DNA of 64,000 nucleotides from Hellea balneolensis DSM 19091 (GTDB lineage: Bacteria; Pseudomonadota; Alphaproteobacteria; Caulobacterales; Maricaulaceae). The stretch spans positions 992,001 through 1,056,000 of the forward strand of contig NZ_AUAC01000002.1 of the NCBI RefSeq assembly GCF_000428525.1, in the 5' to 3' direction. Each line of letters opens with the position of its first letter. Position 1 is the first letter of the stretch. The notes under the pieces are model-generated. The model was not told the origin of the DNA, ran no database searches, and was given only the letters and a program-made list of their open reading frames with translations. The translations under genes were made by a program, and so were the position numbers. Below are positions 1-64,000 of the stretch, in pieces.

Positions 1-31
1 TTACGCGGCCCCGACCACATGGCGATGATTG

Positions 32-946
32 TCACGCAGAGACTTCCCTATGGATGAGGTCCAGATAAAGCCCTTGTAAGCGCTCCACCATTGGGCCGCG
101 TTTACCCAAGCCAACCTTACGCCCGTCAATCTCCCCCACGGGGGCGAGCCCTGCAAATGTCCCCGTCGTAAAGGCTTCATCTGCGCTGTAACATTTCATA
201 AGGCTGAAATTTTTCTCGAAAACGGGAATGTTATTGGCTTTGCAGAGATCAATAATTTTCCGCCGCGTGATACCGCCCAAGCAATAGTCCCCGCTGGACG
301 TCCAAACCTCACCGCCCCGAACAATGAAGAAATGCGTTGAATTACAAGTCGCGACAAAGCCTTGCGGGTCAAGCATAAGCCCTTCATCAGCGCCCGCTTT
401 TATCGCTTGGATACAAGCGGTGATACAATTTATTTTAGAGTGAGAATTGAGCCCTGGGTCCTGCACATCAGCGCGCCCGCGCCGCACTGAGACTGTGTAA
501 AGGGAGAGCGCGTTTTCTGCTGTTTTGGGATTCGCTTTTTTAAATTCAGGCGCGATAACAATCGTTGAGCCCGAAATCACAACACGGGGGTCTTGGTAAG
601 GTGTACTGCGAAGACCTCGCGTCAACATCAAGCGGATATGTACATCCTCTGTCATATCGTTCGCGCTAAGGGTTTCATAAAGGCGGCCCGTTAGCTGTTC
701 TTGGCTAAGCCCAATATCAATATCGAGCGCTGCGGCTCCTTCCCATAGACGATCAAGATGATCCTTCAAAAAAGCGATTTTCCCGCCATGAACCCGAAGC
801 CCTTCCCAGACTCCATCACCCAGCATAAAACCAGAGTCAAAAACATTCACCACCGCTTTATCACGCGGCAATAACTGACCATTGACGTTGAACAAGACCC
901 CTTCATTACGCGGATCAGGAATATAAGCATGGGAACCGTAAGACAT
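32..946 (-). CDS. Class IV (fold IV) PLP aminotransferase, D-amino-acid / branched-chain type
   Basis: The protein is about 304 residues, the usual size of fold-type IV aminotransferases (BCAT, D-amino-acid transaminase, ADC lyase). It begins with a substrate-side half carrying the motif FDSGFMLGDGVWEG. The PLP lysine is in the SHSKIN motif near residue 171, and a phosphate-binding segment CLGGITRRKI lies near residue 225. The start chosen is the ATG at 946 (MSYGSHAYIP), because an 11-residue upstream extension does not look like family sequence. It is divergent from the tmpA-like gene across a short region with two inverted repeats. The substrate is not evident; the family transfers amino groups between 2-oxo acids and L- or D-amino acids. 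Family assignment is firm, the specific reaction is open. Confidence 0.85.
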   Translation of the reverse strand: MSYGSHAYIPDPRNEGVLFNVNGQLLPRDKAVVNVFDSGFMLGDGVWEGLRVHGGKIAFLKDHLDRLWEGAAALDIDIGLSQEQLTGRLYETLSANDMTEDVHIRLMLTRGLRSTPYQDPRVVISGSTIVIAPEFKKANPKTAENALSLYTVSVRRGRADVQDPGLNSHSKINCITACIQAIKAGADEGLMLDPQGFVATCNSTHFFIVRGGEVWTSSGDYCLGGITRRKIIDLCKANNIPVFEKNFSLMKCYSADEAFTTGTFAGLAPVGEIDGRKVGLGKRGPMVERLQGLYLDLIHREVSA

Positions 947-1005
947 AGGCTTTTCTAGCGGGCTTATCAAAAGACACAAGCCCCGCGAGAGCTAACGCCC
1001 AGATT

Positions 1006-1025
1006 TCTAATTATAGATTATTAGA
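1006..1025. promoter_or_regulatory. Inverted repeat TCTAAT-N8-ATTAGA in the aminotransferase/tmpA divergent region
   Basis: The perfect 6-base arms TCTAAT (1006-1011) and ATTAGA (1020-1025) sit between the two divergent genes, about 52 bases before the tmpA-like start. The same half-sites recur at 34671-34691, before the dmdA-like gene, with one base less spacing. An operator for a shared regulator is inferred from symmetry and placement only. Confidence 0.4.
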
Positions 1026-1031
1026 GTTTTT

Positions 1032-1059
1032 TAGACTAATTCATGATTGTCATAGTCTA
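1032..1059. promoter_or_regulatory. Inverted repeat TAGACTA-N14-TAGTCTA upstream of tmpA-like gene
   Basis: There are perfect 7-base arms at 1032-1038 and 1053-1059. A second symmetric element, ATGA-TTG-TCAT, is nested at 1043-1053. The element ends 17 bases before the ATG at 1077. It could be an operator overlapping the promoter or a 5' hairpin; the sequence does not decide. Confidence 0.35.
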
Positions 1060-1076
1060 TTCGCGAGCCATGCTAT

Positions 1077-2210
1077 ATGACCCATGTTACCCTTGATGAA
1101 GAGTCCGGCGGACTTAAACTTCAAAGTGATAGGACTTCTATTATTTTGCACCCTCTCTGGGTCAGAGAGCGCGTAAGCGGGCCTGCTATATTCGACCCCA
1201 TCAGTCATCAACGTCTTTACGAACATGCCGAACTACCGCAGGACTTACGCATATATAAAATTGGTGATCAAAATGAGGAAAGCCTAAAGCTTGAATTTAG
1301 TGACGGGCCGATATTAAAACTCACATTATCGGAGGTTTTGAAAGAAATATCCTGGCAGGAAAATTCAGAAAGCTTGCCTAAACCAAAAAGCTGGACGGCT
1401 AATCTCAAAGACCTGCCGGAGTTTAATTGGCCTGACCTTTATGAGGCAAATATATTTGGAAAAGCGCTGGATGCGTATTTTACATATGGCTTTTGTATTT
1501 TTCAAAACACGCCTGTTGAAACGGATAGTCTAAAACGGCTTTCAAGACGTTTCGGATACCTAAGAGAAACTAACTTCGGCGAGCTTTTCAACGTTGAAAC
1601 CAAACCTAACCCCTCAGACCTCGCCTATACAGATGTAGCCTTAGCGTCTCATACGGACAATCCTTATCGCAAGCCCGTACCGGGTATTCAGTTTCTGCAT
1701 TGTCTTAGAAATGAAGTGTCAGGCGGGCTTTCCACATTGGTCGACGGCATGGCAATCGCGCAAGCCTTACGGAAAGAAAATGCGCAGCAAGCTGATATCT
1801 TGGAAAAAGTCGATGTCCGCTTTCGCTATGAAGGTCCATCCGCGATATTAGAACACCACGGACCTATAATTGAAAGAGATCACGATGGTATTATTCGGCA
1901 TATTCGCCTCTCATCACGGTTGGACTACGTTCCGGCTTTGGATATTGAGACACTCACACATTTTTATGCGGGACGCAGCAGGCTTCATAAAATGAGTAAT
2001 AGCGAAGACTTCCAAATTAGTTTTCCTTTCAGATCGGGTACACTGTTGATGATGGATAATTATCGCTTGTTGCATGGGCGAACCGCTTTTAACGGAGCGC
2101 AAGGGCACCGCCACTTGCAAGGCTGTTATATTGACCATGACGGTCCGGCTAGCCTCTTTCGTATGCTAGCAAATGGTCGTAATGTTACGTCTGTGATACG
2201 TGAGGATTAG
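1077..2210 (+). CDS. tmpA: TmpA-like Fe(II)/2-oxoglutarate oxygenase (gamma-butyrobetaine-hydroxylase family)
   Basis: This 377-residue protein has the gamma-butyrobetaine dioxygenase layout: an N-terminal DUF971-like domain (about 10-95) and a C-terminal TauD-type double-stranded beta-helix. The iron triad reads H192-x-D194 and H333, with arginine R345 in the 2OG-binding position. The N-terminal domain has the HPLWVR segment but none of the cysteines that bind zinc in classical gamma-butyrobetaine hydroxylases. Its stop abuts the start of an HD-domain oxygenase. That pairing is the known signature of TmpA/TmpB: TmpA hydroxylates 2-trimethylaminoethylphosphonate, and TmpB cleaves the product to glycine betaine and phosphate. 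A carnitine-forming gamma-butyrobetaine hydroxylase is the alternative, but the HD partner and betaine-catabolic neighbours favour TmpA. Confidence 0.78.
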   Translation: MTHVTLDEESGGLKLQSDRTSIILHPLWVRERVSGPAIFDPISHQRLYEHAELPQDLRIYKIGDQNEESLKLEFSDGPILKLTLSEVLKEISWQENSESLPKPKSWTANLKDLPEFNWPDLYEANIFGKALDAYFTYGFCIFQNTPVETDSLKRLSRRFGYLRETNFGELFNVETKPNPSDLAYTDVALASHTDNPYRKPVPGIQFLHCLRNEVSGGLSTLVDGMAIAQALRKENAQQADILEKVDVRFRYEGPSAILEHHGPIIERDHDGIIRHIRLSSRLDYVPALDIETLTHFYAGRSRLHKMSNSEDFQISFPFRSGTLLMMDNYRLLHGRTAFNGAQGHRHLQGCYIDHDGPASLFRMLANGRNVTSVIRED

Positions 2211-2780
2211 ATGAAAACCGTTTCTTTTACAAAAATGCAGGATGGCACTCGTGACGACTATGCGTTTTTGGCTAAACATGAAGCCGACTTCGCACATGAC
2301 CTCCCCAACAGAATTATGAAGCGGCTTTCAGGTCTTAAAAACTCTTTATCAGGTTATAAGATTGATCGTCTCGAGCACAGCCTTCAAACTGCTACGAGAG
2401 CAGAACGGAACGGCGCGGATGTGGATTGGATTGTCTGCGCGCTCATTCATGATTTGGGGGATGATCTCGCCCCCCATAATCATGACAGCCTAGCCGCAGC
2501 GATTGTCAAACCTTATGTCCGCGAGGAATGCTCTTGGACGGTACAGCATCACGGTATTTTTCAGTATAAATATTATGCCGACAAGGTCGGACTTAACCCC
2601 GAAGAACGTCAAAAATATAAAGACAGCCCCTATTTTGAGGCCGCTGAAAAATTTTGCCGCGATTGGGACCAAACTTCATTTGACCCCAATTACCCAACTG
2701 AAAACTTAGAGCATTTCCGCCCTATGCTTGAAGAAGTGTTTCGCCGCCCAGCTTGGGATGAGGCTTTTATTAAAGCTTAA
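2211..2780 (+). CDS. tmpB: TmpB/PhnZ-like HD-domain mixed-valent di-iron oxygenase
   Basis: The 189-residue HD-superfamily protein has candidate metal ligands H56 (LEHSLQ), H80-D81 (LIHDLGDD), H89/H91, H113/H114 and a late aspartate in RDWDQTSFD. The LEHSLQ...ADxxxVxAALLHDLG pattern and the C-terminal ENLEHFRPMLEEVF segment resemble PhnZ and TmpB, which oxidatively cleave the C-P bond of hydroxylated aminophosphonates with a di-iron cluster. Translation starts at the ATG directly after the tmpA-like TAG, so the two are surely coupled. It ends in an 11-base convergent overlap with the acyl-CoA synthetase gene. The predicted product from hydroxylated trimethylaminoethylphosphonate is glycine betaine, which matches the catabolic genes further along. 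Confidence 0.78.
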   Translation: MKTVSFTKMQDGTRDDYAFLAKHEADFAHDLPNRIMKRLSGLKNSLSGYKIDRLEHSLQTATRAERNGADVDWIVCALIHDLGDDLAPHNHDSLAAAIVKPYVREECSWTVQHHGIFQYKYYADKVGLNPEERQKYKDSPYFEAAEKFCRDWDQTSFDPNYPTENLEHFRPMLEEVFRRPAWDEAFIKA

Positions 2781-4386
2781 GCGCGCGATCCCTTAGCTCT
2801 TTTTTCTGAATTTTACCTGTTGCGGTTTTAGGTAACTCGCCAAAGACAACTTTTTTGGGGCGTTTAAACCTTGCCATATTGTCTCCGCAAAAATCGATGA
2901 GTTCGGCTTCTGTGGCCTCACTTTTCAGCTCGACAAAAGCGCAAGGGACTTCACCCCATTTTTGATCTGGCATAGCCACAACCGCCGCAACATCTACAGC
3001 GGGGTGTTTATATAAAGTGTTCTCAACTTCGACAGAGGATATATTTTCTCCGCCCGATATGATGATATCCTTTGCGCGATCTCTGAGCTGAATATAGCCA
3101 TCCGGATAAATAACGCCCAGATCACCGGATACAAACCAATCATCCTTAAAAGCCTCAGCCGTTGCCGCTTTATCTTTTAAATATCCTTTCATCACAACAT
3201 TGCTGCGGATAACAATCTCGCCCATCGTCTTTCCATCATGGGGCACAGAATTACCCTCTTCGTCCAAAACATCTGCCGCTTCGGTATTGGCAAAGCGAAC
3301 CCCTTGACGTGACTTTAACTCGGATTGCTCCTTTATGGACCTCTCGTTCCACGCAGATTGCGGCGCGGCCTGCAGAACATGGCCGTAAGTTTCCGTCAAA
3401 CCGTAAACATGTAGCACATTAAAATTCATATTAGCCATGGCTTCTAAAACACTGGCCGGCGGCGGAGCGCCTGCCGTCATGACTTGAATGGGCCTTTCAA
3501 GCTTTGGCTTTTCTTCATCCGGCGTATTTGCAAGCATGTTTAGAACGATAGGCGCGCCGCCAAAATGCGTGACATCATGCTGCTCGATTAAATCAAACAC
3601 GGCCTTTGGGGTGATGGCGCGAAGACAGATTGTCGTTCCCGCAAGTAAAGTCATCGTCCAAGCATGACCCCAGCCATTGCAATGAAACATGGGCACGATG
3701 TAAAGATATTGCGGATGCTGCGGAAGTCCCCAAGACGGGACAGTTCCCATAGCCATCAGATACGCGCCGCGATGATGATAAACAACACCTTTGGGACGGC
3801 CAGTTGTGCCCGATGTGTAGTTCAAAGAAAAGGCCTGCCATTCATCCGCCAGCGTTTCGCCCCGATAGTCAGGGTCACCCTGGGCTATTAGATCTTCATA
3901 AGTCACGACGTCATCTGGAAGGTTAGGCTTCACGGCGGCTGAACTATCATCAATAAAGACAAGCTCTGGCGATACATGACATTGCTCAAGAGCATCGCTA
4001 ACAACGGGCCATAATTCACGGTCGAGAATAAATAACTTCGTTTCCGCGTGATCAATAATGTAAGCAATCGTTGCTGCATCAAGGCGTGTGTTAATTGTGT
4101 TAAGTACAGCCCCGGCCATTCCTACGGCAAATTGAAGCTCAAACATCTCAGGCGTATTATAGGCCAGAACAGAAACCGTATCATTCATGCCAATACCGCG
4201 CTTATTCAGGCCGGAGGCGACTCGTCTGCACCTCGCTCGAACTTGCTGCCAATTATACCGCCTGTCATTATAGACAAGGGCCTCACGGTCAGGGTAAATA
4301 TCAGCCGTGCGCTCCAGAAAGGACAGCGGCGTTAATGGGACAAAATTAGCGCCCGTTTTGGGAAGATCGTCATAAGCTTGTGGCAT
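2770..4386 (-). CDS. AMP-forming acyl-CoA synthetase
   Basis: The protein is about 538 residues, an ANL-superfamily enzyme that activates a carboxylic acid to its CoA thioester via an acyl-adenylate. It shows the P-loop motif YTSGTTGRPKG, the A5 motif YGLTETYG, the hinge GDLGVIYPDGYIQLRDRAKDII split across A7/A8, and the catalytic lysine in KTATGKIQK near the C-terminus. The start is the ATG at 4386, preceded by GAGGAA; it overlaps the TGA of the upstream dehydrogenase by one base. It heads the 3' end of a four-gene operon with a hydroxyacyl-CoA dehydrogenase, hydrolase and MetY. It does not closely resemble canonical DmdB at its N-terminus, so the acid substrate is unassigned; a short or medium acid is likely. 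Confidence 0.85.
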   Translation of the reverse strand: MPQAYDDLPKTGANFVPLTPLSFLERTADIYPDREALVYNDRRYNWQQVRARCRRVASGLNKRGIGMNDTVSVLAYNTPEMFELQFAVGMAGAVLNTINTRLDAATIAYIIDHAETKLFILDRELWPVVSDALEQCHVSPELVFIDDSSAAVKPNLPDDVVTYEDLIAQGDPDYRGETLADEWQAFSLNYTSGTTGRPKGVVYHHRGAYLMAMGTVPSWGLPQHPQYLYIVPMFHCNGWGHAWTMTLLAGTTICLRAITPKAVFDLIEQHDVTHFGGAPIVLNMLANTPDEEKPKLERPIQVMTAGAPPPASVLEAMANMNFNVLHVYGLTETYGHVLQAAPQSAWNERSIKEQSELKSRQGVRFANTEAADVLDEEGNSVPHDGKTMGEIVIRSNVVMKGYLKDKAATAEAFKDDWFVSGDLGVIYPDGYIQLRDRAKDIIISGGENISSVEVENTLYKHPAVDVAAVVAMPDQKWGEVPCAFVELKSEATEAELIDFCGDNMARFKRPKKVVFGELPKTATGKIQKKELRDRALKL

Positions 4387-6674
4387 CAATTCCTCACTGC
4401 TTTACCATTATCGAGAAGTGTTCGAATGCGCTCCTGTGTTTCCGGCGTTTTCGCAAGCCTTAGAAAGGCGCGGCGTTCCGCATCGTATAGGTCTTGCTCT
4501 GACCATAGGGTTCCAGGGTCAATATCACCGCCCGTCACGATCTCTGCAATTTGTGTTGAAACGAAAACATCGTGTTTAAACAATTTGCCTTTGGCATGCA
4601 TATCCTCGGCCCATTTGACCATCTTAGCAAATTCGTCCCGTCCAGCCATGGCAATTGGATCGCGCGTAAAAGCGGCTTGCTCCGCGCCGCTTTCAACAGC
4701 CGCAATGGCTTCGCCCAAAAGGCGGTCCCGATTATTCTCGAAGCGGTCATTCTCTCTTAGCATCGCCATCTCTTCGGCTATCAAAGGCGAGCTTGCAGTC
4801 TTACCATAGCCAAGTGACATGAAAGCTTCCCAAGCGCCCGCCGCGACGTCGCCGTCTTTTTTATCAATCCATCTGTAAAGTGTTTCCTTACACCCGCCGC
4901 CTGCCGGGATTACGCCCACACCGGATTCAACAAGACCCATATTGGAATTAGCATGACAGATAACCTGCTTACCGTGCAGCACAACTTCGAACCCGCCTCC
5001 TAAGGACAAGCCTACAGGCGCAACAACGACAGGGAAGTCAGCGATCGCCATTCTATGAACGGTGTTTTGGAAGTGAGCTAAGAATTTATCAAGGCCGTCC
5101 CAATTCTCAGCTTCAAAGAAAGAGCGCACGACGTTCAAATTCACGCCACATGAAAAATGCTGGGCATCATTGTGAACGATGAGGCCTTTCAAATTATTGG
5201 CAGATACAGCGTCTAAAGCCGCCTCGAGGATAGTCATTGATTCAGCGCCTAATGCGTTAGCCTTGGAGTGAAACTCCACCAGAGCGATACCATCAATCTC
5301 ATACCAACTTGCATCACTATTAGAGCCGGATGCCGTTAATGTCTTTCGGCGATCATTAAACCTTAAAGTTCCTTCGGCGCGCTTAATTTCTTGCCATCCG
5401 CCGCCATGTGTCCGAGCTTTCAAGCCATCGTAAAAGGACGACCCAGCCGCTTCTCGTAGAAATTTTGGGACTTCGCGCTGCTCAGATTCAAGGCGCGCAA
5501 TTAAATAATCAGCACCGATCTCGTCAATCAATTCAAAAGGACCTTTGATCCAATTATACCCCATCTTCATAGCGTCATCGACAGCGACACCATTATCCCC
5601 AACCTCAGGCACAAGGCCAGCGGCATAAACAAGAATATTAGACATGACTTGCCAAGCATAATCTCCGTACTTGGAGCCGTCATCTAGCATATGGATAATG
5701 CCTTCTTTCTCCGCTTTCATCGCAACGGGAATATCTATCTTTTTAAGCGGAGCGTATTCTCCGCTCTGTAAATCCATCACTTGCTTTTCGCCTTGATGCA
5801 TACGGTAGAATCCCGCCCCCGTTTTGCGTCCGCGCTGCCCATTGGCAATCATATTTTCCATGAGCGGCAATTTATTTCCAACGTCGTGGAACGCATCACC
5901 TTCAGGTAAGATAGACACAAGGCTGCTGGCGACATCAGACATCAAATCAATACCAATGAGATCATAAAGGCCGAAGACGCCTGTTTTTGGAATGCCCATG
6001 GGACGTCCGAAAACAGCGTCGGCCTCTTGCGGAGACAATCCCATATTATTGGCGGTATGCAGCGCGGCTTGAATGGCATAACAGCCAACGCGATTGCCTA
6101 GAAAGCCCGGCGTATCACGGCAGACTACAACACCTTTGCCTAAATCTTTGTCACAAAACTCATTAAGCTTTTGCATAATTTCAGGGTCGGTATCTTCACC
6201 CGATACGAGTTCGAGCAAAGGCATAAAGCGAACGGGGTTGAAGAAGTGAGTAATCGCAAAGCGTTTCCTGAACGCAAGCGGCATATCTTCAACCAATAAC
6301 TTAATGGGTATGGTTGATGTGTTGGACGAGACTATAGCTGTCTCTTTGCAGACCTCATCCAGCTTTTTATAAAGGCCTTTCTTAAGGTCCAGACGTTCTA
6401 AAATAGCTTCGGCGATCCAGTCACATTCGGACAAGCGGTTAAAATCATCGCGGATATTTCCGACGGTGATCTGGCTCGCAATATCAGGATGTAATATTCC
6501 AGGGTCAGCAGGGTTAGAAATGCGGTCTAGACCCTTTTGCGCTAAGGCATTTACGTCTGAACCTTCGCTTGGCAAATCTAGTAATAATACCTCACACCCT
6601 GCATTTGCCGCTTGCCCGGCAATCCCTGCCCCCATTGTTCCGGCGCCAATTACGGCCACTTTTTTAATACTCAT
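4386..6674 (-). CDS. 3-hydroxyacyl-CoA dehydrogenase, FadN-type two-domain protein
   Basis: The protein is about 762 residues. It opens with a Rossmann domain (GAGTMGAGIA) and the dehydrogenase motif ITHFFNPVRFMPLLELV, followed by two 3HCDH C-terminal regions (about 185-300 and 340-410). An enoyl-CoA hydratase/isomerase-like domain fills the last 300 residues (segments HNDAQHFSCGVN and VAPVGLSLGGGFE). Dehydrogenase first and hydratase-like second is the FadN arrangement, the reverse of FadB/FadJ. The start at 6674 (MSIKKVAVIG) leaves one base after the hydrolase stop. It would oxidise a 3-hydroxyacyl-CoA with NAD+, acting on the acid activated by the adjacent synthetase. Whether the hydratase-like half is active is not clear from sequence. 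Confidence 0.85.
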   Translation of the reverse strand: MSIKKVAVIGAGTMGAGIAGQAANAGCEVLLLDLPSEGSDVNALAQKGLDRISNPADPGILHPDIASQITVGNIRDDFNRLSECDWIAEAILERLDLKKGLYKKLDEVCKETAIVSSNTSTIPIKLLVEDMPLAFRKRFAITHFFNPVRFMPLLELVSGEDTDPEIMQKLNEFCDKDLGKGVVVCRDTPGFLGNRVGCYAIQAALHTANNMGLSPQEADAVFGRPMGIPKTGVFGLYDLIGIDLMSDVASSLVSILPEGDAFHDVGNKLPLMENMIANGQRGRKTGAGFYRMHQGEKQVMDLQSGEYAPLKKIDIPVAMKAEKEGIIHMLDDGSKYGDYAWQVMSNILVYAAGLVPEVGDNGVAVDDAMKMGYNWIKGPFELIDEIGADYLIARLESEQREVPKFLREAAGSSFYDGLKARTHGGGWQEIKRAEGTLRFNDRRKTLTASGSNSDASWYEIDGIALVEFHSKANALGAESMTILEAALDAVSANNLKGLIVHNDAQHFSCGVNLNVVRSFFEAENWDGLDKFLAHFQNTVHRMAIADFPVVVAPVGLSLGGGFEVVLHGKQVICHANSNMGLVESGVGVIPAGGGCKETLYRWIDKKDGDVAAGAWEAFMSLGYGKTASSPLIAEEMAMLRENDRFENNRDRLLGEAIAAVESGAEQAAFTRDPIAMAGRDEFAKMVKWAEDMHAKGKLFKHDVFVSTQIAEIVTGGDIDPGTLWSEQDLYDAERRAFLRLAKTPETQERIRTLLDNGKAVRN

Positions 6675-6675
6675 A

Positions 6676-7476
6676 TTAAATGCTTTCAACTTGAACAGAT
6701 TGAATAAAATTACGAAGTGCGTCCAAAGTTTGTCTTGGCGCTTCGAGTGGCAACATATGGCCATAATCTTGAATGACCGTTGGAGTAACACCCATTTTTT
6801 CGGCCAAGCCTTTGCCTGATCTCAGCGGCGTCATTTTATCAGCGCTCGCCAGAATACAATGGCGCGGTACATCAATCTTGGCCGCGACATCGTCACCGCC
6901 TGTATAATCTGCACAAGCCTGTAGGTCAGCTGCAAGTGGGTTTTGGCTCATAATGGCGCGCGAAATCGCAATAGGCTGCATACCCGGAACGGAACTGATG
7001 CCTTGATGCGCGCTGGGACCAAATCCCCAATTGCACATCATATGCGCGGCCTTGGCCGAACTTTCCTTTGCGGTGTCAATCAAAGCTTGATTGACGGGGA
7101 TAGCGGCCGCCGTCCCAATCGCGCAGACGGACGTGCACATATCAGGCTTTGTTTTATAAAGCTCCAAAGCGCTTAAAAACCCTTGGCTATGCCCAACAAT
7201 ATGCGCTTGTTTAACGCCCGTTTTTTCGAGAAACTCTGCCAACCATGGCCCGCTTTGCTCTATGTAAGTAAAAGCCTTGCCGCCCGAAAGACTATGTCCC
7301 GGAAGATCCGGCGCCAGAACACTATAGCCGTGATAAGCAAACCATCGCGTTTGCAACGCCCATGTTCTATGATCACCTCCGCTACCGTGCAAAAACAACA
7401 CAGTTGGTAAATTCGGGTCGAAATCTTTGCCGCCTGTCGCCACATAAACCGGCGCGTTATTAAGTGTAACTTCCAT
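6676..7476 (-). CDS. Alpha/beta-hydrolase fold enzyme
   Basis: The 266-residue protein has the alpha/beta-hydrolase signature: the oxyanion loop FLHGSGGDHRTW, nucleophile elbow G-H-S97-Q-G, an acid in the segment LASADKMTP, and a catalytic histidine in DYGHMLPLEAP near residue 242. There is no signal peptide, so it is cytoplasmic. It starts at the ATG overlapping the MetY stop by one base (TAATG) and is translationally coupled to it. Within this operon a thioesterase or ester hydrolase role on a CoA or acyl intermediate is plausible, but nothing in the sequence specifies the substrate. Confidence 0.8.
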   Translation of the reverse strand: MEVTLNNAPVYVATGGKDFDPNLPTVLFLHGSGGDHRTWALQTRWFAYHGYSVLAPDLPGHSLSGGKAFTYIEQSGPWLAEFLEKTGVKQAHIVGHSQGFLSALELYKTKPDMCTSVCAIGTAAAIPVNQALIDTAKESSAKAAHMMCNWGFGPSAHQGISSVPGMQPIAISRAIMSQNPLAADLQACADYTGGDDVAAKIDVPRHCILASADKMTPLRSGKGLAEKMGVTPTVIQDYGHMLPLEAPRQTLDALRNFIQSVQVESI

Positions 7477-8765
7477 TAGCCCGCTGCCCGTAAAGCGGCC
7501 TTAAGGCCTTTTGCAAAATCCGCTTTGATATCCGCAAAGTCCTCTAAGCCTACGGAAACCCGTATCAAATCTTCGGGGATGCCCGCCGCTTCCATCGCGT
7601 CTTTGGTCAGGCGTGAATGTGTTGTACTGGCAGGGTGCAGCACTAATGTGCGGCTATCACCGACATTAGCTAAATGTGACGCCAAGGAGACTGTGTTAAT
7701 AAAGGCCGCCCCGCCCTCGCGCCCCCCTGTCACGCCAAAGCAAAGCATAGATCCTGCGCCTTTCGGGAACATCTCGGCCACATGAGGCTCAGCTTCAATT
7801 TCAGGATGCCTTACCCATGTCACGCCTTTCTGTTCAGATAGCCAATCACGCAAAATCGCCGTATTGGCGACATGTTTTTGCATTCGCAATTCTAGTGTTT
7901 CTACGCCTTGCAAAATCAGAAAAGCATTATGTGGGGATAAGGCCGCGCCTAAATCCCTCATCGCTTCGCTACGGATTTTCATTACAAATGCTGTGGGGCC
8001 AAATTCTTCCCAAAATTTCATTCCGTGAAACGGCGCATAAGGCTCTGTCATTTCTGGGAAACGGCCATTATCCCAATCAAAATTACCGCCATCAATTATA
8101 CAGCCGCCAATAGCTGCCCCGTGGCCGCCAATCCATTTGGTGATAGAATGCACCACAATATTTGCGCCATGTTCCAAAGGACGGTTCAGAGCGGGCGTGG
8201 CAAAGGTTGCGTCTATCACCACAGGCACACCAGCCGCATTCGCCACCTTGGAAATTTCGGGCAGGTTCGAGACCTGCATTCCAGGATTAGAAATCGACTC
8301 GCAAAAGACCATTTTCGTATTAGGTTTAATTGCGGCCTTAAGGGCTTTGCTATCATTGATATCGATGAAATCCGTAGTGATACCAAACCGCTTAAGTGTG
8401 TAACGTAGCGTGGTCGCTGTTGAGCCATATATCTGCTCTGAAGACACAATGTGATCTCCTGCCGAGCAAAGTGAAATAAAAGTGGCAAATAAAGCCGACA
8501 TCCCAGACGCCGTACATATCGCCCCCGCTCCGCCTTCCAGTGCCGCCAATCTCTGCTCCAATACAGCAACCGTCGGGTTTGAGATTCGCGAGTAAATATG
8601 TCCGCCCTGTTCAACATTAAACAGGCTCGACGCACTCTCAACGCTGTCAAAAGCGTATGAGGTGGTTTGATAAATGGGAACGGCACGCGAGCCATAGTCG
8701 CTTTCAGGTGTGTAACCCGTATGCAAAGCAATTGTGGCCGGCTTAAAATAAGAAGAATTTGTCAT
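7476..8765 (-). CDS. metY: O-acetylhomoserine aminocarboxypropyltransferase (sulfhydrylase), MetY type
   Basis: The protein is 429 residues, typical of the Cys/Met-metabolism PLP family. It contains [22 protein letters not shown], the phosphate-binding region SGMSALF and the PLP lysine in [11 protein letters not shown]. The roughly 430-residue length and the insert near [20 protein letters not shown] are typical of MetY rather than MetB/MetC/MetZ. MetY makes homocysteine from O-acetylhomoserine and sulfide, or methionine directly from methanethiol. Since DmdA-type DMSP demethylation leads to methanethiol, recapture of methanethiol here is an attractive but inferred role. It is the first gene of the minus-strand operon and diverges from soxB set 1 across a region with two palindromes. 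Confidence 0.88.
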
Positions 8766-8810
8766 AACAGGCGTTTAGAGCCAAACGCCGTCAATGCCAA
8801 TATTGATATC

Positions 8811-8840
8811 CCTTATTTATAAGGCTTAATAAGTCTTATT
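8811..8840. promoter_or_regulatory. Two adjacent AT-rich palindromes between metY and soxB1
   Basis: CCTTAT-TT-ATAAGG (8811-8824) and AATAAG-T-CTTATT (8828-8840) are both perfect and lie four bases apart. They sit in the 123-base divergent region, about 50 bases from both start codons. The shared ATAAG/CTTAT core suggests two half-overlapping operator sites for one dimeric regulator controlling both directions. No factor is identified. Confidence 0.4.
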
Positions 8841-8888
8841 AGTGGGAACACGGATTGAGGCGATGCCCATTATCGTTAAGCTCTCCTA

Positions 8889-10139
8889 ATGGGTTATTCT
8901 GCATTTCGCATTTTAAAAGAGGCCATAACGGGTCATAAAGGCTGGAAACCTGTATGGCACAAAGCTGAGCCTTTGCCTGAATATGACATCGTTATTGTTG
9001 GCGGCGGTGGACACGGACTGGCCACTGCCCATTATCTCGCCTCAAAATTTGATCAAAAACGCATAGCCGTATTGGAAAAAGGGTGGATAGGCGGCGGAAA
9101 TGTTGGACGGAATACAACCATAATCCGCTCAAATTATATGCTCCATGAAAATGAAGCCTTTTACGAATTTTCACTAAAGCTCTGGGAAGGGCTTGAGCAA
9201 GACGTCAATTATAATGCAATGGTTAGTCAGCGCGGCGTTTTAAACCTCTATCATACAGACCCTCAGCGCGACGCCTACATACGGCGCGGTAATGCCATGC
9301 TTTTAAACGGCGCTGACGCTCAACTCCTTACGGCAGAAGGCGTGCGAAAAATGTACCCATTCCTTAATTTTGACGATGCCCGTTTTCCTATACGCGGAGG
9401 GCTTTTACAGCCGCGCGGCGGGACGGTCCGTCATGATGCTGTGGCTTGGGGTTATGCTCATGCCGCTGATAAAAGAGGCGTCGATATTATTGAAAATTGC
9501 GAAGTGACAGGATTTGATATCAAAGAAGGACGGTGCCACGGCGTCCAAACAACGCGCGGCCGCATCGGCGCAAAGAAAGTCGGCGTTGCTGTTGCTGGAA
9601 ATTCGGGGCGCGTCATGGCCATGGCGGGCATGCGCCTACCTATCGAAAGCCACGTCCTACAAGCCTTTGTCAGTGAAGGCCTGAAACCTTTGCTTGATGG
9701 TGTTATCACTTATGGCGCAGGTCACTTTTATGTCAGCCAATCCGATAAAGGCGGTCTTGTTTTTGGCGGGGATATTGACGGCTATAATTCCTATGCACAG
9801 CGCGGAAACTTACCCGTTGTCGAAGATGTCTGCGAAGGCGGCATGAGCGTAATGCCCATGATCGGAAAAGCCAGAATGCTTCGAATGTGGGGCGGTATTA
9901 TGGATATGTCTATGGACGGCTCACCCATTATAGATAAGACCCATATTGACGGTCTCTATTTTAATGGCGGCTGGTGTTATGGCGGCTTCAAAGCGACCCC
10001 GGCCAGCGGCTATAGTTTTGCTCATTTGCTTGCAACTGATAGTTATCACGAGACAGCAAAAGCTTATCGTCTGGATCGTTTTGCACGGGGTTATATGATC
10101 GATGAAAAGGGGCAGGGCGCTCAGCCTAATCTTCACTGA
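8889..10139 (+). CDS. soxB: Sarcosine oxidase beta subunit family, set 1
   Basis: The 416-residue flavoprotein belongs to the DAO/SoxB family. It has the FAD motif [15 protein letters not shown] near residue 36 and the conserved [16 protein letters not shown] segment. His182, in the motif GTVRHDAVAWGYA, aligns with the histidine that carries covalent FMN in heterotetrameric sarcosine oxidase. The SoxB family oxidises the N-methyl group of sarcosine to the imine, passing the carbon to THF bound on the alpha subunit. It is the first gene of a four-gene plus-strand operon (B-D-A-G). Its stop overlaps the soxD start by one base. It is a paralogue of the set 2 SoxB at 45851-47101, clearly related but not near-identical, so the two sets may differ in substrate. 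Confidence 0.9.
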   Translation: MGYSAFRILKEAITGHKGWKPVWHKAEPLPEYDIVIVGGGGHGLATAHYLASKFDQKRIAVLEKGWIGGGNVGRNTTIIRSNYMLHENEAFYEFSLKLWEGLEQDVNYNAMVSQRGVLNLYHTDPQRDAYIRRGNAMLLNGADAQLLTAEGVRKMYPFLNFDDARFPIRGGLLQPRGGTVRHDAVAWGYAHAADKRGVDIIENCEVTGFDIKEGRCHGVQTTRGRIGAKKVGVAVAGNSGRVMAMAGMRLPIESHVLQAFVSEGLKPLLDGVITYGAGHFYVSQSDKGGLVFGGDIDGYNSYAQRGNLPVVEDVCEGGMSVMPMIGKARMLRMWGGIMDMSMDGSPIIDKTHIDGLYFNGGWCYGGFKATPASGYSFAHLLATDSYHETAKAYRLDRFARGYMIDEKGQGAQPNLH

Positions 10140-10417
10140 TGATTATTCACCACCCTCTTCTTGGCCCTCGCGATGCCTCCGAATTTGTCTATTTGGGCGA
10201 TGCATCGCTTATGAACCGTCCCAACCCTAAATCGGAAACGGCGGCAGATGACTTTTACAGCTATCAATATTTAAGAGACAACCCGATGGGTGAACACAGA
10301 GAACTTTGGTATCACGAGCAAGGCGATAGATCTTGGTTAGTCGTCACACGCAACACGCTGACCCATGACATAACAAAAGTTGAATTAGCGCGTGATGTTG
10401 CGAGGGCTCAAAAATGA
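10139..10417 (+). CDS. soxD: Sarcosine oxidase delta subunit, set 1, lacking zinc cysteines
   Basis: The 92-residue protein is recognisable from its position between soxB and soxA and from segments such as ASEFVYLGDA, RDNPMGEHRELWYHE and NTLTHDI. Family delta subunits bind structural zinc through Cys6, Cys9, His59 and Cys63. Here the N-terminus reads MIIHHPLLGPRD with no cysteine, His59 is kept, and position 63 is aspartate. The zinc site is therefore almost certainly lost. The set 2 paralogue keeps all four ligands. The start overlaps the soxB stop by one base and the end overlaps the soxA start by four bases. Confidence 0.85.
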   Translation: MIIHHPLLGPRDASEFVYLGDASLMNRPNPKSETAADDFYSYQYLRDNPMGEHRELWYHEQGDRSWLVVTRNTLTHDITKVELARDVARAQK

Positions 10418-13242
10418 GCCTCATTGATACAACAAAGACTTTAAATTTCACCTTTAATGGCAAGGCCTATCAAGGGTTTGAAGGCGATACGCTGGCCTCA
10501 GCCCTGCTTAGGAATAAGGTTCGCATTGTAGGCCGGAGCTTTAAATATCATCGTCCACGCGGCATTATGGGCGCAGGCAGCGAAGAGCCAAATGCGCTTG
10601 TAGAAATTCATGGCGCGGGAACCTGCGAGCCTAATCGCCGCGCAACGACCATTAAATTATTTGAGGGACTAGACGCTAGAAGCCAAAATCATATGGGGAC
10701 TCTTAATTTTGATGCGCTTGCCATTAATGACTTTATGCATCCTTTTCTGGCGTCAGGATTTTACTACAAGACATTTATGTGGCCCAAAGCTTTTTGGGAA
10801 AAGCTCTATGAGCCTGTTATTCGCCGCGCAGCTGGACTTGGAACGCTCTCTAAAGCCGTTGACCCTGACAGTTATGATAAAGGGTTTTTACATTGCGATG
10901 TTCTAATCATTGGGGCCGGGCCCGCTGGCCTGCAATCAGCTTTAAATCTTGGTCTGGGAGGAAAGCATATTATTTTAGCGGATGATGATTTTCGCATGGG
11001 CGGACGATTACTCTCTGAAACTTATGAGATTGACGCCGCCCCTGCTCTGACATGGGTCGAGCAAACACTTAAAACTCTAGAGTCACTCCCCAATGTTCGC
11101 CTGATGCCTCGCACCGCCATTTATGGGGTTTATGATCACGGCATTTATGGTGGCCTTGAAACCACGACGGATAAGATAGGCATCGCGAAGCCCCGTCATA
11201 TACTTTGGCGCATCTATGCCAACTCATCCATATTAGCGGCGGGAGCGACTGAGCGTCCTATCGCCTTTGCGAATAATGACCGTCCTGGCGTCATGCTTGC
11301 GAGTGCTGTGCGGAGCTATAAAAACCGCTTCGGCATTGAATTGGAAAACACGGCTCTTCTGACGAATAATGATGACGGATTACGGACAGATGCCGCGCAT
11401 ATTTTCGACACGCGCAACGGCGACTATGTCATGGATGTTGGGGGCCGAAAGGGCGTGCGTTCCGTCACGCTCAACACAGGTGAAAATGTTGCTGCCAACC
11501 ATCTGGCTGTATCTGGTGGCTGGAATCCTAACGTGCATTTGACCTGCCATAAGCGAGGCCGCCCGAAATGGGATGAAGCCCTGAGCTGTTTCGTGCCAGA
11601 TACACATACGCTTCCATCTGACATGTCTGTTATCGGGGCAGCCAATGGAAAGTTCTCAACCCATGGCGCCTTTATGGACGCCAATGACATCTGTGAAAAG
11701 CTAGGGGTGAAAGCATCAGAACTTCCGCAAACGGAAGACGCGCCTGTCAAGATTTCTGCTTTTTGGCATGTCAAAGGTACAAAGCGGGCTTGGGTCGATT
11801 TCCAAAATGATGTGACAGCCAAAGATATTACCCTCGCGCACCAAGAAGGCTTTTCGTCTGTTGAGCATGTTAAACGCTACACCACATTAGGTATGGCAAC
11901 AGATCAAGGCAAAACCTCTAATGTTGTCGGCTTAGCCGTCTTGGCGGACGCCATCGGGCAGAGTATTCCTGAAACGGGGACCACGATTTTTCGGCCTCCC
12001 TATACACCTGTTCCAATAGGCGCTTTTGCAGGGACGCATCGCGGGCAACACTTCAAACCAACAAGGCTGACGCCCTCCCATAAATATGTCGCTGAAAATA
12101 GCGCAACTTTTATTGAGGCAGGTTATTGGAAACGTTCGCAATGGCTTGCCCGCGAAGGTGAAAAAGGGTGGCGCGACAGCGTTGATCGTGAAGTCCTCAT
12201 GACGCGCAACTCTGTTGGTATTTGTGACGTTACGACCCTCGGTAAGATTGATGTGCAGGGCCGTGATGCAGGAAAGTTTCTTAATAAGGTTTACGTCAAT
12301 ACATTCTCTACTCTTAAAGTCGGCAAATGTCGTTACGGATTGATGTTGCGCGAGGACGGAATAGCCATGGATGACGGCACAACAGCGCGGCTCTCAGAGA
12401 CGCATTTTGTAATGACGACAACCACGGCCAAAGCGGGCCCCGTCTTCAGGCATCTAGAATATGTGCGGCAATGCCTTTATCCCGATATGGATGTTCATCT
12501 AATTTCGACGACAGATCAATGGGCGCAATACTCCGTGGCCGGTCCAAATTCGCGCAAACTTCTAGAAAAAATCGTTGATCCAAAATTTGATATTTCGAAT
12601 GAAGCTTTCCCTTATATGGCTTGCGGTGAAATTACGATTTGCGGCGGCATACGAGCGCGTCTCTTCCGTCTTTCTTTCTCAGGGGAACTCGCTTATGAAA
12701 TCTCCGTTCCTGCCCGTTACGGCGACACGCTTATCCGCGAAATGATGCATCAAGGCGAAGCATTTGACGCCGTTCTCTACGGCACAGAAGCACTCGGTGT
12801 TATGCGAATTGAGAAAGGTCATGCCGCCGGTAATGAATTAAACGGAACAACGACAGCCAATGCCCTAGGGCTTGGCGGCTTCGTCTCTAAAAAGAAAGAC
12901 TGCATCGGAAAAGTATTATCACAGCGTGAAGGACTGGTTTCTGAAGAGGCATTGCAAATGGTCGGCTTTATTCCAGTGAACCCGAAAGACAAATTAACAA
13001 ATGGGGCTCACTTTATTCCCAAGGGAACAGCCCCCTCCCCTGAAACGGATCATGGCTATATGAGTTCAGTCGCATGGTCCCCCATGTTAAAGACTTATAT
13101 TGGATTAGGTTTTCTCAAAAATGGACAAAATCGTCTTGGGGAAGTTATTCAAGCCAGCCATCTTATGGGAAATAGTCATGTTGATGTAACAGTTGTAAGC
13201 CCGCATTTCTTTGATCCAAAGGGAGAGCGTCTGCGTGCCTAA
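10414..13242 (+). CDS. soxA: Sarcosine oxidase alpha subunit family, set 1
   Basis: The 942-residue subunit starts with a ferredoxin-like region (about 10-100, RSFKYHRPRGIMGAG). An NAD(P)-binding disulfide-reductase-like domain follows (VLIIGAGPAGLQSA near 165, then AAGATERPIAF). The C-terminal aminomethyltransferase (GcvT-like) domain, from about residue 560, binds THF; its conserved segments include RNSVGICDVTTLGKIDVQG and GPNSRKLLEKI. In the complex it carries NAD and passes the oxidised methyl carbon to THF as 5,10-methylene-THF. The start overlaps soxD by four bases and the 3' end overlaps the probable soxG start. The domain order and length are normal for the family. Confidence 0.9.
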   Translation: MSLIDTTKTLNFTFNGKAYQGFEGDTLASALLRNKVRIVGRSFKYHRPRGIMGAGSEEPNALVEIHGAGTCEPNRRATTIKLFEGLDARSQNHMGTLNFDALAINDFMHPFLASGFYYKTFMWPKAFWEKLYEPVIRRAAGLGTLSKAVDPDSYDKGFLHCDVLIIGAGPAGLQSALNLGLGGKHIILADDDFRMGGRLLSETYEIDAAPALTWVEQTLKTLESLPNVRLMPRTAIYGVYDHGIYGGLETTTDKIGIAKPRHILWRIYANSSILAAGATERPIAFANNDRPGVMLASAVRSYKNRFGIELENTALLTNNDDGLRTDAAHIFDTRNGDYVMDVGGRKGVRSVTLNTGENVAANHLAVSGGWNPNVHLTCHKRGRPKWDEALSCFVPDTHTLPSDMSVIGAANGKFSTHGAFMDANDICEKLGVKASELPQTEDAPVKISAFWHVKGTKRAWVDFQNDVTAKDITLAHQEGFSSVEHVKRYTTLGMATDQGKTSNVVGLAVLADAIGQSIPETGTTIFRPPYTPVPIGAFAGTHRGQHFKPTRLTPSHKYVAENSATFIEAGYWKRSQWLAREGEKGWRDSVDREVLMTRNSVGICDVTTLGKIDVQGRDAGKFLNKVYVNTFSTLKVGKCRYGLMLREDGIAMDDGTTARLSETHFVMTTTTAKAGPVFRHLEYVRQCLYPDMDVHLISTTDQWAQYSVAGPNSRKLLEKIVDPKFDISNEAFPYMACGEITICGGIRARLFRLSFSGELAYEISVPARYGDTLIREMMHQGEAFDAVLYGTEALGVMRIEKGHAAGNELNGTTTANALGLGGFVSKKKDCIGKVLSQREGLVSEEALQMVGFIPVNPKDKLTNGAHFIPKGTAPSPETDHGYMSSVAWSPMLKTYIGLGFLKNGQNRLGEVIQASHLMGNSHVDVTVVSPHFFDPKGERLRA

Positions 13243-13804
13243 ATTATCACCCACTCTGCCCCTTGAGAGTTTCTCAAAACACTGGCCTGGCTTGACGATA
13301 GAAGAGCATTATATTGGGGAACTTATCTCTTTGGCTATTGCCCGTGAAGAAGAGAGCGCTTTTAAAACCGCCTTTAAAAAGACATTTGGCAAGGCCCCGC
13401 CTGAGCCTTCACAGCTCATGGCCGTTAAAGGCGGCTATGCGATCTGGTCTTCCCTCGAACAGTATTTAATCTTGCTTGAGGGCGAGAATATAAATGCTGA
13501 TAAAGATATCGCCAAGAAGATGGGCCCATCTGCTTATACAACGCTGCAAAGCGATGGTTGGGCCTCAATTGACATAAAGGCAAAGACCTCCAAAAGCACA
13601 GCTCTATATGATGTGCTTGAGCGCTTTATTCCGCTTAATTTACGGCAAGCTCCAGAGGGCTTTACAAGCCGTACATCAGCGCATCATATCGCTGTCATTG
13701 TCATAAAATATAGCGAGACTGAAATTCAGCTTTTGACCCCGCGAAGCTCGGCAGGGTCATTCTTAGAATCTCTCATTCACACCGCAGAAAACGTGCTTAG
13801 CTAA
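13235..13804 (+). CDS. soxG: Sarcosine oxidase gamma subunit, set 1
   Basis: The protein is about 189 residues and is identified mainly by position after soxA and weak SoxG features (DGWASIDIKAKTSK, RTSAHHIAVIVIKY). SoxG proteins diverge quickly and help assemble the tetramer. The start chosen is the GTG at 13235, eight bases after GGGAGAG and inside the soxA stop region; an ATG at 13211 would give eight more residues but lacks a good ribosome site. The 3' end overlaps the convergent mttB-like gene by eight bases. It is noticeably different from the set 2 gamma subunit. Confidence 0.72.
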   Translation: MPKLSPTLPLESFSKHWPGLTIEEHYIGELISLAIAREEESAFKTAFKKTFGKAPPEPSQLMAVKGGYAIWSSLEQYLILLEGENINADKDIAKKMGPSAYTTLQSDGWASIDIKAKTSKSTALYDVLERFIPLNLRQAPEGFTSRTSAHHIAVIVIKYSETEIQLLTPRSSAGSFLESLIHTAENVLS

Positions 13805-15332
13805 TATTACTATCAGGGAAGCTGGCCTTACGCTCTTCCATGTATTTTAAAAGACGCGCATCAATATCAGGGTCAAGCTCCGGCGCGACATATTCATTCA
13901 ACATGGTTTTATAAACTTTCTCAGCGCGATCCTCAGCTGACAGACTGCCGTCTTCGACCCATTGCTCAAAGCTACTATTGTCTGACACATTGGACTGATA
14001 AAACGCTGTTTTGAAATTCTTTTGGGTATGTTCACAGCCTAGGAAATGCTGTCCCGGTCCGACTTCGGCAATCGCGTCCATGGCTTGACCATTAGCTGAC
14101 ATATCTACGCCTTTCGCAAATTTCGCCATCATACCAGCTTGGTCAGCATCCATGATAAATTTCTCATAGCCCATAGCCAGACCGCCCTCAAGCCAACCCG
14201 CCGTATGTAGCATAAAGTTCACGCCTGCCATTAGGCCTGTTTGTAAGGAATTCGCGGCCTCATAACCAGCTTGAGCGTCAGGGATCTTGGACGCATTAAA
14301 CCCGCCCGCAGACCGGAAAGGCACGCCCAAACGCCGGGCCAAGGCAGCGCTCATATTGATAATCAGCGACGCTTCTGGTGTCCCGAATGTCGGCGCGCCT
14401 GTTTGCATTGACATAGACGTCACAAAGTTTCCGTAGATCACGGGCGCTCCAGGACGAACCAGTTGCGTCAGCGCCATACCCGCTAAGCCTTCGGCCAAAC
14501 TTTGCGCCGCAACACCTGCGGCTGTGACTGGCGACATCGCGCCTGAAACCACAAAAGGGCTTGGCATGGCGCATTGCCCTGATCGTGCGTAGTTCTTCAG
14601 CGCGCCTAACATAACGCGGTCCCATGTCATGGGTGAATTCGCGTTGATGAGGTTGACCAAAACGCAATTCTCTTCAACGAAATCGTCACCAAAAACAATC
14701 TTGGCCATATCAATTGTATCGATCGCGCGCTCAGGCTGGGTCACAGACCCCATAAAAGCTTTGTCTGAATATTTGATATGACTGTAATTCATATCAAAAT
14801 GACGCTTGTTCACGGGCAAATCTACGGGCTCACACACCGTCCCGCCGCTGTGATGCAGATTAGGCGACATATAGGCGAGTTTCACAAAATTGCGGAAATC
14901 TTCAATATTGGCGTAACGCCGCCCGCCCTCTTTTGAATAGACAAAAGGCGGCCCGTAAGCCGGAACAAGAACTGTATTATTACCTCCAATTTGAACATTA
15001 TTAGCGGGGTTACGCGCAAATTGGGTAAACTCTTTCGGAGCCGTCGCTTGAATAATTTCGCGGCACATACCCCTTGGAAAGCGCACGCGGTCACCATCCG
15101 CTTTTGCGCCCGCTTTGACAAAGTAATCAATAGACTCGGGGTCTTCTTGGATTTCAAGTCCGACCTCTTCGAGGAGCGTATCCGCATTATGCTCAAGCTG
15201 TGCAAGATCTGTATCGTTGAGGACAGAATAAGTTGGAATATTGCGTTTAATATAAGGGTCGCGAGGCGGAGCCTCAGCCCCTCTCGCAGCGGCACGGCCG
15301 GCACGGCCTCCTGATCTAGCGCGTCTAGCCAT
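13797..15332 (-). CDS. mttB: MttB-family (non-pyrrolysine) betaine:corrinoid methyltransferase
   Basis: The 511-residue protein belongs to the trimethylamine methyltransferase superfamily (COG5598). It has the characteristic barrel segments NNTVLVPAYGPPFVYS, SGGTVCEPVDLP and SMSMQTGAPTFGTPEASL, and the C-terminal GPGQHFLGCEHT. There is no in-frame amber codon where methanogen MttB carries pyrrolysine, so it belongs with the MtgB/MtpB/MtcB type, which demethylate glycine betaine, proline betaine or carnitine onto a corrinoid protein. The N-terminus is an Arg/Ala/Gly-rich tail (first 24 residues). It is the last gene of an operon that also encodes the corrinoid carrier and methylcorrinoid:THF methyltransferase. 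Glycine betaine is the likeliest substrate given the neighbours, but this is inference. Confidence 0.87.
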   Translation of the reverse strand: MARRARSGGRAGRAAARGAEAPPRDPYIKRNIPTYSVLNDTDLAQLEHNADTLLEEVGLEIQEDPESIDYFVKAGAKADGDRVRFPRGMCREIIQATAPKEFTQFARNPANNVQIGGNNTVLVPAYGPPFVYSKEGGRRYANIEDFRNFVKLAYMSPNLHHSGGTVCEPVDLPVNKRHFDMNYSHIKYSDKAFMGSVTQPERAIDTIDMAKIVFGDDFVEENCVLVNLINANSPMTWDRVMLGALKNYARSGQCAMPSPFVVSGAMSPVTAAGVAAQSLAEGLAGMALTQLVRPGAPVIYGNFVTSMSMQTGAPTFGTPEASLIINMSAALARRLGVPFRSAGGFNASKIPDAQAGYEAANSLQTGLMAGVNFMLHTAGWLEGGLAMGYEKFIMDADQAGMMAKFAKGVDMSANGQAMDAIAEVGPGQHFLGCEHTQKNFKTAFYQSNVSDNSSFEQWVEDGSLSAEDRAEKVYKTMLNEYVAPELDPDIDARLLKYMEERKASFPDSNIS

Positions 15333-15371
15333 ATCTTTTCTCCCTATAAGCGCGTGTCTTTTCTGCGCTAA

Positions 15372-15887
15372 TTATAATGTTTCCCCGCGCGTGCCTTGGG
15401 GCGGAAACCCCTCAAATTGCGGCAAGCCGTCAGTGATTTCGTAATAAGGCCCCTTATCTTTTACAAAGATATGACCTTTAACGGACAGGCCCTCAGTATC
15501 ATCTAGGTTTCCTGCCAATACACTTACAGTATCGCGGGCCGCTTCATCCCAAAACATATAACTGCCGCATGAGCCGCAATGCCCAGATTTGGAGGCCTCG
15601 GAAATAGGGAGCCAATTCACATCGCCACTGATGGTCAGATGATCCCGCTTCACTCCAGCAGCCGCGATATAGAGGCCCGTCAGATGTTGGCATTGCTTAC
15701 AATGACAATACCAAATATCCGACAGTCCCTCAGCGCTAAAAGAAACCGCGCCGCAAAGGCATTTACCCGTATATGTCTTAACCGCGGCGACGACGGCCTC
15801 CTCTACCGCGGCGAGCGCCTTCGCCTGTCCCTTCTGCAGGAGCAGGACGATAATTTTTAATCCAGTTCGCGCAGCTCGGGTCAACAC
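15372..15887 (-). CDS. GFA/CENP-V domain zinc protein, start uncertain
   Basis: This is a GFA-domain protein (glutathione-dependent formaldehyde-activating enzyme-like fold). The cysteine pattern is complete: CLCGAVSF, CHCKQCQHLTG and GHCGSCGSYMFWDEA. The domain begins at the segment TYTGKCLCG, where homologues normally start. In this sequence the codon there is GTT, not a start, and it overlaps the TAA of the upstream methyltransferase gene. The frame continues upstream through an Ala-rich stretch to a GTG at 15887, giving 171 residues and a 110-base overlap with the upstream gene; CTG codons near 15843-15850 are alternatives. A link to formaldehyde is suggested by the family name and operon context only. 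Confidence 0.72.
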   Translation of the reverse strand: MLTRAARTGLKIIVLLLQKGQAKALAAVEEAVVAAVKTYTGKCLCGAVSFSAEGLSDIWYCHCKQCQHLTGLYIAAAGVKRDHLTISGDVNWLPISEASKSGHCGSCGSYMFWDEAARDTVSVLAGNLDDTEGLSVKGHIFVKDKGPYYEITDGLPQFEGFPPQGTRGETL

Positions 15888-16683
15888 CGTTTAAAACGTC
15901 TGCGGCTCTGACAGCTGGCACTAAGCCCTCATGAAGAGGATTAACAATAGCTGATGTCATGCCTGTTGCAGCCAGCATGGGTAAAAATGCATTATTAATT
16001 GCATGGCGTTCTGGCAAACCAAAGGCGACATTAGATGCACCACAGGTCGTATTTACGCCCAATTCGGACCGTAAACGCCCAACCAATTTAAACACATCTG
16101 TGCCTGCACTATTTACTGCGCCAATTGGCATTACCAAAGGATCAACCACCACGTCTTCGGGTTTAATGCCGAAATCCGCCGCGCGGTTGACGATGCGTTT
16201 GGCCACTTCGAAGCGAACATCAGGATCTTCTGAAATCCCTGTATCATCATTTGAAATGGCGACGACGGCGCAATCGTATTTTGCGACAAGCGGCAAAATA
16301 CGTTCCATCACTTCTTCTTCCGCAGTAGTTGAGTTTAGCAGCGGGCGTCCTTTGTAAACTTTGAGGCCTGCTTCCAAAGCATCCATCACGGAGCTATCAA
16401 TACACAGAGGTACATCCGTTAAGCTTTGAATCAAAGGAATAACTTCTGACATGATAAGTGGTTCATCAGCCAAAGGCACACCTACATTGACGTCCAGAAT
16501 TTGAGCGCCGGCTTCGACTTGAGCGAGCGCCTCTTTCTTCACGCGCCAATAGTTAAACTCTTTAAGTTCTTTGGAAAACAGCTTTCGTCCCGTCGGGTTT
16601 ATGCGCTCTCCAATCATCGTGAAAGGTTGATCAAAACCGATCACATGTTCTTTGGTCGCTGACGCTAATATCGTTCGTGCCAT
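15778..16683 (-). CDS. Pterin-binding methylcorrinoid:tetrahydrofolate methyltransferase (MtgA/AcsE-like)
   Basis: The 301-residue protein is a DHPS-like TIM barrel of the MetH-pterin/AcsE/MtgA family. Diagnostic segments are MIGERINPTGRK, ILDVNVGVPLADE, PLCIDSS (near 95), PLLNSTTAEEE, VVDPLVMPIG and TTCGASNVAFGLPER. These bind folate and hold the methyl acceptor. In the operon it would move the methyl group from the corrinoid protein to THF. The last 20 residues form an Arg/Gly-rich tail (ARRGRGGRRRRG) outside the barrel, mirrored by the basic N-terminus of the MttB-like protein. The 3' end overlaps the GFA reading frame. Dihydropteroate synthase itself is unlikely because of the N5-methyl-pterin family motifs and the neighbours. 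Confidence 0.86.
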   Translation of the reverse strand: MARTILASATKEHVIGFDQPFTMIGERINPTGRKLFSKELKEFNYWRVKKEALAQVEAGAQILDVNVGVPLADEPLIMSEVIPLIQSLTDVPLCIDSSVMDALEAGLKVYKGRPLLNSTTAEEEVMERILPLVAKYDCAVVAISNDDTGISEDPDVRFEVAKRIVNRAADFGIKPEDVVVDPLVMPIGAVNSAGTDVFKLVGRLRSELGVNTTCGASNVAFGLPERHAINNAFLPMLAATGMTSAIVNPLHEGLVPAVRAADVLNGVDPSCANWIKNYRPAPAEGTGEGARRGRGGRRRRG

Positions 16684-16692
16684 TTTATAATC

Positions 16693-17709
16693 CTAATTAA
16701 TCTCTGCTGTTTCCGGTGCCCATGGCACGCGTCCATCTAAAACGCCTGAACGTTTTACAACATCTTTGACCCATTTTTCTTGGCGGTAAGCCATGACGTG
16801 AACACCGCTTACGCCAGATGTCTCTTTGAGCTGCTGCATGATTTCGACGCAGATGTTGCGTCCTTCCCGCAAAGGCTTATCTGCGCCTTCGAGGCGTTTA
16901 ATGATCGCATCGGGAATATGGACGCCCGGTACATTTGCGCGCATCCATTTTGCGGTTCTGGCTGAAGGTAAAACACCCACGCCAATAAGAATATAGGCTT
17001 TCTCAGTTAGCCCCATATCGACGGCTTTCTTCATAAACTCCTTAAGGATATCCATATCAAAACAATATTGTGATTGAATATATTCTGCTCCTGCCTCAAT
17101 CTTTTTAGCGAGTTGATCGACTCTGTTCGGGATAGGCGGCACAAAAGGATTAATAGACGAGCCGATAAATAATTTAGGCGCGAGATCAAGTTTACGTCCA
17201 CTTAGAAAACGCGACTCATCACGTAACACTCTTAAGGTTCGCGTCAGCGACACACTATCAAAATCAAAAACGGGTTTCGCCTCAGGATGATCGCCAGCAC
17301 CAACATCATCACCTGAAAGGCATAAAGCATTACAAACTCCCAATGCCGCAGCGCCCAATGTATCACCTTGAATCGCAATTCTATTTCTGTCGCGACAGGA
17401 TATTTGTAATATTGGAGAATACCCCGCACGCGTAAGAATAGCGCAAACAGCAAGACTGGACATATGACAATGCGCGCCCGATCCATCCGTCGCATTAATG
17501 GCGTCAACATACCCATCAAACAAAGAGGCCCGCGTGAGGACTTCATCAGGGTCAGCTGAATCAGGCGGAGCAATCTCTGTTGTGACAGCAAAATGCCCTG
17601 CTCTTAAAACGCGCTCAAAGCGGCCATGCGACACATGCCCCGGAAGCTGCGGAAGCGGATCGCCAGGATTAGTTCCAAGCGTTTCAACATTTGGAATTTC
17701 TTCTATCAT
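16693..17709 (-). CDS. metF: Methylenetetrahydrofolate reductase (MetF)
   Basis: The 338-residue protein has the MTHFR TIM-barrel pattern: FAVTTEIAPPDSADPDEVL at the N-terminus, a conserved NATDGSGAHCHMSSLA segment, ALCLSGDDVG, and the QSQYCFDMDILKEFM and ILIGVGVLPSARTAKWM strands. It interconverts 5,10-methylene-THF and 5-methyl-THF using FAD. The start overlaps the MetV-like stop by four bases (ATGA), so the two are coupled, as in the MetVF complex of acetogens. Because the operon produces methyl-THF from methylated substrates, this enzyme probably runs in the oxidative direction. A separate biosynthetic MetF may exist outside the window. Confidence 0.87.
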   Translation of the reverse strand: MIEEIPNVETLGTNPGDPLPQLPGHVSHGRFERVLRAGHFAVTTEIAPPDSADPDEVLTRASLFDGYVDAINATDGSGAHCHMSSLAVCAILTRAGYSPILQISCRDRNRIAIQGDTLGAAALGVCNALCLSGDDVGAGDHPEAKPVFDFDSVSLTRTLRVLRDESRFLSGRKLDLAPKLFIGSSINPFVPPIPNRVDQLAKKIEAGAEYIQSQYCFDMDILKEFMKKAVDMGLTEKAYILIGVGVLPSARTAKWMRANVPGVHIPDAIIKRLEGADKPLREGRNICVEIMQQLKETSGVSGVHVMAYRQEKWVKDVVKRSGVLDGRVPWAPETAEIN

Positions 17710-18164
17710 TTGGTGTCCTCAGCGAGTTCTTCACGCGCTAATTTAAGCCAAGTGGATGTTCCTTTTTCACGGTGATCAACTGCAAAATCGATGGATTTGA
17801 TAGCATCTCCGTCTTTCATTCGCGAGGCACCATCCCAAGCCGCGACCCAAACACAGCGCATCTCAGGTTTGACTTCGCACATACCATTAGGGCGAACACC
17901 TCCACAGGGTCCATTACGAATAGTTTTGGGGCAATTCATCGGACAGCTCATGCCTGTTTTGGATAAAGCGCAATTTCCGCACATCTGGCAATCGAACAGA
18001 AAACCTTTCAGTCCCGCTTCTGCCGCCGTGATGGGTTTATCTAACTTTTTGCCAAAGACTTTTGTGACGCCCTTTAACACGGCAATAATAGCTGGGTTCA
18101 CAGTATTATAGAGCCCTTCCATAAAGCGTGAACGACGCACAGACCAAAGACGCACCTTATACAT
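17706..18164 (-). CDS. metV: MetV-like iron-sulfur partner of methylenetetrahydrofolate reductase
   Basis: The 152-residue protein matches the MTHFR C-terminal/MetV family. It holds eight cysteines (59, 62, 65, 74, 78, 87, 96, 104) in the pattern FDCQMCGNCALSKTGMSCPM, CPKTIRNGPCGG and MCEVKPEMRC, enough for two [4Fe-4S] clusters. MetV proteins carry electrons to or from MetF in Moorella-type reductases. It overlaps DUF1638 upstream by eight bases and metF downstream by four. It indicates that MetF here uses a non-pyridine-nucleotide or membrane-linked electron partner, which would suit methyl-THF oxidation. The electron acceptor is not encoded nearby. Confidence 0.85.
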   Translation of the reverse strand: MYKVRLWSVRRSRFMEGLYNTVNPAIIAVLKGVTKVFGKKLDKPITAAEAGLKGFLFDCQMCGNCALSKTGMSCPMNCPKTIRNGPCGGVRPNGMCEVKPEMRCVWVAAWDGASRMKDGDAIKSIDFAVDHREKGTSTWLKLAREELAEDTK

Positions 18165-18792
18165 GGCTCATGCTTTCTTGATTTTTGACCTCTAAGCCAA
18201 ATGATGTGATAGCCGCCTCAAGCTCACCATAACCTGTGAAATGATAGTTATAAGACAGGCCTAATTTATGGGCAGCCTCTTGGGCTTGAACTTGCAAGTC
18301 CTCATCCTCGGTCTGCGCCAAATAAGTCAATTTCTTATAATGCTCGAAATAAGTGTCAATCAGATTAGGGTATCTGTCTATGCCCATGCCCTTGATAATC
18401 AAAGTCTCGAAATGACGCACCAAATAATCGGTCAAGAAAAATGTCCCTAACTCTGCTTCCATCATATGATCGAAATTATTTAGTCCGGAGTAGAATGCAT
18501 AGCAATGCGCGCCCGGTAGACGCGTCGCATTTGGATAGCTTTTAAGTAACCTATCCAAACCGCCGCCTGTACCGCAATCACCATAGCCAATCAGAATAGT
18601 GTTGTACCGCGCTGCGCATTCGTCCAAAATTGCTTTAAGACCAGGAACGATCTTTTCAGGATGATTGTGATAACCTGCCGGCAAACATTTTAGCTCTGCT
18701 TCTTGGCTCACTTGCCCTAACAAATGAACAAGCTCCTTGGCCAATGCACCGCAAGCCAGAATAAGTGTCTTATGTTGGGAGCCGGATCTCAC
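18157..18792 (-). CDS. DUF1638 protein in corrinoid methyltransferase operon
   Basis: The protein is 211 residues, starting at a GTG six bases after the corrinoid-protein stop. It resembles DUF1638 proteins, recognisable by LILACGALAKEL near the N-terminus, the LIGYGDCGTGGGLD segment, and GAHCYAFYSG with a conserved Cys/His pair. Cysteines lie at roughly residues 14, 36, 59, 73 and 97. The family has no established reaction, but it is repeatedly found beside MttB-type methyltransferases. With no RamA or RACo-type reactivase in this window, a role in corrinoid handling (cofactor loading or reductive rescue) is a reasonable guess and nothing more. Confidence 0.72.
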   Translation of the reverse strand: MRSGSQHKTLILACGALAKELVHLLGQVSQEAELKCLPAGYHNHPEKIVPGLKAILDECAARYNTILIGYGDCGTGGGLDRLLKSYPNATRLPGAHCYAFYSGLNNFDHMMEAELGTFFLTDYLVRHFETLIIKGMGIDRYPNLIDTYFEHYKKLTYLAQTEDEDLQVQAQEAAHKLGLSYNYHFTGYGELEAAITSFGLEVKNQESMSHV

Positions 18793-18798
18793 AACGGA

Positions 18799-19488
18799 CT
18801 ATCTGTTCTTACCCATAATGGCTTTGGCGAGTTCAGAACTCATCGCCGCATCGCGGCCATAAGTGTGGGCATTAATGGCATCTGCAAATTCTTGATTAAG
18901 CGGCGCGCCGCCCACCATAACAGGTAACTCTTTGAGAATACCACGTTTATCCAGCTCTTCAATAACAACGCCCATGTAAGGCATAGTTGTTGTTAGAAGC
19001 GCTGACATGCCTAGGATATTTGGCTCATGTTCATCTATAGCGGCAAGATATTCTTCGACTGGCGTATTAATACCCAAATCAATGACCTCGAAACCGGCGC
19101 CTTCAAGCATCATCCCGACAAGGTTTTTGCCGATATCGTGAATATCACCTTTAACCGTCCCGATAACGTATTTCCCAACGCTAGAGTTATTTTCACTGGC
19201 CGCAAGGATAGGACGCAGCAGGTTCATCCCGCCCTTCATCGCATTGGCGCTTTGTAGAACCTCCGGCACAAAAAGAATACCGTCTCTAAAGTCAACGCCG
19301 ACAATACGCATCCCCTCAACCAAAGCATCATTGAGAACCATATTCGCATCCCAACCGCGGTCGAGCAGGATTTGCGTGCCCTCTGTGACCTCTGGAATCA
19401 TCCCATCATAGAGATCATCCATCATTTGAGCCACGAGCTCAGTGTCGTCCAAATCCTTTAGGATAATCTCTTCATCTTGATCGCTCAT
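18799..19488 (-). CDS. mtbC: Corrinoid (cobalamin-binding) methyl carrier protein
   Basis: The 229-residue protein is of the MtbC/MttC/MtgC type. An N-terminal four-helix cap domain (about 10-95) precedes a Rossmann-like cobalamin-binding domain. The base-off B12 motif D115-x-H117-x-x-G120 is intact (GDIHDIGKNLV), followed by ILGMSALLTTTM and VMVGGAPLN, which wrap the nucleotide tail. His117 is the predicted lower cobalt ligand. It would shuttle the methyl group between the MttB-like and pterin-binding methyltransferases. The start at 19488 has a strong ribosome site (AAAGGAGA, 19491-19504 region). It is the second gene of the operon after fhs. The symbol is by family resemblance; the substrate class is not encoded in the carrier. 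Confidence 0.9.
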   Translation of the reverse strand: MSDQDEEIILKDLDDTELVAQMMDDLYDGMIPEVTEGTQILLDRGWDANMVLNDALVEGMRIVGVDFRDGILFVPEVLQSANAMKGGMNLLRPILAASENNSSVGKYVIGTVKGDIHDIGKNLVGMMLEGAGFEVIDLGINTPVEEYLAAIDEHEPNILGMSALLTTTMPYMGVVIEELDKRGILKELPVMVGGAPLNQEFADAINAHTYGRDAAMSSELAKAIMGKNR

Positions 19489-19513
19489 AAATAATCTCCT
19501 TTACCGAATCTCA

Positions 19514-21214
19514 TCATGCAAGGCCGACGATTTGTCCGTCTTCATCAAGACCAATATCCAATGCAGCGGGATGGCGCGGCAGACCAGGCATGCGCATAAT
19601 CGTTCCACAAATAGCCACGACGAAACCCGCACCTGCGTTTAGTGTGGCCTCACGAACTTCGACGGTATGGCCTGATGTTGCCCCTAGTTTTTTAGGGTCT
19701 GTCGAAAAACTGGATTGTGTCTTGGCAATACAAATCGGTAAGTGACCGAATCCCATTTTTTCAACCTGGCGGAATGTTGTTTTGGCTGCAGCGCTAATCA
19801 CAACACTTTCAGCGCGGTAGATTTCCTTTGCGACTTTTTCGACTTTAACTGCAAGCTTGTCAGTATCATCATACATCAGAGTGACAGATGGCTTGGGTTT
19901 TTCAAGCTCTGCCTGAACGGCTTTTGCAAGATCTTCAGCCCCCGCGCCGCCTTCGGCCCAATGACGCGCTATCACCATGGGAACATTTTCTTGATCGCAA
20001 ATTTCTTTGACTACGGCGATTTCCTCATCTGTATCATGGATAAAGTGATTGATTGATACCACAGGCGTCAGACCAAATTTCTTCAGGTTTTGGATATGAC
20101 GCTCGACATTGACGCAACCCTCACGGACAGCTTCAATGTTTTGTGGCCCTAACTCATTTTTCGGAACCCCGCCTTGCATCTTCATAGCTCGAATTGTGCA
20201 AACGAGAACAACGGCATCAGGACGAAGACCTGATTGACGGCATTTAATATCGAGAAATTTCTCTGCGCCCAAATCAGCGCCAAATCCTGCTTCTGTGACA
20301 ACAACATCTGTCATCTTAAGCGCAGTTTGTGTCGCCACAACTGAGTTACAGCCATGAGCGATATTGGCGAAAGGCCCGCCATGTATAAAGGCCATATTAT
20401 GCTCAATCGATTGCACAAGATTTGGCTGAAACGCATCTTTGAGCAGAACAGTAACAGCGCCATCAGCGCCAATATCTCGCACCGTCACGGGTTTTTTCTT
20501 TGACGTCTTCGCCACAATGATGTCGCCAATGCGCTTTTGAAGATCTTTCAGATCCGTCGCCAGACAGAAAATCGCCATAATCTCTGACGCGACTGTAATG
20601 TCAAACCCGCCTTCGCGAACAATACCCTGAGTTGGACCGCCAAGCCCCATCACGATATGGCGAAGCGCGCGGTCATTCATATCAACGACGCGGCGCCACG
20701 TGATACGGCGCGGGTCAATATCTAGCTCATTGCCCCACTGCATGTGATTATCCAGCATCGCTGAAATCAGAGAATGCGCAGACGTAATGGCGTGAAAATC
20801 CCCGTTGAAATGAAGATTAATATCTTCCATTGGTAGAACCTGAGCACGTCCGCCTCCCGCAGCCCCACCCTTCATACCAAAGCAAGGACCCAAAGAAGGC
20901 TCTCTAAGGCAGACCATAGACTTAACGCCGATACGGTTAAGTCCGTCATTCAGGCCAACAGAGGTTGTCGTTTTACCCTCGCCAGCTGGTGTTGGCGTTA
21001 CTGCTGTTACAAGCACTAATTTCCCGTTTGGCTTATCTTTTAGGCTGTCAATATAATCTAAAGATAGCTTTGCTTTGTAATGGCCATAAGGCACGAGGGC
21101 TTCAGCGGGAATGCCAAGCTTTTCTTCCGCCAAAGGCAAGAGACTCTTCATTTTAGCGGCGCGCGCAATATCAATATCTGCTGCACCAGGTGCCGGGAGG
21201 TTCTGTTGTGTCAT
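19514..21214 (-). CDS. fhs: Formate-tetrahydrofolate ligase
   Basis: The 566-residue protein has the signature ATP loop [17 protein letters not shown] near residue 72 and conserved blocks [20 protein letters not shown]-like, [18 protein letters not shown] and [20 protein letters not shown]. The length is normal for Fhs. It joins formate and THF with ATP, or in reverse makes formate and ATP from 10-formyl-THF. As first gene of the methyl-transfer operon and with formate dehydrogenase at 25946-30808, the reverse, ATP-yielding direction is likely here. The gene is divergent from dddP across 203 bases. FolD, needed between MetF and Fhs, is not in the window. Confidence 0.95.
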
Positions 21215-21376
21215 GCCTGAAAGCCTATCGTAATTTTATTTAAAACTAGAGAAAAAAAAGCATATAACTTTTCAATAAACGTCAAATAGTTTACAAAAAA
21301 CGACGTAGCCGATTTTTCCTCATACAGGCCTTTAGCACCTGAAATCGCACCTGCACTTATGAATGGAATAATAAAT

Positions 21377-21397
21377 TTGAATGGTTCTCTCATTCAA
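21377..21397. promoter_or_regulatory. Inverted repeat TTGAATG-N7-CATTCAA upstream of dddP
   Basis: The perfect 7-base arms at 21377-21383 and 21391-21397 sit 20 bases before the first dddP start. An extra copy of the GAATGG core is at 21361-21366. The placement suits an operator or a 5' hairpin acting on dddP, or an fhs upstream site. No other recognisable riboswitch or element is visible in the 203-base fhs/dddP gap. Confidence 0.35.
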
Positions 21398-21417
21398 GAC
21401 AGCAGCTATACGCCTCC

Positions 21418-22794
21418 ATGGCCAATTGCTGTATCTGCTTTGCTATGAGATTTTCGCAAACGCCTTTGACAAGACCGCCATCAGAGTTACGCCGTAAAAT
21501 CGGACCTCAATTTCAAGCGGATATAGAAGCCCGCCGCGCTTCATTTGATAGCCCCGAAATAGGCCCGACCTTGCGAGCGATGACAGAACTAGCGGAACTA
21601 GGGTTATCTCTGCCTGATCTTGCGAAAATGCGTCACTATCGCAGAGGCCGCATCATGGCAGAACTTCGAAAACACCGCCTTGGAGGGATGTTATTATTTG
21701 ACCCTATCAATATTCGCTACGCCACAGATTCGATGAATATGCAAGTCTGGACCCTGCATAATCTCGCCCGCGCCGCCTTCATTAGCTCAGAGGGTTATAT
21801 TGTGCTGTGGGATTTTGTGCATTGCGAGCATATGACCAAGCACCTGCCTTTAATAAACGAAGTACGCAGTGGGGCCGGAGCCTTCTATTTTGAACATGGC
21901 GCAGAAGAAGCTTCTCAAGGCTCAAAGTTCGCGCAAGAAATAAAAGATGTGATGGCGCAACATGGCTGTGAAGGCCGCATCGCTATTGATCGTATGGATA
22001 TAGCTATCTCCCAAAGCTTTCAGGATAAAAATATCTACTATGTTCCGGGACAACCCATCATGGAACAGGCGCGCCTAATCAAAGGCCCCGATGAGATAAA
22101 AGCCATGAAATGCGCGGCTGCAGCCTGCGAACTTGCCGTTAAGAAGATGCATGAAGCTTTAGAGCCGGGACTTGCTGAAGTTGAGCTTTGGGCGGTGCTT
22201 CACCATGAAAATATTGCGCGCGGCGGAGAATGGATAGAAACGCGCATTCTTTCTTCCGGCCCCCGAACAAATCCTTGGATGCAGGAAGCTGGCCCTCGGA
22301 TCATAAAAGACGGAGAGCTCTTGGCTTTTGATACTGACTTGATCGGGCTTTACGGAATGTGCTGTGACATGTCGCGCACCTGGTTGGTAGGCGATGGCAA
22401 CGGAACAGCCGAGCAGAAAGATTGTTACCAAATAGCCTATGATCACATCAACGAAAATACAACCCTACTAAAACCGGGCATTTCATTTAATGAACTCACA
22501 TTTAAAGGTCATGTTTTACCTGAAGCGTTTCAAGATCAAAAATATTGTGTGAAAATGCATGGTGTCGGATTATGCGATGAGTATCCCAGTATTTATTATG
22601 AAGACCACTTCATAGAAGGAGCATTTGAAGGTGAATTACAGCCTGGTATGACATTATGCGTTGAGGCTTATATAGGTAAAGTCGGCGGCATTGACGGCGT
22701 GAAACTTGAAAATCAAATCCTGATAACCGAGGATGGATATGAAAACCTAACGCCCTATCCCTATGAAGAACGGCTGTTGTATCATGCTCACTAA
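21418..22794 (+). CDS. dddP: DMSP lyase DddP (M24 metallopeptidase-fold)
   Basis: The 458-residue M24-fold protein closely follows DddP. The metal ligands and catalytic residues reported for Roseobacter denitrificans DddP (D295, D297, D307, H371, E406, E421, catalytic D377 and Y366) all fall here at a constant offset of ten: D305, D307, D317, H381, E416, E431, D387 and Y376. Other hallmarks are LLFDPINIRYATDSMNMQVW, GGEWIETRILSSGPRTNPW and MHGVGLCDE. DddP cleaves dimethylsulfoniopropionate to DMS and acrylate in the cytoplasm. An ATG at 21445 is an alternative start giving 449 residues. It is followed by a GlxA-type regulator in the same direction and is divergent from fhs. Confidence 0.9.
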   Translation: MANCCICFAMRFSQTPLTRPPSELRRKIGPQFQADIEARRASFDSPEIGPTLRAMTELAELGLSLPDLAKMRHYRRGRIMAELRKHRLGGMLLFDPINIRYATDSMNMQVWTLHNLARAAFISSEGYIVLWDFVHCEHMTKHLPLINEVRSGAGAFYFEHGAEEASQGSKFAQEIKDVMAQHGCEGRIAIDRMDIAISQSFQDKNIYYVPGQPIMEQARLIKGPDEIKAMKCAAAACELAVKKMHEALEPGLAEVELWAVLHHENIARGGEWIETRILSSGPRTNPWMQEAGPRIIKDGELLAFDTDLIGLYGMCCDMSRTWLVGDGNGTAEQKDCYQIAYDHINENTTLLKPGISFNELTFKGHVLPEAFQDQKYCVKMHGVGLCDEYPSIYYEDHFIEGAFEGELQPGMTLCVEAYIGKVGGIDGVKLENQILITEDGYENLTPYPYEERLLYHAH

Positions 22795-22836
22795 CCCATC
22801 GCCCAAACACAGCTATACAGAGTTTGTTTCACATTA

Positions 22837-23796
22837 ATGTTTGGCCAAGGACCACATAATCGAAGCCAGAAAATCGGTTTCATTCTGATACCTGATTTTT
22901 CAATGATGGCCTTTACGGCCTGTATTGAACCTTTGCGCACTGCCAATCGCCTCAGCCGAAAACCTCTTTATGACTGGCAAGCCCTGAGCCTTGACGGGCA
23001 GCCCGTGAAAGCCAGCAATCAGGTGACAATAACACCCGATAATGCATCTTCTGATATCACGGATTGTGATGTGATATTTATCTGTGCAGGCTTGCGCCCC
23101 CGCCGTTTTTTAACGCCTCAATTAAGTGCAGAAATAAGACGGTTTAATCGAAAAGGCATGCCGATTGGGTCTGTGTGCACAGGCTCAGAAGCCTTAGCTT
23201 ATGCGGGCGTTTTGACAGGACATCGCTGCACCATACATTGGGAGAATATTGAAACTTTCAAAGAGCTTTACCCGGCACTTGAGATCACAGCGACCTTGTT
23301 CGAAATTGATCGCAAACGTTACACATGTTCGGGCGGGACGGCCCCAATTGACATGATGATACACTCTATAAGGCTTGATCATGGTGATGCTCTGGCGCAA
23401 AACGTGGCTGAGCAACTCCTGCATAATTTTGTGCGAGAACCTCATCATAATCAGCGCATGGCAATTGATCACCGCACTGGACTCAATCACCCCAAACTCC
23501 TCGCAGCTATTGGCTATATGGAAGCTTATATAGAAGAGCCACTATCTTTAGTCAGGCTAGCTCAGAAAGTAGAGCTATCATTGCGGCAGTTAGAGCGCTT
23601 GTTTAAAGCGCAGCTCAATACCTCCCCGGGAAAATATTACCTCAATTTACGGCTTGAGCGGGCGCGGCATTTTCTGCGCCAAACTGGCATGTCAGTCATG
23701 GAAATCGGACTTGCAAGCGGATTTAACTCAGCCTCAAATTTCTCACGCTGTTATAAAGCACAATTCGGTCACTCACCGCACCAAGAGCGCTTATAA
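22837..23796 (+). CDS. GlxA-type transcriptional regulator (DJ-1/PfpI domain plus AraC HTH), GbdR/CdhR-like
   Basis: The 319-residue protein has an N-terminal class I glutamine-amidotransferase-like (DJ-1/PfpI) domain, residues about 10-185, with the nucleophile-elbow motif GSVCTGSEALAYAG. An AraC-type helix-turn-helix pair follows at about 220-315 (LAQKVELSLRQLERLFKAQ and MEIGLASGFNSASNFSRCYKAQFGHSP). This is the architecture of GbdR, SouR and CdhR, which sense glycine betaine/dimethylglycine, sarcosine or carnitine. Lying amid betaine and DMSP genes, it probably controls some of them. Which ligand it binds cannot be read from sequence. It ends in a six-base convergent overlap with the MFS gene. 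Confidence 0.87.
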   Translation: MFGQGPHNRSQKIGFILIPDFSMMAFTACIEPLRTANRLSRKPLYDWQALSLDGQPVKASNQVTITPDNASSDITDCDVIFICAGLRPRRFLTPQLSAEIRRFNRKGMPIGSVCTGSEALAYAGVLTGHRCTIHWENIETFKELYPALEITATLFEIDRKRYTCSGGTAPIDMMIHSIRLDHGDALAQNVAEQLLHNFVREPHHNQRMAIDHRTGLNHPKLLAAIGYMEAYIEEPLSLVRLAQKVELSLRQLERLFKAQLNTSPGKYYLNLRLERARHFLRQTGMSVMEIGLASGFNSASNFSRCYKAQFGHSPHQERL

Positions 23797-25032
23797 CTTT
23801 TTCTTCCGCTTTAGAAGGTTACGTGGATCCGTTCGCAAAATCAGCATCATGGAACGCGGACGCGCGACATTGACGTAATCTCCGCCTTCTGCTGGTTTAC
23901 GTTGAGATGTACGGTAAAGAGCATAAACCACCAATCCGGCATGCACAGCAGCCGTAAAAGCAAACATGGCCGAAGCGGTGTATAGCGACATGATAACTGG
24001 CGCAATAGAAGGACCTACAACAGAGCCAATTCCGTAGATTAGAAACAAACCGCCGCTAATCGCAACGAATTCATGAGGCTCAGCATAGTCATTTGCCAAA
24101 GCTGCCGAAAGACCAAAGAGCTGCATGGCAAATGCGCCGTAAAGGGCTCCGCCTAGGAGCAGCATCATTTGAGATTTAGGTGCATATTGCCAAAGAAAGA
24201 CGCCCGCCCCTACGCTGAGAACTGACATGACAATAATCATTATACGGCGCCCAAATTTATCCGAAAGAACTCCGACCGGCCATTGCAAAAAGGCCCCAGC
24301 GGCAATGGCGAGGCTCATAAATGTCGAAACAACAATTATCGGATGGCCGAGCTGCTTTACAAAGACAGGCGCAACACCCCAGAAAGAGCCATTAGACAAG
24401 CCCACAGCAAAACACCCGGCAACCGCAAGCGGAGAGGTTTTGATGAGTTTTTTCAAGTTAAGCGAAGTTTGCGAAACCGCTACAGGCGCTTTGGAGGTTG
24501 AGACTGAAATAGGAAATATCGCCATCGAAATACAAATCGCTACGATTGAAAACAAAACGAAATCTTTGGGGTCTGCTAAAGTCAGCATGAACTGCCCGGC
24601 TGTCACTGCGCCTAAGTCAACCATACGGTAAACGGCTAAGACCTGCCCTCTTTTTTCATTCGGGGCTTGTTCGTTGATCCAGCTCTCAATCAGCATATAC
24701 AGCCCAGCAAAGCTGAAACCCGTAATGACCCGCAAAATCAGCCATGTCGGGACATTGATTAGCAAAACATGAGTCAGTGTGGCCGCCGCCGTCAAAGCTG
24801 ATAATGCGGCGAAAACCCTGACATGGCCAACACGTTTAACCAAATAAGGCGTTCCAATACAGCCTCCAATAAAGCCTGCAAAATATGCCGAAGTTAAAAG
24901 CCCAATTGCGACAAGAGGAAAGCCCTCGGCTTCCGCGCGAATAGCGATCAATGTGGAGAGCAAACCTCCGCCCGCAAGCAGGATTGCGGCTGAAATTAAC
25001 AGCGCCCCAATAGAGCTCAGAACAGCCCGCAT
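23791..25032 (-). CDS. MFS transporter (YcaD/CynX-like)
   Basis: The 413-residue protein is strongly hydrophobic with about twelve predicted transmembrane helices. It has the MFS loop motif GTPYLVKRVGHVRVF between helices 2 and 3 and its second-half counterpart GVLSDKFGRRIMI. It has no signal peptide beyond the first helix and would sit in the inner membrane. It lies downstream of fdhD on the same strand after a 121-base gap that contains only a small CGCC-TTAT-GGCG hairpin (25083-25094), so co-transcription is uncertain. The family resembles sugar/efflux or cyanate-type MFS proteins; the substrate is unknown. Confidence 0.83.
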   Translation of the reverse strand: MRAVLSSIGALLISAAILLAGGGLLSTLIAIRAEAEGFPLVAIGLLTSAYFAGFIGGCIGTPYLVKRVGHVRVFAALSALTAAATLTHVLLINVPTWLILRVITGFSFAGLYMLIESWINEQAPNEKRGQVLAVYRMVDLGAVTAGQFMLTLADPKDFVLFSIVAICISMAIFPISVSTSKAPVAVSQTSLNLKKLIKTSPLAVAGCFAVGLSNGSFWGVAPVFVKQLGHPIIVVSTFMSLAIAAGAFLQWPVGVLSDKFGRRIMIIVMSVLSVGAGVFLWQYAPKSQMMLLLGGALYGAFAMQLFGLSAALANDYAEPHEFVAISGGLFLIYGIGSVVGPSIAPVIMSLYTASAMFAFTAAVHAGLVVYALYRTSQRKPAEGGDYVNVARPRSMMLILRTDPRNLLKRKKKL

Positions 25033-25153
25033 TGCCTTACATCCTGTTAGGCGGTCTAAAGCCGCGCATTTAATTCTTATTTCGCCTTATGGCGGCTTTC
25101 AAAATTTAGCAAGCCAGAAAAGGCGCATAACTCTATAACTTAAACCTTTATTG

Positions 25154-25945
25154 TTATCCGCTTATTTTAACGCCTTGATTTTCAAAGCGCGCATAAAGGG
25201 CCATATTTGCCTCTGTCGCCTTACGCGTTGCAAAAGCTGTCGGGCCAGACATAGAGAGTATCGCCTGAACGCCGCGCCGGGCGGCTTTCTCCACGATTTC
25301 ATAAGAACAGCGGCTCGACATCAAGACAAAACCTTCTGTTACATTGGTGTTCTTTTGGGCCATCGCCCCTAAAAGCTTATCAAGCGCATTATGCCTACCG
25401 ACATCTTCGCGGCTGAGTTCAATATCGCCTTGCTGCGTCACCCAAGCCGCCGCATGGACACTATGTGTTTGAGCGTTGAGAGGTTGTAGCTGCCTTAGGG
25501 ATGTCATCGCTTTGGCCATGGCCTCTTTCGATAAATCTATCGGGGTTTGCGCGATCTTTGGCAAAACCTTGAAAAGTGTATCGGCATTCTCAAGCCCGCA
25601 TAATCCGCAGCTGGCCGAGCCAACTAAGTTACGGCGACGCTGCGTGATATCAAGTCTTTCAAGCGCGTGCTTTTTGATCTTAAATCTTAGATCAGCCCCC
25701 TTTTCAGATATGTAAATATCAAGGGAAAGGACGTCATTAGGTGTTTTAATAACCTCTTCGGTTAAGGCGAAGCCTAGACCAAAATCTGTTAAGTCATGAG
25801 GCGTTCCCATCATCACAGCGTAGTTCCGCCGATTAAAGACCAAGGCTATCGGGACTTCTTCGGGTATGAACCAGTCTTGGTCCCCTGCCTTTACGGAATG
25901 CGAGACTGCAAGATGTTCCCCGTGAACTTTTACGGGGAAAACCAT
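25154..25945 (-). CDS. fdhD: Formate dehydrogenase accessory sulfurtransferase FdhD
   Basis: The 263-residue FdhD family protein has the conserved C-x-x-C motif in GSASCGLCGLE near residue 113, EVPIALVFNRRNYAVMMGTP near the N-terminus, and SREDVGRHNALDKLLG and SSRCSYEIVEKAARRG in the C-terminal half. FdhD moves sulfur from the cysteine desulfurase to the molybdenum cofactor, which formate dehydrogenase needs for activity. It begins directly after the stop of the alpha subunit gene, fitting the fdsGBA-C order. No small FdsD-type subunit gene is visible after it. Confidence 0.93.
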   Translation of the reverse strand: MVFPVKVHGEHLAVSHSVKAGDQDWFIPEEVPIALVFNRRNYAVMMGTPHDLTDFGLGFALTEEVIKTPNDVLSLDIYISEKGADLRFKIKKHALERLDITQRRRNLVGSASCGLCGLENADTLFKVLPKIAQTPIDLSKEAMAKAMTSLRQLQPLNAQTHSVHAAAWVTQQGDIELSREDVGRHNALDKLLGAMAQKNTNVTEGFVLMSSRCSYEIVEKAARRGVQAILSMSGPTAFATRKATEANMALYARFENQGVKISG

Positions 25946-28783
25946 TTACTCAGCCGGTTCAGAAATCTTCCGATATTCGGAGAGCTCTTCTTCATAATTC
26001 ATCTGCCAATCAGATTTATGGTTTGCCGGCGCAACCGCAACGGCTGTGACCTTATATTCAGGACAGCTTGTGGCCCAATCCACATTATCTGTTGTAACGA
26101 CATTTGCGCCTGTATCAGGGTGATGGAAAGTCGTGTAAACAACGCCAGGCGCCATGCGGTCTGATAGCTTCGCGCGAAGCGTGATTTCACCTTTACGAGA
26201 TTTGAGCGAGACCCACTGGCCATCCCTCACGCCTTGCGCCTCAGCATCAGAGGGATGGATTTCAAGAACGTCTTCATCCCACCATTGATTATTTTCAGTT
26301 CTACGAGTTTGCGCGCCCACATTATATTGGGATAAAATACGTCCCGTCGTCAGGATAAGCGGGAACTTCCGGTTCGTGCGCTCAGGTGTTGGCTGATATT
26401 CAGTTGGCACGAATTGTCCCTTACCGCGTACAAATTCTCCGACATGCATGACTTCCGCTCCGTCAGGATGTTCATCATTGACGGGCCATTGGAGGCTTCC
26501 CGCCTCGTCCAATACTTTAAAGCTTACATTGGCAAATTGCGGCGTTAGGTCTGCGATTTCGTCGAGAATTTCAGACGCTGAGTTAAAGCCCATATCAATA
26601 CCCAAAGCGCGGCCCAAATCCTGAGTGACTTCCCATTCATGCTTACCCGTTGCAGGTTTCATGACGGGACGGACTCGGTTAATGCGGCGCTCAGCATTGA
26701 TAAATGTGCCGTCTTTTTCAAGAAAGCTTGTTCCCGGTAGAAAGACGTGGGCAAAGCGCGCAGTTTCATTCAGGAATAAATCCTGTACAATCAGGATATC
26801 TAGCGCTTTAAGAGCGGCCTCGACATGTTGAATATTCGGATCGGACTGAGCTACATCTTCACCCTGAATATACATGCCTTTATACGTTCCGGCGCAAGCT
26901 TCATCGAACATATTCGGAATACGATATCCCGGCTTGTTATCAAGCTTTGTGCCCCATTTTGTTTCAAATAGTCCCCGCGCGACATCATCGCCAACGGGGC
27001 GATAGCCTGAGAGCTCATGCGGGAAACTCCCCATATCGCAGGACCCTTGTACGTTATTTTGCCCGCGCATGGGGTTTACCCCAACGCCGGGGCGTCCGAT
27101 ATTACCTGTCGCCATCGCAAAATTCGCCATGCCCATAACCATGGTTGAGCCCTGACTATGTTCCGTTACGCCCAGTCCGTAATAAATGGCAGAGTTCTTA
27201 TGAGCCGCAAATAAACGCGCCGCGCCAATAATGTCCTTTGCAGGTACGCCAGTAATGTCAGATACTTTTTCTGGCGAGTTCACCTCGTCCAAAATAGCCG
27301 TTTTCCATTCTTTATAACTCGCCGTATCTGTGCGCGTTTTAATGAACTCTTCATCGAGCAATCCCTCTTTAGCCGCCACATGGGCTAGGCCGTTAATCAA
27401 AGCGACATTGGTTCCAGGCTGAAGCTGTAAATGATAATCTGCCTTAATGTGAGGAGAACGCACGAGATCAATACCGCGCGGATCCACAACAATTAGCTTC
27501 GCGCCTTGCCGCAGGCGGCGTTTCATTTGTGACCCAAAGACCGGATGGGCATCCGTCGGGTTCGAGCCGATAACCATGATGCAATCCGCTTCCATAACGG
27601 AGTCGAAGTTCTGAGTGCCTGCGCTCTCACCAAAAGTTTGCTTAAGACCATAACCCGTCGGCGAGTGACAAACACGCGCACATGTATCGACATTATTATT
27701 GCCAAAGCCCTGCCGAATAAGACGCTGAACCAACCAGACTTCCTCATTAGTGCAACGGCTGGATGTGATGCCTCCAATGGCTTTAATGCCATAGTCTTTT
27801 TGGGCGGCCTTTAACCGCTCCGCTGAGAAACTATAAGCCTCTTCCCAGGACACTTCGCGCCATGGGTCTGTGATATTTTCGCGGATCATGGGTGTTGTGA
27901 TGCGGTCTTTATGGGTCGCATAGCCAAAGGCAAAACGTCCCTTTACGCAGCTATGACCGTGATTAGCTTTGCCGTCTTTATAAGGCACCATACGGATAAC
28001 TTGATCGCCTTTCAGCTCGGCCTTGAAAGAACAGCCGACCCCGCAATAAGCACAGGTCGTTAAAACGGTGCGGTCTGGCACGCCGTGCTCAATAACGGAT
28101 TTTTCCTGAAGCGTCGCCGTTGGGCAGGCCTGCACACAAGCCCCGCAAGACACGCATTCGGACTCCATGAAATTCTCGCCCATAGAGGCAGAAATTTTTG
28201 AATTAAAGCCGCGGCCTTCAACGGTTAAAGCGAGTGTTCCTTGCACCTCATCACAGGCTCTGACGCAGCGCGAACAGACAATACATTTGCTCTCATCAAA
28301 GCTGAAATAAGGATTAGAGTCGTCTGTTGGGGCATCCGTATGATTTTCGCCTTCATGACCGTAACGCACTTCACGCAAGCCAACAGCTCCTGCCATATCC
28401 TGTAATTCACAATCGCCGTTATCGGAACAGGTTAAGCAATCCAGCGGATGGTCAGAGATGTAGAGTTCCATGACGCCTTTGCGAATTTTCGCAAGATGCT
28501 CATCCTGTGTTGTAACTTTCATGCCCTCTTCAACAAGGGTCGTGCAGGAGGCCGGCGTGCCGCGTTTGCCTTCGACCTTACAGACACATAATCGGCAAGA
28601 CCCAAAAGCGTTGAGGCTATCTGTGGCGCAGAGCTTAGGAATAGGAATACCGGCTTCTGCAGCTGCGCGCATCACAGAAGTGCCTTCCGGGACAGAGATA
28701 TTATGTCCGTCAATTTCTACGGTGACAGTTTTATCCGATTTCACCTGCGGCGTACCGTAATCTGTTTCCTGCAATAATGCCAT
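25946..28783 (-). CDS. fdsA: NAD-dependent formate dehydrogenase alpha subunit
   Basis: The 945-residue molybdenum subunit has a NuoG-like N-terminus. The [2Fe-2S] ligands are C52, C63, C66 and C80; a His-type cluster follows at H112, C116, C119 and C125. Two ferredoxin-type clusters sit at C167/C170/C173/C177 and C210/C213/C216/C220, and a further cluster at C244/C247/C251/C279. The catalytic domain follows, with C372 in the motif ARVCHSPTG as the molybdenum ligand, so it uses cysteine and not selenocysteine. It oxidises formate to CO2. It lies between fdsB (four-base gap) and fdhD (no gap) and is the terminal oxidation step for C1 units from the THF pool. Confidence 0.94.
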   Translation of the reverse strand: MALLQETDYGTPQVKSDKTVTVEIDGHNISVPEGTSVMRAAAEAGIPIPKLCATDSLNAFGSCRLCVCKVEGKRGTPASCTTLVEEGMKVTTQDEHLAKIRKGVMELYISDHPLDCLTCSDNGDCELQDMAGAVGLREVRYGHEGENHTDAPTDDSNPYFSFDESKCIVCSRCVRACDEVQGTLALTVEGRGFNSKISASMGENFMESECVSCGACVQACPTATLQEKSVIEHGVPDRTVLTTCAYCGVGCSFKAELKGDQVIRMVPYKDGKANHGHSCVKGRFAFGYATHKDRITTPMIRENITDPWREVSWEEAYSFSAERLKAAQKDYGIKAIGGITSSRCTNEEVWLVQRLIRQGFGNNNVDTCARVCHSPTGYGLKQTFGESAGTQNFDSVMEADCIMVIGSNPTDAHPVFGSQMKRRLRQGAKLIVVDPRGIDLVRSPHIKADYHLQLQPGTNVALINGLAHVAAKEGLLDEEFIKTRTDTASYKEWKTAILDEVNSPEKVSDITGVPAKDIIGAARLFAAHKNSAIYYGLGVTEHSQGSTMVMGMANFAMATGNIGRPGVGVNPMRGQNNVQGSCDMGSFPHELSGYRPVGDDVARGLFETKWGTKLDNKPGYRIPNMFDEACAGTYKGMYIQGEDVAQSDPNIQHVEAALKALDILIVQDLFLNETARFAHVFLPGTSFLEKDGTFINAERRINRVRPVMKPATGKHEWEVTQDLGRALGIDMGFNSASEILDEIADLTPQFANVSFKVLDEAGSLQWPVNDEHPDGAEVMHVGEFVRGKGQFVPTEYQPTPERTNRKFPLILTTGRILSQYNVGAQTRRTENNQWWDEDVLEIHPSDAEAQGVRDGQWVSLKSRKGEITLRAKLSDRMAPGVVYTTFHHPDTGANVVTTDNVDWATSCPEYKVTAVAVAPANHKSDWQMNYEEELSEYRKISEPAE

Positions 28784-28787
28784 TATC

Positions 28788-30332
28788 TTACTCCGCAGCC
28801 TTTTCTAGAGGGCCCGTAAATTCTTCTGGAAAAGCCTTCATTGCTGTGCGCACTGGCATAGGCGTTAAGCCGCCCATCGCGCAAAGAGAAGCCTCTTCCA
28901 TTAAGTCGCATAAGTCTTCTAGCACATCTAGATTAGCGGCGACATCTTCACCCGCAGCAATTTTATCGAGCGTTTCTTTCCCGCGAACAGAGCCAATGCG
29001 GCAAGGCGTACACTTACCGCAAGATTCAAGCTCACAAAACTCCATCGCATAACGCGCCATTTTCATCATGCTTGTCGTATCATTATAAACGACAATGCCG
29101 CCATGTCCGATCATGCCTCCCGCTTCAGCAAGGCTTTCATAACCAAGGCTCGTCTCAAACTGCCCAGGTGTGAGGTAACCGCCTAAGGGACCACCAATTT
29201 GAACGGCTTTTACAGGGCGCCCTGAACGTGTGCCTCCGCCAAACTCGTTGACGATTTCATCAATCGTCACGCCAAATGCCATTTCTATGAGCCCGCCTTG
29301 CGCCACGTCACCTGCGAGCTGAAAAGGTTGTGTTCCGCGTGACCGACCCTGTCCGTAATCCGCATATGTTTTCGCGCCTTCAGATAAAATAAAAGGCACG
29401 GTGGCAAGGGTCAGAACATTATTCACAATAGTGGGCTTGTTAAACAGACCTGAAATCGCGGGGATGGGAGGTTTGACTTTAACTTGTCCGCGCTTACCCT
29501 CAATACTTTCCAGCATCGAGCTCTCTTCTCCGCAAATATAAGCTCCTGCGCCAACACGGATGTGAAGATCAAAATGGGTATCAGATCCACCAATATTTTG
29601 GCCTAGCCATCCTGCATCTTCCATAGCTTTAACTGCGCGGCGCATGACCCGAATGGCATGTGGGTATTCTGAACGGATATAGACATATCCCGTCTCGGCG
29701 CCAATAGCACGGCCGCCAATAATCATACCTTCAATAAGAGAAAACGGGTCGCCTTCCATAAGCATGCGGTCGGCAAAGGTTCCGCTATCGCCTTCATCAG
29801 CATTTGCGCAAATATATTTTTGCTCAGATGTTTGCGCATGCGCAGTTTTCCATTTTATGCCTGTTGGGAAACCTGCACCGCCGCGCCCGCGTAGTCCTGA
29901 CTCGAGAACTTCTTCCACGATACTTTCAGGCGGCATTGAAAGCGCCTTTTTCAATCCTTTTAATCCGCCATGCACCTCATAGTCTGCGAGGCTGAGGCGG
30001 TCTATTACGCCTACACGTGCAAAGGTCAGGCGGTCTTGTTTGGCAAAGTAAGGGATAACCTCGGTCAGGCCGTGCGACAGCTTATGGTCTCCGCCGTTCA
30101 AAAAACCAGCATCGAAAAGGCTTTTTACATCTTCGGGCTGAACGGGGCCATAAGCAACGCGGCCGGCATCTGTTTCAACTTCAACCAAGGGCTCAAGCCA
30201 TAACATGCCGCGTGAGCCCGTCGCGATAATCTCCACATCATTTCCACCCTGCGCCTTAATTTCTTCGGCCACATCATAAGCCCCGACAGACAAGGCAGCG
30301 GAGTCGCGCGGGATATAAATTTTTACGCTCAT
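28788..30332 (-). CDS. fdsB: NAD-dependent formate dehydrogenase beta subunit (NuoF-like)
   Basis: The 514-residue protein is NuoF-like with an extra N-terminal thioredoxin-like ferredoxin domain (about 1-110). Its FMN/NADH site reads GLRGRGGAGFPTGIKW and ICANADEGDSGTFADRMLMEGDP (shown in two parts of the same motif region). A SLBB-type segment and a C-terminal [4Fe-4S] motif ESCGKCTPCRIGS follow. It takes electrons from the alpha subunit and reduces NAD+. It overlaps the gamma subunit gene by four bases upstream and is four bases from fdsA downstream, a compact operon. Confidence 0.93.
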   Translation of the reverse strand: MSVKIYIPRDSAALSVGAYDVAEEIKAQGGNDVEIIATGSRGMLWLEPLVEVETDAGRVAYGPVQPEDVKSLFDAGFLNGGDHKLSHGLTEVIPYFAKQDRLTFARVGVIDRLSLADYEVHGGLKGLKKALSMPPESIVEEVLESGLRGRGGAGFPTGIKWKTAHAQTSEQKYICANADEGDSGTFADRMLMEGDPFSLIEGMIIGGRAIGAETGYVYIRSEYPHAIRVMRRAVKAMEDAGWLGQNIGGSDTHFDLHIRVGAGAYICGEESSMLESIEGKRGQVKVKPPIPAISGLFNKPTIVNNVLTLATVPFILSEGAKTYADYGQGRSRGTQPFQLAGDVAQGGLIEMAFGVTIDEIVNEFGGGTRSGRPVKAVQIGGPLGGYLTPGQFETSLGYESLAEAGGMIGHGGIVVYNDTTSMMKMARYAMEFCELESCGKCTPCRIGSVRGKETLDKIAAGEDVAANLDVLEDLCDLMEEASLCAMGGLTPMPVRTAMKAFPEEFTGPLEKAAE

Positions 30333-30808
30333 GATATTTGCGCCATATGTTTCGCGGTGATGGCGTTGATTTTAGCTCTATCAACGCGGCCATAAAGTTT
30401 GTCATTGACCATGATAGCGGGCCCCAAAGCACAATTTCCAAGGCAATAGGCTGCAGCTAAAGCAACCTCAGCCCCGCCTTCATCTAGTTTTACGTCAAGT
30501 AAAGTTTCAGCCTCTGTTATGAGCGTATCTGCGCCAACAGCCTTGCAAGCTTCGGCGCGGCAGATATGGAGGGTGAGTTTCGCGCCAGGCTCGCGCTTAT
30601 AGTCATGATAAAAACTGACAACACCATGGATTTCTGCGCGTGAGATATTCAGGGCCTGGGCAATGGTTCTCAAAGCACTGTCACTGAGATGACCTTTCTC
30701 ATGCTGCACATCGTGCAATATTTCTAGCAGCTCATCAGCCTGATCGCCATGAGCGCGGCAAGCCTCACGCGCAAACTTATCTTCTACGGTATTAAGCAGA
30801 GTAACCAT
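30329..30808 (-). CDS. fdsG: NAD-dependent formate dehydrogenase gamma subunit (NuoE-like)
   Basis: The protein is about 159 residues and NuoE-like. It has an N-terminal helical part (ILHDVQHEKGHLSDSALRTIAQ) and a thioredoxin-fold [2Fe-2S] domain with cysteines in HICRAEACKAVG and AAYCLGNCALGP. The start chosen is the ATG at 30808, seven bases after AGGA; a TTG at 30838 would add ten residues. It is the first gene of fdsGBA-fdhD, 70 bases downstream of the Rieske oxygenase gene on the same strand. That gap holds a spaced inverted repeat TTCTAAC...GTTAGAA (30830-30836, 30865-30871). Confidence 0.92.
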   Translation of the reverse strand: MVTLLNTVEDKFAREACRAHGDQADELLEILHDVQHEKGHLSDSALRTIAQALNISRAEIHGVVSFYHDYKREPGAKLTLHICRAEACKAVGADTLITEAETLLDVKLDEGGAEVALAAAYCLGNCALGPAIMVNDKLYGRVDRAKINAITAKHMAQIS

Positions 30809-30878
30809 AATGCGTCCTATTGCTGATAGTTCTAACAAAACAAGAGGCGCAATGCATCATTAGAGTTAGAAATATTAG

Positions 30879-32015
30879 CTATTCATTTGACTGCATCTGA
30901 CGGGCGACCCACTTATGAAAAACATGCGTTGGGCCGTCCATCACAGGCGAAAACTTACCGCCATCAAACATCGGACCATTACGGCCTTTTTGCATGCCCT
31001 CGACAACACCGATATCCTCTGAAAACACATCTTGCCAAATACGTGTATTTTCCTTGAGTAGGTCTTGCCATTGCGGCGTATCAATATGCTTATCAGCATA
31101 AAATAAGGCGCCGCGTTCAAATGTTTCTTCAGAGCTTTGTGGCATTAAAATGGTGGCATAAGTGTGATCGCGGTGAACACCCATGAGGACATTCGGGAAA
31201 AATGAAACATATTCAGCCTGCTTTTCCCATATGGGTGATAAGTTTTTAAAATCAGGAAAGCGCCTGTCGTCTTTGCCGACAAGTTGATTATAGTTGCGGC
31301 TACCCTGCCCTGCATAGCCCGAGCTATCATCGATCGGATAATGAACACTAATCGGCGATATTTCATTGAGTTCAGGGTGCACCCAAGGCAGATGATAAGA
31401 CTCGCAAAAATTCTCAATTGCTAGCTTCCAATTCGCAGACACCTTCATATCAAAACGGCTGGCCGTACCGCCAAGGTGATAGGGCTGCTGAAATTCCGAC
31501 CACCGCTTTAAAAGATCTTTATGGACCTCCTCAAAAGGCGCCGCATCCCCAGAGATGTTCACGAAAACAACGCCGTGCCAAATATGGCTTTTAATTGCGA
31601 AGAGGCTAAGCTCGGCAGGCTTTATGGCCTCATGCGTATCTATCTCAACTCCACCCACATAAGGCGTTCGAACCAATTTACCTTCATGAGAATAGCACCA
31701 ACTGTGATAGGGACATCTTATGGGGCCTTTTAGATGGGTGGGCTCATCAACTAATATCATACCGCGGTGGCGACACGTATTCTGGAAGACATTTACCGCG
31801 CCATCCTTGGCCCGCACGAGCAAAAGCGGAACCCCCATAAAGTCTACAGGAAACGCATCACCAGGTATTTTCACGTCGCTCTCAAAGGCAACAGCCGACC
31901 AATTTTTAAAGAAAAGCACCTCACGCTCTCGCGCATACATATCCGCAGAAATATAGTGCTCATTGGGGAGCCCGCGAGCGGTAGCCAATGGTTTTATGAC
32001 GTTTTGTAAGCTCAT
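30879..32015 (-). CDS. Rieske non-heme iron oxygenase alpha subunit, quaternary-ammonium oxygenase type
   Basis: The 378-residue protein has Rieske ligands C81, H83, C101 and H104 (CRHRG...CPYHSW), and mononuclear-iron histidines H208 and H213 in NFCESYHLPWVH. The bridging residue between the two centres is E205 rather than the usual aspartate, the same substitution and position described for carnitine monooxygenase CntA. The length (CntA is about 371-374) and context point to a quaternary-ammonium oxygenase demethylating or cleaving glycine betaine, carnitine, proline betaine or similar. No flavin/ferredoxin reductase partner is adjacent. Methyl groups removed would leave as formaldehyde, consistent with its place just upstream of formate dehydrogenase. 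Confidence 0.85.
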   Translation of the reverse strand: MSLQNVIKPLATARGLPNEHYISADMYAREREVLFFKNWSAVAFESDVKIPGDAFPVDFMGVPLLLVRAKDGAVNVFQNTCRHRGMILVDEPTHLKGPIRCPYHSWCYSHEGKLVRTPYVGGVEIDTHEAIKPAELSLFAIKSHIWHGVVFVNISGDAAPFEEVHKDLLKRWSEFQQPYHLGGTASRFDMKVSANWKLAIENFCESYHLPWVHPELNEISPISVHYPIDDSSGYAGQGSRNYNQLVGKDDRRFPDFKNLSPIWEKQAEYVSFFPNVLMGVHRDHTYATILMPQSSEETFERGALFYADKHIDTPQWQDLLKENTRIWQDVFSEDIGVVEGMQKGRNGPMFDGGKFSPVMDGPTHVFHKWVARQMQSNE

Positions 32016-32109
32016 ACTAAAACCCTAAAAGCGTCAGGCCTCATGTGGCAAGAGTATGTGTTGACCAATTAGAAAAAACCATAACCCAGTATTAGCCGCA
32101 TTAAACTCT

Positions 32110-33072
32110 CTAATCCTCATTTAAAGAGATCATGTCTTCAAGCCAAGGCACTTGGTCATAGAGCTTGGGAAGACAGTGTTTTTTTAGAATACGCCTTGAT
32201 TCAATCGCAATTTTTTCTGGTATATCTCCAAGATTATCCTCGCGAGATAGCAGGTCAAAATGACGACTAAAGCTTCCGCGCTGAATGGGTTGAATATCCA
32301 CATGCGGTATCAACTCAGGGTTTTCGAGTAGACATAAAGGCGTTGTAACGCCCCAACCTAATCCCTTAGCAACCGCCAGAGTATGTGCGGGGGCCCTGTC
32401 AAATTCCGCAATATCAGGGAATTTCAGACGGAGCCGGTTAAGCTGCCGTTCAATCCTAAGGCCCATCGCAGAGCGGATTGAAAATCTAAGAAATGGCAAA
32501 TCTCTTTCCCCATCTTCGAGTTTCGTCGAACCTTTATGCGTCTTGGGGAAAATGAGAACATAAGGTTCTTGAAAAACCTTATAACGGTTAAGCCCACTAA
32601 CATCTTCCATCACATCACTCGTCGTTATGATAAGGTCGATATTATGAGTCAGAAATTCTTCGCGGTGATAGGGTGATAAACCGCTCCAGAACCTCCAATA
32701 GCTTGAGACTTCATTCATTGTTTCATAGAGGTGAGAGCCTAGAACCGCCGACATGCTATCTGTCATAGCAACTGTGAGAGACGCTAATCGGCGGCGCTCT
32801 AATGTCCGAGTTTCCCGAAAAGCCTCTTTGGTATCTCGCAGAATTTGCCGTCCGCGCTCTAATAATATACGCCCCGCAGAGGTGAGTACTATTGGCCGAA
32901 CAGAACGATCAAAAAGCTTGACGCCGACAGCGTCTTCGAGTCCTGCAATGATTTGGGAGACCGCGGATTGGGTCATGCGCAATACTTTCGCGCTTTGGGT
33001 CATACCCCCTTGGTCCGCTGTAATGACGAAAACCTGCAAAGACCTAAGGTCAAAGTTATTTGGAATTTTCAT
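32110..33072 (-). CDS. LysR-family transcriptional regulator
   Basis: The protein is about 320 residues. The N-terminal winged helix reads LRSLQVFVITADQGGMTQSA...MTQSAVSQIIAGLE, followed by a periplasmic-binding-protein-like effector domain. The start is the ATG at 33072 (MKIPNNFDL), after a G-rich ribosome site; a TTG at 33087 is less likely. It is divergent from the FAD oxidoreductase gene across about 210 bases containing an ATACC-N7-GGTAT dyad. The usual LysR logic (control of the divergent target) suggests it regulates the FAD oxidoreductase/dmdA-like genes, possibly in response to a betaine or DMSP. Confidence 0.88.
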   Translation of the reverse strand: MKIPNNFDLRSLQVFVITADQGGMTQSAKVLRMTQSAVSQIIAGLEDAVGVKLFDRSVRPIVLTSAGRILLERGRQILRDTKEAFRETRTLERRRLASLTVAMTDSMSAVLGSHLYETMNEVSSYWRFWSGLSPYHREEFLTHNIDLIITTSDVMEDVSGLNRYKVFQEPYVLIFPKTHKGSTKLEDGERDLPFLRFSIRSAMGLRIERQLNRLRLKFPDIAEFDRAPAHTLAVAKGLGWGVTTPLCLLENPELIPHVDIQPIQRGSFSRHFDLLSREDNLGDIPEKIAIESRRILKKHCLPKLYDQVPWLEDMISLNED

Positions 33073-33144
33073 ATCCCAAACCCCCAAACTATATTTATAA
33101 AAACGCCATTACCATTAGTAAGAATTAAGTAAAGCCCCTTAAAC

Positions 33145-33161
33145 ATACCATTTTTGGGTAT
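33145..33161. promoter_or_regulatory. Dyad ATACC-N7-GGTAT in LysR divergent region
   Basis: The perfect 5-base arms at 33145-33149 and 33157-33161 lie in the region between the lysR gene and its divergent neighbour, about 73 bases before the lysR start. Short interrupted dyads of this kind are typical LysR recognition sites. Assignment rests on symmetry and location. Confidence 0.4.
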
Positions 33162-33282
33162 AATTGGCTCAGAATAATCATAATTCATAATGCTTGCGGA
33201 TAAATATAGTTGAATAGCAGCATCTTTTATTGTTCCTGAAAAGCAAGACGCCTACCGATATATAAACGAATAGGAGCGTCAG

Positions 33283-34632
33283 ATGGGAATCCCCGCATCT
33301 TCGAAATATGTCATTATTGGAGCCGGCATTCACGGATTGTCTACAGCTTATCACCTGGCCTTGGAGTTAAAAGCTGCGGGCAAAGGTAGCGGTGAAGACA
33401 TTGTAATTTTGGATAAAAGCGGAATAGCTTCCGGCGCGTCGGGCATTGCTTGCGGCGTCGTGCGTAATAATTACTACCAACCCGCTATGCGTGAGTTAAT
33501 GGCACATTCTGTTGATGTTTGGGAGTCAGACCCCGAGACCTATTCCTATCATCCTGTGGGCTATATGCAGATTTCCTGCGAATCCATGCATGAGGATATT
33601 AGCGAGATCTATGAACAGCAGCGCGCCATCGGATATGACTCGGTGCTCATAGAAGGCGAAGCTGATTGCGATAGCTATATGAAAGACATCTATGCGGATT
33701 GGCAGGCCCAAAATATCACCTCTGTCCTGCATGAAAAAAAAGGCGGATATGCGAATAATACAAAATCCATGTATGGATTAGCAGGTAAAGCCGAGGCCGA
33801 AGGTGTTCGCATCATATCAGGCATTGAGGTCACAGGGTTTAAACGTGCCAATGTCGCCTCATCGGCTATCCGCGCCGTTGAAACGTCGAAAGGTAATATT
33901 GAGTGCGATTATGTTGTCATTGGCGCAGGACCGTGGGTACGTGATTTTTGGAATATGCTCGAACTGCCCAAAACTGTCAGCATTAAAGGCAAAGACGGCC
34001 AAACACATGATGGCATAGATATGTGGACCTTCTGGCAACTTGAGGAAGGCGTGCTGAATGTTGATCCGGATATGTTTAAGACAAATGAGGGCAAACAACC
34101 CCCGGTCATGCATGTCGATACAGATGCCACGCTCTATTCGACTGTAGATGGGTCTGTAATTGAGCAGAATAAAATTTGGGGGCTTTATTACAAACCCGAC
34201 TTTCATTTTGGCGGCGTCCAAGGCGGCGCAATGCCTTACCCCGTCACAACACCAGTGGATGAGCTGCAACTCGATCCTTATGGCCCGGCCTCACCAGAAT
34301 GGGTTAGCTCACCTGAATTTGCCCATATGTGGGTTTCAGCTCTGGCCCATTGCCATAAACGCTTTGAAGGTTTGATGGGGTCATATCACAAGGAGCCGTC
34401 AGGCGGTGTGGGGTGCTTCACACCAGATAGCTTCCCCGTTTTTGATGAATTTTGCGAGAATGCTTATATTCTGGCGGATAGTAACCATGGTTACAAGATG
34501 ATCGGCGTCGGGAAACTGGTGGCTGAACACATAATGGGGGAAACGTCAGAACTTCTAAAACCCTTCAGATTTGCCCGCTATGAAGAAGGCGAATTACACC
34601 CAAACTCAAACAGTCCCTTTCCGTGGAGTTAA
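33283..34632 (+). CDS. FAD-dependent amine oxidoreductase (DAO family)
   Basis: The 449-residue DAO/glycine-oxidase-like flavoprotein has the N-terminal FAD motif VIIGAGIHGLSTAYHLA, then GIASGASGIACGVVRNNYYQP, the middle motif YVVIGAGPWVRD, and a C-terminal FAD segment DSNHGYKMIGVGKL. It has no GcvT domain of its own. A good ribosome site (AGGAG) precedes the ATG at 33283. The next gene in the same direction encodes a DmdA-like THF methyltransferase, so the pair has the two halves found fused in dimethylglycine dehydrogenase. An N-methyl or amine substrate is likely; the exact one is unknown. Confidence 0.82.
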   Translation: MGIPASSKYVIIGAGIHGLSTAYHLALELKAAGKGSGEDIVILDKSGIASGASGIACGVVRNNYYQPAMRELMAHSVDVWESDPETYSYHPVGYMQISCESMHEDISEIYEQQRAIGYDSVLIEGEADCDSYMKDIYADWQAQNITSVLHEKKGGYANNTKSMYGLAGKAEAEGVRIISGIEVTGFKRANVASSAIRAVETSKGNIECDYVVIGAGPWVRDFWNMLELPKTVSIKGKDGQTHDGIDMWTFWQLEEGVLNVDPDMFKTNEGKQPPVMHVDTDATLYSTVDGSVIEQNKIWGLYYKPDFHFGGVQGGAMPYPVTTPVDELQLDPYGPASPEWVSSPEFAHMWVSALAHCHKRFEGLMGSYHKEPSGGVGCFTPDSFPVFDEFCENAYILADSNHGYKMIGVGKLVAEHIMGETSELLKPFRFARYEEGELHPNSNSPFPWS

Positions 34633-34670
34633 AACCTGTAATTTTAGTTGAAACCAGATATATTACGCCG

Positions 34671-34691
34671 TTCTAATTCTAAATATTAGAA
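34671..34691. promoter_or_regulatory. Inverted repeat TTCTAAT-N7-ATTAGAA upstream of dmdA-like gene
   Basis: Perfect 7-base arms at 34671-34677 and 34685-34691 lie within the 140-base gap before the dmdA-like gene. The inner half-sites TCTAAT and ATTAGA equal those at 1006-1025 before the tmpA-like gene. A second promoter for dmdA under a shared regulator is inferred. Confidence 0.42.
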
Positions 34692-34772
34692 AACAGTAAA
34701 GCGAAAATTTTTGGTGACAGAAAATATTATTTTCCTGTAGGCGGAAATTAGAGTTTTTAAGGGGATTACTCT

Positions 34773-35879
34773 ATGCAACCTGTTCTATCGATTTCGCGCC
34801 GTCTGCGCCGTACACCTTGGACTGATAAAAATACAGCTCATGGTGTCAAAGGTTATACCGTCTATAACCATATGCTTTTGCCTACCGTATTTGACAGTGT
34901 CGAGGCTGATTATCATCACCTTAAAAATCATGTCCAAGTCTGGGATGTCGCCGTTGAACGGCAAGTCGAACTAAATGGCCCTGATGCTGCCAGACTCATT
35001 CAGATGCTCACCCCTCGTGATCTTACCAAGATGAAAGATGACCAGTGCTATTATATTCCTGTTGTGGATGAAAATGGCGGCATGCTTAACGACCCGGTCG
35101 CGGTGAAGCATGATGAAAATCGCTGGTGGATTTCAATTGCGGATTCAGACCTCATTTATTGGGTAAAAGGCCTTGCGGCTGGGAAAGGCCTAAACGTGAC
35201 CATCCACGAGCCGGATGTCTCGCCCCTAGCCATACAGGGGCCTAAAGCCGATGATCTGGTGGCGCGGGTTTTCGGTGATGATGTGCCTGATCTTAGGTTT
35301 TTCCGGCACCGCAAAATTTCTTTCAATGGGAAAGAGCATACAATTGCGCGCTCAGGTTACTCGGTTCAAGGCGGATTTGAAATCTATGTTGACGGGTCAG
35401 ATCAGGGCGAAGCGATTTGGGATGCTTTGTTCGAAGCTGGGGAAGATCTGAATGTCAGAGCTGGTTGCCCGAACTTGATTGAGCGTATTGAAGGCGGGCT
35501 CCTGTCTTATGGAAATGACATGACAATCGAAAATACGCCTTACGAGGCAGGATTAGGGCGGTTTTGCAAAGGCCCTGCTGCGGCGGGTTGTATAGGCGCT
35601 GAGGCCTTACGCAGAGAACAAGAAAACGGGCCTAAGCGGCAAATTCGCGGATTATCTATTTCGGGGGACTCAGTCCCTCCCTGCCCGGACTCATGGACGA
35701 TCACCAACGGTACGTCAGAAATCGGGCAAGTCACATCTGCCGCGTGGTCACCTGATTTTAACACCAATGTCGCTATCGGCATGGTGACGCGAGAGCATTG
35801 GGATATCGGAAATGTCGTGACCGTCAAAACACCAAATGGGGACCGCGAGGCCACGATTTGCAAGCTACCATTCAAGTAA
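34773..35879 (+). CDS. dmdA: DMSP demethylase DmdA-like THF methyltransferase (GcvT family)
   Basis: The 368-residue GcvT-family protein begins with SRRLRRTPWTDKNTAHGVK and continues YTVYNHMLLPTVFDSVEADYHHL, HVQVWDVAVERQVE and MLTPRDLTK. These resemble DmdA more than glycine-cleavage T proteins. Later segments RAGCPNLIERIEGGLLSYGNDMT and DVSPLAIQGPKADDLV also fit. DmdA removes one S-methyl of DMSP onto THF, giving methylmercaptopropionate and 5-methyl-THF, which would join the methyl-THF pool of the MetVF/Fhs genes here. A BCCT carrier lies convergently downstream. Caution is needed because DmdA has close paralogues, and the upstream FAD oxidoreductase allows an amine-linked role instead. Confidence 0.78.
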   Translation: MQPVLSISRRLRRTPWTDKNTAHGVKGYTVYNHMLLPTVFDSVEADYHHLKNHVQVWDVAVERQVELNGPDAARLIQMLTPRDLTKMKDDQCYYIPVVDENGGMLNDPVAVKHDENRWWISIADSDLIYWVKGLAAGKGLNVTIHEPDVSPLAIQGPKADDLVARVFGDDVPDLRFFRHRKISFNGKEHTIARSGYSVQGGFEIYVDGSDQGEAIWDALFEAGEDLNVRAGCPNLIERIEGGLLSYGNDMTIENTPYEAGLGRFCKGPAAAGCIGAEALRREQENGPKRQIRGLSISGDSVPPCPDSWTITNGTSEIGQVTSAAWSPDFNTNVAIGMVTREHWDIGNVVTVKTPNGDREATICKLPFK

Positions 35880-35897
35880 GCTAAGTTATGCTTAGCT
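35879..35897. terminator. Hairpin between convergent dmdA-like and BCCT genes
   Basis: The 7-base arms AGCTAAG (35879-35885) and CTTAGCT (35891-35897), loop TTATG, sit exactly in the 24-base convergent gap. Position suits a bidirectional terminator, but neither side is followed by a clean T run, so intrinsic termination is unproven. Confidence 0.35.
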
Positions 35898-35903
35898 CAA
35901 AAC

Positions 35904-37511
35904 TCAGGCTTTATCTTTAGGCACCGCAAGCAAAGCTTTCATCAAGGAGATGGCCATCAGGGCTGTGACGACTGAGAAGGGTAAGGCCCCGACGATCATC
36001 GCTGATCGCAATGCATCCATACCACCTGCCGTGAGTAAGGCCGCAACAACTGCAATATAAATTACGCCCCAAATAATGATATGCTTCGTATGAGCTCGCG
36101 CACGGTTTCCGGCAGAGGTAATTGTGTTTATCACAAGAATAGCCGAGTCCGCTGAGGTCACGAGATAGGTCAACAGTAAAATCACAATCACAAAAGACAT
36201 TATCTTGGCCATAAGCGGCGTGAGGATAAGGTTTATAGTTTGGAAAAGTTGGGCTGAAATATCAGCATTGACAATACTGCCTTGCGCAATGCCTGACAGT
36301 TCAAGATCAATCGCTGTGCCGCCGACCAATGTAAACCAGACGAGCCCCATGGCCGCGGGCACGAACATTGCGCCTAAGACATATTCGCGTATCGTCCGTC
36401 CGCGCGAAACCCGCGCTAGGAAGAAGCCCACGAATGGCGCAAAGGCAATCCACCACGCCCAGTAAAAAATTGTCCAAGCCCCTTGCCAATTCGCGAGCTC
36501 ACCCTCGGGCCAAACTGTGAAAGACATTGCTGGAAGCGCAAGGAAATAATCCCAGAGCGTTACAAAAAACTGCTTAAAAGCAAAAACCGTAGCTCCGAAA
36601 ACAGCGAAGAAGGCAAGTAAGAAAAAGGATAATCCCATATTGATATTGGACAGCCATTTGATGCCTTTATCGACGCCGGAAATTGCTGAGAATATAGAGG
36701 CGCCAATTATCAAAAGTAGCGCTAAAAGCTGAGCCGTCAGCGTCGGCTTGCCGTTCTCTGCGCTGATCCATTCAAAACCTGTTATGTTAAAAACACCTGA
36801 CGCGAATTGAGACACGCCATAACCAATCGTAACGCTCACGCCGATAACTGTTGCGAGGATTGCGACTATATCCACTATATTGCCGAGCCCGCCTTCCATT
36901 TTTTTACCGAAAAGCGGTTTTAAGGACGAGCGAAAAGAAAGAGGTAGATTGCGATTATAAGCAAAATAACCTAGCGCCATACCGACAATGCCGTAACACG
37001 CCCACGGGGTTATGCCGTAATGCAGCATTGCCCATTTATAGGCATTACGCACATTGTTTGCACTCTGCCCATCTGATAGACCTTTAATAACATCCGGATT
37101 ATTGGCAAAATGAAAAATAGGTTCTGCGGTGGAATAGGTAAGCATACCCACGCCAATCCCCGCGCCAAACATCATTGAGAACCAAGAGAAGCGGGAAAAC
37201 TCTGGCTTTTCATCTGGCTTACCGAGCTTGATACGGCCTGATTTGGGCCAGAAAGCTATTCCCAAAGACACGATCGCGTAAAAAGCCGTGACCCAAACAT
37301 ACCACCCGCCAAACGCCGAAGTCGTCCAGTTTTGGATTTTCAATAACACAGCACCCGCTTCGGAAGGGAACAGGCCTGCCCAGACTATTAAAAGACCAAT
37401 CAGAGCTTTAGACCCCATCGCAACAACGGGATTAAAGCCGGCATAAAAACCGGAACTGGCCGTCTTTAGACTGAGGCTTTCATTGGCAGCGTTCTCGTCG
37501 ATATTGGACAT
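35904..37511 (-). CDS. BCCT-family betaine/DMSP transporter
   Basis: The 535-residue protein has about twelve transmembrane helices. BCCT signatures are present: FGAGIGVGMLTYSTAEPIFH near residue 115, and the tryptophan-rich substrate segment YWAWWIAFAPFVGFFLARVSRGRT near 350. It is an inner-membrane sodium- or proton-coupled carrier for trimethylammonium or dimethylsulfonio compounds. A good ribosome site (AAGGGAAG) precedes the ATG. Convergent with the dmdA-like gene and divergent from the 37722 operon, it is the obvious uptake route for glycine betaine and DMSP in this window. Sequence alone does not tell which is preferred. Confidence 0.93.
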   Translation of the reverse strand: MSNIDENAANESLSLKTASSGFYAGFNPVVAMGSKALIGLLIVWAGLFPSEAGAVLLKIQNWTTSAFGGWYVWVTAFYAIVSLGIAFWPKSGRIKLGKPDEKPEFSRFSWFSMMFGAGIGVGMLTYSTAEPIFHFANNPDVIKGLSDGQSANNVRNAYKWAMLHYGITPWACYGIVGMALGYFAYNRNLPLSFRSSLKPLFGKKMEGGLGNIVDIVAILATVIGVSVTIGYGVSQFASGVFNITGFEWISAENGKPTLTAQLLALLLIIGASIFSAISGVDKGIKWLSNINMGLSFFLLAFFAVFGATVFAFKQFFVTLWDYFLALPAMSFTVWPEGELANWQGAWTIFYWAWWIAFAPFVGFFLARVSRGRTIREYVLGAMFVPAAMGLVWFTLVGGTAIDLELSGIAQGSIVNADISAQLFQTINLILTPLMAKIMSFVIVILLLTYLVTSADSAILVINTITSAGNRARAHTKHIIIWGVIYIAVVAALLTAGGMDALRSAMIVGALPFSVVTALMAISLMKALLAVPKDKA

Positions 37512-37641
37512 GTCTTCCCTTTATTTTTGCACATCTATGAGGGACTCACAGAGCCGCATCAAATGATTTCCACGGTAAAAGGGCAAAGACACAGAAGAGA
37601 GCTGTTAAATCACGGTTTTAAATGCAAGTATTAAGCTCGCT

Positions 37642-37662
37642 AATGATAGAAATTCAATCATT
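37642..37662. promoter_or_regulatory. Inverted repeat AATGAT-N9-ATCATT in BCCT/37722 divergent region
   Basis: Perfect 6-base arms (37642-37647, 37657-37662) lie in the 210-base divergent region, 60 bases before the plus-strand operon. A smaller GAA-A-TTC symmetry sits at the centre. It is a possible operator for the unassigned operon or the BCCT gene. Confidence 0.33.
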
Positions 37663-37721
37663 GACCTTATGAATGCGCAGCGAAACAAAGACAGAATATT
37701 TTTAATAAGTAAGTTAGCCAT

Positions 37722-38717
37722 ATGACTGCAACACTGCCTTTTCCAGACCAACGCCCACCAAGCTATATCAAGCTAGGCAAAGAGCCGGTTTTTGAGGCAA
37801 GCAAACATCTTGCCTTGGGCCCTGTTGAAAAGATCACAACTCTGGGCGAGCTTGGATATTCAGAAGTAGAGGTTAAAGCCTGCCCATCTGATTTTGGTGT
37901 TTCAACTGCCTTTAGAATATTATCTCGCGAAGGTGTGGCGGCCATGCATGAAATCTGCATGACCATGTATGATAACCGCAATGTAAGTATTGGGACCGGC
38001 CTTAACAGGCTTGGGTCTTATGTGCGCGGCGCCGGATATAGATCGCAATTTATCAAAGATTTTTGTGATAGCCCAGAACTTGCAGACTATCTATCGAATA
38101 TGGCAGGGGTTCACTTGGCAAGGCACTCTGTTCCGGCTGTAGCTTGCGGCGTGAATTATGCCCCTAAAGATATCCGTAAAGCCGTGGACACATGGCACGT
38201 TGACTCCGTCGCTTTTGATATTGTGATGATGATATCCGATCCACAACTGCTTGAAGGTGGGGAGTTTCAATATTTTCACGGCACTAAAATGGAAGGGCAG
38301 AGATTACTAGGCATTGAAGGAGAGGAAGGGCTTGATACTGAACTCCCGCCAGACCGCACGATCACAGTCCCTTTTCCAGCTGCGGGCTATGGATTCATGC
38401 AACAAGGCAATATGATTTTTCACCGCGCCTGCCGACTCAAGCAAAAAGCGGAACGCATTACAATGATACCTTCATTTGTGGTTACGCCGTCCACGGCTGA
38501 TGATGCCACTAATTCTGTTAATATGCTGGGTTGGGATGATCCGGGCTTACCCGCTGAATTAACGCGCCATGAAGCATGGCGAGCCTCAGCAAGGCTTGAG
38601 GAGCTTGTTAAGTCAGTAAGTCTGCATGATGATCCTGAAGCCCTCACCAAACAGCTTGATGACGCATTAGCGCCTCTTCTCAAATTCAGAAACTCTATGG
38701 CGGGGCCGCGCAGCTAA
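37722..38717 (+). CDS. Putative Fe(II)/2-oxoglutarate-dependent oxygenase
   Basis: The 331-residue protein is of no family I can name with certainty. A double-stranded-beta-helix pattern is visible. It has H-x-D in DTWHVDSVAFDIVMM (near residue 165), the strand LEGGEFQYFHGTKME, then a distal histidine in QQGNMIFHRACRLKQKAERIT followed by an arginine about ten residues later. That is the iron triad plus 2OG-arginine layout of PhyH/prolyl-hydroxylase-like enzymes. It opens a five-gene operon with SDR and FAH-family enzymes and its stop overlaps the next start (TAATG). A hydroxylase starting catabolism of an organic acid or osmolyte is inferred. Confidence 0.62.
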   Translation: MTATLPFPDQRPPSYIKLGKEPVFEASKHLALGPVEKITTLGELGYSEVEVKACPSDFGVSTAFRILSREGVAAMHEICMTMYDNRNVSIGTGLNRLGSYVRGAGYRSQFIKDFCDSPELADYLSNMAGVHLARHSVPAVACGVNYAPKDIRKAVDTWHVDSVAFDIVMMISDPQLLEGGEFQYFHGTKMEGQRLLGIEGEEGLDTELPPDRTITVPFPAAGYGFMQQGNMIFHRACRLKQKAERITMIPSFVVTPSTADDATNSVNMLGWDDPGLPAELTRHEAWRASARLEELVKSVSLHDDPEALTKQLDDALAPLLKFRNSMAGPRS

Positions 38718-39679
38718 TGGCAGATCTTGCAAACAAATCAGTCCTCGTAACTGGAGCCGCAGGTTGCATCGGGGCATGGGCCGTTAAAAAACTAATGGAG
38801 CAAGGCGCGAGACCTATTGTCTTTGATCTAACGGATAATCGTGAACGTCTTGATTTGATTATGGACGATGCCGCCTCTGTAACCTGGGAAGTGGGTGATA
38901 TTACGGATTATGAACGTCTTTGTACCGTGATTGAAAAACATAATGTCTCGGCCATCATCCATTTAGCGGCGCTGCAAGTCCCTTTTTGCAAAGCGGATCC
39001 AATTACAAGCGTGAAAGTCAATGTCGTCGGCACCACACATATCTTTGAAGCGGCAAGAAAATTCGGTATAAAGCGGATAACTTATGCCAGCTCGATTGCG
39101 TCCCCGGCCATGGGGGATAATGACTTTTTGGCAACGCTTTACGGCGCACATAAGGTTTGCGGTGAACAAATGGCTGCGGTCTATTGGCAGGACTGGCAGG
39201 TCCCCAGTCTTTGCATAAGACCTGGCGTTATTTACGGCCCAGGCCGTGATCAAGGCATGAGCGCCGCGCCGACCATGGCCATATTGGCCGCCCTGTTTGA
39301 GCAAAGCTATACTATACCCTTTTCAGGGCCCGTTGCCTTTGTGCATGTTGAAGACGCGGCAGATAGATTTGTTGCCGGTATTTCACTAGATATAGAAGAT
39401 GCTTTAGTCTTTGACATGCAAGGTACTGAAGCGGACATTGCGGATGTGCTCATAGATATAAAACAACAAATTGAGGGCGCTGATATTCACTTAACAGGCG
39501 CCCCCCTGCCTTTCCCCCACGCACCGGATGATGGCCGTTTGGACGCTCTGCTTAAAGTCGTACCTTACAGGTCTATGCGGGATGGTATTGCGCAAACTCT
39601 GGATGTTTTTAAAAAGGCTCGCGCTAAACATATTTTAACGCCAGAACGCGCTGCACAACTGATTGGGAAAAATATATGA
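38717..39679 (+). CDS. NAD-dependent epimerase/dehydratase family (extended SDR)
   Basis: The 320-residue extended SDR has the N-terminal VLVTGAAGCIGAWAV NAD motif, IIHLAALQVPFCKADP, the catalytic serine in TYASSIASPAMG, and Y-x-x-x-K as YGAHKVCGE with RPGVIYGPGRDQG. The family covers nucleotide-sugar epimerases and sugar or acid dehydrogenases. In this operon, followed by a fumarylacetoacetate-hydrolase-family enzyme and two classical SDRs, oxidation of a sugar or hydroxy-acid is more likely than nucleotide-sugar synthesis. It is coupled to the upstream oxygenase by a one-base overlap and overlaps the next gene by four. Confidence 0.82.
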   Translation: MADLANKSVLVTGAAGCIGAWAVKKLMEQGARPIVFDLTDNRERLDLIMDDAASVTWEVGDITDYERLCTVIEKHNVSAIIHLAALQVPFCKADPITSVKVNVVGTTHIFEAARKFGIKRITYASSIASPAMGDNDFLATLYGAHKVCGEQMAAVYWQDWQVPSLCIRPGVIYGPGRDQGMSAAPTMAILAALFEQSYTIPFSGPVAFVHVEDAADRFVAGISLDIEDALVFDMQGTEADIADVLIDIKQQIEGADIHLTGAPLPFPHAPDDGRLDALLKVVPYRSMRDGIAQTLDVFKKARAKHILTPERAAQLIGKNI

Positions 39680-40518
39680 AACTTATTCGGTTCGGAACCA
39701 AGGGCAATGAAAACCCCGGGGTTATAGACTGCGAAAATATTTGGCGAGATATTTCATCGTTTGTCAGCGACTGGACTGGAGAGACTGTAGGTGCCGCCGA
39801 AACACTACTGGCGGGAATAGATGTTTCCGGCTTACCTGTTATTGATCCTTCAACACGCCTTGGTCCGCCTATAGGGAATGTCGGCAAAATTATTGGCTGC
39901 GCTCTTACTTATGGCAAACATGCCCAAGAAGCTGGGCTTGAAACACCCAGCGAACCGATGTTTATGCTAACGTCACGAACAGCCATTAACGGCCCCTATG
40001 ATGATGTGATTATCCCGCGCGGCGCAACCGAGCTAGATTGGGAAGCGGAGCTTGTCGTGGTTCTGGGCAAAGGCGGTAGCTATATTTCCGCCGAAGACGC
40101 GATGGATCATGTCGCGGGGTACTGCGTAGGGAATGATGTCTCAGAACGGCAATTTCAACTCGAACGCGGCACTCAATGGACGAAGGGTAAGAGCGCAGAT
40201 ACGCTCAAACCGATAGGCCCCTGGCTTGTCACCAAAGAAGACGTGCCAAACCCGAATGATCTCGATATTTCGATCAAAATAAACGGCGAAAGGCGCCAGA
40301 GTAGTAATACGGGTGATATGGTTTTTACCATTGCAGAACTTGTTTCAAACATCTCGCAATATGTTCGCTGGGAAGCTGGAGATATCATGTTCACGGGAAC
40401 GCCGCCCGGCGTGGGATATGGTATGAAACCGCAACTCTATATGAAACCCGGCGATATTATGGAACCCACCATAGCAGGTCTGGGCTCTCAAAAAAGTAAG
40501 ATCATCCCTTATGCCTAG
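39676..40518 (+). CDS. Fumarylacetoacetate hydrolase family protein
   Basis: The 280-residue FAH-fold enzyme shows the family core: GKIIGCALTYGKHAQE, the metal-binding acidic pair in ATELDWEAELVVVLG, YCVGNDVSERQFQ, GKSADTLKPIGPWLV and the C-terminal GDIMFTGTPPGVG. It would hydrolyse a carbon-carbon bond of, or tautomerise, a diketo-acid with Mg2+. Its closest functional analogues by context are the hydrolases of 2,4-diketo-3-deoxy sugar acids in non-phosphorylative L-rhamnose/L-fucose routes, which also use several SDRs. The substrate here is not determined. Confidence 0.86.
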   Translation: MKLIRFGTKGNENPGVIDCENIWRDISSFVSDWTGETVGAAETLLAGIDVSGLPVIDPSTRLGPPIGNVGKIIGCALTYGKHAQEAGLETPSEPMFMLTSRTAINGPYDDVIIPRGATELDWEAELVVVLGKGGSYISAEDAMDHVAGYCVGNDVSERQFQLERGTQWTKGKSADTLKPIGPWLVTKEDVPNPNDLDISIKINGERRQSSNTGDMVFTIAELVSNISQYVRWEAGDIMFTGTPPGVGYGMKPQLYMKPGDIMEPTIAGLGSQKSKIIPYA

Positions 40519-41254
40519 AGTCGTTGTCGTCACAGGGGGGTCGCAAAATATAGGCTTGGCTATTGCCGAAGGCTTTGCCGCAGAAGGCGCGCAAGTCATA
40601 ATTGCTGATATACAGCCACCTACAAATAGTGATTTTATATTCCACGAAACTAATGTCGCAGATGAATTTAGCGTAAAAAGCTTAATGGCGCATATAGAGT
40701 CAGACTTTGGACGGCTTGATGTCCTTGTCAATAATGCAGGGATCTGTATCGAAGTTCCCATTCAAGATATGTCCACAGAGCAATGGGACCGCGTGATGGA
40801 CATCAATGTCAAAGGCGTCTTTCTCATGACAAAACATGCCTTCTCGATTATGACAAATGGAATTTCTGAAAGCCCTGCCATCGTGAATATAAGCTCAATT
40901 GAAGGCTTGGGTGCTAATCCACAGCACAGTGTTTACGGCGCATCTAAAGGCGCTGTTGCGAGTTTCACGCATAACACAGCCTTGGAATATGGGCCGCACG
41001 GTATTCGTTGCAACGCCATTGCGCCAGGTTGGATCAATACGCCTTTTAATGAAAAATTTCTCAATCAATATCCTAACCGCGCGAAAGTGGATGATGAAAT
41101 TAAAAGTCTTCACCCCGTTGGCCGCTTGGGCTTGCCAGAGGATATCGCCAATACCGCCCTGTATTTAGCAAGCCCGCAAGCTGGCTTCATAACAGGTCAG
41201 GAAATTATTGTTGCGGGGGGCCGCATGGCAAAACTCCCCCTTCCCAAATTATAG
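40511..41254 (+). CDS. Short-chain dehydrogenase/reductase
   Basis: The 247-residue classical SDR has the Rossmann motif TGGSQNIGLAIAEG (the usual GxxxGxG, with Gln-Asn), VLVNNAGICIEVP (NAG motif), the catalytic serine in NISSIEGLGANP, the catalytic Y-x-x-x-K as VYGASKGA, and RCNAIAPGWINTPF. It is an NAD(P)-dependent oxidoreductase of unknown alcohol/ketone substrate. It overlaps the FAH gene by eight bases and is followed by a second SDR, so two oxidation steps of one pathway are likely. Confidence 0.87.
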   Translation: MPRVVVVTGGSQNIGLAIAEGFAAEGAQVIIADIQPPTNSDFIFHETNVADEFSVKSLMAHIESDFGRLDVLVNNAGICIEVPIQDMSTEQWDRVMDINVKGVFLMTKHAFSIMTNGISESPAIVNISSIEGLGANPQHSVYGASKGAVASFTHNTALEYGPHGIRCNAIAPGWINTPFNEKFLNQYPNRAKVDDEIKSLHPVGRLGLPEDIANTALYLASPQAGFITGQEIIVAGGRMAKLPLPKL

Positions 41255-41261
41255 GATTACG

Positions 41262-41987
41262 ATGGCCGGCGATCCTCGAAGTTTAGATGGTAAAACTGTG
41301 CTCATCACAGGAGGTGGCAGCGGCGTAGGGCTGGAATGTGCTCGCCTATTTTCAGAAAAAGGCGCTAAGATATTTTTGGTAGGGCGAACGGAGGCCAAGC
41401 TAAAAAGCACAGGCCATGCCTATTTTGCAGGTGATGTCAGAGATTCTCAAACGGCCATTGGAGCTTTTAAGCAAGCCGGAAAAGTTGACATACTTATCAA
41501 TAATGCCGGGGCTATTCATCGCGGCGATGCTCGGGATACGCAGGATGATGATTGGCAATTTGTGATGGATGTAAATGTAAACGGCCCGTTTTATTTCAGC
41601 CGTGAATTTGCGCGTCAAAATATGGATGGTGGCGCGATTATCAACGTTTCTTCAACTTGCGGACAGGTCGGAGCTGCTGGACTTGCCGCCTATTGCGCCT
41701 CCAAAGGCGCATTGGATCAATTGACGCGATCAATGGCGCTTGAATTGGCCCCCCGCAAGATTACAGTCAATGCTGTCGCTCCCGGCGCGATAAACTCGCC
41801 CATGTTGTTTTCAAAACACAGCGACCCAAAGCAAGCCGAGACTGTTGTCGAGCGTAATGAGGACAGTATTCCCATCGGAAGTGTCGCAGAACCTCAAGAA
41901 GTCGCCCGCGCTATATTATTTCTAGCCCAAGAACGACATATTACAGGAACTATTCTGTCCGTTGATGGCGGCTATACGGCAGTTTAA
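41262..41987 (+). CDS. Short-chain dehydrogenase/reductase
   Basis: The 241-residue classical SDR has TGGGSGVGLECARLFSEKGA, DILINNAGAIHRG, the catalytic serine in INVSSTCGQVGAAG, Y-x-x-x-K as AYCASKGALDQL, and a C-terminal ITGTILSVDGGYTAV typical of FabG-like proteins. The start is the ATG at 41262 (MAGDPRSLDG), seven bases after the previous stop. It is the last gene of the unassigned operon and convergent with soxG set 2, 25 bases away. The substrate is unknown. Confidence 0.87.
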   Translation: MAGDPRSLDGKTVLITGGGSGVGLECARLFSEKGAKIFLVGRTEAKLKSTGHAYFAGDVRDSQTAIGAFKQAGKVDILINNAGAIHRGDARDTQDDDWQFVMDVNVNGPFYFSREFARQNMDGGAIINVSSTCGQVGAAGLAAYCASKGALDQLTRSMALELAPRKITVNAVAPGAINSPMLFSKHSDPKQAETVVERNEDSIPIGSVAEPQEVARAILFLAQERHITGTILSVDGGYTAV

Positions 41988-42012
41988 AAATGCCTCCAAG
42001 CCAAAAGCTTAA

Positions 42013-42558
42013 TTAACGCGTGCTAATCACCCTAGCGAAAAAGTCCCTTAAGTAAGGGCCAAAGGATCGCCAACATTCAAGATGAAAGCTGTGCTCGTCA
42101 GTGCGGATAAGCAGGATTGAGGCGCTCTCAAATAAGGTGCGCACGGCTTTTCCTACGGGAAATTTATCTAACGACAAATCCATAGGACACCCCACATTGA
42201 TAAGCTGTGCGGCCTCTGATCCTGAAATCTCAAACCCAACATTGCGGTGCGAAATCTCCGTAATGCTGCAGGTAAACTCTTTTGAGACTTTTGCTAAAGT
42301 CTTATCGAGTTTTACCTTTTGCGTCGGATCAGCAATAACGATCCATTCATCGGGTCCGAGCTTGGCGCATATGATATCTTTAGTCCGTGTGGATCCCATA
42401 ATTTTGGCCGGAAGCTTTAACCCACTAGCTTTCTTAATGGCTGTCACATCTTGGGATTTGAGACGCAAACTATAGCGCGCTTTCTCCTTGAGCAGAGTGA
42501 CACGAAGATCATCTGCATCAAAAATTTCAGGGATATCAATGGCTTGATCAAACGACAT
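42013..42558 (-). CDS. soxG: Sarcosine oxidase gamma subunit, set 2
   Basis: The 181-residue SoxG-like protein has the expected SVTEISHRNVGFEISGSEAA-like region (seen as CSITEISHRNVGFEISG), AAQLINVGCPMDLSLDKFPVG and a C-terminal EHSFHLECWRSFGPYLRDFF. These are closer to typical SoxG than the set 1 protein. SoxG stabilises the heterotetramer. It overlaps the soxA 3' end by eleven bases and is the last gene of the long minus-strand operon. Confidence 0.87.
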   Translation of the reverse strand: MSFDQAIDIPEIFDADDLRVTLLKEKARYSLRLKSQDVTAIKKASGLKLPAKIMGSTRTKDIICAKLGPDEWIVIADPTQKVKLDKTLAKVSKEFTCSITEISHRNVGFEISGSEAAQLINVGCPMDLSLDKFPVGKAVRTLFESASILLIRTDEHSFHLECWRSFGPYLRDFFARVISTR

Positions 42559-45508
42559 TTAATCTCTCACCCTTTGGATCATAAAAGACCGGCTTTACCA
42601 CTTTGGCCTTTATGACTTTGCCCGGCATCGGAATACTCAGTGTCTCGTCCATACGGTCAAAACCATCCCGCACCACCGCCATTGCAATTGAACGGCCCAA
42701 AGGCTCACTCCAATAGCTTGACGTCACATGGCCTAGCATATCCATTGGAATAGCTTGATTGGGATCGTCAACAATTTGCGCGCCCTCTTCTAGTACCTCA
42801 TTCGGATTTTCAGTTAAAAGCCCGATGAGCTGTTTTCGTCCCTTCGCGACCAAATCAGGGCGCGCGAGTGATCGTTTACCGACAAAATCTCTTTTCTTTT
42901 TAGAGACTGCCCAAGACATGCCTGCATCATGTGCCGTGACTGTTCCGTCAGTATCTTGCCCGACAATAATGAAACCTTTTTCCGCACGCAGCACATGCAT
43001 GGTTTCCGTGCCGTATGGACAGATATTATATTGCTGTCCCGCTTCGAACAGATTTTCCCAAACCAAACGCCCATAATGAGCAGGAATATTGATTTCAAAT
43101 CCAAGCTCGCCCGTAAAGCTTACGCGGAAGAGGCGCGTGGGCACACCGCAAATCTTCCCTTCGCGCAATGTCATATGCGGGAAAGCCTCAGGAGACAGAT
43201 CAATGCCTTCAACGAAAGGTTCAATGAGCTTTCGCGCGTTAGGCCCGTTAATCGCAATGACAGCCCACTGCTCCGTCGTCGAGGTCAACCAAACATCAAG
43301 CTCAGGAAACTCTGTCTGGAGATAATCTTCCATATGGCGATAGACACGCGGCGCTCCGCCCGTTGTTGTTGTCACATGAAAACGATCTTCGGCCATGCGG
43401 CCAACCACACCGTCATCATATATATAACCGTCTTCTCGGCACATCAGCCCATAACGACATCCAAGAGCTGGAAGCTTGCTCCATGGATTCGTGTACATCA
43501 GATTCATAAATTTAGCCGCATCAGGGCCCACAACCTCAATCTTACCTAAAGTAGAGGCATCAAAAATCCCGAGGCTTTCGCGCGTCGCTTTGCATTCCCG
43601 CGCGACGGCGGCGTGCATATCCTCGCCATCCTTTGGAAAATACCAAGCTCGCCGCCAATGGCCGACCGGCTCAAAAGCTGCTCCGTTTGCTTCGGCCCAA
43701 GGGTCAATCGGTGTCTTGCGCGTGGGATCAAATAATTCATTATCACGGTAACCTGTGAAGGTTCCAAATGTTGTCGGCGTATAGGGCGGACGAAACGTCG
43801 TCAGGCCCACTTTTTCAATCGGCTTACCGACTGCCTTAGACGCGATTTCTAAAGCGTTGAGATTGGAAGTTTTACCTTGGTCAGTCGCCATACCATTCGT
43901 CGTGTATCGCTTGACATGTTCGATAGATTTAAAGCCCTCGCTAACAGCGAGTTTAATATCTTTTTCGGTCACATCATTTTGGAAATCGACAAAGGCTTTT
44001 TGTTTAGAGCTATCCAGATAGCTCGGAAGACTGCTCAGGACGACGCCTGATCCAAACTCAATTTCGTTCGTTTTATAGGCCTTACGTCCCCCGCCTGCTT
44101 TATGTCCTGCACTTAAGGCAGCTGCGACACCAAAATCACCATTACATGCGCCAATACAGACAGCATTCTCATTTGGCATATCAGGAATATAGGCAGCGAG
44201 ATCAGCGTCCCATTTAATTCCGCCCTTTGAATGAGACCAGAGATGAAGACTCGGCGTCCAGCCACCACACATCAATATAGCGTCGCAATTTATTTTCGTT
44301 TTCTTTCCACTCTCAGGCTCATAAACCTCACAAGCGTTAACGCGGAGCTTACCAAAAGTTTTTGTGATTGCTGCGGACTTTATGATTTTTATGCCGCGCT
44401 GTGTCGCGCCCATGATAAGATCATCCCGAATAGTACTGCGCACATCAATAATAGCGGCAATTCGAGTGTTCGCATCAGCCACATCAAAAGCAGCCTGATA
44501 GGCGCTATCATGACTGGTAAACACGGCCACCTCATTACCCACCGCAACGCCATATTGGCCCAGATAAGTCTGAGCCGCAGAGGCGAGCATTATACCCGGT
44601 CGATCATTACCGTTAAAGACAAGGGGACGTTCAATACCACCTTGCGCAAGAATAACTTTCCCTGCGCGAATACGATGTAGTGCCTCGCGCACCTTCCCAA
44701 TTTTTGCATTTGGAATATGGTGCTTTACGCGCTCGGCCAGCGCGACGAAATTATCGTGATAATAGCCTGTCGCGGTTGTGCGCGTCATCAGCGTCACATT
44801 CTCAGCCTTGGTTAAAGCCTTAAGTGAGGCTTCCAGCCATTTGCTTGCGGGTTTACCACCAATTTCGATGTTAGGAGTCGAGCGTAAGCTTCCGCCCATA
44901 TGAGCATTCTCATCAACTAATATGATACGCTCCCCGCTTTTAGATGCCGAAAGCGCCGCCGCTATCCCGGCAGGGCCTGCACCGATAATCAGCGTCTCGC
45001 AATGCCCATATGTACTCGCATAAACATCAGGATCGTCAGCATCAGGCGCGGGGCCAAGGCCCGCCATATTTCGAATAAAGGGCTCATAAACCTTATCCCA
45101 AAAGCTCTTCGGCCACATGAAGGTCTTGTTGTAAAACCCTGCGGGGAAAAACATAGAAAAGGCATTATTGAAAGCCCCCATGTCGAATTTCAAATTCGGC
45201 GAGCGGTTCTGACTCTCAGCTTTCAGCCCCTCATATATCTCTTGCGTTGTCGCGCGAACATTCGGCGTGACGCGTCCCTTACCTCTGTCCACAGCTATAA
45301 GCGCATTTGGTTCTTCCCAGCCCGCTCCTAATACGCCGCGTGGGCGGTGATATTTAAAACTGCGGCCCATCAGATGATTGCCATTGGCTAGCAAAGCTGA
45401 AGCTACCGTGTCGCCCTCCAGCCCTTGATAGGCTTTGCCGTCAAAGGTGAAATTAATCACCTTGGAGTCATCAACAACGCCTCGCCCTGTTTTGCGAAAG
45501 AGGCTCAT
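42548..45508 (-). CDS. soxA: Sarcosine oxidase alpha subunit, set 2
   Basis: The 986-residue subunit has the same layout as set 1: a ferredoxin-like N-terminus (RSFKYHRPRGVLGAG), an NAD-binding domain (TLIIGAGPAGIAAALSASKSG near 170, AQGGIERPLVFNGNDRPG), and a GcvT-like THF-binding C-terminal domain from about residue 600 (ESLGIFDASTLGKIEVVGPDA, GPNARKLIEPFV). It accepts the methyl carbon removed by SoxB and makes 5,10-methylene-THF. It shares a four-base ATGA overlap with soxD. Its position directly after a dimethylglycine-dehydrogenase-like gene makes set 2 the likely main sarcosine oxidase. Confidence 0.93.
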   Translation of the reverse strand: MSLFRKTGRGVVDDSKVINFTFDGKAYQGLEGDTVASALLANGNHLMGRSFKYHRPRGVLGAGWEEPNALIAVDRGKGRVTPNVRATTQEIYEGLKAESQNRSPNLKFDMGAFNNAFSMFFPAGFYNKTFMWPKSFWDKVYEPFIRNMAGLGPAPDADDPDVYASTYGHCETLIIGAGPAGIAAALSASKSGERIILVDENAHMGGSLRSTPNIEIGGKPASKWLEASLKALTKAENVTLMTRTTATGYYHDNFVALAERVKHHIPNAKIGKVREALHRIRAGKVILAQGGIERPLVFNGNDRPGIMLASAAQTYLGQYGVAVGNEVAVFTSHDSAYQAAFDVADANTRIAAIIDVRSTIRDDLIMGATQRGIKIIKSAAITKTFGKLRVNACEVYEPESGKKTKINCDAILMCGGWTPSLHLWSHSKGGIKWDADLAAYIPDMPNENAVCIGACNGDFGVAAALSAGHKAGGGRKAYKTNEIEFGSGVVLSSLPSYLDSSKQKAFVDFQNDVTEKDIKLAVSEGFKSIEHVKRYTTNGMATDQGKTSNLNALEIASKAVGKPIEKVGLTTFRPPYTPTTFGTFTGYRDNELFDPTRKTPIDPWAEANGAAFEPVGHWRRAWYFPKDGEDMHAAVARECKATRESLGIFDASTLGKIEVVGPDAAKFMNLMYTNPWSKLPALGCRYGLMCREDGYIYDDGVVGRMAEDRFHVTTTTGGAPRVYRHMEDYLQTEFPELDVWLTSTTEQWAVIAINGPNARKLIEPFVEGIDLSPEAFPHMTLREGKICGVPTRLFRVSFTGELGFEINIPAHYGRLVWENLFEAGQQYNICPYGTETMHVLRAEKGFIIVGQDTDGTVTAHDAGMSWAVSKKKRDFVGKRSLARPDLVAKGRKQLIGLLTENPNEVLEEGAQIVDDPNQAIPMDMLGHVTSSYWSEPLGRSIAMAVVRDGFDRMDETLSIPMPGKVIKAKVVKPVFYDPKGERLNVV

Positions 45509-45840
45509 GACTTTGCCTTTTGTTCAGCGTTATTCTTGCGAGCCGCCTCGATCTGTGTTTCTGTTCGGCGAGGTTGACCCATTTTATATGTCATCACAAA
45601 TTTATCGGTGACCGTGTCGCGAATGGCATTAAAAAACATATTGCATCCGGAATTATGCCACCAACGCTCAGCATGCTCGCCGCGAATATTGTCGCGAATA
45701 AACATATAGCGTGACCAGTCCTCATCTGACATTTCGGTTTGTTCTTGTGCTGTCGGGCGCACGTAATGCGCCTCACCCGCATAAGCGAATTCGATCTCAG
45801 ACCGCTTCTCATTGCAATAAGGACAATGAATTTCAAACAT
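45505..45840 (-). CDS. soxD: Sarcosine oxidase delta subunit, set 2, zinc site intact
   Basis: The 111-residue delta subunit has all four zinc ligands: C6 and C9 in HCPYCNEKR, H62 and C66 in RWWHNSGCNMFF. The body matches the family (SEIEFAYAGEAHYVRP, NIRGEHAERWWH). A short Lys/Ala-rich tail extends the C-terminus. It lies between soxB (ten-base gap) and soxA (four-base overlap). It is the useful internal reference for the set 1 paralogue, which lacks the cysteines. Confidence 0.93.
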   Translation of the reverse strand: MFEIHCPYCNEKRSEIEFAYAGEAHYVRPTAQEQTEMSDEDWSRYMFIRDNIRGEHAERWWHNSGCNMFFNAIRDTVTDKFVMTYKMGQPRRTETQIEAARKNNAEQKAKS

Positions 45841-45850
45841 CTTTTATCCT

Positions 45851-47101
45851 TTAATGCGCAACTGCTGCGGCGGCGGCTTCGTCAATAAGGCGACCCCCAA
45901 CAAAACGATCTAGATTGAATGGCGCGTTTATTTTATGCGGCGCGTCATGGGCCACAGTATAGGCTAGCATATCCGCCGCACCTGGTGTGGCTTTGAACCC
46001 GCCTGTTCCCCAACCGCAATTGACGTAAAGCCCTTTTACAGGGGTCTTGCCGACAATCGGGGAACGATCTGGCGTGACGTCAACAATCCCGCCCCAAGAG
46101 CGCAGCATACGCTGGCGTTTAAAAATTGGGAAAATTTCGCAAATCGCGGCGACATTATGCTCTTGAAGGTGCAGAGGTCCACGCTGACTATAACTCGTAT
46201 ATTGATCTGTTCCCGCGCCAATCACAAGCTCACCTTTATCAGACTGACTTATATAGGCATGGACTGCATTTGACATCACAACACAGGGCATAACGGGCTT
46301 AACAGGTTCAGAGACCAAAGCTTGCAAGGGATAGCTTTCAAGCGGAAAGCGCAGACCTGCCATCTCCATAACTACAGAGGTATTTCCCGCAGCAGAGACA
46401 CCGATTTTTTTAGAGGCGATATAGCCCTTTTCAGTCTCAACGCCTTCTACAGCTCCGTCCGGATCGCGGCGGATGCCTATGACCTTGCAGTTTTGAATAA
46501 TATCCACGCCAAGCTTTGACGCGGCTCTTGCATAGCCCCAGGCCACACTGTCATGACGCGCGGTACCCGCCCTCATCTGTAAAGCTCCGCCCATCACGGG
46601 ATAACGGCGATGCGGCGAAATATCGAGCGGAGGGCAAAAGGCTTTGCACTCTTCAGGGCTAAGCCACTTATTATCAACACCGTTTAGGCGGTTGGCATGA
46701 ACATGGCGCTGAAAGCTCTGCACATCATGCACATTATGAGCGAGCATGAGCACGCCCCGCTTTGAGAACATCAAATTATAGTTCAACTCTTGTCCCAAGC
46801 CATCCCAAAGATCGACGGCATGGTCATACATAGCCGCGCTTTCATCAAACAAATAATTCGAACGGATAATGGTTGTGTTGCGCCCCGTATTGCCGCCGCC
46901 AATCCACCCTTTTTCAAGAACCGCGACATTGGTAATGCCGTAACGCTTGGCCAGATAATAAGCCGCGCCAAGACCATGCCCACCGCCACCAACAATGATG
47001 GCATCATATTCTTTTTTGGGTTCCTTATCCGGAAATTGAACAGGCCATTTTTTATGACCCGATAGCGCATTCGCGAATAGGCTTATGGCAGAATATTTCA
47101 C
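45851..47101 (-). CDS. soxB: Sarcosine oxidase beta subunit, set 2
   Basis: The 416-residue flavoprotein has FAD motif [35 protein letters not shown], and H183 in [16 protein letters not shown] matching the covalent-FMN histidine of heterotetrameric sarcosine oxidase. The C-terminal segment [20 protein letters not shown] is typical. It catalyses oxidative demethylation of sarcosine to glycine with O2 as final acceptor, giving H2O2. It starts directly at the stop of the upstream dimethylglycine-dehydrogenase-like gene, so the second and third demethylations are co-expressed. Confidence 0.94.
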
Positions 47102-49549
47102 TTACGATCTCAGCTTCTCATTTGTAGGATCATGCGGGCTGTCTTCGAGGACTTGGCACTTATACCGTTTACCAAGAATTTCAATCTCTAGCTTGGTTCC
47201 AATTTCTGAGACTGAGGGATGCACCATCGCAAGCGCCAAAGACGTTTGCATACGCCATCCATAGCCGCCGCCTGTCGCGCGCCCAATGACTTTACCATCA
47301 TGATAAATAGGATTATTGCCAATAACGTCTGCATCATCAACATCACTCACGCCCAGTGTTACAAAGGCATTCTCGAAACCCTTTTTCTCCCACGCCAAAA
47401 GAGCGTCTTTACCTAAGAAATTTTCTTTCTTATTCATGTTCACAAAACGGTGAAGCCCAGATTCATAAGCCGCATACTCAATCGACATTTCTGTTCCAAC
47501 CAAACGGTAAGACTTTTCAAGTCGCATGGAGTTCATGGCGCGAATACCAAAGGGCTTGAGTCCGTGTTTCTCGCCATGTTTAAACAGCGCATCAAATATA
47601 TGGTTTTGATATTCAATAGGGTGGTGGATTTCCCAGCCAAGTTCACCAACAAAGTTCACCCGCAGAAGCTTAACAGGCGCATGTCCGACATACGTCTCTT
47701 GCCCTGTCAGCCATGGGAAGTCTTCATTAGAAAGATTGGATCCCGTGATAGGCTGTAAGAGGTCCCGCGCCTTTGGCCCTGCTACAACAAAGACACCCAT
47801 GGAATTGGTCAAGTCAGTCATATGCACCGACCCGTCACCCGGCAGATGCTTACGAAGCCAATCGTGATCCAGACGATGGTTAGCGCCCGCAGAGACGAGA
47901 TAGAAACTCGTCTTACTTTCACGCTGAACTGTAAATTCAGAATGAACCCCGCCCTTTGACGTCAAGCCGTGAGCCAAAGCCAATTTCCCAGGACGTACGG
48001 GCATTTTCTGCGCAAGCATTGTGTTGAGCCACTTCGCGGCGCCCTTCCCTTCGATACGGCATTTGGCAAAAGCCGTCATATCAAGGAGGCCAACATTCTC
48101 AGCTACATTTTTACATTCATTCCCGACATGTTCAAAATAGGAAGAGCGTCGGAACGACCAATCATCTTTTTGCTCAACGCCCTCAGGCGCAAACCAATTC
48201 GGGCGCTCCCACCCAAAGAGCTGTCCAAAGACGGCGCCCTTTTCTTTCATGCGGTCATAGCAAGGAGACGTTCGCAATGGACGTGCCGCCATGCGCTCTT
48301 CATCCGGATAGTGAATGGTGAAGACATCGGCATAAGCCTCTTCATTTTTCTCAATGAGATAACTCTTAGTCGCATAGGGGCCGAAACGCCGCGGATCGAC
48401 ACCGAGCATATCCACGGTGGGCTCTCCTTCGACAATCCACTCGGCGAGTTGCCACCCCGCTCCGCCAGCGGCTGTGATACCAAAGCTATGACCTTCATTC
48501 AGCCAGAAGTTTTTCTTATCCCAAGCCGGGCCAACAATCGGGTTCCCATCAGGCGTATAAGCGATCGCGCCATTGTAAACTTTCTTAATGCCCAAATCCT
48601 CAAATATTGGGACCCGGTTAATGGCGCTCTCAATATGCGGCATAAGGCGGTCAATATCCTCTTGGAACAGCTCATATTCAGACTGAGCATCAGGGCCGTC
48701 GAGATAACAGGCCGGCGCGCCATGCTCATAAGGCCCCAAAATAAGACCGCCCGCTTCTTCGCGCATATACCAACTACCGTCTGATTCGCGCAGCACGCCG
48801 AGTTCGGGCAAACCGTCTTTTCGGCGCTGCACAATATCAGGGTGGGACTCTGTGACGATGTATTGATGCTCGACGGGTACAACAGGGATATCGAGACCAA
48901 TCATTTCGCCTGTTTTGCGCGCGAATGAGCCCGTGCAAGAAATGACATGCTCAGCAATAATTTCACCCTTATCCGTGGTCACTTTCCAGCGATCATCAGA
49001 GAGTTGTTCAATGGCTAGAACAGTGGTGTTCCGGTGGATTTTACCGCCGCCGGCCCGCGCGCCAATTGCAAAAGCTTGCGTTAGGTCTGCTGGCTGCACA
49101 TAGCCATCTTCTGGATGACGAATAGCGCCGACAATGCCATCTTTCTTCGCAAAAGGCCAAATCTCCACAACCTCTTCCGCTGTGAGGAAATCCACCTGCA
49201 CGCCAATTGTCTGCGCAACACCCGCATATTGGTGATACTCATCCATGCGGTCTTGGTTTGTGGCAAGGCGAATATTAGAGACAGGACGAATACCGACATC
49301 TTGGCCAGTTTCAGCCTGAAGAGATTTGTAAAGCTCAACAGAGTATTTATGTAGCTGCCCCACAGAATAGCTCATATTAAAGAGCGGCAATAGGCCTGCA
49401 GCATGCCAGGTTGAGCCCGATGTCAGCTCTTTACGCTCAAATAAAACACAATCAGACCAGCCTTTTTTTACCAGGTGATAAAGCGTTGAAACGCCTACAA
49501 CACCCCCGCCAATAATGACGGCTTTCGCTGTTTTTTGAATGTCGCTCAT
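47102..49549 (-). CDS. Dimethylglycine dehydrogenase-like FAD/THF protein
   Basis: The 815-residue two-domain protein has an N-terminal FAD (DAO) domain (VIIGGGVVGVSTLYHLV) with the segment SGSTWHAAGLLPLFN, whose histidine corresponds to the covalent-FAD histidine of mammalian dimethylglycine/sarcosine dehydrogenases. A GcvT-like THF-binding domain starts near residue 440 (VAENVGLLDMTAFAKCRIEG, GPKARDLLQPITG, GELGWEIHHPIEYQNHIF). It would remove a methyl from dimethylglycine, or sarcosine, as methylene-THF. With soxBDAG directly downstream, dimethylglycine is the sensible substrate. A 125-base gap separates it from the upstream unknown gene, so it may have its own promoter. Confidence 0.88.
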   Translation of the reverse strand: MSDIQKTAKAVIIGGGVVGVSTLYHLVKKGWSDCVLFERKELTSGSTWHAAGLLPLFNMSYSVGQLHKYSVELYKSLQAETGQDVGIRPVSNIRLATNQDRMDEYHQYAGVAQTIGVQVDFLTAEEVVEIWPFAKKDGIVGAIRHPEDGYVQPADLTQAFAIGARAGGGKIHRNTTVLAIEQLSDDRWKVTTDKGEIIAEHVISCTGSFARKTGEMIGLDIPVVPVEHQYIVTESHPDIVQRRKDGLPELGVLRESDGSWYMREEAGGLILGPYEHGAPACYLDGPDAQSEYELFQEDIDRLMPHIESAINRVPIFEDLGIKKVYNGAIAYTPDGNPIVGPAWDKKNFWLNEGHSFGITAAGGAGWQLAEWIVEGEPTVDMLGVDPRRFGPYATKSYLIEKNEEAYADVFTIHYPDEERMAARPLRTSPCYDRMKEKGAVFGQLFGWERPNWFAPEGVEQKDDWSFRRSSYFEHVGNECKNVAENVGLLDMTAFAKCRIEGKGAAKWLNTMLAQKMPVRPGKLALAHGLTSKGGVHSEFTVQRESKTSFYLVSAGANHRLDHDWLRKHLPGDGSVHMTDLTNSMGVFVVAGPKARDLLQPITGSNLSNEDFPWLTGQETYVGHAPVKLLRVNFVGELGWEIHHPIEYQNHIFDALFKHGEKHGLKPFGIRAMNSMRLEKSYRLVGTEMSIEYAAYESGLHRFVNMNKKENFLGKDALLAWEKKGFENAFVTLGVSDVDDADVIGNNPIYHDGKVIGRATGGGYGWRMQTSLALAMVHPSVSEIGTKLEIEILGKRYKCQVLEDSPHDPTNEKLRS

Positions 49550-49674
49550 GGCGTCTACCTTATATTTTCTTATGTTTTAGCCCCTATCCACCGTGCAGGA
49601 ATGCGTCAATTCCGCCAAACAGTTATTAGCTCTATTAATGTTATAAAACAGCCCTTGAATTAAGACTGTGGGGA

Positions 49675-50430
49675 TTACTCTCCCGCACCCCGCCGTGAAG
49701 CATCAGTTGAGGGCACGAGCAACCTATCCGCAATTTTATTTAATTGCGCGTATGTCTGATGTGAAACAGCAATTCCGCTGTCCAAGGCAGCAGAATATGC
49801 CTGAGAAAATTGTCTACCCGTCTTATAAGGAGCATGGCCCTCTGGTAGAATTGCACTCACTGCCTTCGTGATAACATCTGCTGTTGTTGAGCACAAAAAA
49901 CTTAGACCTGACTCTCCCCAAGGGCCGTGATGCACTTCATTTAGTATGTAATAATCCGGTAGGTCTTTTGACGATTTAAGCCATAAAATATGAGTTCGGC
50001 CCTCTGTGGCATCATACCAGATAGCCGCCGCATATAAGTTAAATCGTGCGGATTTTTTAAGCGCTGCAAAAATATTTAAGCGGCCAAATATATTCAAAAA
50101 ATCTATGCGGCCAAAGCCGTTTGTCTGGGCACCGGCAATGGCGAGATCAGCCGAGGCATTTACAAAGGGAATTAAGCAGCGTCCATAGCCCTCTAGCAGA
50201 AAATGGTTATAAGTAGGCTCTGAAAGTTTGATTTCACGAGCAGGTGTTTCCAAATCCGGTAGGCTGCGTATAATGAGGCCAATACCGTCCAAACCATGTG
50301 CTTCGAGCCAGAGACATGAGCGGGCCATTACCGCAAAATCATAACCATGGTGATAGAGCGCTTCGTAAGTGCGCCGCATAAGCGCTCTTAGCTCATTTAG
50401 CGAAAGGTATAAATCGGCCTTATCCGTCAT
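49675..50430 (-). CDS. DUF3726-like protein of unknown function
   Basis: The 251-residue protein has the N-terminal pattern LYLSLNELRALMRRTYEALYHHGYDF, reminiscent of DUF3726, plus conserved-looking stretches NHFLLEGYGRCLIPFVNAS and GRIDFLNIFGRLNIFAAL. It has no signal peptide or membrane helix. It overlaps the 569-residue unknown gene upstream by four bases and sits in the betaine operon. The YALYHHGYDFAVMARSCLWLEAHG style resembles malate/lactate-dehydrogenase-like (Ldh2) folds only weakly, which I do not rely on. Function unknown. Confidence 0.7.
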   Translation of the reverse strand: MTDKADLYLSLNELRALMRRTYEALYHHGYDFAVMARSCLWLEAHGLDGIGLIIRSLPDLETPAREIKLSEPTYNHFLLEGYGRCLIPFVNASADLAIAGAQTNGFGRIDFLNIFGRLNIFAALKKSARFNLYAAAIWYDATEGRTHILWLKSSKDLPDYYILNEVHHGPWGESGLSFLCSTTADVITKAVSAILPEGHAPYKTGRQFSQAYSAALDSGIAVSHQTYAQLNKIADRLLVPSTDASRRGAGE

Positions 50431-52136
50431 CCGCTAACGGCGGGGCGGATTGGAAAACACCAGGTATCGGCAGTACTTTCGCCAATATCAGAGATAAGAG
50501 GCGCACCCTGAAACATGGTATTCCTTACCCACATGCGTGAACGGGGATCAAACTTGCCCACACCAAAAAATGAGAGCTTACAGCGCAATAAATGTATCGG
50601 CAGTACGTCCAGGTCTATCGCATTGATCCGTATCTCGCCGTAACGCGTTTTCGCCATGGTTTGCATACGGCGCGTAATATATCTGTGTTGAGGGTTTTCA
50701 AAAACGAAACGCGCCGTAGTTGTCTCCCGTCCCCGATCTTCAATAAAGGTGCATAAATCACGATAGCTTTCGCATACATACCAGCCTATGCCCAAGAGCA
50801 TTTCATTTGCGGCTCCCGGTTCTTCAAAGCGTTGTCCAAGTCGCGGCTCCATTTTTTCCTCAGACCTGTACCAAAAAATGCCCTGTGTTTTTGGATCAGT
50901 ATAATCAATATTCAGCGCCCAATCATAATGTGTTTCTATGAGTGCCTTTAAATCTCCAACAGGCATATCCGCCTGTAACGCATAGACCTCATCAAGAGAC
51001 AGGCTATCTTCTAAATCAGTCATTAAATCTGGATAAAGCTCCAGTAGCAGCACATTGAGAAGTTCCTGCGCTTCGACACTTAAATGAGATTCAGCATATT
51101 CAGTGAGCTGATACCACGCTGAGATTTGCACATCTTCAAACCAATCCACCAAAATCGACATATCAGCTTTAGCTTTGCTGTTTATCGTATTTTGATCCGC
51201 ATTATCCGTCGAAATTTCATCAAGATGCTGCATGGCTTTCTGGGCTAAGCACAAAAAGTCCCCGCGCTTAACATCGCATATAGCCCCGTCACGCTGAATA
51301 CGCGCTAAAGCGGTTTCTCTCACTTCAATCCAGTTATTCACCAGCAAGGGATGGTTGATAAGATATGGCGCCATACCCAGTCCTGTCGCATTACCAATAC
51401 CGACATAGCGTCTTATCGCATCAGTCATTTTTACAGCTTTATCAGCTGTCCGGTTTGCAGCGACACGGTCCGCTTGGAATAGGCTGAAGTCACGGATGAG
51501 GAAGCAGGAAAACATCTCGGCCGCGAAGGGGCTAGCAAAATCAGGGTATTGCGTTTTGACTTTATCCCAATCAGCCATTCCAAATTTACCGGACCCGTAA
51601 ACAGCAGTGGTGCGGTAGAGATAGCCGACCTTGGCCATTACATCCAGATCAGGCTGTAGTCCTGATGAAAGTCGGTCCACGACATAATTAAAATTGCGGG
51701 CAGATTTATTAGCACGGGAGAGGACGATGCAGCGGCTATCCATCCGGCCTTTCTCCTGGAGGGGAACATTTTGCCGCAAAAAATCGAGCCGCTCTGCATC
51801 CACTTCGCCCTGACAGAGCGTGACCGTCATATCCCAATCTTCGGCAATAACGCGGTCGCTGCGGATATTTGGATCCAAATTTTTAGAGAAAACAACATAG
51901 CTGAAAAGGTCGTTTGGCGTCGTGATGCTGTAAATCACTTCGCCATAACCCTCATTACATAAATCAATATGAGAGCGCTTTATATCCCATTTTTCGCGCA
52001 AGATACGACGCACAAGTGAGCGCATAAAACTTAGGGGATAGGGATAAAGCGTTCCGAGCCGGTTGATATCCATGACGACATTCGCAGGACGGTAATCCAG
52101 CCTCTCATCACAGATATGCGGCTCTGCCATGACCAT
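50427..52136 (-). CDS. Conserved protein of unknown function, 569 residues
   Basis: I do not recognise this family. The protein is soluble, without signal peptide, and rich in Asp, Tyr and Trp. Distinct patches are NRLGTLYPYPLSFMRSLVRR near the N-terminus, GYGEVIYSITTPNDLFSYVVF, MDSRCIVLSRANKSARNFNYV, AVYGSGKFGMADWDKV, and a C-terminal RILRCKLSFFGVGKFDPRSR-like basic segment. It overlaps the M19-like gene start by one base and the DUF3726-like gene by four, so all three are made together. Context implies a part in betaine or amine catabolism, such as a regulator of flux, scaffold or novel enzyme. Confidence 0.8.
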   Translation of the reverse strand: MVMAEPHICDERLDYRPANVVMDINRLGTLYPYPLSFMRSLVRRILREKWDIKRSHIDLCNEGYGEVIYSITTPNDLFSYVVFSKNLDPNIRSDRVIAEDWDMTVTLCQGEVDAERLDFLRQNVPLQEKGRMDSRCIVLSRANKSARNFNYVVDRLSSGLQPDLDVMAKVGYLYRTTAVYGSGKFGMADWDKVKTQYPDFASPFAAEMFSCFLIRDFSLFQADRVAANRTADKAVKMTDAIRRYVGIGNATGLGMAPYLINHPLLVNNWIEVRETALARIQRDGAICDVKRGDFLCLAQKAMQHLDEISTDNADQNTINSKAKADMSILVDWFEDVQISAWYQLTEYAESHLSVEAQELLNVLLLELYPDLMTDLEDSLSLDEVYALQADMPVGDLKALIETHYDWALNIDYTDPKTQGIFWYRSEEKMEPRLGQRFEEPGAANEMLLGIGWYVCESYRDLCTFIEDRGRETTTARFVFENPQHRYITRRMQTMAKTRYGEIRINAIDLDVLPIHLLRCKLSFFGVGKFDPRSRMWVRNTMFQGAPLISDIGESTADTWCFPIRPAVSG

Positions 52137-53110
52137 TAGAGCGGCTCAAAAGACGCTTCAAAAAAGCGGTACCAATTACCGCCCATGACTTTTTCAATAT
52201 CTCTTTGGGCCATACCTTTATCCGACAGGCCTTCAGCAATATTTCCAAAGTCTTTAGAACTTTCAAACCAATCAGGCTGACGCGGCCAATCCGCGTTCGA
52301 AGCGCTGCCTTCGCCGTAATCAGGTTTAAATGTCCATTTCCCAGAGCGCATCCATTCCAAAGTCTCATAGCCCCAATTTTGGCACAGGTCAGAGCCGATC
52401 CCGATATTATCAATCCCCATTAGCTCTGCTGTATCCATAATCATGCCGCAAAAATCATCAAGGCTACAGTCTGGACCATCATTGAGGTGAAACGGATACA
52501 TCGAAAAGCCGAGCATACCGCCGCTCTGCCCAAGAGCTTTCAAAACATCATCTGACTTATTACGCAGCGCCTCATGCCAGCGCGATGGATTTGCATGAGT
52601 AATCGCGATAGGACGTTGTGAGAGCTCGATGGTTTGGAGCGTAGAATGCTCCGCGCTGTGTGACATATCAATCACCATGCCGACGCGGTTCATTTCCTTT
52701 ATGACTTCGCGGCCAAAGCGCGTAACACCACTATCTCCCTCTTCATAGCACCCTGTCGCAAGAAGGCTTTGATTATTATAAGTTAGCTGCATGATACGAA
52801 CGCCTTGATCGTAAAGCGTTTCGACCATGCGCAAATCATCTTCTATAGGCGAGCAATTTTGAAAGCCGAATATGATCCCAATTTTACCAAGTTTTTGAGC
52901 GTCTAAAATATCAGAGGCCTTATGCACGGGCATGATAATGTCTTCATGATCGCGAAAACGCTGTCGCCAGTCGCCGATATTTTCAAGCGCATCCCTCGTA
53001 TTTTCCCAATAAGCAATTGTTACGTGGATAGCATTCACGCCGCCCGCCTTAGCCTCTTCAAATAAGGCACGCGTCCAATTTACATATTGTAGAGCATCAA
53101 TAATCAGCAT
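52136..53110 (-). CDS. M19 (membrane-dipeptidase-like) amidohydrolase with altered metal motif
   Basis: The 324-residue protein has the renal-dipeptidase TIM-barrel pattern: GKIGIIFGFQNCSPIEDDL, GVRIMQLTYNNQSLLATGCYEEGDSG, VIDMSHSAEHSTLQ, ITHANPSRWHEALRNKSDD, and NIGIGSDLCQNWG. The zinc ligands E (SPIEDD region), H (DMSHS) and H (THANP) appear kept. The usual N-terminal H-x-D is replaced by IIDALQYVNW, leaving only Asp. M19 genes of this sort accompany dimethylglycine catabolism genes in Pseudomonas (the PA5396 neighbour of dgcAB). There is no signal peptide. Its reaction is unknown; hydrolysis of an amide-like intermediate is possible. Confidence 0.85.
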   Translation of the reverse strand: MLIIDALQYVNWTRALFEEAKAGGVNAIHVTIAYWENTRDALENIGDWRQRFRDHEDIIMPVHKASDILDAQKLGKIGIIFGFQNCSPIEDDLRMVETLYDQGVRIMQLTYNNQSLLATGCYEEGDSGVTRFGREVIKEMNRVGMVIDMSHSAEHSTLQTIELSQRPIAITHANPSRWHEALRNKSDDVLKALGQSGGMLGFSMYPFHLNDGPDCSLDDFCGMIMDTAELMGIDNIGIGSDLCQNWGYETLEWMRSGKWTFKPDYGEGSASNADWPRQPDWFESSKDFGNIAEGLSDKGMAQRDIEKVMGGNWYRFFEASFEPL

Positions 53111-53114
53111 GGAT

Positions 53115-54548
53115 TTAACCGGGGTTTGTGTAAGCCGTTTTCATAATTGTGTAGAAATCTTTAGCATGCTCACCTTGCTCGCGCGGGCCATATGACGAGC
53201 TGTTACGTCCACCAAATGGGACATGGTAATCCAGGCCAGCTGTTGCGAGATTGACCAAGACGCTGCCATATTTGGCATTGCGTTTGAAATGTTCTGCCTG
53301 CTTGAGATTGCTCGTCATGATAGAGGCGGCAAGACCAAAATCCGTATCATTAGCAATTGCCAGGCCTTCTTCATAAGTGCTGATTTTTTGCACACAGGTC
53401 ATAGGTCCGAAAATTTCTTCACGATTTACACGCATATCATTTGTTGTGCCCGTAAATATGGTAGGCGCCAGATAATACCCTTCAGTTTCGCGATCCAGAC
53501 GATTTCCGCCTGTCACAAGCTCCCCGCCTTCTTCTCTGGCAAGATCCATATAGCCCAAAATTTTATCCATCTGCGTTTCTGAAACGACAGGCCCCAATTC
53601 CGTGCCTTCTTCCAGCGCATGGCCAACCTTTTTAGCCTCAGCGGCTGCAGCAAGCTTTGCAACAAATTCATCATGGATAGCTTCGTGCACGATTAAGCGT
53701 GAAGAGGCTGTGCATTTTTGTCCCGACGCGCCGAAAGCGCCATGAATAGATTGCGCGATTGCGATATCCATATCCGCATTATCCATGACAACAATAGGGT
53801 TTTTACTACCCATTTCACATTGAACACGCGCCATATTCTGTATGGCGGCTTGGGCAATTTTGCGGCCTGTGGGCACAGAGCCCGTAAAAGACACCGCATC
53901 AATTTTACCCGAAGATAATGCCGCGCCAACGTCTCCGCCGCCCTGCACCATATTGAAAACACCTTTGGGTAAATGCTTATTAAGCACTTCGGCTAAAATA
54001 TGAGCAGTAGCTGGCGTCACCTCAGAAGGCTTTAAGACAACCGTGTTTCCATAAGCCAAAGCAGGACCCATTTTCCACGCCGCAATAGCGATCGGAAAAT
54101 TCCATGGCGTAATAAGGCCAGCAACGCCAATAGCTTCGCGGGAAATATCTATATTGATACCCGGACGCACAGATGCCGCGCTCTCGCCAATTTGACGAAG
54201 ACATTCTGCCGCATAATATTGATAAAACTCACCCGCCCGGAATGTTTCGCCGCGGCCTTCGCCAAAAGGTTTGCCCTCTTCTCGGGATAATGTCTGACCA
54301 ATTTCATCACAGCGGTCGATAAGCTCTTGGCCAATGGCATGTAGGATATTCTTCTTTTCTTCGAGCTTAACCGCTTCCCACCCTGGTTGCGCGGCGCGCG
54401 CCGCCGAAATCGCATCTTCGACTTGCGAGGCCGTCGCACTCGCCAAGTGACCAATCGTATCGCTCACGTCAGACGGATTGATATTGGCACTTTGCGGGCC
54501 GCTATTATCCCATTCGCCATTTATAAGCTGGCCATAAATATCAGTCAT
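53115..54548 (-). CDS. Aldehyde dehydrogenase, alpha-ketoglutaric-semialdehyde dehydrogenase-like
   Basis: The 477-residue ALDH has the NAD site ITPWNFPIAIAAWKMGPALA, SFTGSVPTGRKIAQAA, the active-site glutamate context VQCEMGSKNPIVVMDNAD, and the catalytic cysteine in GQKCTASSRLIV. The MGSKNP variant and PFGGRNSSSYGPREQG C-terminus resemble the alpha-ketoglutaric semialdehyde dehydrogenases that end hydroxyproline and pentose pathways. Its neighbour is a DpkA-like cyclic imine reductase. A proline- or lysine-derived betaine route is thus conceivable; betaine-aldehyde oxidation is a less likely alternative. It lies five bases upstream of the M19-like gene. Confidence 0.85.
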   Translation of the reverse strand: MTDIYGQLINGEWDNSGPQSANINPSDVSDTIGHLASATASQVEDAISAARAAQPGWEAVKLEEKKNILHAIGQELIDRCDEIGQTLSREEGKPFGEGRGETFRAGEFYQYYAAECLRQIGESAASVRPGINIDISREAIGVAGLITPWNFPIAIAAWKMGPALAYGNTVVLKPSEVTPATAHILAEVLNKHLPKGVFNMVQGGGDVGAALSSGKIDAVSFTGSVPTGRKIAQAAIQNMARVQCEMGSKNPIVVMDNADMDIAIAQSIHGAFGASGQKCTASSRLIVHEAIHDEFVAKLAAAAEAKKVGHALEEGTELGPVVSETQMDKILGYMDLAREEGGELVTGGNRLDRETEGYYLAPTIFTGTTNDMRVNREEIFGPMTCVQKISTYEEGLAIANDTDFGLAASIMTSNLKQAEHFKRNAKYGSVLVNLATAGLDYHVPFGGRNSSSYGPREQGEHAKDFYTIMKTAYTNPG

Positions 54549-54598
54549 AATTTATCCTTTGAGCTCACCGTTAGGTCAGGCTGTTCTTATGTTAAATG

Positions 54599-55600
54599 TT
54601 AAAGGGCGCTTATCTTGTCGAGAATGATTTGCGAGACCTCTACGCCCTCTTTGTCATGCTTGGCTCGGTTTGAGATACGGCGGTCCCCGGGAAGTCGCGT
54701 GCCGTCTTGCTCATATATTTTATCAAAAAAGCCTTCCGCATGATCATTCCAGCCATCATTTCCGCGCACAAGGGTCGGGTCAATCGCCATTAGGAACTCA
54801 CCGCCTTGTGGCGGGCCGCCATCATTATTGTCGCGTGCCGCCGCTTCAAAGCTAAAGCTTTCACCCACCATCGCGCCAGCCAGAAGCTCAACCATCATTG
54901 ACAAAGACGACCCTTTATATCCTCCAAACGTCATCAGAGCCCCTTTTAAGATCTCATTGGGGTCTGTTGTGGGATTGCCATCCGCATCCACACCTACGCC
55001 TTCCGGGAGAGTATGACCATCGCGGGCTGCTAAGCCAACTTCTCCGCGCGCCATAACAGCTGTCGCCATATCAAATATCATGGGCGACTTGCCTGGTCGC
55101 GGCCAACCAAAAGCAATCGGGTTTGTGCCGAAGAGAGCCTTCTTACCCCCCGCAGGAATGACTGACGGCTTATAAGACGTGCAAGCAAAGGCCGCCAATC
55201 CGGCCTCACAAATGGGTTCCAACTCGGTCCACAGAGCCGCAAAGTGATGCACGCCGATCAGCGGCATAACGGCAATTCCGCATGTCTTGGCGGCCTCAAT
55301 CAAAGCGGGCCGCCCCGCCTCTAATGCCGTCGGGGCGAATGAATTATGGCCGTTCACTTGCACAACGGCACCCGCAAGCTTTGTGACTGTCGGCTTTGCC
55401 TTTCCGTTCACTTTACCGCTTTTTAGCGTCGCCACATATCCCGGAAGACGAAACAAACCGTGCGACACACAGCCGTCACGTTCTGCCATCGTCACGACAT
55501 CCGCAACAGCTTTGGCATTAGTTTCATCCGCGCCGAATTTCATCAATGTGCCTTCAGCCAAGCTCCGGATAGCCTCAACACTCATAGTCTGATGACTCAT
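54599..55600 (-). CDS. dpkA: Delta1-piperideine-2-carboxylate / delta1-pyrroline-2-carboxylate reductase (DpkA-like)
   Basis: The 333-residue protein belongs to the malate/L-lactate dehydrogenase-like (Ldh2/DpkA) NAD(P)H fold, distinct from Rossmann enzymes. It follows DpkA closely: RDGCVSHGLFRLPGYVATL with the catalytic-region histidine, GVHHFAALWTELEP, KKALFGTNPIAFGWPRP, FDMATAVMARGEVGLAARDG, LPEGVGVDADGNPTTDP and FGGYKGSSLSMMVELLAGA. DpkA reduces the cyclic imines from D-lysine, D-proline or trans-3-hydroxyproline to L-pipecolate or L-proline. With an alpha-ketoglutaric-semialdehyde-type dehydrogenase next to it, this hints at proline/hydroxyproline-type betaines. It is 50 bases upstream of that gene. 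Confidence 0.82.
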   Translation of the reverse strand: MSHQTMSVEAIRSLAEGTLMKFGADETNAKAVADVVTMAERDGCVSHGLFRLPGYVATLKSGKVNGKAKPTVTKLAGAVVQVNGHNSFAPTALEAGRPALIEAAKTCGIAVMPLIGVHHFAALWTELEPICEAGLAAFACTSYKPSVIPAGGKKALFGTNPIAFGWPRPGKSPMIFDMATAVMARGEVGLAARDGHTLPEGVGVDADGNPTTDPNEILKGALMTFGGYKGSSLSMMVELLAGAMVGESFSFEAAARDNNDGGPPQGGEFLMAIDPTLVRGNDGWNDHAEGFFDKIYEQDGTRLPGDRRISNRAKHDKEGVEVSQIILDKISAL

Positions 55601-55609
55601 GATTTTCCC

Positions 55610-56245
55610 CTAATTAACGCGGTAAACATAGACCGCATGTTTTATATTTTGATCCCCATTTGGCATAGACACAAAGGGGGCCGTTTCAAATTCTATTTCC
55701 CAGTCTCTTGCGCGGGTCAATGCGTCTCTATGCTTATGAAAAAGTTGAGTCTGTTCGTTAATGTGAGCATGGGTTGACCATATAATGAGACCGCCCGGTT
55801 TCGTGACCCTTACAAATTCGTCCAAGCTATGAGGCGGGGCATTACCCGGGGCGAGGCAACCAATGGAATAGGTCACGTCAAATTCATCATCCGCAAAATC
55901 AAGCCTTTCTCCCAAAGCCATTTGCTTAAGACTATCATAAATGTGCCGTGACTTCGCTATCTCTAACATACCGCTTGATAAATCTATTCCGTGGAAATTA
56001 GTATAGCCCATCAGCTTGAGTGGAAGACTATGCATGCCAGTCCCGCAACCCGCATCTAAAATACGGCTCTCGCCCATCTTAACATAGCGCGCAAAAACGC
56101 TCGCGCCGACATAGGGCAGCTGAATACCAAAGGATGTTACATCCTGATCATATGTCGTTGACCAATCATCATACGCATCGCGGCGTTCCTCATGACTTCG
56201 AGCCGCATAGACTTTTTCAAGCTTATTATTTTTGCTATAGGCCAT
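55610..56245 (-). CDS. Class I SAM-dependent methyltransferase (METTL27-like)
   Basis: The 211-residue Rossmann methyltransferase has motif I as RILDAGCGTGMHSLPL near residue 69, then the acidic loop FHGIDLSSGMLEIAKS, motif IV-like FDVTYSIGCLAPGNAPP and motif VI VTKPGGLIIWSTHAH. The N-terminal YDDWSTTYDQDV pattern is common to Williams-Beuren METTL27-type proteins. Substrate unknown. It starts at the ATG overlapping the TPR-sulfotransferase stop by one base, so the pair is translationally coupled, and it ends nine bases before dpkA. Confidence 0.8.
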   Translation of the reverse strand: MAYSKNNKLEKVYAARSHEERRDAYDDWSTTYDQDVTSFGIQLPYVGASVFARYVKMGESRILDAGCGTGMHSLPLKLMGYTNFHGIDLSSGMLEIAKSRHIYDSLKQMALGERLDFADDEFDVTYSIGCLAPGNAPPHSLDEFVRVTKPGGLIIWSTHAHINEQTQLFHKHRDALTRARDWEIEFETAPFVSMPNGDQNIKHAVYVYRVN

Positions 56246-58242
56246 TAGCAGGGCTCAATCGGGTAGCGGGTCAATATTTCAGGGCCCAACGCCTCTTTCA
56301 GAGGGTCAAGCCATGGTTCAAAATTGCGCCATTGCTCAAGACCCGATTTAAAAATCGGCTGCCTTACCTGCTCTGAGCTTGCGGTACGTACGGAGCGTTT
56401 GGTCTTATGAAATTCCAAACAAGATTGTTCGAATGGCAGTCCAAGGTAATCCAATATGCGGCGCACTTGGTTTTCAGTATCACCCACAACATCTTCATAT
56501 TGAACACGCAAAATTTCGCCCGGTAAAACCGAATCCCAATGGTCCATCAATGCAACATAGTCTTTGTAATAAGTCCCGACATTCTCAAGGCCATATGTAA
56601 ATTCCTGCCCCTCTGCAAAGTGCTGTTTGAAACCGGAGAAACAACACGCCATGGGATGCCGCCGGGCATCAATGATTTTTGCATTTGGCAGTATCAACTT
56701 AATCAAGCCGATATGACGAAAGTTATTCGGCATTTTATCGATAAAGAACGGCGCGTCTTTGCGGTGTATGCGCGTATCCTCAATGAAACGCTCCCCAAAA
56801 GTCTTAAGCTGGTCTTCTGTCAGATCATGCAAGATGCCTGGATAGCGCCCATTGATTTTAGCCCGTTCCCGTCCACGTAGATGATATGACAGCGAGAGGA
56901 TATTGGGCAGCTCGAGCGTACCATCAACCTGGCTGTGGGATGCGATTATTTGCTCTAATAGGGTTGAGCCGGCGCGGGGTAAGCCTACGATAAAAATCGG
57001 ATCCGGCGCAGCAAAGCCCTTTCCGCCTTGCTTTTCAAAAAGCTCAGCTGTGCAAATCCTCGCTTGACCCTCTAACTCTTCCGTCATGTCAGCAGCTTTA
57101 TAACGCGATTCAAAAGATTTCAGATCATTGCCTTGCTTATATTGCTCAAAAGCCGCGGCGTAATCTTTGCGGTCTTCTAAAGCTTTCCCAAGTGAGAAGA
57201 ACAAATTTACGCGATCCATGAAACCTGTGCCTGTGCGCTCTGTCAAAGTTCTCATTTGATCCACTTCGCCGTCTGTAAACTCATATGTTTTAAGGTTCGC
57301 GAGACCAAAGTAAGCATCACCGTGATCGGCTTTGGCGCGATAAGCGGCGCGGTAACTTTCCACCGCATCATCATGTTTGCCAAAAGTCTTAAAGGCATGA
57401 CCACGTGAGGTCAGCGTTACCGGATCATTTGGAATTCTCTCCAACACATCTTCGAATAGAGCAAAGGCACGTTCATGGTCACCCGTTTGCATACTCTCAA
57501 TCGCAAGATGGGATTGGAACACAGGATTTTCAGGGTCACGTTTATATAAGCCTTCCGCTTGCTCTAAGGCTGCGGCGAACTTTTGGCGTTTTCGCAGAAT
57601 TTGAATATAATCTAGATGAAGCTGAATATTATCAGGTGCAAATTCAATCGCGCTTTCCAATAAAAAATCGGCATCATTAAAGACACCGAACCTTGAGCCA
57701 ATATCTGCCAGCAAACGCATGGCTTCAATATGGTGCGGTTTTTTCTGAAGAAAGAAACGGCATAATTCTTCGGCTTTGAGTAATTTACCTTCGTGGATAA
57801 GATGCGTAACTGTCAATAATTCCTGTGGTAATTTCGATAAATGCTCAGCCTGGAAATTGGCTTTATAAGCTTCTTGTCTCAAACCCTTGCGGGATAAAAT
57901 ATCAGCCTGCGATTTCCAACTGGCCATCAGTGCCGGATTAGCGCGGCACGCTTTTTGATAGGCTGACAAAGCCGCATCGAATAAACCTTGGTCTCGCGAA
58001 AGATGCCCCTCTTCTTGCAGCGCACGTCCGAAATTTGGCTGAATAGTTTTCAACTCCGCCAAGGTCTTTTCTGCAAGGGAATAGTCTTTCAAATAGCGTG
58101 CAGATACCGCTTTCATATAAAGGCCCTCAATGTCTTTTGGAGAGTCCTTGAGCAATTTATCTGACTGCGCCACGGCCTGTGCAAAGCGGCCTTGCTGCAT
58201 CAGAGTCTGTATTGCCATATGGGCGTCTTGAGTGTCGGTCAT
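56245..58242 (-). CDS. TPR-repeat protein with C-terminal sulfotransferase domain
   Basis: The 665-residue protein starts with roughly ten tetratricopeptide-type helical repeats (about 10-400; examples FAQAVAQSDKLLKDSPKDIE and FDAALSAYQKACRANPAL). A sulfotransferase domain (about 405-660) follows, with the PAPS 5'-phosphosulfate loop PIFIVGLPRAGSTLLEQIIA and the 3'-phosphate segment DARRHPMACCFSGFKQHF. TPR-sulfotransferases of this layout are common in marine alphaproteobacteria, with unknown acceptors. It is coupled to a methyltransferase downstream and follows a TonB-dependent receptor gene by 89 bases. Confidence 0.9.
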   Translation of the reverse strand: MTDTQDAHMAIQTLMQQGRFAQAVAQSDKLLKDSPKDIEGLYMKAVSARYLKDYSLAEKTLAELKTIQPNFGRALQEEGHLSRDQGLFDAALSAYQKACRANPALMASWKSQADILSRKGLRQEAYKANFQAEHLSKLPQELLTVTHLIHEGKLLKAEELCRFFLQKKPHHIEAMRLLADIGSRFGVFNDADFLLESAIEFAPDNIQLHLDYIQILRKRQKFAAALEQAEGLYKRDPENPVFQSHLAIESMQTGDHERAFALFEDVLERIPNDPVTLTSRGHAFKTFGKHDDAVESYRAAYRAKADHGDAYFGLANLKTYEFTDGEVDQMRTLTERTGTGFMDRVNLFFSLGKALEDRKDYAAAFEQYKQGNDLKSFESRYKAADMTEELEGQARICTAELFEKQGGKGFAAPDPIFIVGLPRAGSTLLEQIIASHSQVDGTLELPNILSLSYHLRGRERAKINGRYPGILHDLTEDQLKTFGERFIEDTRIHRKDAPFFIDKMPNNFRHIGLIKLILPNAKIIDARRHPMACCFSGFKQHFAEGQEFTYGLENVGTYYKDYVALMDHWDSVLPGEILRVQYEDVVGDTENQVRRILDYLGLPFEQSCLEFHKTKRSVRTASSEQVRQPIFKSGLEQWRNFEPWLDPLKEALGPEILTRYPIEPC

Positions 58243-58331
58243 AATAGCCTGATATGAAAAAGCGCGCCCCTGTTATGGGACGCGCTTAGTTATAATCATA
58301 GAGTGTTACCGGTGTCGATAATCAGAAATAT

Positions 58332-60968
58332 CTATCTGAATTTCACAGAGAGACGCGCACCTGCATTTAGCGGGCGAGCATAGCTAACACGAGACACATC
58401 ATTGATGTGCTGACGGTTAAGCTCAATATCTGCATCCAAGATATTATCAACAAAGATTTCGCCGGTCCAGGCATCAGCCGTAAGACCTGCTGAGACACTT
58501 AGTTTTGTCCAGCCTTGGATCTCATCGCGATTCTTCACAATAATATCTGAGAAGGATTTCGCAGAGTGAACCAGTTGCGGCATAACGTGTGCTGTCAGGC
58601 CACTTGCTGTATCCCATTCATAACGGGCGCGGACATTGAACTGGTATTTCGGCGCAAATGAGAGGGAGTCACCTTCACGCACATCATCAGTCGGAATATC
58701 CACTTTCGTGATTTCAGTGTCTAAGAAACTGTAAGCGCCTGTGATTGTGAGGCCTTCCATGCTAAACGGCGCATATGTGATCTCGCCTTCAACGCCTTTA
58801 ATTTCAGCGTCACCCACATTGGCATTAAAGAACAGGTTGACAATTGATGTATCAAAAATTGTCGCTTGCAAATTCTCAATATCAACGAAGAATGCAGACC
58901 CGTTAAACTGTAGCTGATTATCCATCAGGCGTGTTTTCCAACCGAGTTCAAAGTTCGTCACATCATCTGTTTCAAGCTCAAATGGAACTGTAAAGTTACC
59001 TGAAACAGCGCCTCCAGGACGGTTCAGAAGTCCCGGACGATAGCCTTCGGAATATGTTCCGTAGAAAAGCATTTCTTCATTTGGCGTATATGTCAGAGTC
59101 GCCTTTTTGATGAGGCCATCTGCTTCTGCTTTATCAGGCGCGCGCAATTCGTTGAAGATACGCTGCGCTTGTCCTTGACGGTTTGCCGGAAGCGCATTGC
59201 GAATATCATCGACACTGTCAGCCAATGTAAACGTAATTTGGTTATCTGGATTACAATCGCGTGTGAAGGTATAAGACCCGTCTCCATCATAAAGATCGTT
59301 AATGTCTGTACCAAAGGCATTTCTGTCTTCTTGTGAGAACAAGTTACAGAAAGATGAGTTGGCCGTACCCTCAAGATCGACAGAGTTATCATAATAACGG
59401 GCGCCAAGCGTGATAGAGAATTGATCCGTCAGATCAAAGCTACCTTCACCAAATACGCCGAGCTGCTTGTCAGTCCGTCTCACATCATTCCTGAAAATTG
59501 TATCTTCGGGGAAAGCCGTATCATCAGAACTAAAACCGGGTCCCGGGAAGCGGAAATTGAGCGGGTAACCATCGGGCTGTCCGTCACCATCCGCATCGAA
59601 TATAAATTTGTTGCCGGGATAGTTAAAGTCAACAAGCTCTTCCAAAACTGTGTCGCTGTAAAAACCACCAACAGTCGCTCTTATGCGTTTCTCAGCAGGC
59701 GTGTTAAAGCGAAGCTCATGTGTTTGGACTTCAAGATTAGACTCTACATCGCCATAAAGATTCGGCGCCTGACATGTCCCTGTTGGCTCTGCATCTGAAT
59801 AAGCGGATGAATAAGTAGAGTAATCACAGATATAATAAGGAAGATATTGGGATACGTAAACATATTCAGAGTAATCGATACGTTGTTCTGCCTTACGATC
59901 CGTGTAAGCTCCTGTATATACGGCTTCTAGAGCGCCTAAGCGGCCTTTGAGTGTCCAGCTTAGGTTATCATATTCATCATCAAGCTCGCTCTGCTCGTAT
60001 GTCTGAATTTTGTGGCTTCCCAAATCTGGGTTAGCCAAGAAAATACCGTCTGTTTGCAGTTGTTGATGAGCATAACCCACCAAAAGCGACCAATCATCCG
60101 TCGCTTGGAAGAGGGCTGATGTCCGGAACCCAAAATAAGTTGCATCATTTTGGTTCTTTTCCTCAATCGCAATCGCCGGGATTGCGTTGATACCTGATGT
60201 ATCTGCACCCGCATCAAAACCTGCGCGAGAGCCAACCAATGTACCATTATCCCGAACAGCGTCAGCAGAACGGTAACGTGCAGCAGAAGTCACATCAAGT
60301 TGTCCAGCCACAGCATCGGTCCAGCCGCCTTGGCGATCACCATAAACAACGGCGCGAAGCGCTAAATTATCACTGACAGGTACGTTATAGACAGCTTCAC
60401 CTTTAAAGCTGGCATCTCCGCCTTTGGTGAAGGACGTTCCGACTGTGAAATTCGCCTCTTCAACGCCGATCTTAGGCTTATTCGTAATCATACGAACGGT
60501 ACCAGCCTGAGAGCTGGCCCCGAATAGCGTACCTTGAGGGCCGGAGAGCACTTCAACGCGCTCTAGGTCAGCCGCGTAAACATCTAGGTTACGACCGGGC
60601 TGAACAAGTGGCTGCTCGTCCAGGTAAAAGGCAACGTTTGGCGCAAGACCTGCAACGCCCGCAATCGAAGTCGCTGGAGTCGTCGAAGCCAAGCCGCGAA
60701 TATAAATTGTATTATTACCTGGACCTGCCCCGCCGGCCGTAACGCCAGGAAGCTGTACAAGGTAATCTGTAAAGACATCAACGCGGAGTTCTTCAAGTGT
60801 GCTTTCCCCCAAAGCCGCAACAGCAATCGGAACATCTTGAGCTGTCTCGGCTCTTTTCGTCGCCGTGACAATAACTTCGTCTTCAAGTTGGGCGTAAGCT
60901 GGAGCCGCCAAACTACCGGCCACAATGAGACTTATCGCACTACAGCCTAATAAATTTTTTTTTTGCAT
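58332..60968 (-). CDS. TonB-dependent outer-membrane receptor
   Basis: The 878-residue protein has a signal peptide (first 26 residues, ending AAPAYAQ), a TonB box DEVIVTATKRAE, a plug domain (about 40-165; RVEVLSGPQGTLFGASSQAGTVRMIT) and a long beta-barrel ending with the strand GARLSVKFR. It resembles the iron-complex/carbohydrate outer-membrane receptors of the Hyphomonas/Sphingomonas type. The ligand is unknown. The ATG at 60968 has a good ribosome site (AAGGGAAT). The last residue is Arg where barrels usually end in Phe or Trp, though Phe is next to it. It is the first gene of the minus-strand run preceding the TPR-sulfotransferase. Confidence 0.92.
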   Translation of the reverse strand: MQKKNLLGCSAISLIVAGSLAAPAYAQLEDEVIVTATKRAETAQDVPIAVAALGESTLEELRVDVFTDYLVQLPGVTAGGAGPGNNTIYIRGLASTTPATSIAGVAGLAPNVAFYLDEQPLVQPGRNLDVYAADLERVEVLSGPQGTLFGASSQAGTVRMITNKPKIGVEEANFTVGTSFTKGGDASFKGEAVYNVPVSDNLALRAVVYGDRQGGWTDAVAGQLDVTSAARYRSADAVRDNGTLVGSRAGFDAGADTSGINAIPAIAIEEKNQNDATYFGFRTSALFQATDDWSLLVGYAHQQLQTDGIFLANPDLGSHKIQTYEQSELDDEYDNLSWTLKGRLGALEAVYTGAYTDRKAEQRIDYSEYVYVSQYLPYYICDYSTYSSAYSDAEPTGTCQAPNLYGDVESNLEVQTHELRFNTPAEKRIRATVGGFYSDTVLEELVDFNYPGNKFIFDADGDGQPDGYPLNFRFPGPGFSSDDTAFPEDTIFRNDVRRTDKQLGVFGEGSFDLTDQFSITLGARYYDNSVDLEGTANSSFCNLFSQEDRNAFGTDINDLYDGDGSYTFTRDCNPDNQITFTLADSVDDIRNALPANRQGQAQRIFNELRAPDKAEADGLIKKATLTYTPNEEMLFYGTYSEGYRPGLLNRPGGAVSGNFTVPFELETDDVTNFELGWKTRLMDNQLQFNGSAFFVDIENLQATIFDTSIVNLFFNANVGDAEIKGVEGEITYAPFSMEGLTITGAYSFLDTEITKVDIPTDDVREGDSLSFAPKYQFNVRARYEWDTASGLTAHVMPQLVHSAKSFSDIIVKNRDEIQGWTKLSVSAGLTADAWTGEIFVDNILDADIELNRQHINDVSRVSYARPLNAGARLSVKFR

Positions 60969-60986
60969 TGGATTCCCTTTGTATCA

Positions 60987-61009
60987 ACTCCAGGCGCGGA
61001 GTCTTTTTT
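60987..61009 (+). terminator. Hairpin ACTCC-N6-GGAGT followed by T run
   Basis: The 5-base stem with a GC-rich loop is followed by CTTTTTT at 61003-61009, the form of an intrinsic terminator on the plus strand. No plus-strand gene lies before it, since the receptor runs the other way. It might stop antisense transcription, or simply be a leader hairpin 19 bases upstream of the receptor start codon. Confidence 0.35.
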
Positions 61010-61017
61010 GTAAGGGC

Positions 61018-61030
61018 GTTGTGTAACAAC
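61018..61030. promoter_or_regulatory. Dyad GTTGT-GTA-ACAAC upstream of TonB-dependent receptor
   Basis: The perfect 5-3-5 palindrome lies 50 bases upstream of the receptor start codon. Its size and position suit a repressor operator, but it is short enough to occur by chance. Confidence 0.25.
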
Positions 61031-61337
61031 ATTATTAGAAATTACAAATGTTGAGGTGATGTAGTTGGCCTCAAATTATAAGAAATAGCTGTGAAAAACT
61101 TTATATTGCGATATAAATGTCACAGTAATTCGCCAATTGTGGGGTTGGAATTAATTTATCTTATCATGCGTATCACTAAAAATTATCCGTATGAGGCATT
61201 TAACGACACTTCTATTTAAAGATTCTATAAAAGGGTAAGCCGTATAGAATGCTCAAACATGCAGACGGCCCAATTTTTTTTCAACCGAATGTCATTTCAA
61301 TAATCTTATCAAATTCCAGGAATGTGAGACCAAATTG

Positions 61338-62135
61338 ATGCCCCAAAAGACTGATATTCTACAATCCGAATTGGGCCCTCACGGCGTTCTGCGGCTAATA
61401 TTAAATGACAATCGTCGGCGCAATGCTTTATCTGAAGCCATGTTGATAGCGTTGAGTCGCGCCATTATCGAGGCGGATCAGGCACCCGCCATTCGCGTTA
61501 TCATTATCGCCTCAGATGGCCCCGCATTCTGCTCAGGTCATGATTTAAAAGAGATCACGCAGCATCGAAACGACCCTGATGAAGGACAGACTTTTTTCTC
61601 AAAACTCATGCAGCTCTGTTCTGAGCTTATGCAAAACGTTGTAAATTGTTCTAAGCCCGTCATAGCGGAGGTCGAGGGCACCGCCACAGCCGCAGGATGT
61701 CAATTAGTGGGGAGTTGTGACCTTGCCATAGCTTCTGATACAGCGGTCTTTAGCACGCCGGGCGTTGACATCGGGCTCTTCTGCTCAACTCCTATGGTTG
61801 CACTTTCCAGAAATATAGGCTCTAAACAGGCCATGGAGATGCTCTTGACCGGAGATAGAGTCTCAGCAGAGAAAGCCGCAGAAATAGGCTTGATCAACCG
61901 CGCCGTGACTCAAGATGAGCTGCGCGCAACCGTCTCAGAACTGGCCGAAAAAATCGCGGCAAAATCATCCCTAACGCTCGCAACAGGCAAAGCAGCTTTT
62001 TATGCCCAAAAAGAGCTGAACCTGGCAGAAGCCTACGCTTACACATCAGAGGTAATGGTCAAAAACATGCTCAGACATGATGCCAAAGAAGGTATAGAAG
62101 CCTTCATAGAAAAACGTCCACCTAAATGGACATAA
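61338..62135 (+). CDS. Enoyl-CoA hydratase/isomerase family protein (ECHDC3-like)
   Basis: The protein is about 265 residues. The start is the ATG at 61338 (a TTG precedes it in frame). It has the crotonase oxyanion segments FCSGHDLKEITQ and GTATAAGCQLVGSCDLAIAS. The stretch STPGVDIGLFCSTPMVALSR replaces the usual active-site PEvnLGlxPgxG, as in ECHDC3-type proteins, so the standard catalytic glutamate seems absent. It ends with FIEKRPPKW, common in the family. A role as methylthioacryloyl-CoA hydratase (DmdD) would be attractive here, but the active-site difference does not support it. The gene stands alone on the plus strand. Confidence 0.85.
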   Translation: MPQKTDILQSELGPHGVLRLILNDNRRRNALSEAMLIALSRAIIEADQAPAIRVIIIASDGPAFCSGHDLKEITQHRNDPDEGQTFFSKLMQLCSELMQNVVNCSKPVIAEVEGTATAAGCQLVGSCDLAIASDTAVFSTPGVDIGLFCSTPMVALSRNIGSKQAMEMLLTGDRVSAEKAAEIGLINRAVTQDELRATVSELAEKIAAKSSLTLATGKAAFYAQKELNLAEAYAYTSEVMVKNMLRHDAKEGIEAFIEKRPPKWT

Positions 62136-62230
62136 TAGCTGAACGCTGTATAATTATTTACGTGCAAAAGGAAAATGGTGCGGCTGAGAGGGCTTAGCGC
62201 TTTCCATTAAGGCAATAAATACAATAACAT

Positions 62231-62259
62231 AAAATGCCTCGCAAGTCATTTTTGAGGCA
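62231..62259 (-). terminator. Probable intrinsic terminator of the RTX gene
   Basis: The stem TGCCTC/GAGGCA (62235-62240 with 62254-62259) on the minus strand is followed by TTTT (62234-62231) and a T-rich stretch. It lies about 90 bases after the RTX stop codon in the convergent gap, the expected place. The 13-base loop is rather long. Confidence 0.45.
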
Positions 62260-62348
62260 ACAAGTTAGACAATTGTAATGCAATCTTCCGAGATTAATAG
62301 AAAATGTGTATTGTTGAATTTTGCAAATTTGTAACTCAAAAAGAAAAT

Positions 62349-64000
62349 CTAAATCAGCGCATGCATCTCAACCATCGCCATATCTTGCGTGAATACATCT
62401 GGCTCTAATGCTTCTCCAACAAAGACTTCCCCATCTCCTAAAGTCTCGGCCATGACGAGTTCTGTAAAGGTGAAGTTACTTTCGCTTAGATCGGCAATGT
62501 TCTGCCCAACAATGGTCAGGGTGTTTCCGCTGCCAAAGTTGATCAGCGTATTCGCGCCCGCATCTGTGGCCACCGCCATAATCTCAGCAAAGCTGTCAAA
62601 GGCCGGATCTGTGTAAAGAATGTCGATGACTTCATTTGTTGTGAAGCCTTGGATAACATCCGCATCATCCTGCATCGTATTATAAGCAAAACTATCGACA
62701 CCAGCGCCGCCATTGAGGCTGTCATTACCCAAACCTCCTGTCAGGAAGTCATTCCCGCCATTACCAATTAGCGTATCATTACCATCCGAGCCCGTTAGAC
62801 TATCGGCTTGGCCAGAGCCAAAGATACGTTCAATACTGATGTAAGTATCGCCCGCAGCATCGCCGCCAGTGCCGCCTGTTTGAATATTAACAGTCACGCC
62901 TGATGATGAAGCGAGGTAAGACACCGTATCAGTTCCCGTGCCGCCATCATGGCTATCAGCACCGCTATCACCAAAGAAGAAGTCATTCCCTGCGCCGCCG
63001 CTCATGATGTCGTCACCCGCTTGGCCAAAGATCGTATCAACGCCGTCACCGCCGCTAATCGTGTCATCACCATCGCCGCCAAGGAGGCGGTCATTACCGC
63101 CCGCTCCATTTAGGGTATCGTTACCGTCATTCCCTGTGAGGCGGTTATTACCGCCATCACCGATAATATCATCATCAAAGTCTGAGCCAAAGACCCACTC
63201 AATGCCGTTAAAGATATCACCTGCCGCTTCACCGCCCGTCCCGCCTGTAGCTAGGTCAAGCGTGACGCCAGCATCAACATCCGTATAGACCGCAATATCA
63301 ATACCTGTGCCGCCAATGAGCGTATCTGCGCCCGCGCCGCCAAAGAGGCGGTCTCCGCCCCCTGAACCGTCAAGTACGTCATCGCCGTCAAAGCCGCGCA
63401 GCTCATTGGAGCTATTATTACCTGTCAGGCTGTCATTAAAGTCAGAGCCGTAAATCGCCTCTAAACCGAAATAAGTATCGCCTGCCGCGTCACCGCCGGT
63501 CCCGCCTGTGGCAATGTTTACGATGACCGCAGAGGCTGCGCCTGTGTAATTGGCAATATCAAAGCCTATACCGCCATTGAGCTGGTCAGCGCCGGCAGAG
63601 CCGTAAAGTTGATCATTGCCTGCATCCCCGCGCTGAATATCATTCCCGTCACCGCCATAGACGCGGTCTATGCCGCCGCCCGCATTGATGGTGTCATTAC
63701 CGCCTTCACCAAAGAAGAACTCATTGGCATCGGATCCTGTAATGGTGTCGTTGGAGTCGGAAGCATAAAAACGCTCTACGCCATTAAAACTATCCCCTGC
63801 GGCGTCGCCGACTGTGCCGCCTGTATCGACATTAAAAGCGACGCGTGACGTTGCTGCGCGGTAATCAACGCTATCAAAGCCATCCCCACCATTATTAGCG
63901 TCAGCCCCAGCACTGCCGAGCAGTGTATCTGCCCCCTCGCCGCCATTGAGGATGTCATCACCCTCCGCGCCGTTGAGACGGTCATTACCCGCTAATCCAT
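62349..64000 (-). CDS. RTX-type calcium-binding repeat protein, 3' part (5' end beyond window)
   Basis: An open frame of about 549 codons runs to the right edge with no start of its own. It consists of glycine/aspartate nonapeptides of the GGxGxDxL type, which bind calcium in parallel beta-rolls. Several larger blocks each contain a spacer ending in a TGGTGGDAAGD-like motif followed by an ER-hydrophobic-G-S stretch. The last 60 residues lack repeats, and the protein ends VEMHALI, consistent with a C-terminal type I secretion signal. It is probably a secreted or surface adhesin or enzyme; no catalytic domain is in the visible part. An internal ATG at 63005 lies mid-repeat and is not a real start. 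Confidence 0.88.
   Translation of the reverse strand, partial: GLAGNDRLNGAEGDDILNGGEGADTLLGSAGADANNGGDGFDSVDYRAATSRVAFNVDTGGTVGDAAGDSFNGVERFYASDSNDTITGSDANEFFFGEGGNDTINAGGGIDRVYGGDGNDIQRGDAGNDQLYGSAGADQLNGGIGFDIANYTGAASAVIVNIATGGTGGDAAGDTYFGLEAIYGSDFNDSLTGNNSSNELRGFDGDDVLDGSGGGDRLFGGAGADTLIGGTGIDIAVYTDVDAGVTLDLATGGTGGEAAGDIFNGIEWVFGSDFDDDIIGDGGNNRLTGNDGNDTLNGAGGNDRLLGGDGDDTISGGDGVDTIFGQAGDDIMSGGAGNDFFFGDSGADSHDGGTGTDTVSYLASSSGVTVNIQTGGTGGDAAGDTYISIERIFGSGQADSLTGSDGNDTLIGNGGNDFLTGGLGNDSLNGGAGVDSFAYNTMQDDADVIQGFTTNEVIDILYTDPAFDSFAEIMAVATDAGANTLINFGSGNTLTIVGQNIADLSESNFTFTELVMAETLGDGEVFVGEALEPDVFTQDMAMVEMHALI
62850..63830. repeat. Long-period repeats within the RTX coding region
   Basis: Each block encodes a TGGT(G/V)GDAAGD-like motif after a beta-strand spacer and before a run of nonapeptides. 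Copies lie near 62860-62885, 63225-63250, 63485-63515 and 63800-63825, giving an irregular period of roughly 260-370 bases. This reflects duplication of a whole beta-roll-plus-spacer module within the gene. Confidence 0.6.

Follow-up and report, generated by a model that had tools for sequence, protein, structure and literature searches.

A compact operon of Hellea balneolensis encoding a probable betaine-demethylating methyl hub

Genes of the operon and its surroundings

The window, a 64,000-nucleotide stretch of the Hellea balneolensis DSM 19091 genome, carries eight uninterrupted and closely spaced open reading frames on its minus strand (13797-21214; Table 1). According to the ORF list and Pfam all eight genes are intact, with matches above the curated cut-offs, and the tight linkage described in an earlier note on this DNA was thereby confirmed. 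Except at the GFA-family gene, adjacent genes overlap by at most 8 bases and stand at most 39 bases apart. The listed GTG start of the GFA gene lies 110 bases inside mtgD, and the real start is probably found within the 110 bases 3' of this GTG. Searching the window with Rfam at gathering scores gave no matches.

Table 1. Operon genes and neighbouring features in the window.
Feature	Position	Strand	Evidence
fhs, formate-tetrahydrofolate ligase, 566 aa	19514..21214	-	PF01268 (FTHFS) 860 bits; NCBIfam PRK13505 882 bits, cut-off 652
mtgC, corrinoid carrier, 229 aa, acidic N-terminus	18799..19488	-	PF02310 (B12-binding) 90 bits; PF02607 (B12-binding_2) 51 bits
DUF1638 protein, 211 aa	18157..18792	-	PF07796 98 bits
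metV, short eight-cysteine MetF partner, 152 aa	17706..18164	-	PF12225 (DUF5981) 90 bits
metF2, divergent methylene-THF reductase, 338 aa	16693..17709	-	PF02219 (MTHFR) 104 bits
mtgD, methyl-THF:corrinoid methyltransferase, 301 aa, Arg/Gly-rich C-terminal tail	15778..16683	-	PF00809 (Pterin_bind) 104 bits; NCBIfam PRK07535 350 bits, cut-off 259
GFA-family protein	15372..15887	-	PF04828 67 bits over residues 38-144
mttB-like (mtgB), predicted non-pyrrolysine betaine:corrinoid methyltransferase, 511 aa, N-terminus rich in Arg	13797..15332	-	PF06253 (MTTB) 726 bits
First Sox operon (SoxBDA plus an ORF at the SoxG position), convergent with mttB	8889..13804	+	DAO, SoxD, GCV_T, SO_alpha_A3
DddP-like M24 protein	21418..22794	+	NCBIfam DddP 535.5 bits, under cut-off 600
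GbdR-like AraC regulator	22837..23796	+	Best NCBIfam model GbdR 354.8 bits, under cut-off 480
FdhD, FdsA, FdsB, FdsG: formate dehydrogenase with NuoF-like NAD module	25154..30838	-	Pfam
dmdA, DMSP demethylase	34773..35879	+	NCBIfam PRK12486 609 bits, cut-off 410
Second Sox operon and DMGDH-like protein	42013..49549	-	SoxG, SoxA, SoxD, SoxB domains and FAD-GcvT fusion

Three details read from the letters in the earlier note held up. The mttB-like frame is open and lacks a pyrrolysine codon, because it has no in-frame stop; the corrinoid-binding D-x-H-x-x-G region of MtgC reads D-I-H-D-I-G; and MetV has eight cysteines, all unchanged in 46 aligned sequences. The pyrrolysine-containing trimethylamine methyltransferase family (TIGR02369) was rejected for MttB, with 255 bits against a cut-off of 525 and no in-frame TAG. 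For MtgC the best-scoring NCBIfam model is MtgC itself (NF047996; 194.7 bits, under its cut-off of 370). Contrary to the earlier note, the operon is not complete, since the corrinoid activase RamA is encoded on a different contig, beside a second MtgC. RamA was recognised by its Pfam RACo domains and scores below the cut-offs of both NCBIfam RamA/AcsV models.

The oxygen-dependent neighbourhood was found as described: SoxBDA, the second Sox set, the DMGDH-like protein, a Rieske oxygenase and a 2OG-oxygenase-like protein are all present, and the Fds genes lie about 4 kb from fhs. FdsA matches TIGR01591 with 892 bits (cut-off 666), FdsB scores below the NuoF cut-offs, and the 197-aa ORF at the SoxG position of the first Sox operon has no Pfam match. 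The GbdR-like and DddP-like genes adjoining fhs, as well as dmdA, are absent from the earlier note; DmdA is likely a second source of methyl-THF for MetF/MetV. The M24 protein scores below the NCBIfam equivalog cut-off for the DMSP lyase DddP, and the window's Rieske protein is not a GbcA-type betaine monooxygenase by the GbcA model (104.6 bits against 670).

Fate of the methyl group

The gene content is best explained by a betaine-demethylating methyl hub, which we consider quite probable, where the methyl group would be oxidised for energy and would also feed methionine synthesis. MttB would take a methyl from glycine betaine, or from a related carboxylate betaine, and load it onto the cob(I)alamin of MtgC, and MtgD would pass it from MtgC to THF. 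MetF together with MetV would then convert methyl-THF to methylene-THF, FolD would yield formyl-THF, formate would be freed either by reversed Fhs or by PurU, and the linked Fds would oxidise it. The DMGDH-like and Sox enzymes encoded close by would complete the breakdown of dimethylglycine and sarcosine, and RamA would re-reduce MtgC. In the reverse mode MtgD and an MtgC would charge MtgE for methionine formation, with DmdA supplying the same methyl-THF pool. In this scheme we infer the substrate, the directions of MetF/MetV and Fhs, the electron acceptor and the use of the second MtgC. The host is probably oxygen-respiring, and its genome holds one COX1 oxidase gene.

The core idea was published in 2025. 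In the aerobe Ruegeria pomeroyi, betaine demethylation depends on MtgC and MtgD (Mausz 2025, PMC12478193), both of which are needed for growth on betaine, a major marine osmolyte, and for methionine. Because such a pathway has been described, the present cluster, real and useful as it is, is mostly expected. The MtgBCD(E) system of R. pomeroyi DSS-3 and related marine bacteria shares with it the Pfam06253 MT1, the corrinoid protein, the pterin MT2, MetF2, DUF1638 and RamA, and is likewise aerobic with a dual role in methionine synthesis (PMC12478193). As in the aerobic MtgBCD betaine demethylase, the MT1 (PF06253), corrinoid (PF02310) and MT2 (PF00809) proteins are separate; MtgE, RamA and DUF1638 are encoded, and MetH is absent as judged by frame lengths. 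About 70% (108/156) of MtgBCD genomes are reported without MetH (PMC12478193). The genes are scattered in R. pomeroyi, whereas they form a single operon here, and the window genome has two MtgC copies. Of the aerobic betaine route proposed in the earlier note, demethylation by MttB, MtgC and MtgD in a probable aerobe, methyl oxidation towards formate and the linked Fds are supported, with the layout recurring in Alpha- and Gammaproteobacteria and the demethylation route established genetically in R. pomeroyi; the complete operon, the purely catabolic role and the ATP and NADH yields are not.

MetF adjoins a DUF5981 MetV with eight cysteines, the same pairing as in the MetVF-type methylene-THF reductase of acetogens (PMC9430772). 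This metF2 scores 104 bits with PF02219, compared to 299 bits for the other MetF of the genome. The acetogen MetV is about 24 kDa (PMC9430772) whereas the present one has 152 aa; neither an Hdr nor an RnfC2 gene turned up in the annotated window, and the direction is presumed to be oxidative. An NADH yield is unsupported, as a loss of NADH use has been reported for the acetogen enzyme (PMC9430772). MetV gave no match in solved-structure sequences at E<=0.1, and its predicted structure (pLDDT 80) gave no PDB match at E<=10.

ATP formation by reverse Fhs is equally unsupported, since the one PurU of the genome, scoring above its cut-off, offers an ATP-free way to formate. It is possible, though we lean against it, that PurU releases the formate while Fhs runs forward and assimilates formate made elsewhere, with no gain of ATP; a PurU-like formyltransferase cluster recurs in 10 of 97 MetV-centred loci (one representative checked in Pfam). 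The operon, however, holds Fhs and not PurU, and among the matches listed Fhs occurs in 12/80 named MetV loci and Fds/FdhD-like (formate dehydrogenase-like) genes in 8 of the 11 loci with the full gene set. A FolD cluster (10) and PF13769 (27) also recur in the 97 loci, again with one representative each checked in Pfam, and the genome itself has two FolD. No recurrent electron-acceptor gene was recognised near MetV in these loci, where most clusters are unannotated and some are probably shadow ORFs.

MetV had been named as the least described part of the combination. It is common in proteobacteria, being present in 24 of 289 genomes of the same class, although the main text of PMC12478193 mentions neither MetV nor Fhs nor formate. 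MTTB is found in 62 of the 289 and both in 22 (Fisher p ~1e-14, with shared ancestry ignored); the three genomes of the same taxonomic order in this sample have neither. The operon makes a role of MetV in aerobic methyl-THF oxidation probable.

MetV relatives number 581, of which 80 are named loci listed. Among these matches, MetF is in the MetV locus in 78/80, MttB lies within the fetched stretch in 30/80 (18/32 of the longest), and the search for the eight-gene neighbourhood that had been suggested found the whole set together in 11/80. The full-set alphaproteobacterial loci are from Maritalea (L097, L099), Hellea (L109), Robiginitomaculum (L091) and a Hyphomonadaceae MAG (L089), and the six gammaproteobacterial ones (L101, L102, L105, L107, L113, L119) include one titled Candidatus Thioglobus. 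Gene order is identical to the window in the two Maritalea genomes. In 9/11 RamA lies between GFA and MttB, a position that it does not have in either Maritalea or the window, and the gammaproteobacterial loci, unlike the window, have Fhs and FdhD/FdsB-like genes downstream of MttB. With a regulator and a formate dehydrogenase near a compact operon, the entire methyl-to-CO2 route is testable in a cultured strain; Maritalea myrionectae DSM 19524 (L097) is named and cultured.

Substrate and methionine synthesis

MttB is the only MTTB protein of the genome by family search. Its best matches among solved structures are 4yyc (E=2.7e-203), 2qne (E=4.3e-130) and 9yce (E=1.6e-129), and it is homologous over about 470 residues to the glycine betaine methyltransferase MtgB of Desulfitobacterium hafniense (2qne; also 9yce), from which it differs by an Arg-rich N-terminus ahead of the aligned fold. 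Five betaine-binding residues of MtgB (Y94, N199, R309, H345 and F353) were proposed by docking (PMC6855144). Four are kept in MttB (Y94->Y126, N199->N230, R309->R340, H345->H376). The Phe353 arrangement is replaced by Gly384 with a conserved Trp380 close by, so glycine betaine, or a related carboxylate betaine, can be named only as the most likely substrate.

Action on another quaternary compound (carnitine, butyrobetaine, proline betaine or similar), with glycine betaine handled otherwise, seems unlikely to us. Besides Gly384, such a substrate would fit the neighbouring CoA ligase, hydroxyacyl-CoA dehydrogenase and 2OG oxygenase, the last a relative of TmpA and butyrobetaine dioxygenase, and MtgE belongs to the Bmt family, the Phaeobacter inhibens member of which accepts betaine and DMSP in vitro (PMC12366255). 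The GbdR-like regulator and the DMGDH-like and Sox genes, on the other hand, suit a betaine-to-glycine route, the genome has a single MTTB, and the precedent in R. pomeroyi is for betaine.

The operon is probably also tied to methionine synthesis. Homocysteine, corrinoid and pterin proteins are separate in this genome, as in a split methionine synthase; family search found no MetE, the lengths of frames matching PF02574 and PF02607 include none of MetH length, and MtgD is the sole non-FolP-like Pterin_bind protein, the only other PF00809 protein being FolP-like. The purely catabolic reading was therefore dropped, and the choice between catabolic and biosynthetic is probably a false one. A mainly biosynthetic operon, serving as methionine synthase and folate supply with MttB a minor methyl donor, would agree with these findings, with the presence of an MtgE and with the methionine auxotrophy of R. 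pomeroyi MtgC and MtgD mutants (PMC12478193), but appears improbable given that MtgE (PF14574-type RamA and MtgE are each encoded once) lies outside the operon, that MttB, Fhs, MetF/MetV and the GbdR-like, Sox and DMGDH-like neighbours favour catabolism, and that the second, higher-scoring MetF and the second MtgC beside RamA could cover biosynthesis.

The split methionine synthase of P. inhibens likewise has separate homocysteine methyltransferase, corrinoid and pterin proteins with a RamA-like and a DUF1638 protein, the latter required by genetics (PMC5764234); in the window the corrinoid, pterin and DUF1638 genes instead share an operon with MttB, MetF/MetV and Fhs. The predicted structure of the DUF1638 protein (pLDDT 90) gave no PDB match at E<=0.001.

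Arginine-rich ends of the MtgC partners

New in this work are Arg-rich ends on the MtgC partners together with an acidic MtgC N-terminus. Ends with at least five Arg, a threshold chosen after the sequences were seen and applied to related, hence non-independent rows, were counted on presumed partners at the N-terminus of MttB (65/65) and at the C-terminus of MtgD (57/60), RamA (46/50) and MtgE (just 3/6); control families are mostly without them. The count took ORFs above 150 bits (GFA at any score) with the stop inside the locus. The 65 MttB rows include that of the window and an own-genome fragment, and the 77 MtgC rows include the own-genome copies. The MtgC N-terminus has a net charge of 0 to -17, with the remainder likewise acidic, at a mean net charge of -11 across ~200 residues. 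Overlap with Shine-Dalgarno sequences gained no support as the cause of the tails, where ~90% (MtgD) and 83% (RamA) of the Arg codons are CGN. No report of Arg-rich ends on such proteins was found among the open-access papers listed, and the words 'arginine' and 'tail' are absent from the main text of PMC12478193.

Tentatively, the split B12 methyltransferase of these proteobacteria may be held together by charge tags and not by covalent linkers. The ends of MttB, MtgD, RamA and perhaps MtgE, probably flexible, would be tags docking on the acidic MtgC N-terminus, which suggests how several partners could be held on a single carrier. If this is true, any methyltransferase gaining a tag could join a shared MtgC hub, so that a single carrier might be used by numerous MttB paralogues as well as for methionine synthesis and reactivation.

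In the own-genome stretches, at least five Arg occur in the last 20 residues of 6/87 ORFs of at least 120 aa: MtgD, MtgE, RamA and three non-partners, including a FolB-like gene beside MtgE. Beyond the counted set, Arg-rich ends also occur on the MtgE of the window genome itself and on one MtgE of another genome (G079, in two overlapping loci).

Integrity and distribution of the operon

The eight linked open reading frames that the earlier note had described (fhs, mtgC, DUF1638, metV, metF2, mtgD, GFA and the mttB-like mtgB) are present, and each scored above its curated Pfam cut-off. They are spaced by -8 to 39 bases, except for GFA, whose listed GTG start falls within mtgD. The finer points of that description were also borne out. 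The mttB frame has no internal stop and so no pyrrolysine, the corrinoid carrier MtgC has an intact D-x-H-x-x-G motif (D-I-H-D-I-G), and MetV carries eight cysteines, all invariant in 46 aligned sequences. The operon is real, intact and conserved, and it is of a kind recently published.

Positions of the features discussed
Feature	Location	Strand
Operon	window 13797-21214	minus
TmpA-like 2OG oxygenase, next to HD-domain protein	window 1077-2780	
DddP-like protein	window 21418-22794	
Formate dehydrogenase genes (Fds/FdhD)	window 25154-30838	
DmdA (DMSP demethylase)	window 34773-35879	
Second MtgC-like protein, directly upstream of RamA-like protein	L065:5017-7720 (own genome, contig C2)	
PF13769 protein, example	L106:9681-9992	
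PF13769 protein, Pfam representative	L067:10924-11229	
Loci with the full gene set	L089, L091, L097, L099, L101, L102, L105, L107, L109, L113, L119	

A class sample of 289 genomes, the window's own included, contained MetV (PF12225) in 24, MTTB in 62 and both together in 22; MetV and MTTB were both absent from the three genomes of the same order. Searching named genomes with a MetV alignment yielded at least 581 confirmed relatives, of which the best 80, all titled as proteobacteria, were kept. Among the matches listed, MetV identity was highest in MAGs of Hyphomonadaceae (83%) and Novosphingobium (80%), followed by 76-77% in those of Robiginitomaculum, Caulobacterales and Hellea. For three of these groups, Hyphomonadaceae, Robiginitomaculum and Hellea, the MttB of the locus is 83-90% identical to that of the window. 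Such identities suggest that the window's genome is alphaproteobacterial.

Using phmmer with the window proteins on these best 80 of at least 581 loci, we found MetF in 78, DUF1638 in 66, MtgD in 64, MtgC in 60, the corrinoid activase RamA in 55, MttB in 30, GFA in 22 and Fhs in 12; many loci are cut short. When only the 32 loci spanning 20 kb or more are counted, 18 have MttB. The full eight-gene neighbourhood does recur elsewhere, in 11 of the 80. In both Maritalea loci (L097, L099) the eight genes run along a single strand in unchanged order. RamA separates GFA from MttB in 9/11 full-set loci, and FdsA-, FdsB- or FdhD-like genes occur in 8/11 (none in the fetched stretch of L089, L097 and L099). 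The Hellea locus L109 has the FdsA-FdhD-GbdR-DddP-Fhs order and orientations of the window, except for an MFS gene. The six gammaproteobacterial loci, one titled Candidatus Thioglobus (L107) and five Gammaproteobacteria, gave weaker matches to FdhD (69-76 bits) and FdsB (200-267 bits).

Mausz et al. 2025 (PMC12478193) show that aerobic R. pomeroyi requires MtgC and MtgD both to demethylate betaine and to make methionine. MetF2, RamA and DUF1638 are named there as well, and mtgC is recorded from SAR116, SAR324 and SUP05, among other groups. According to the authors, genes for C1 oxidation and for cobalamin reactivation frequently lie close together and may even share an operon. The main text nowhere uses the terms MetV, Fhs or formate, and the literature searched, this text included, yielded no discussion of MetV in such operons. 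Likewise not found in the literature searched, as far as its text was available, were three features: an operon that unites the whole set, MetV and Fhs included, with Fds linked to it; an additional MtgC encoded beside RamA; and the pattern of Arg-rich ends described below. The available text of Price 2018 (PMC5764234) describes a split methionine synthase and phenotypes of DUF1638 and a RamA-like protein, without assigning DUF1638 a specific role. According to the available text of PMC9430772, the MetVF of acetogens is linked to ferredoxin in vitro and does not use NADH.

Methyltransferases of the genome and methionine synthesis

One MTTB and one COX1 gene are present in the 3.2-Mb genome (10 contigs, completeness 99.81%). 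Its homocysteine methyltransferases are two short proteins, one of which, MtgE, scored 458 bits against the NCBIfam Bmt cut-off of 338. There is no MetH-length frame among the PF02574 and PF02607 matches, no match to PF01717 (MetE and core synthases), and apart from the operon MtgD the only Pterin_bind protein resembles FolP. With this inventory, methionine synthesis probably needs the operon MtgD, as found for R. pomeroyi.

The two B12-binding_2 proteins are the operon MtgC and a second copy, identical at 180/233 aligned positions and encoded on a contig other than the operon's. The RamA-like protein beside it has the full set of RACo Pfam domains but does not reach the NCBIfam cut-off for either AcsV or RamA. 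Possibly the two copies divide the labour between betaine and methionine duty. One MetF scored 299 bits and the operon's 104; there are two FolD and one PurU above cut-off.

Substrate of MttB and the Arg-rich protein ends

MttB residues 3-508 match PDB 4yyc, and about 470 residues match D. hafniense MtgB (2qne) and 9yce. In the available text of Creighbaum 2019 (PMC6855144), docking singles out five MtgB residues; the window protein keeps four of them and has Gly384 in place of Phe353. Among 65 aligned proteobacterial rows Tyr126 is found in 63, Asn230 in 65, and Arg340, His376, Trp380 and Gly384 each in 64 with one gap. Because the proposed carboxylate-binding residues are kept, the sequence favours a betaine as substrate, and the GbdR-like, DMGDH-like and Sox neighbours would favour glycine betaine.

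A C-terminus was scored as Arg-rich when the last 20 residues held at least five Arg. In the named loci this applied to MtgD (57/60), RamA (46/50) and MtgE (3/6); controls were MetF (4/75), MetV (1/80), DUF1638 (0/64), Fhs (0/12), GFA (0/22), MtgC (3/60) and MttB (1/29). MttB has at least five Arg in the 30 residues preceding the fold in 65/65 sequences (internal windows, 19/1032). In 77 MtgC sequences the net charge of the first 29 positions averages -11 (from 0 to -17), and that of the remaining roughly 200 residues likewise averages -11. From these compositions we infer that the Arg-rich ends of MttB, MtgD, RamA and perhaps MtgE may dock on the acidic MtgC N-terminus. Within the window's own genome, no Arg-rich tail is present on the FolP-like protein or on the homocysteine methyltransferase other than MtgE; three unrelated proteins among 87 examined have five Arg in the last 20 residues. 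In the PDB matches, the aligned fold lies close to the start of the MtgB chains and to the end of the AcsE-type chains, which suggests that these proteins have no tag, although crystal constructs may be trimmed.

Neighbouring genes and other MetV loci

The best NCBIfam model for the 2OG oxygenase is TmpA (318 bits, below the cut-off of 400); an HD-domain protein adjoins it and has no NCBIfam match. TmpA and the HD oxygenase TmpB convert trimethylaminoethylphosphonate to glycine betaine, and such a route, if present, would feed the operon. DmdA scored above cut-off and the DddP-like protein of the same island below it; methyl-THF made by DmdA could be oxidised by MetF/MetV.

A cluster of small PF13769 ('Virulence factor') proteins, assigned from one representative, occurs in 27/97 MetV-centred loci, mostly near DUF1638 and MetV. 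These two genes overlap in the window, leaving no space between them for it. Two Halomonas loci (L110, L130) have MetV with DmdA, PurU-like and FolD, and MetF was not found by phmmer in the fetched stretch. In L005, from a class genome (G125) without an MTTB match, a longer MetV (229-aa frame) adjoins MetF and may resemble the acetogen form.
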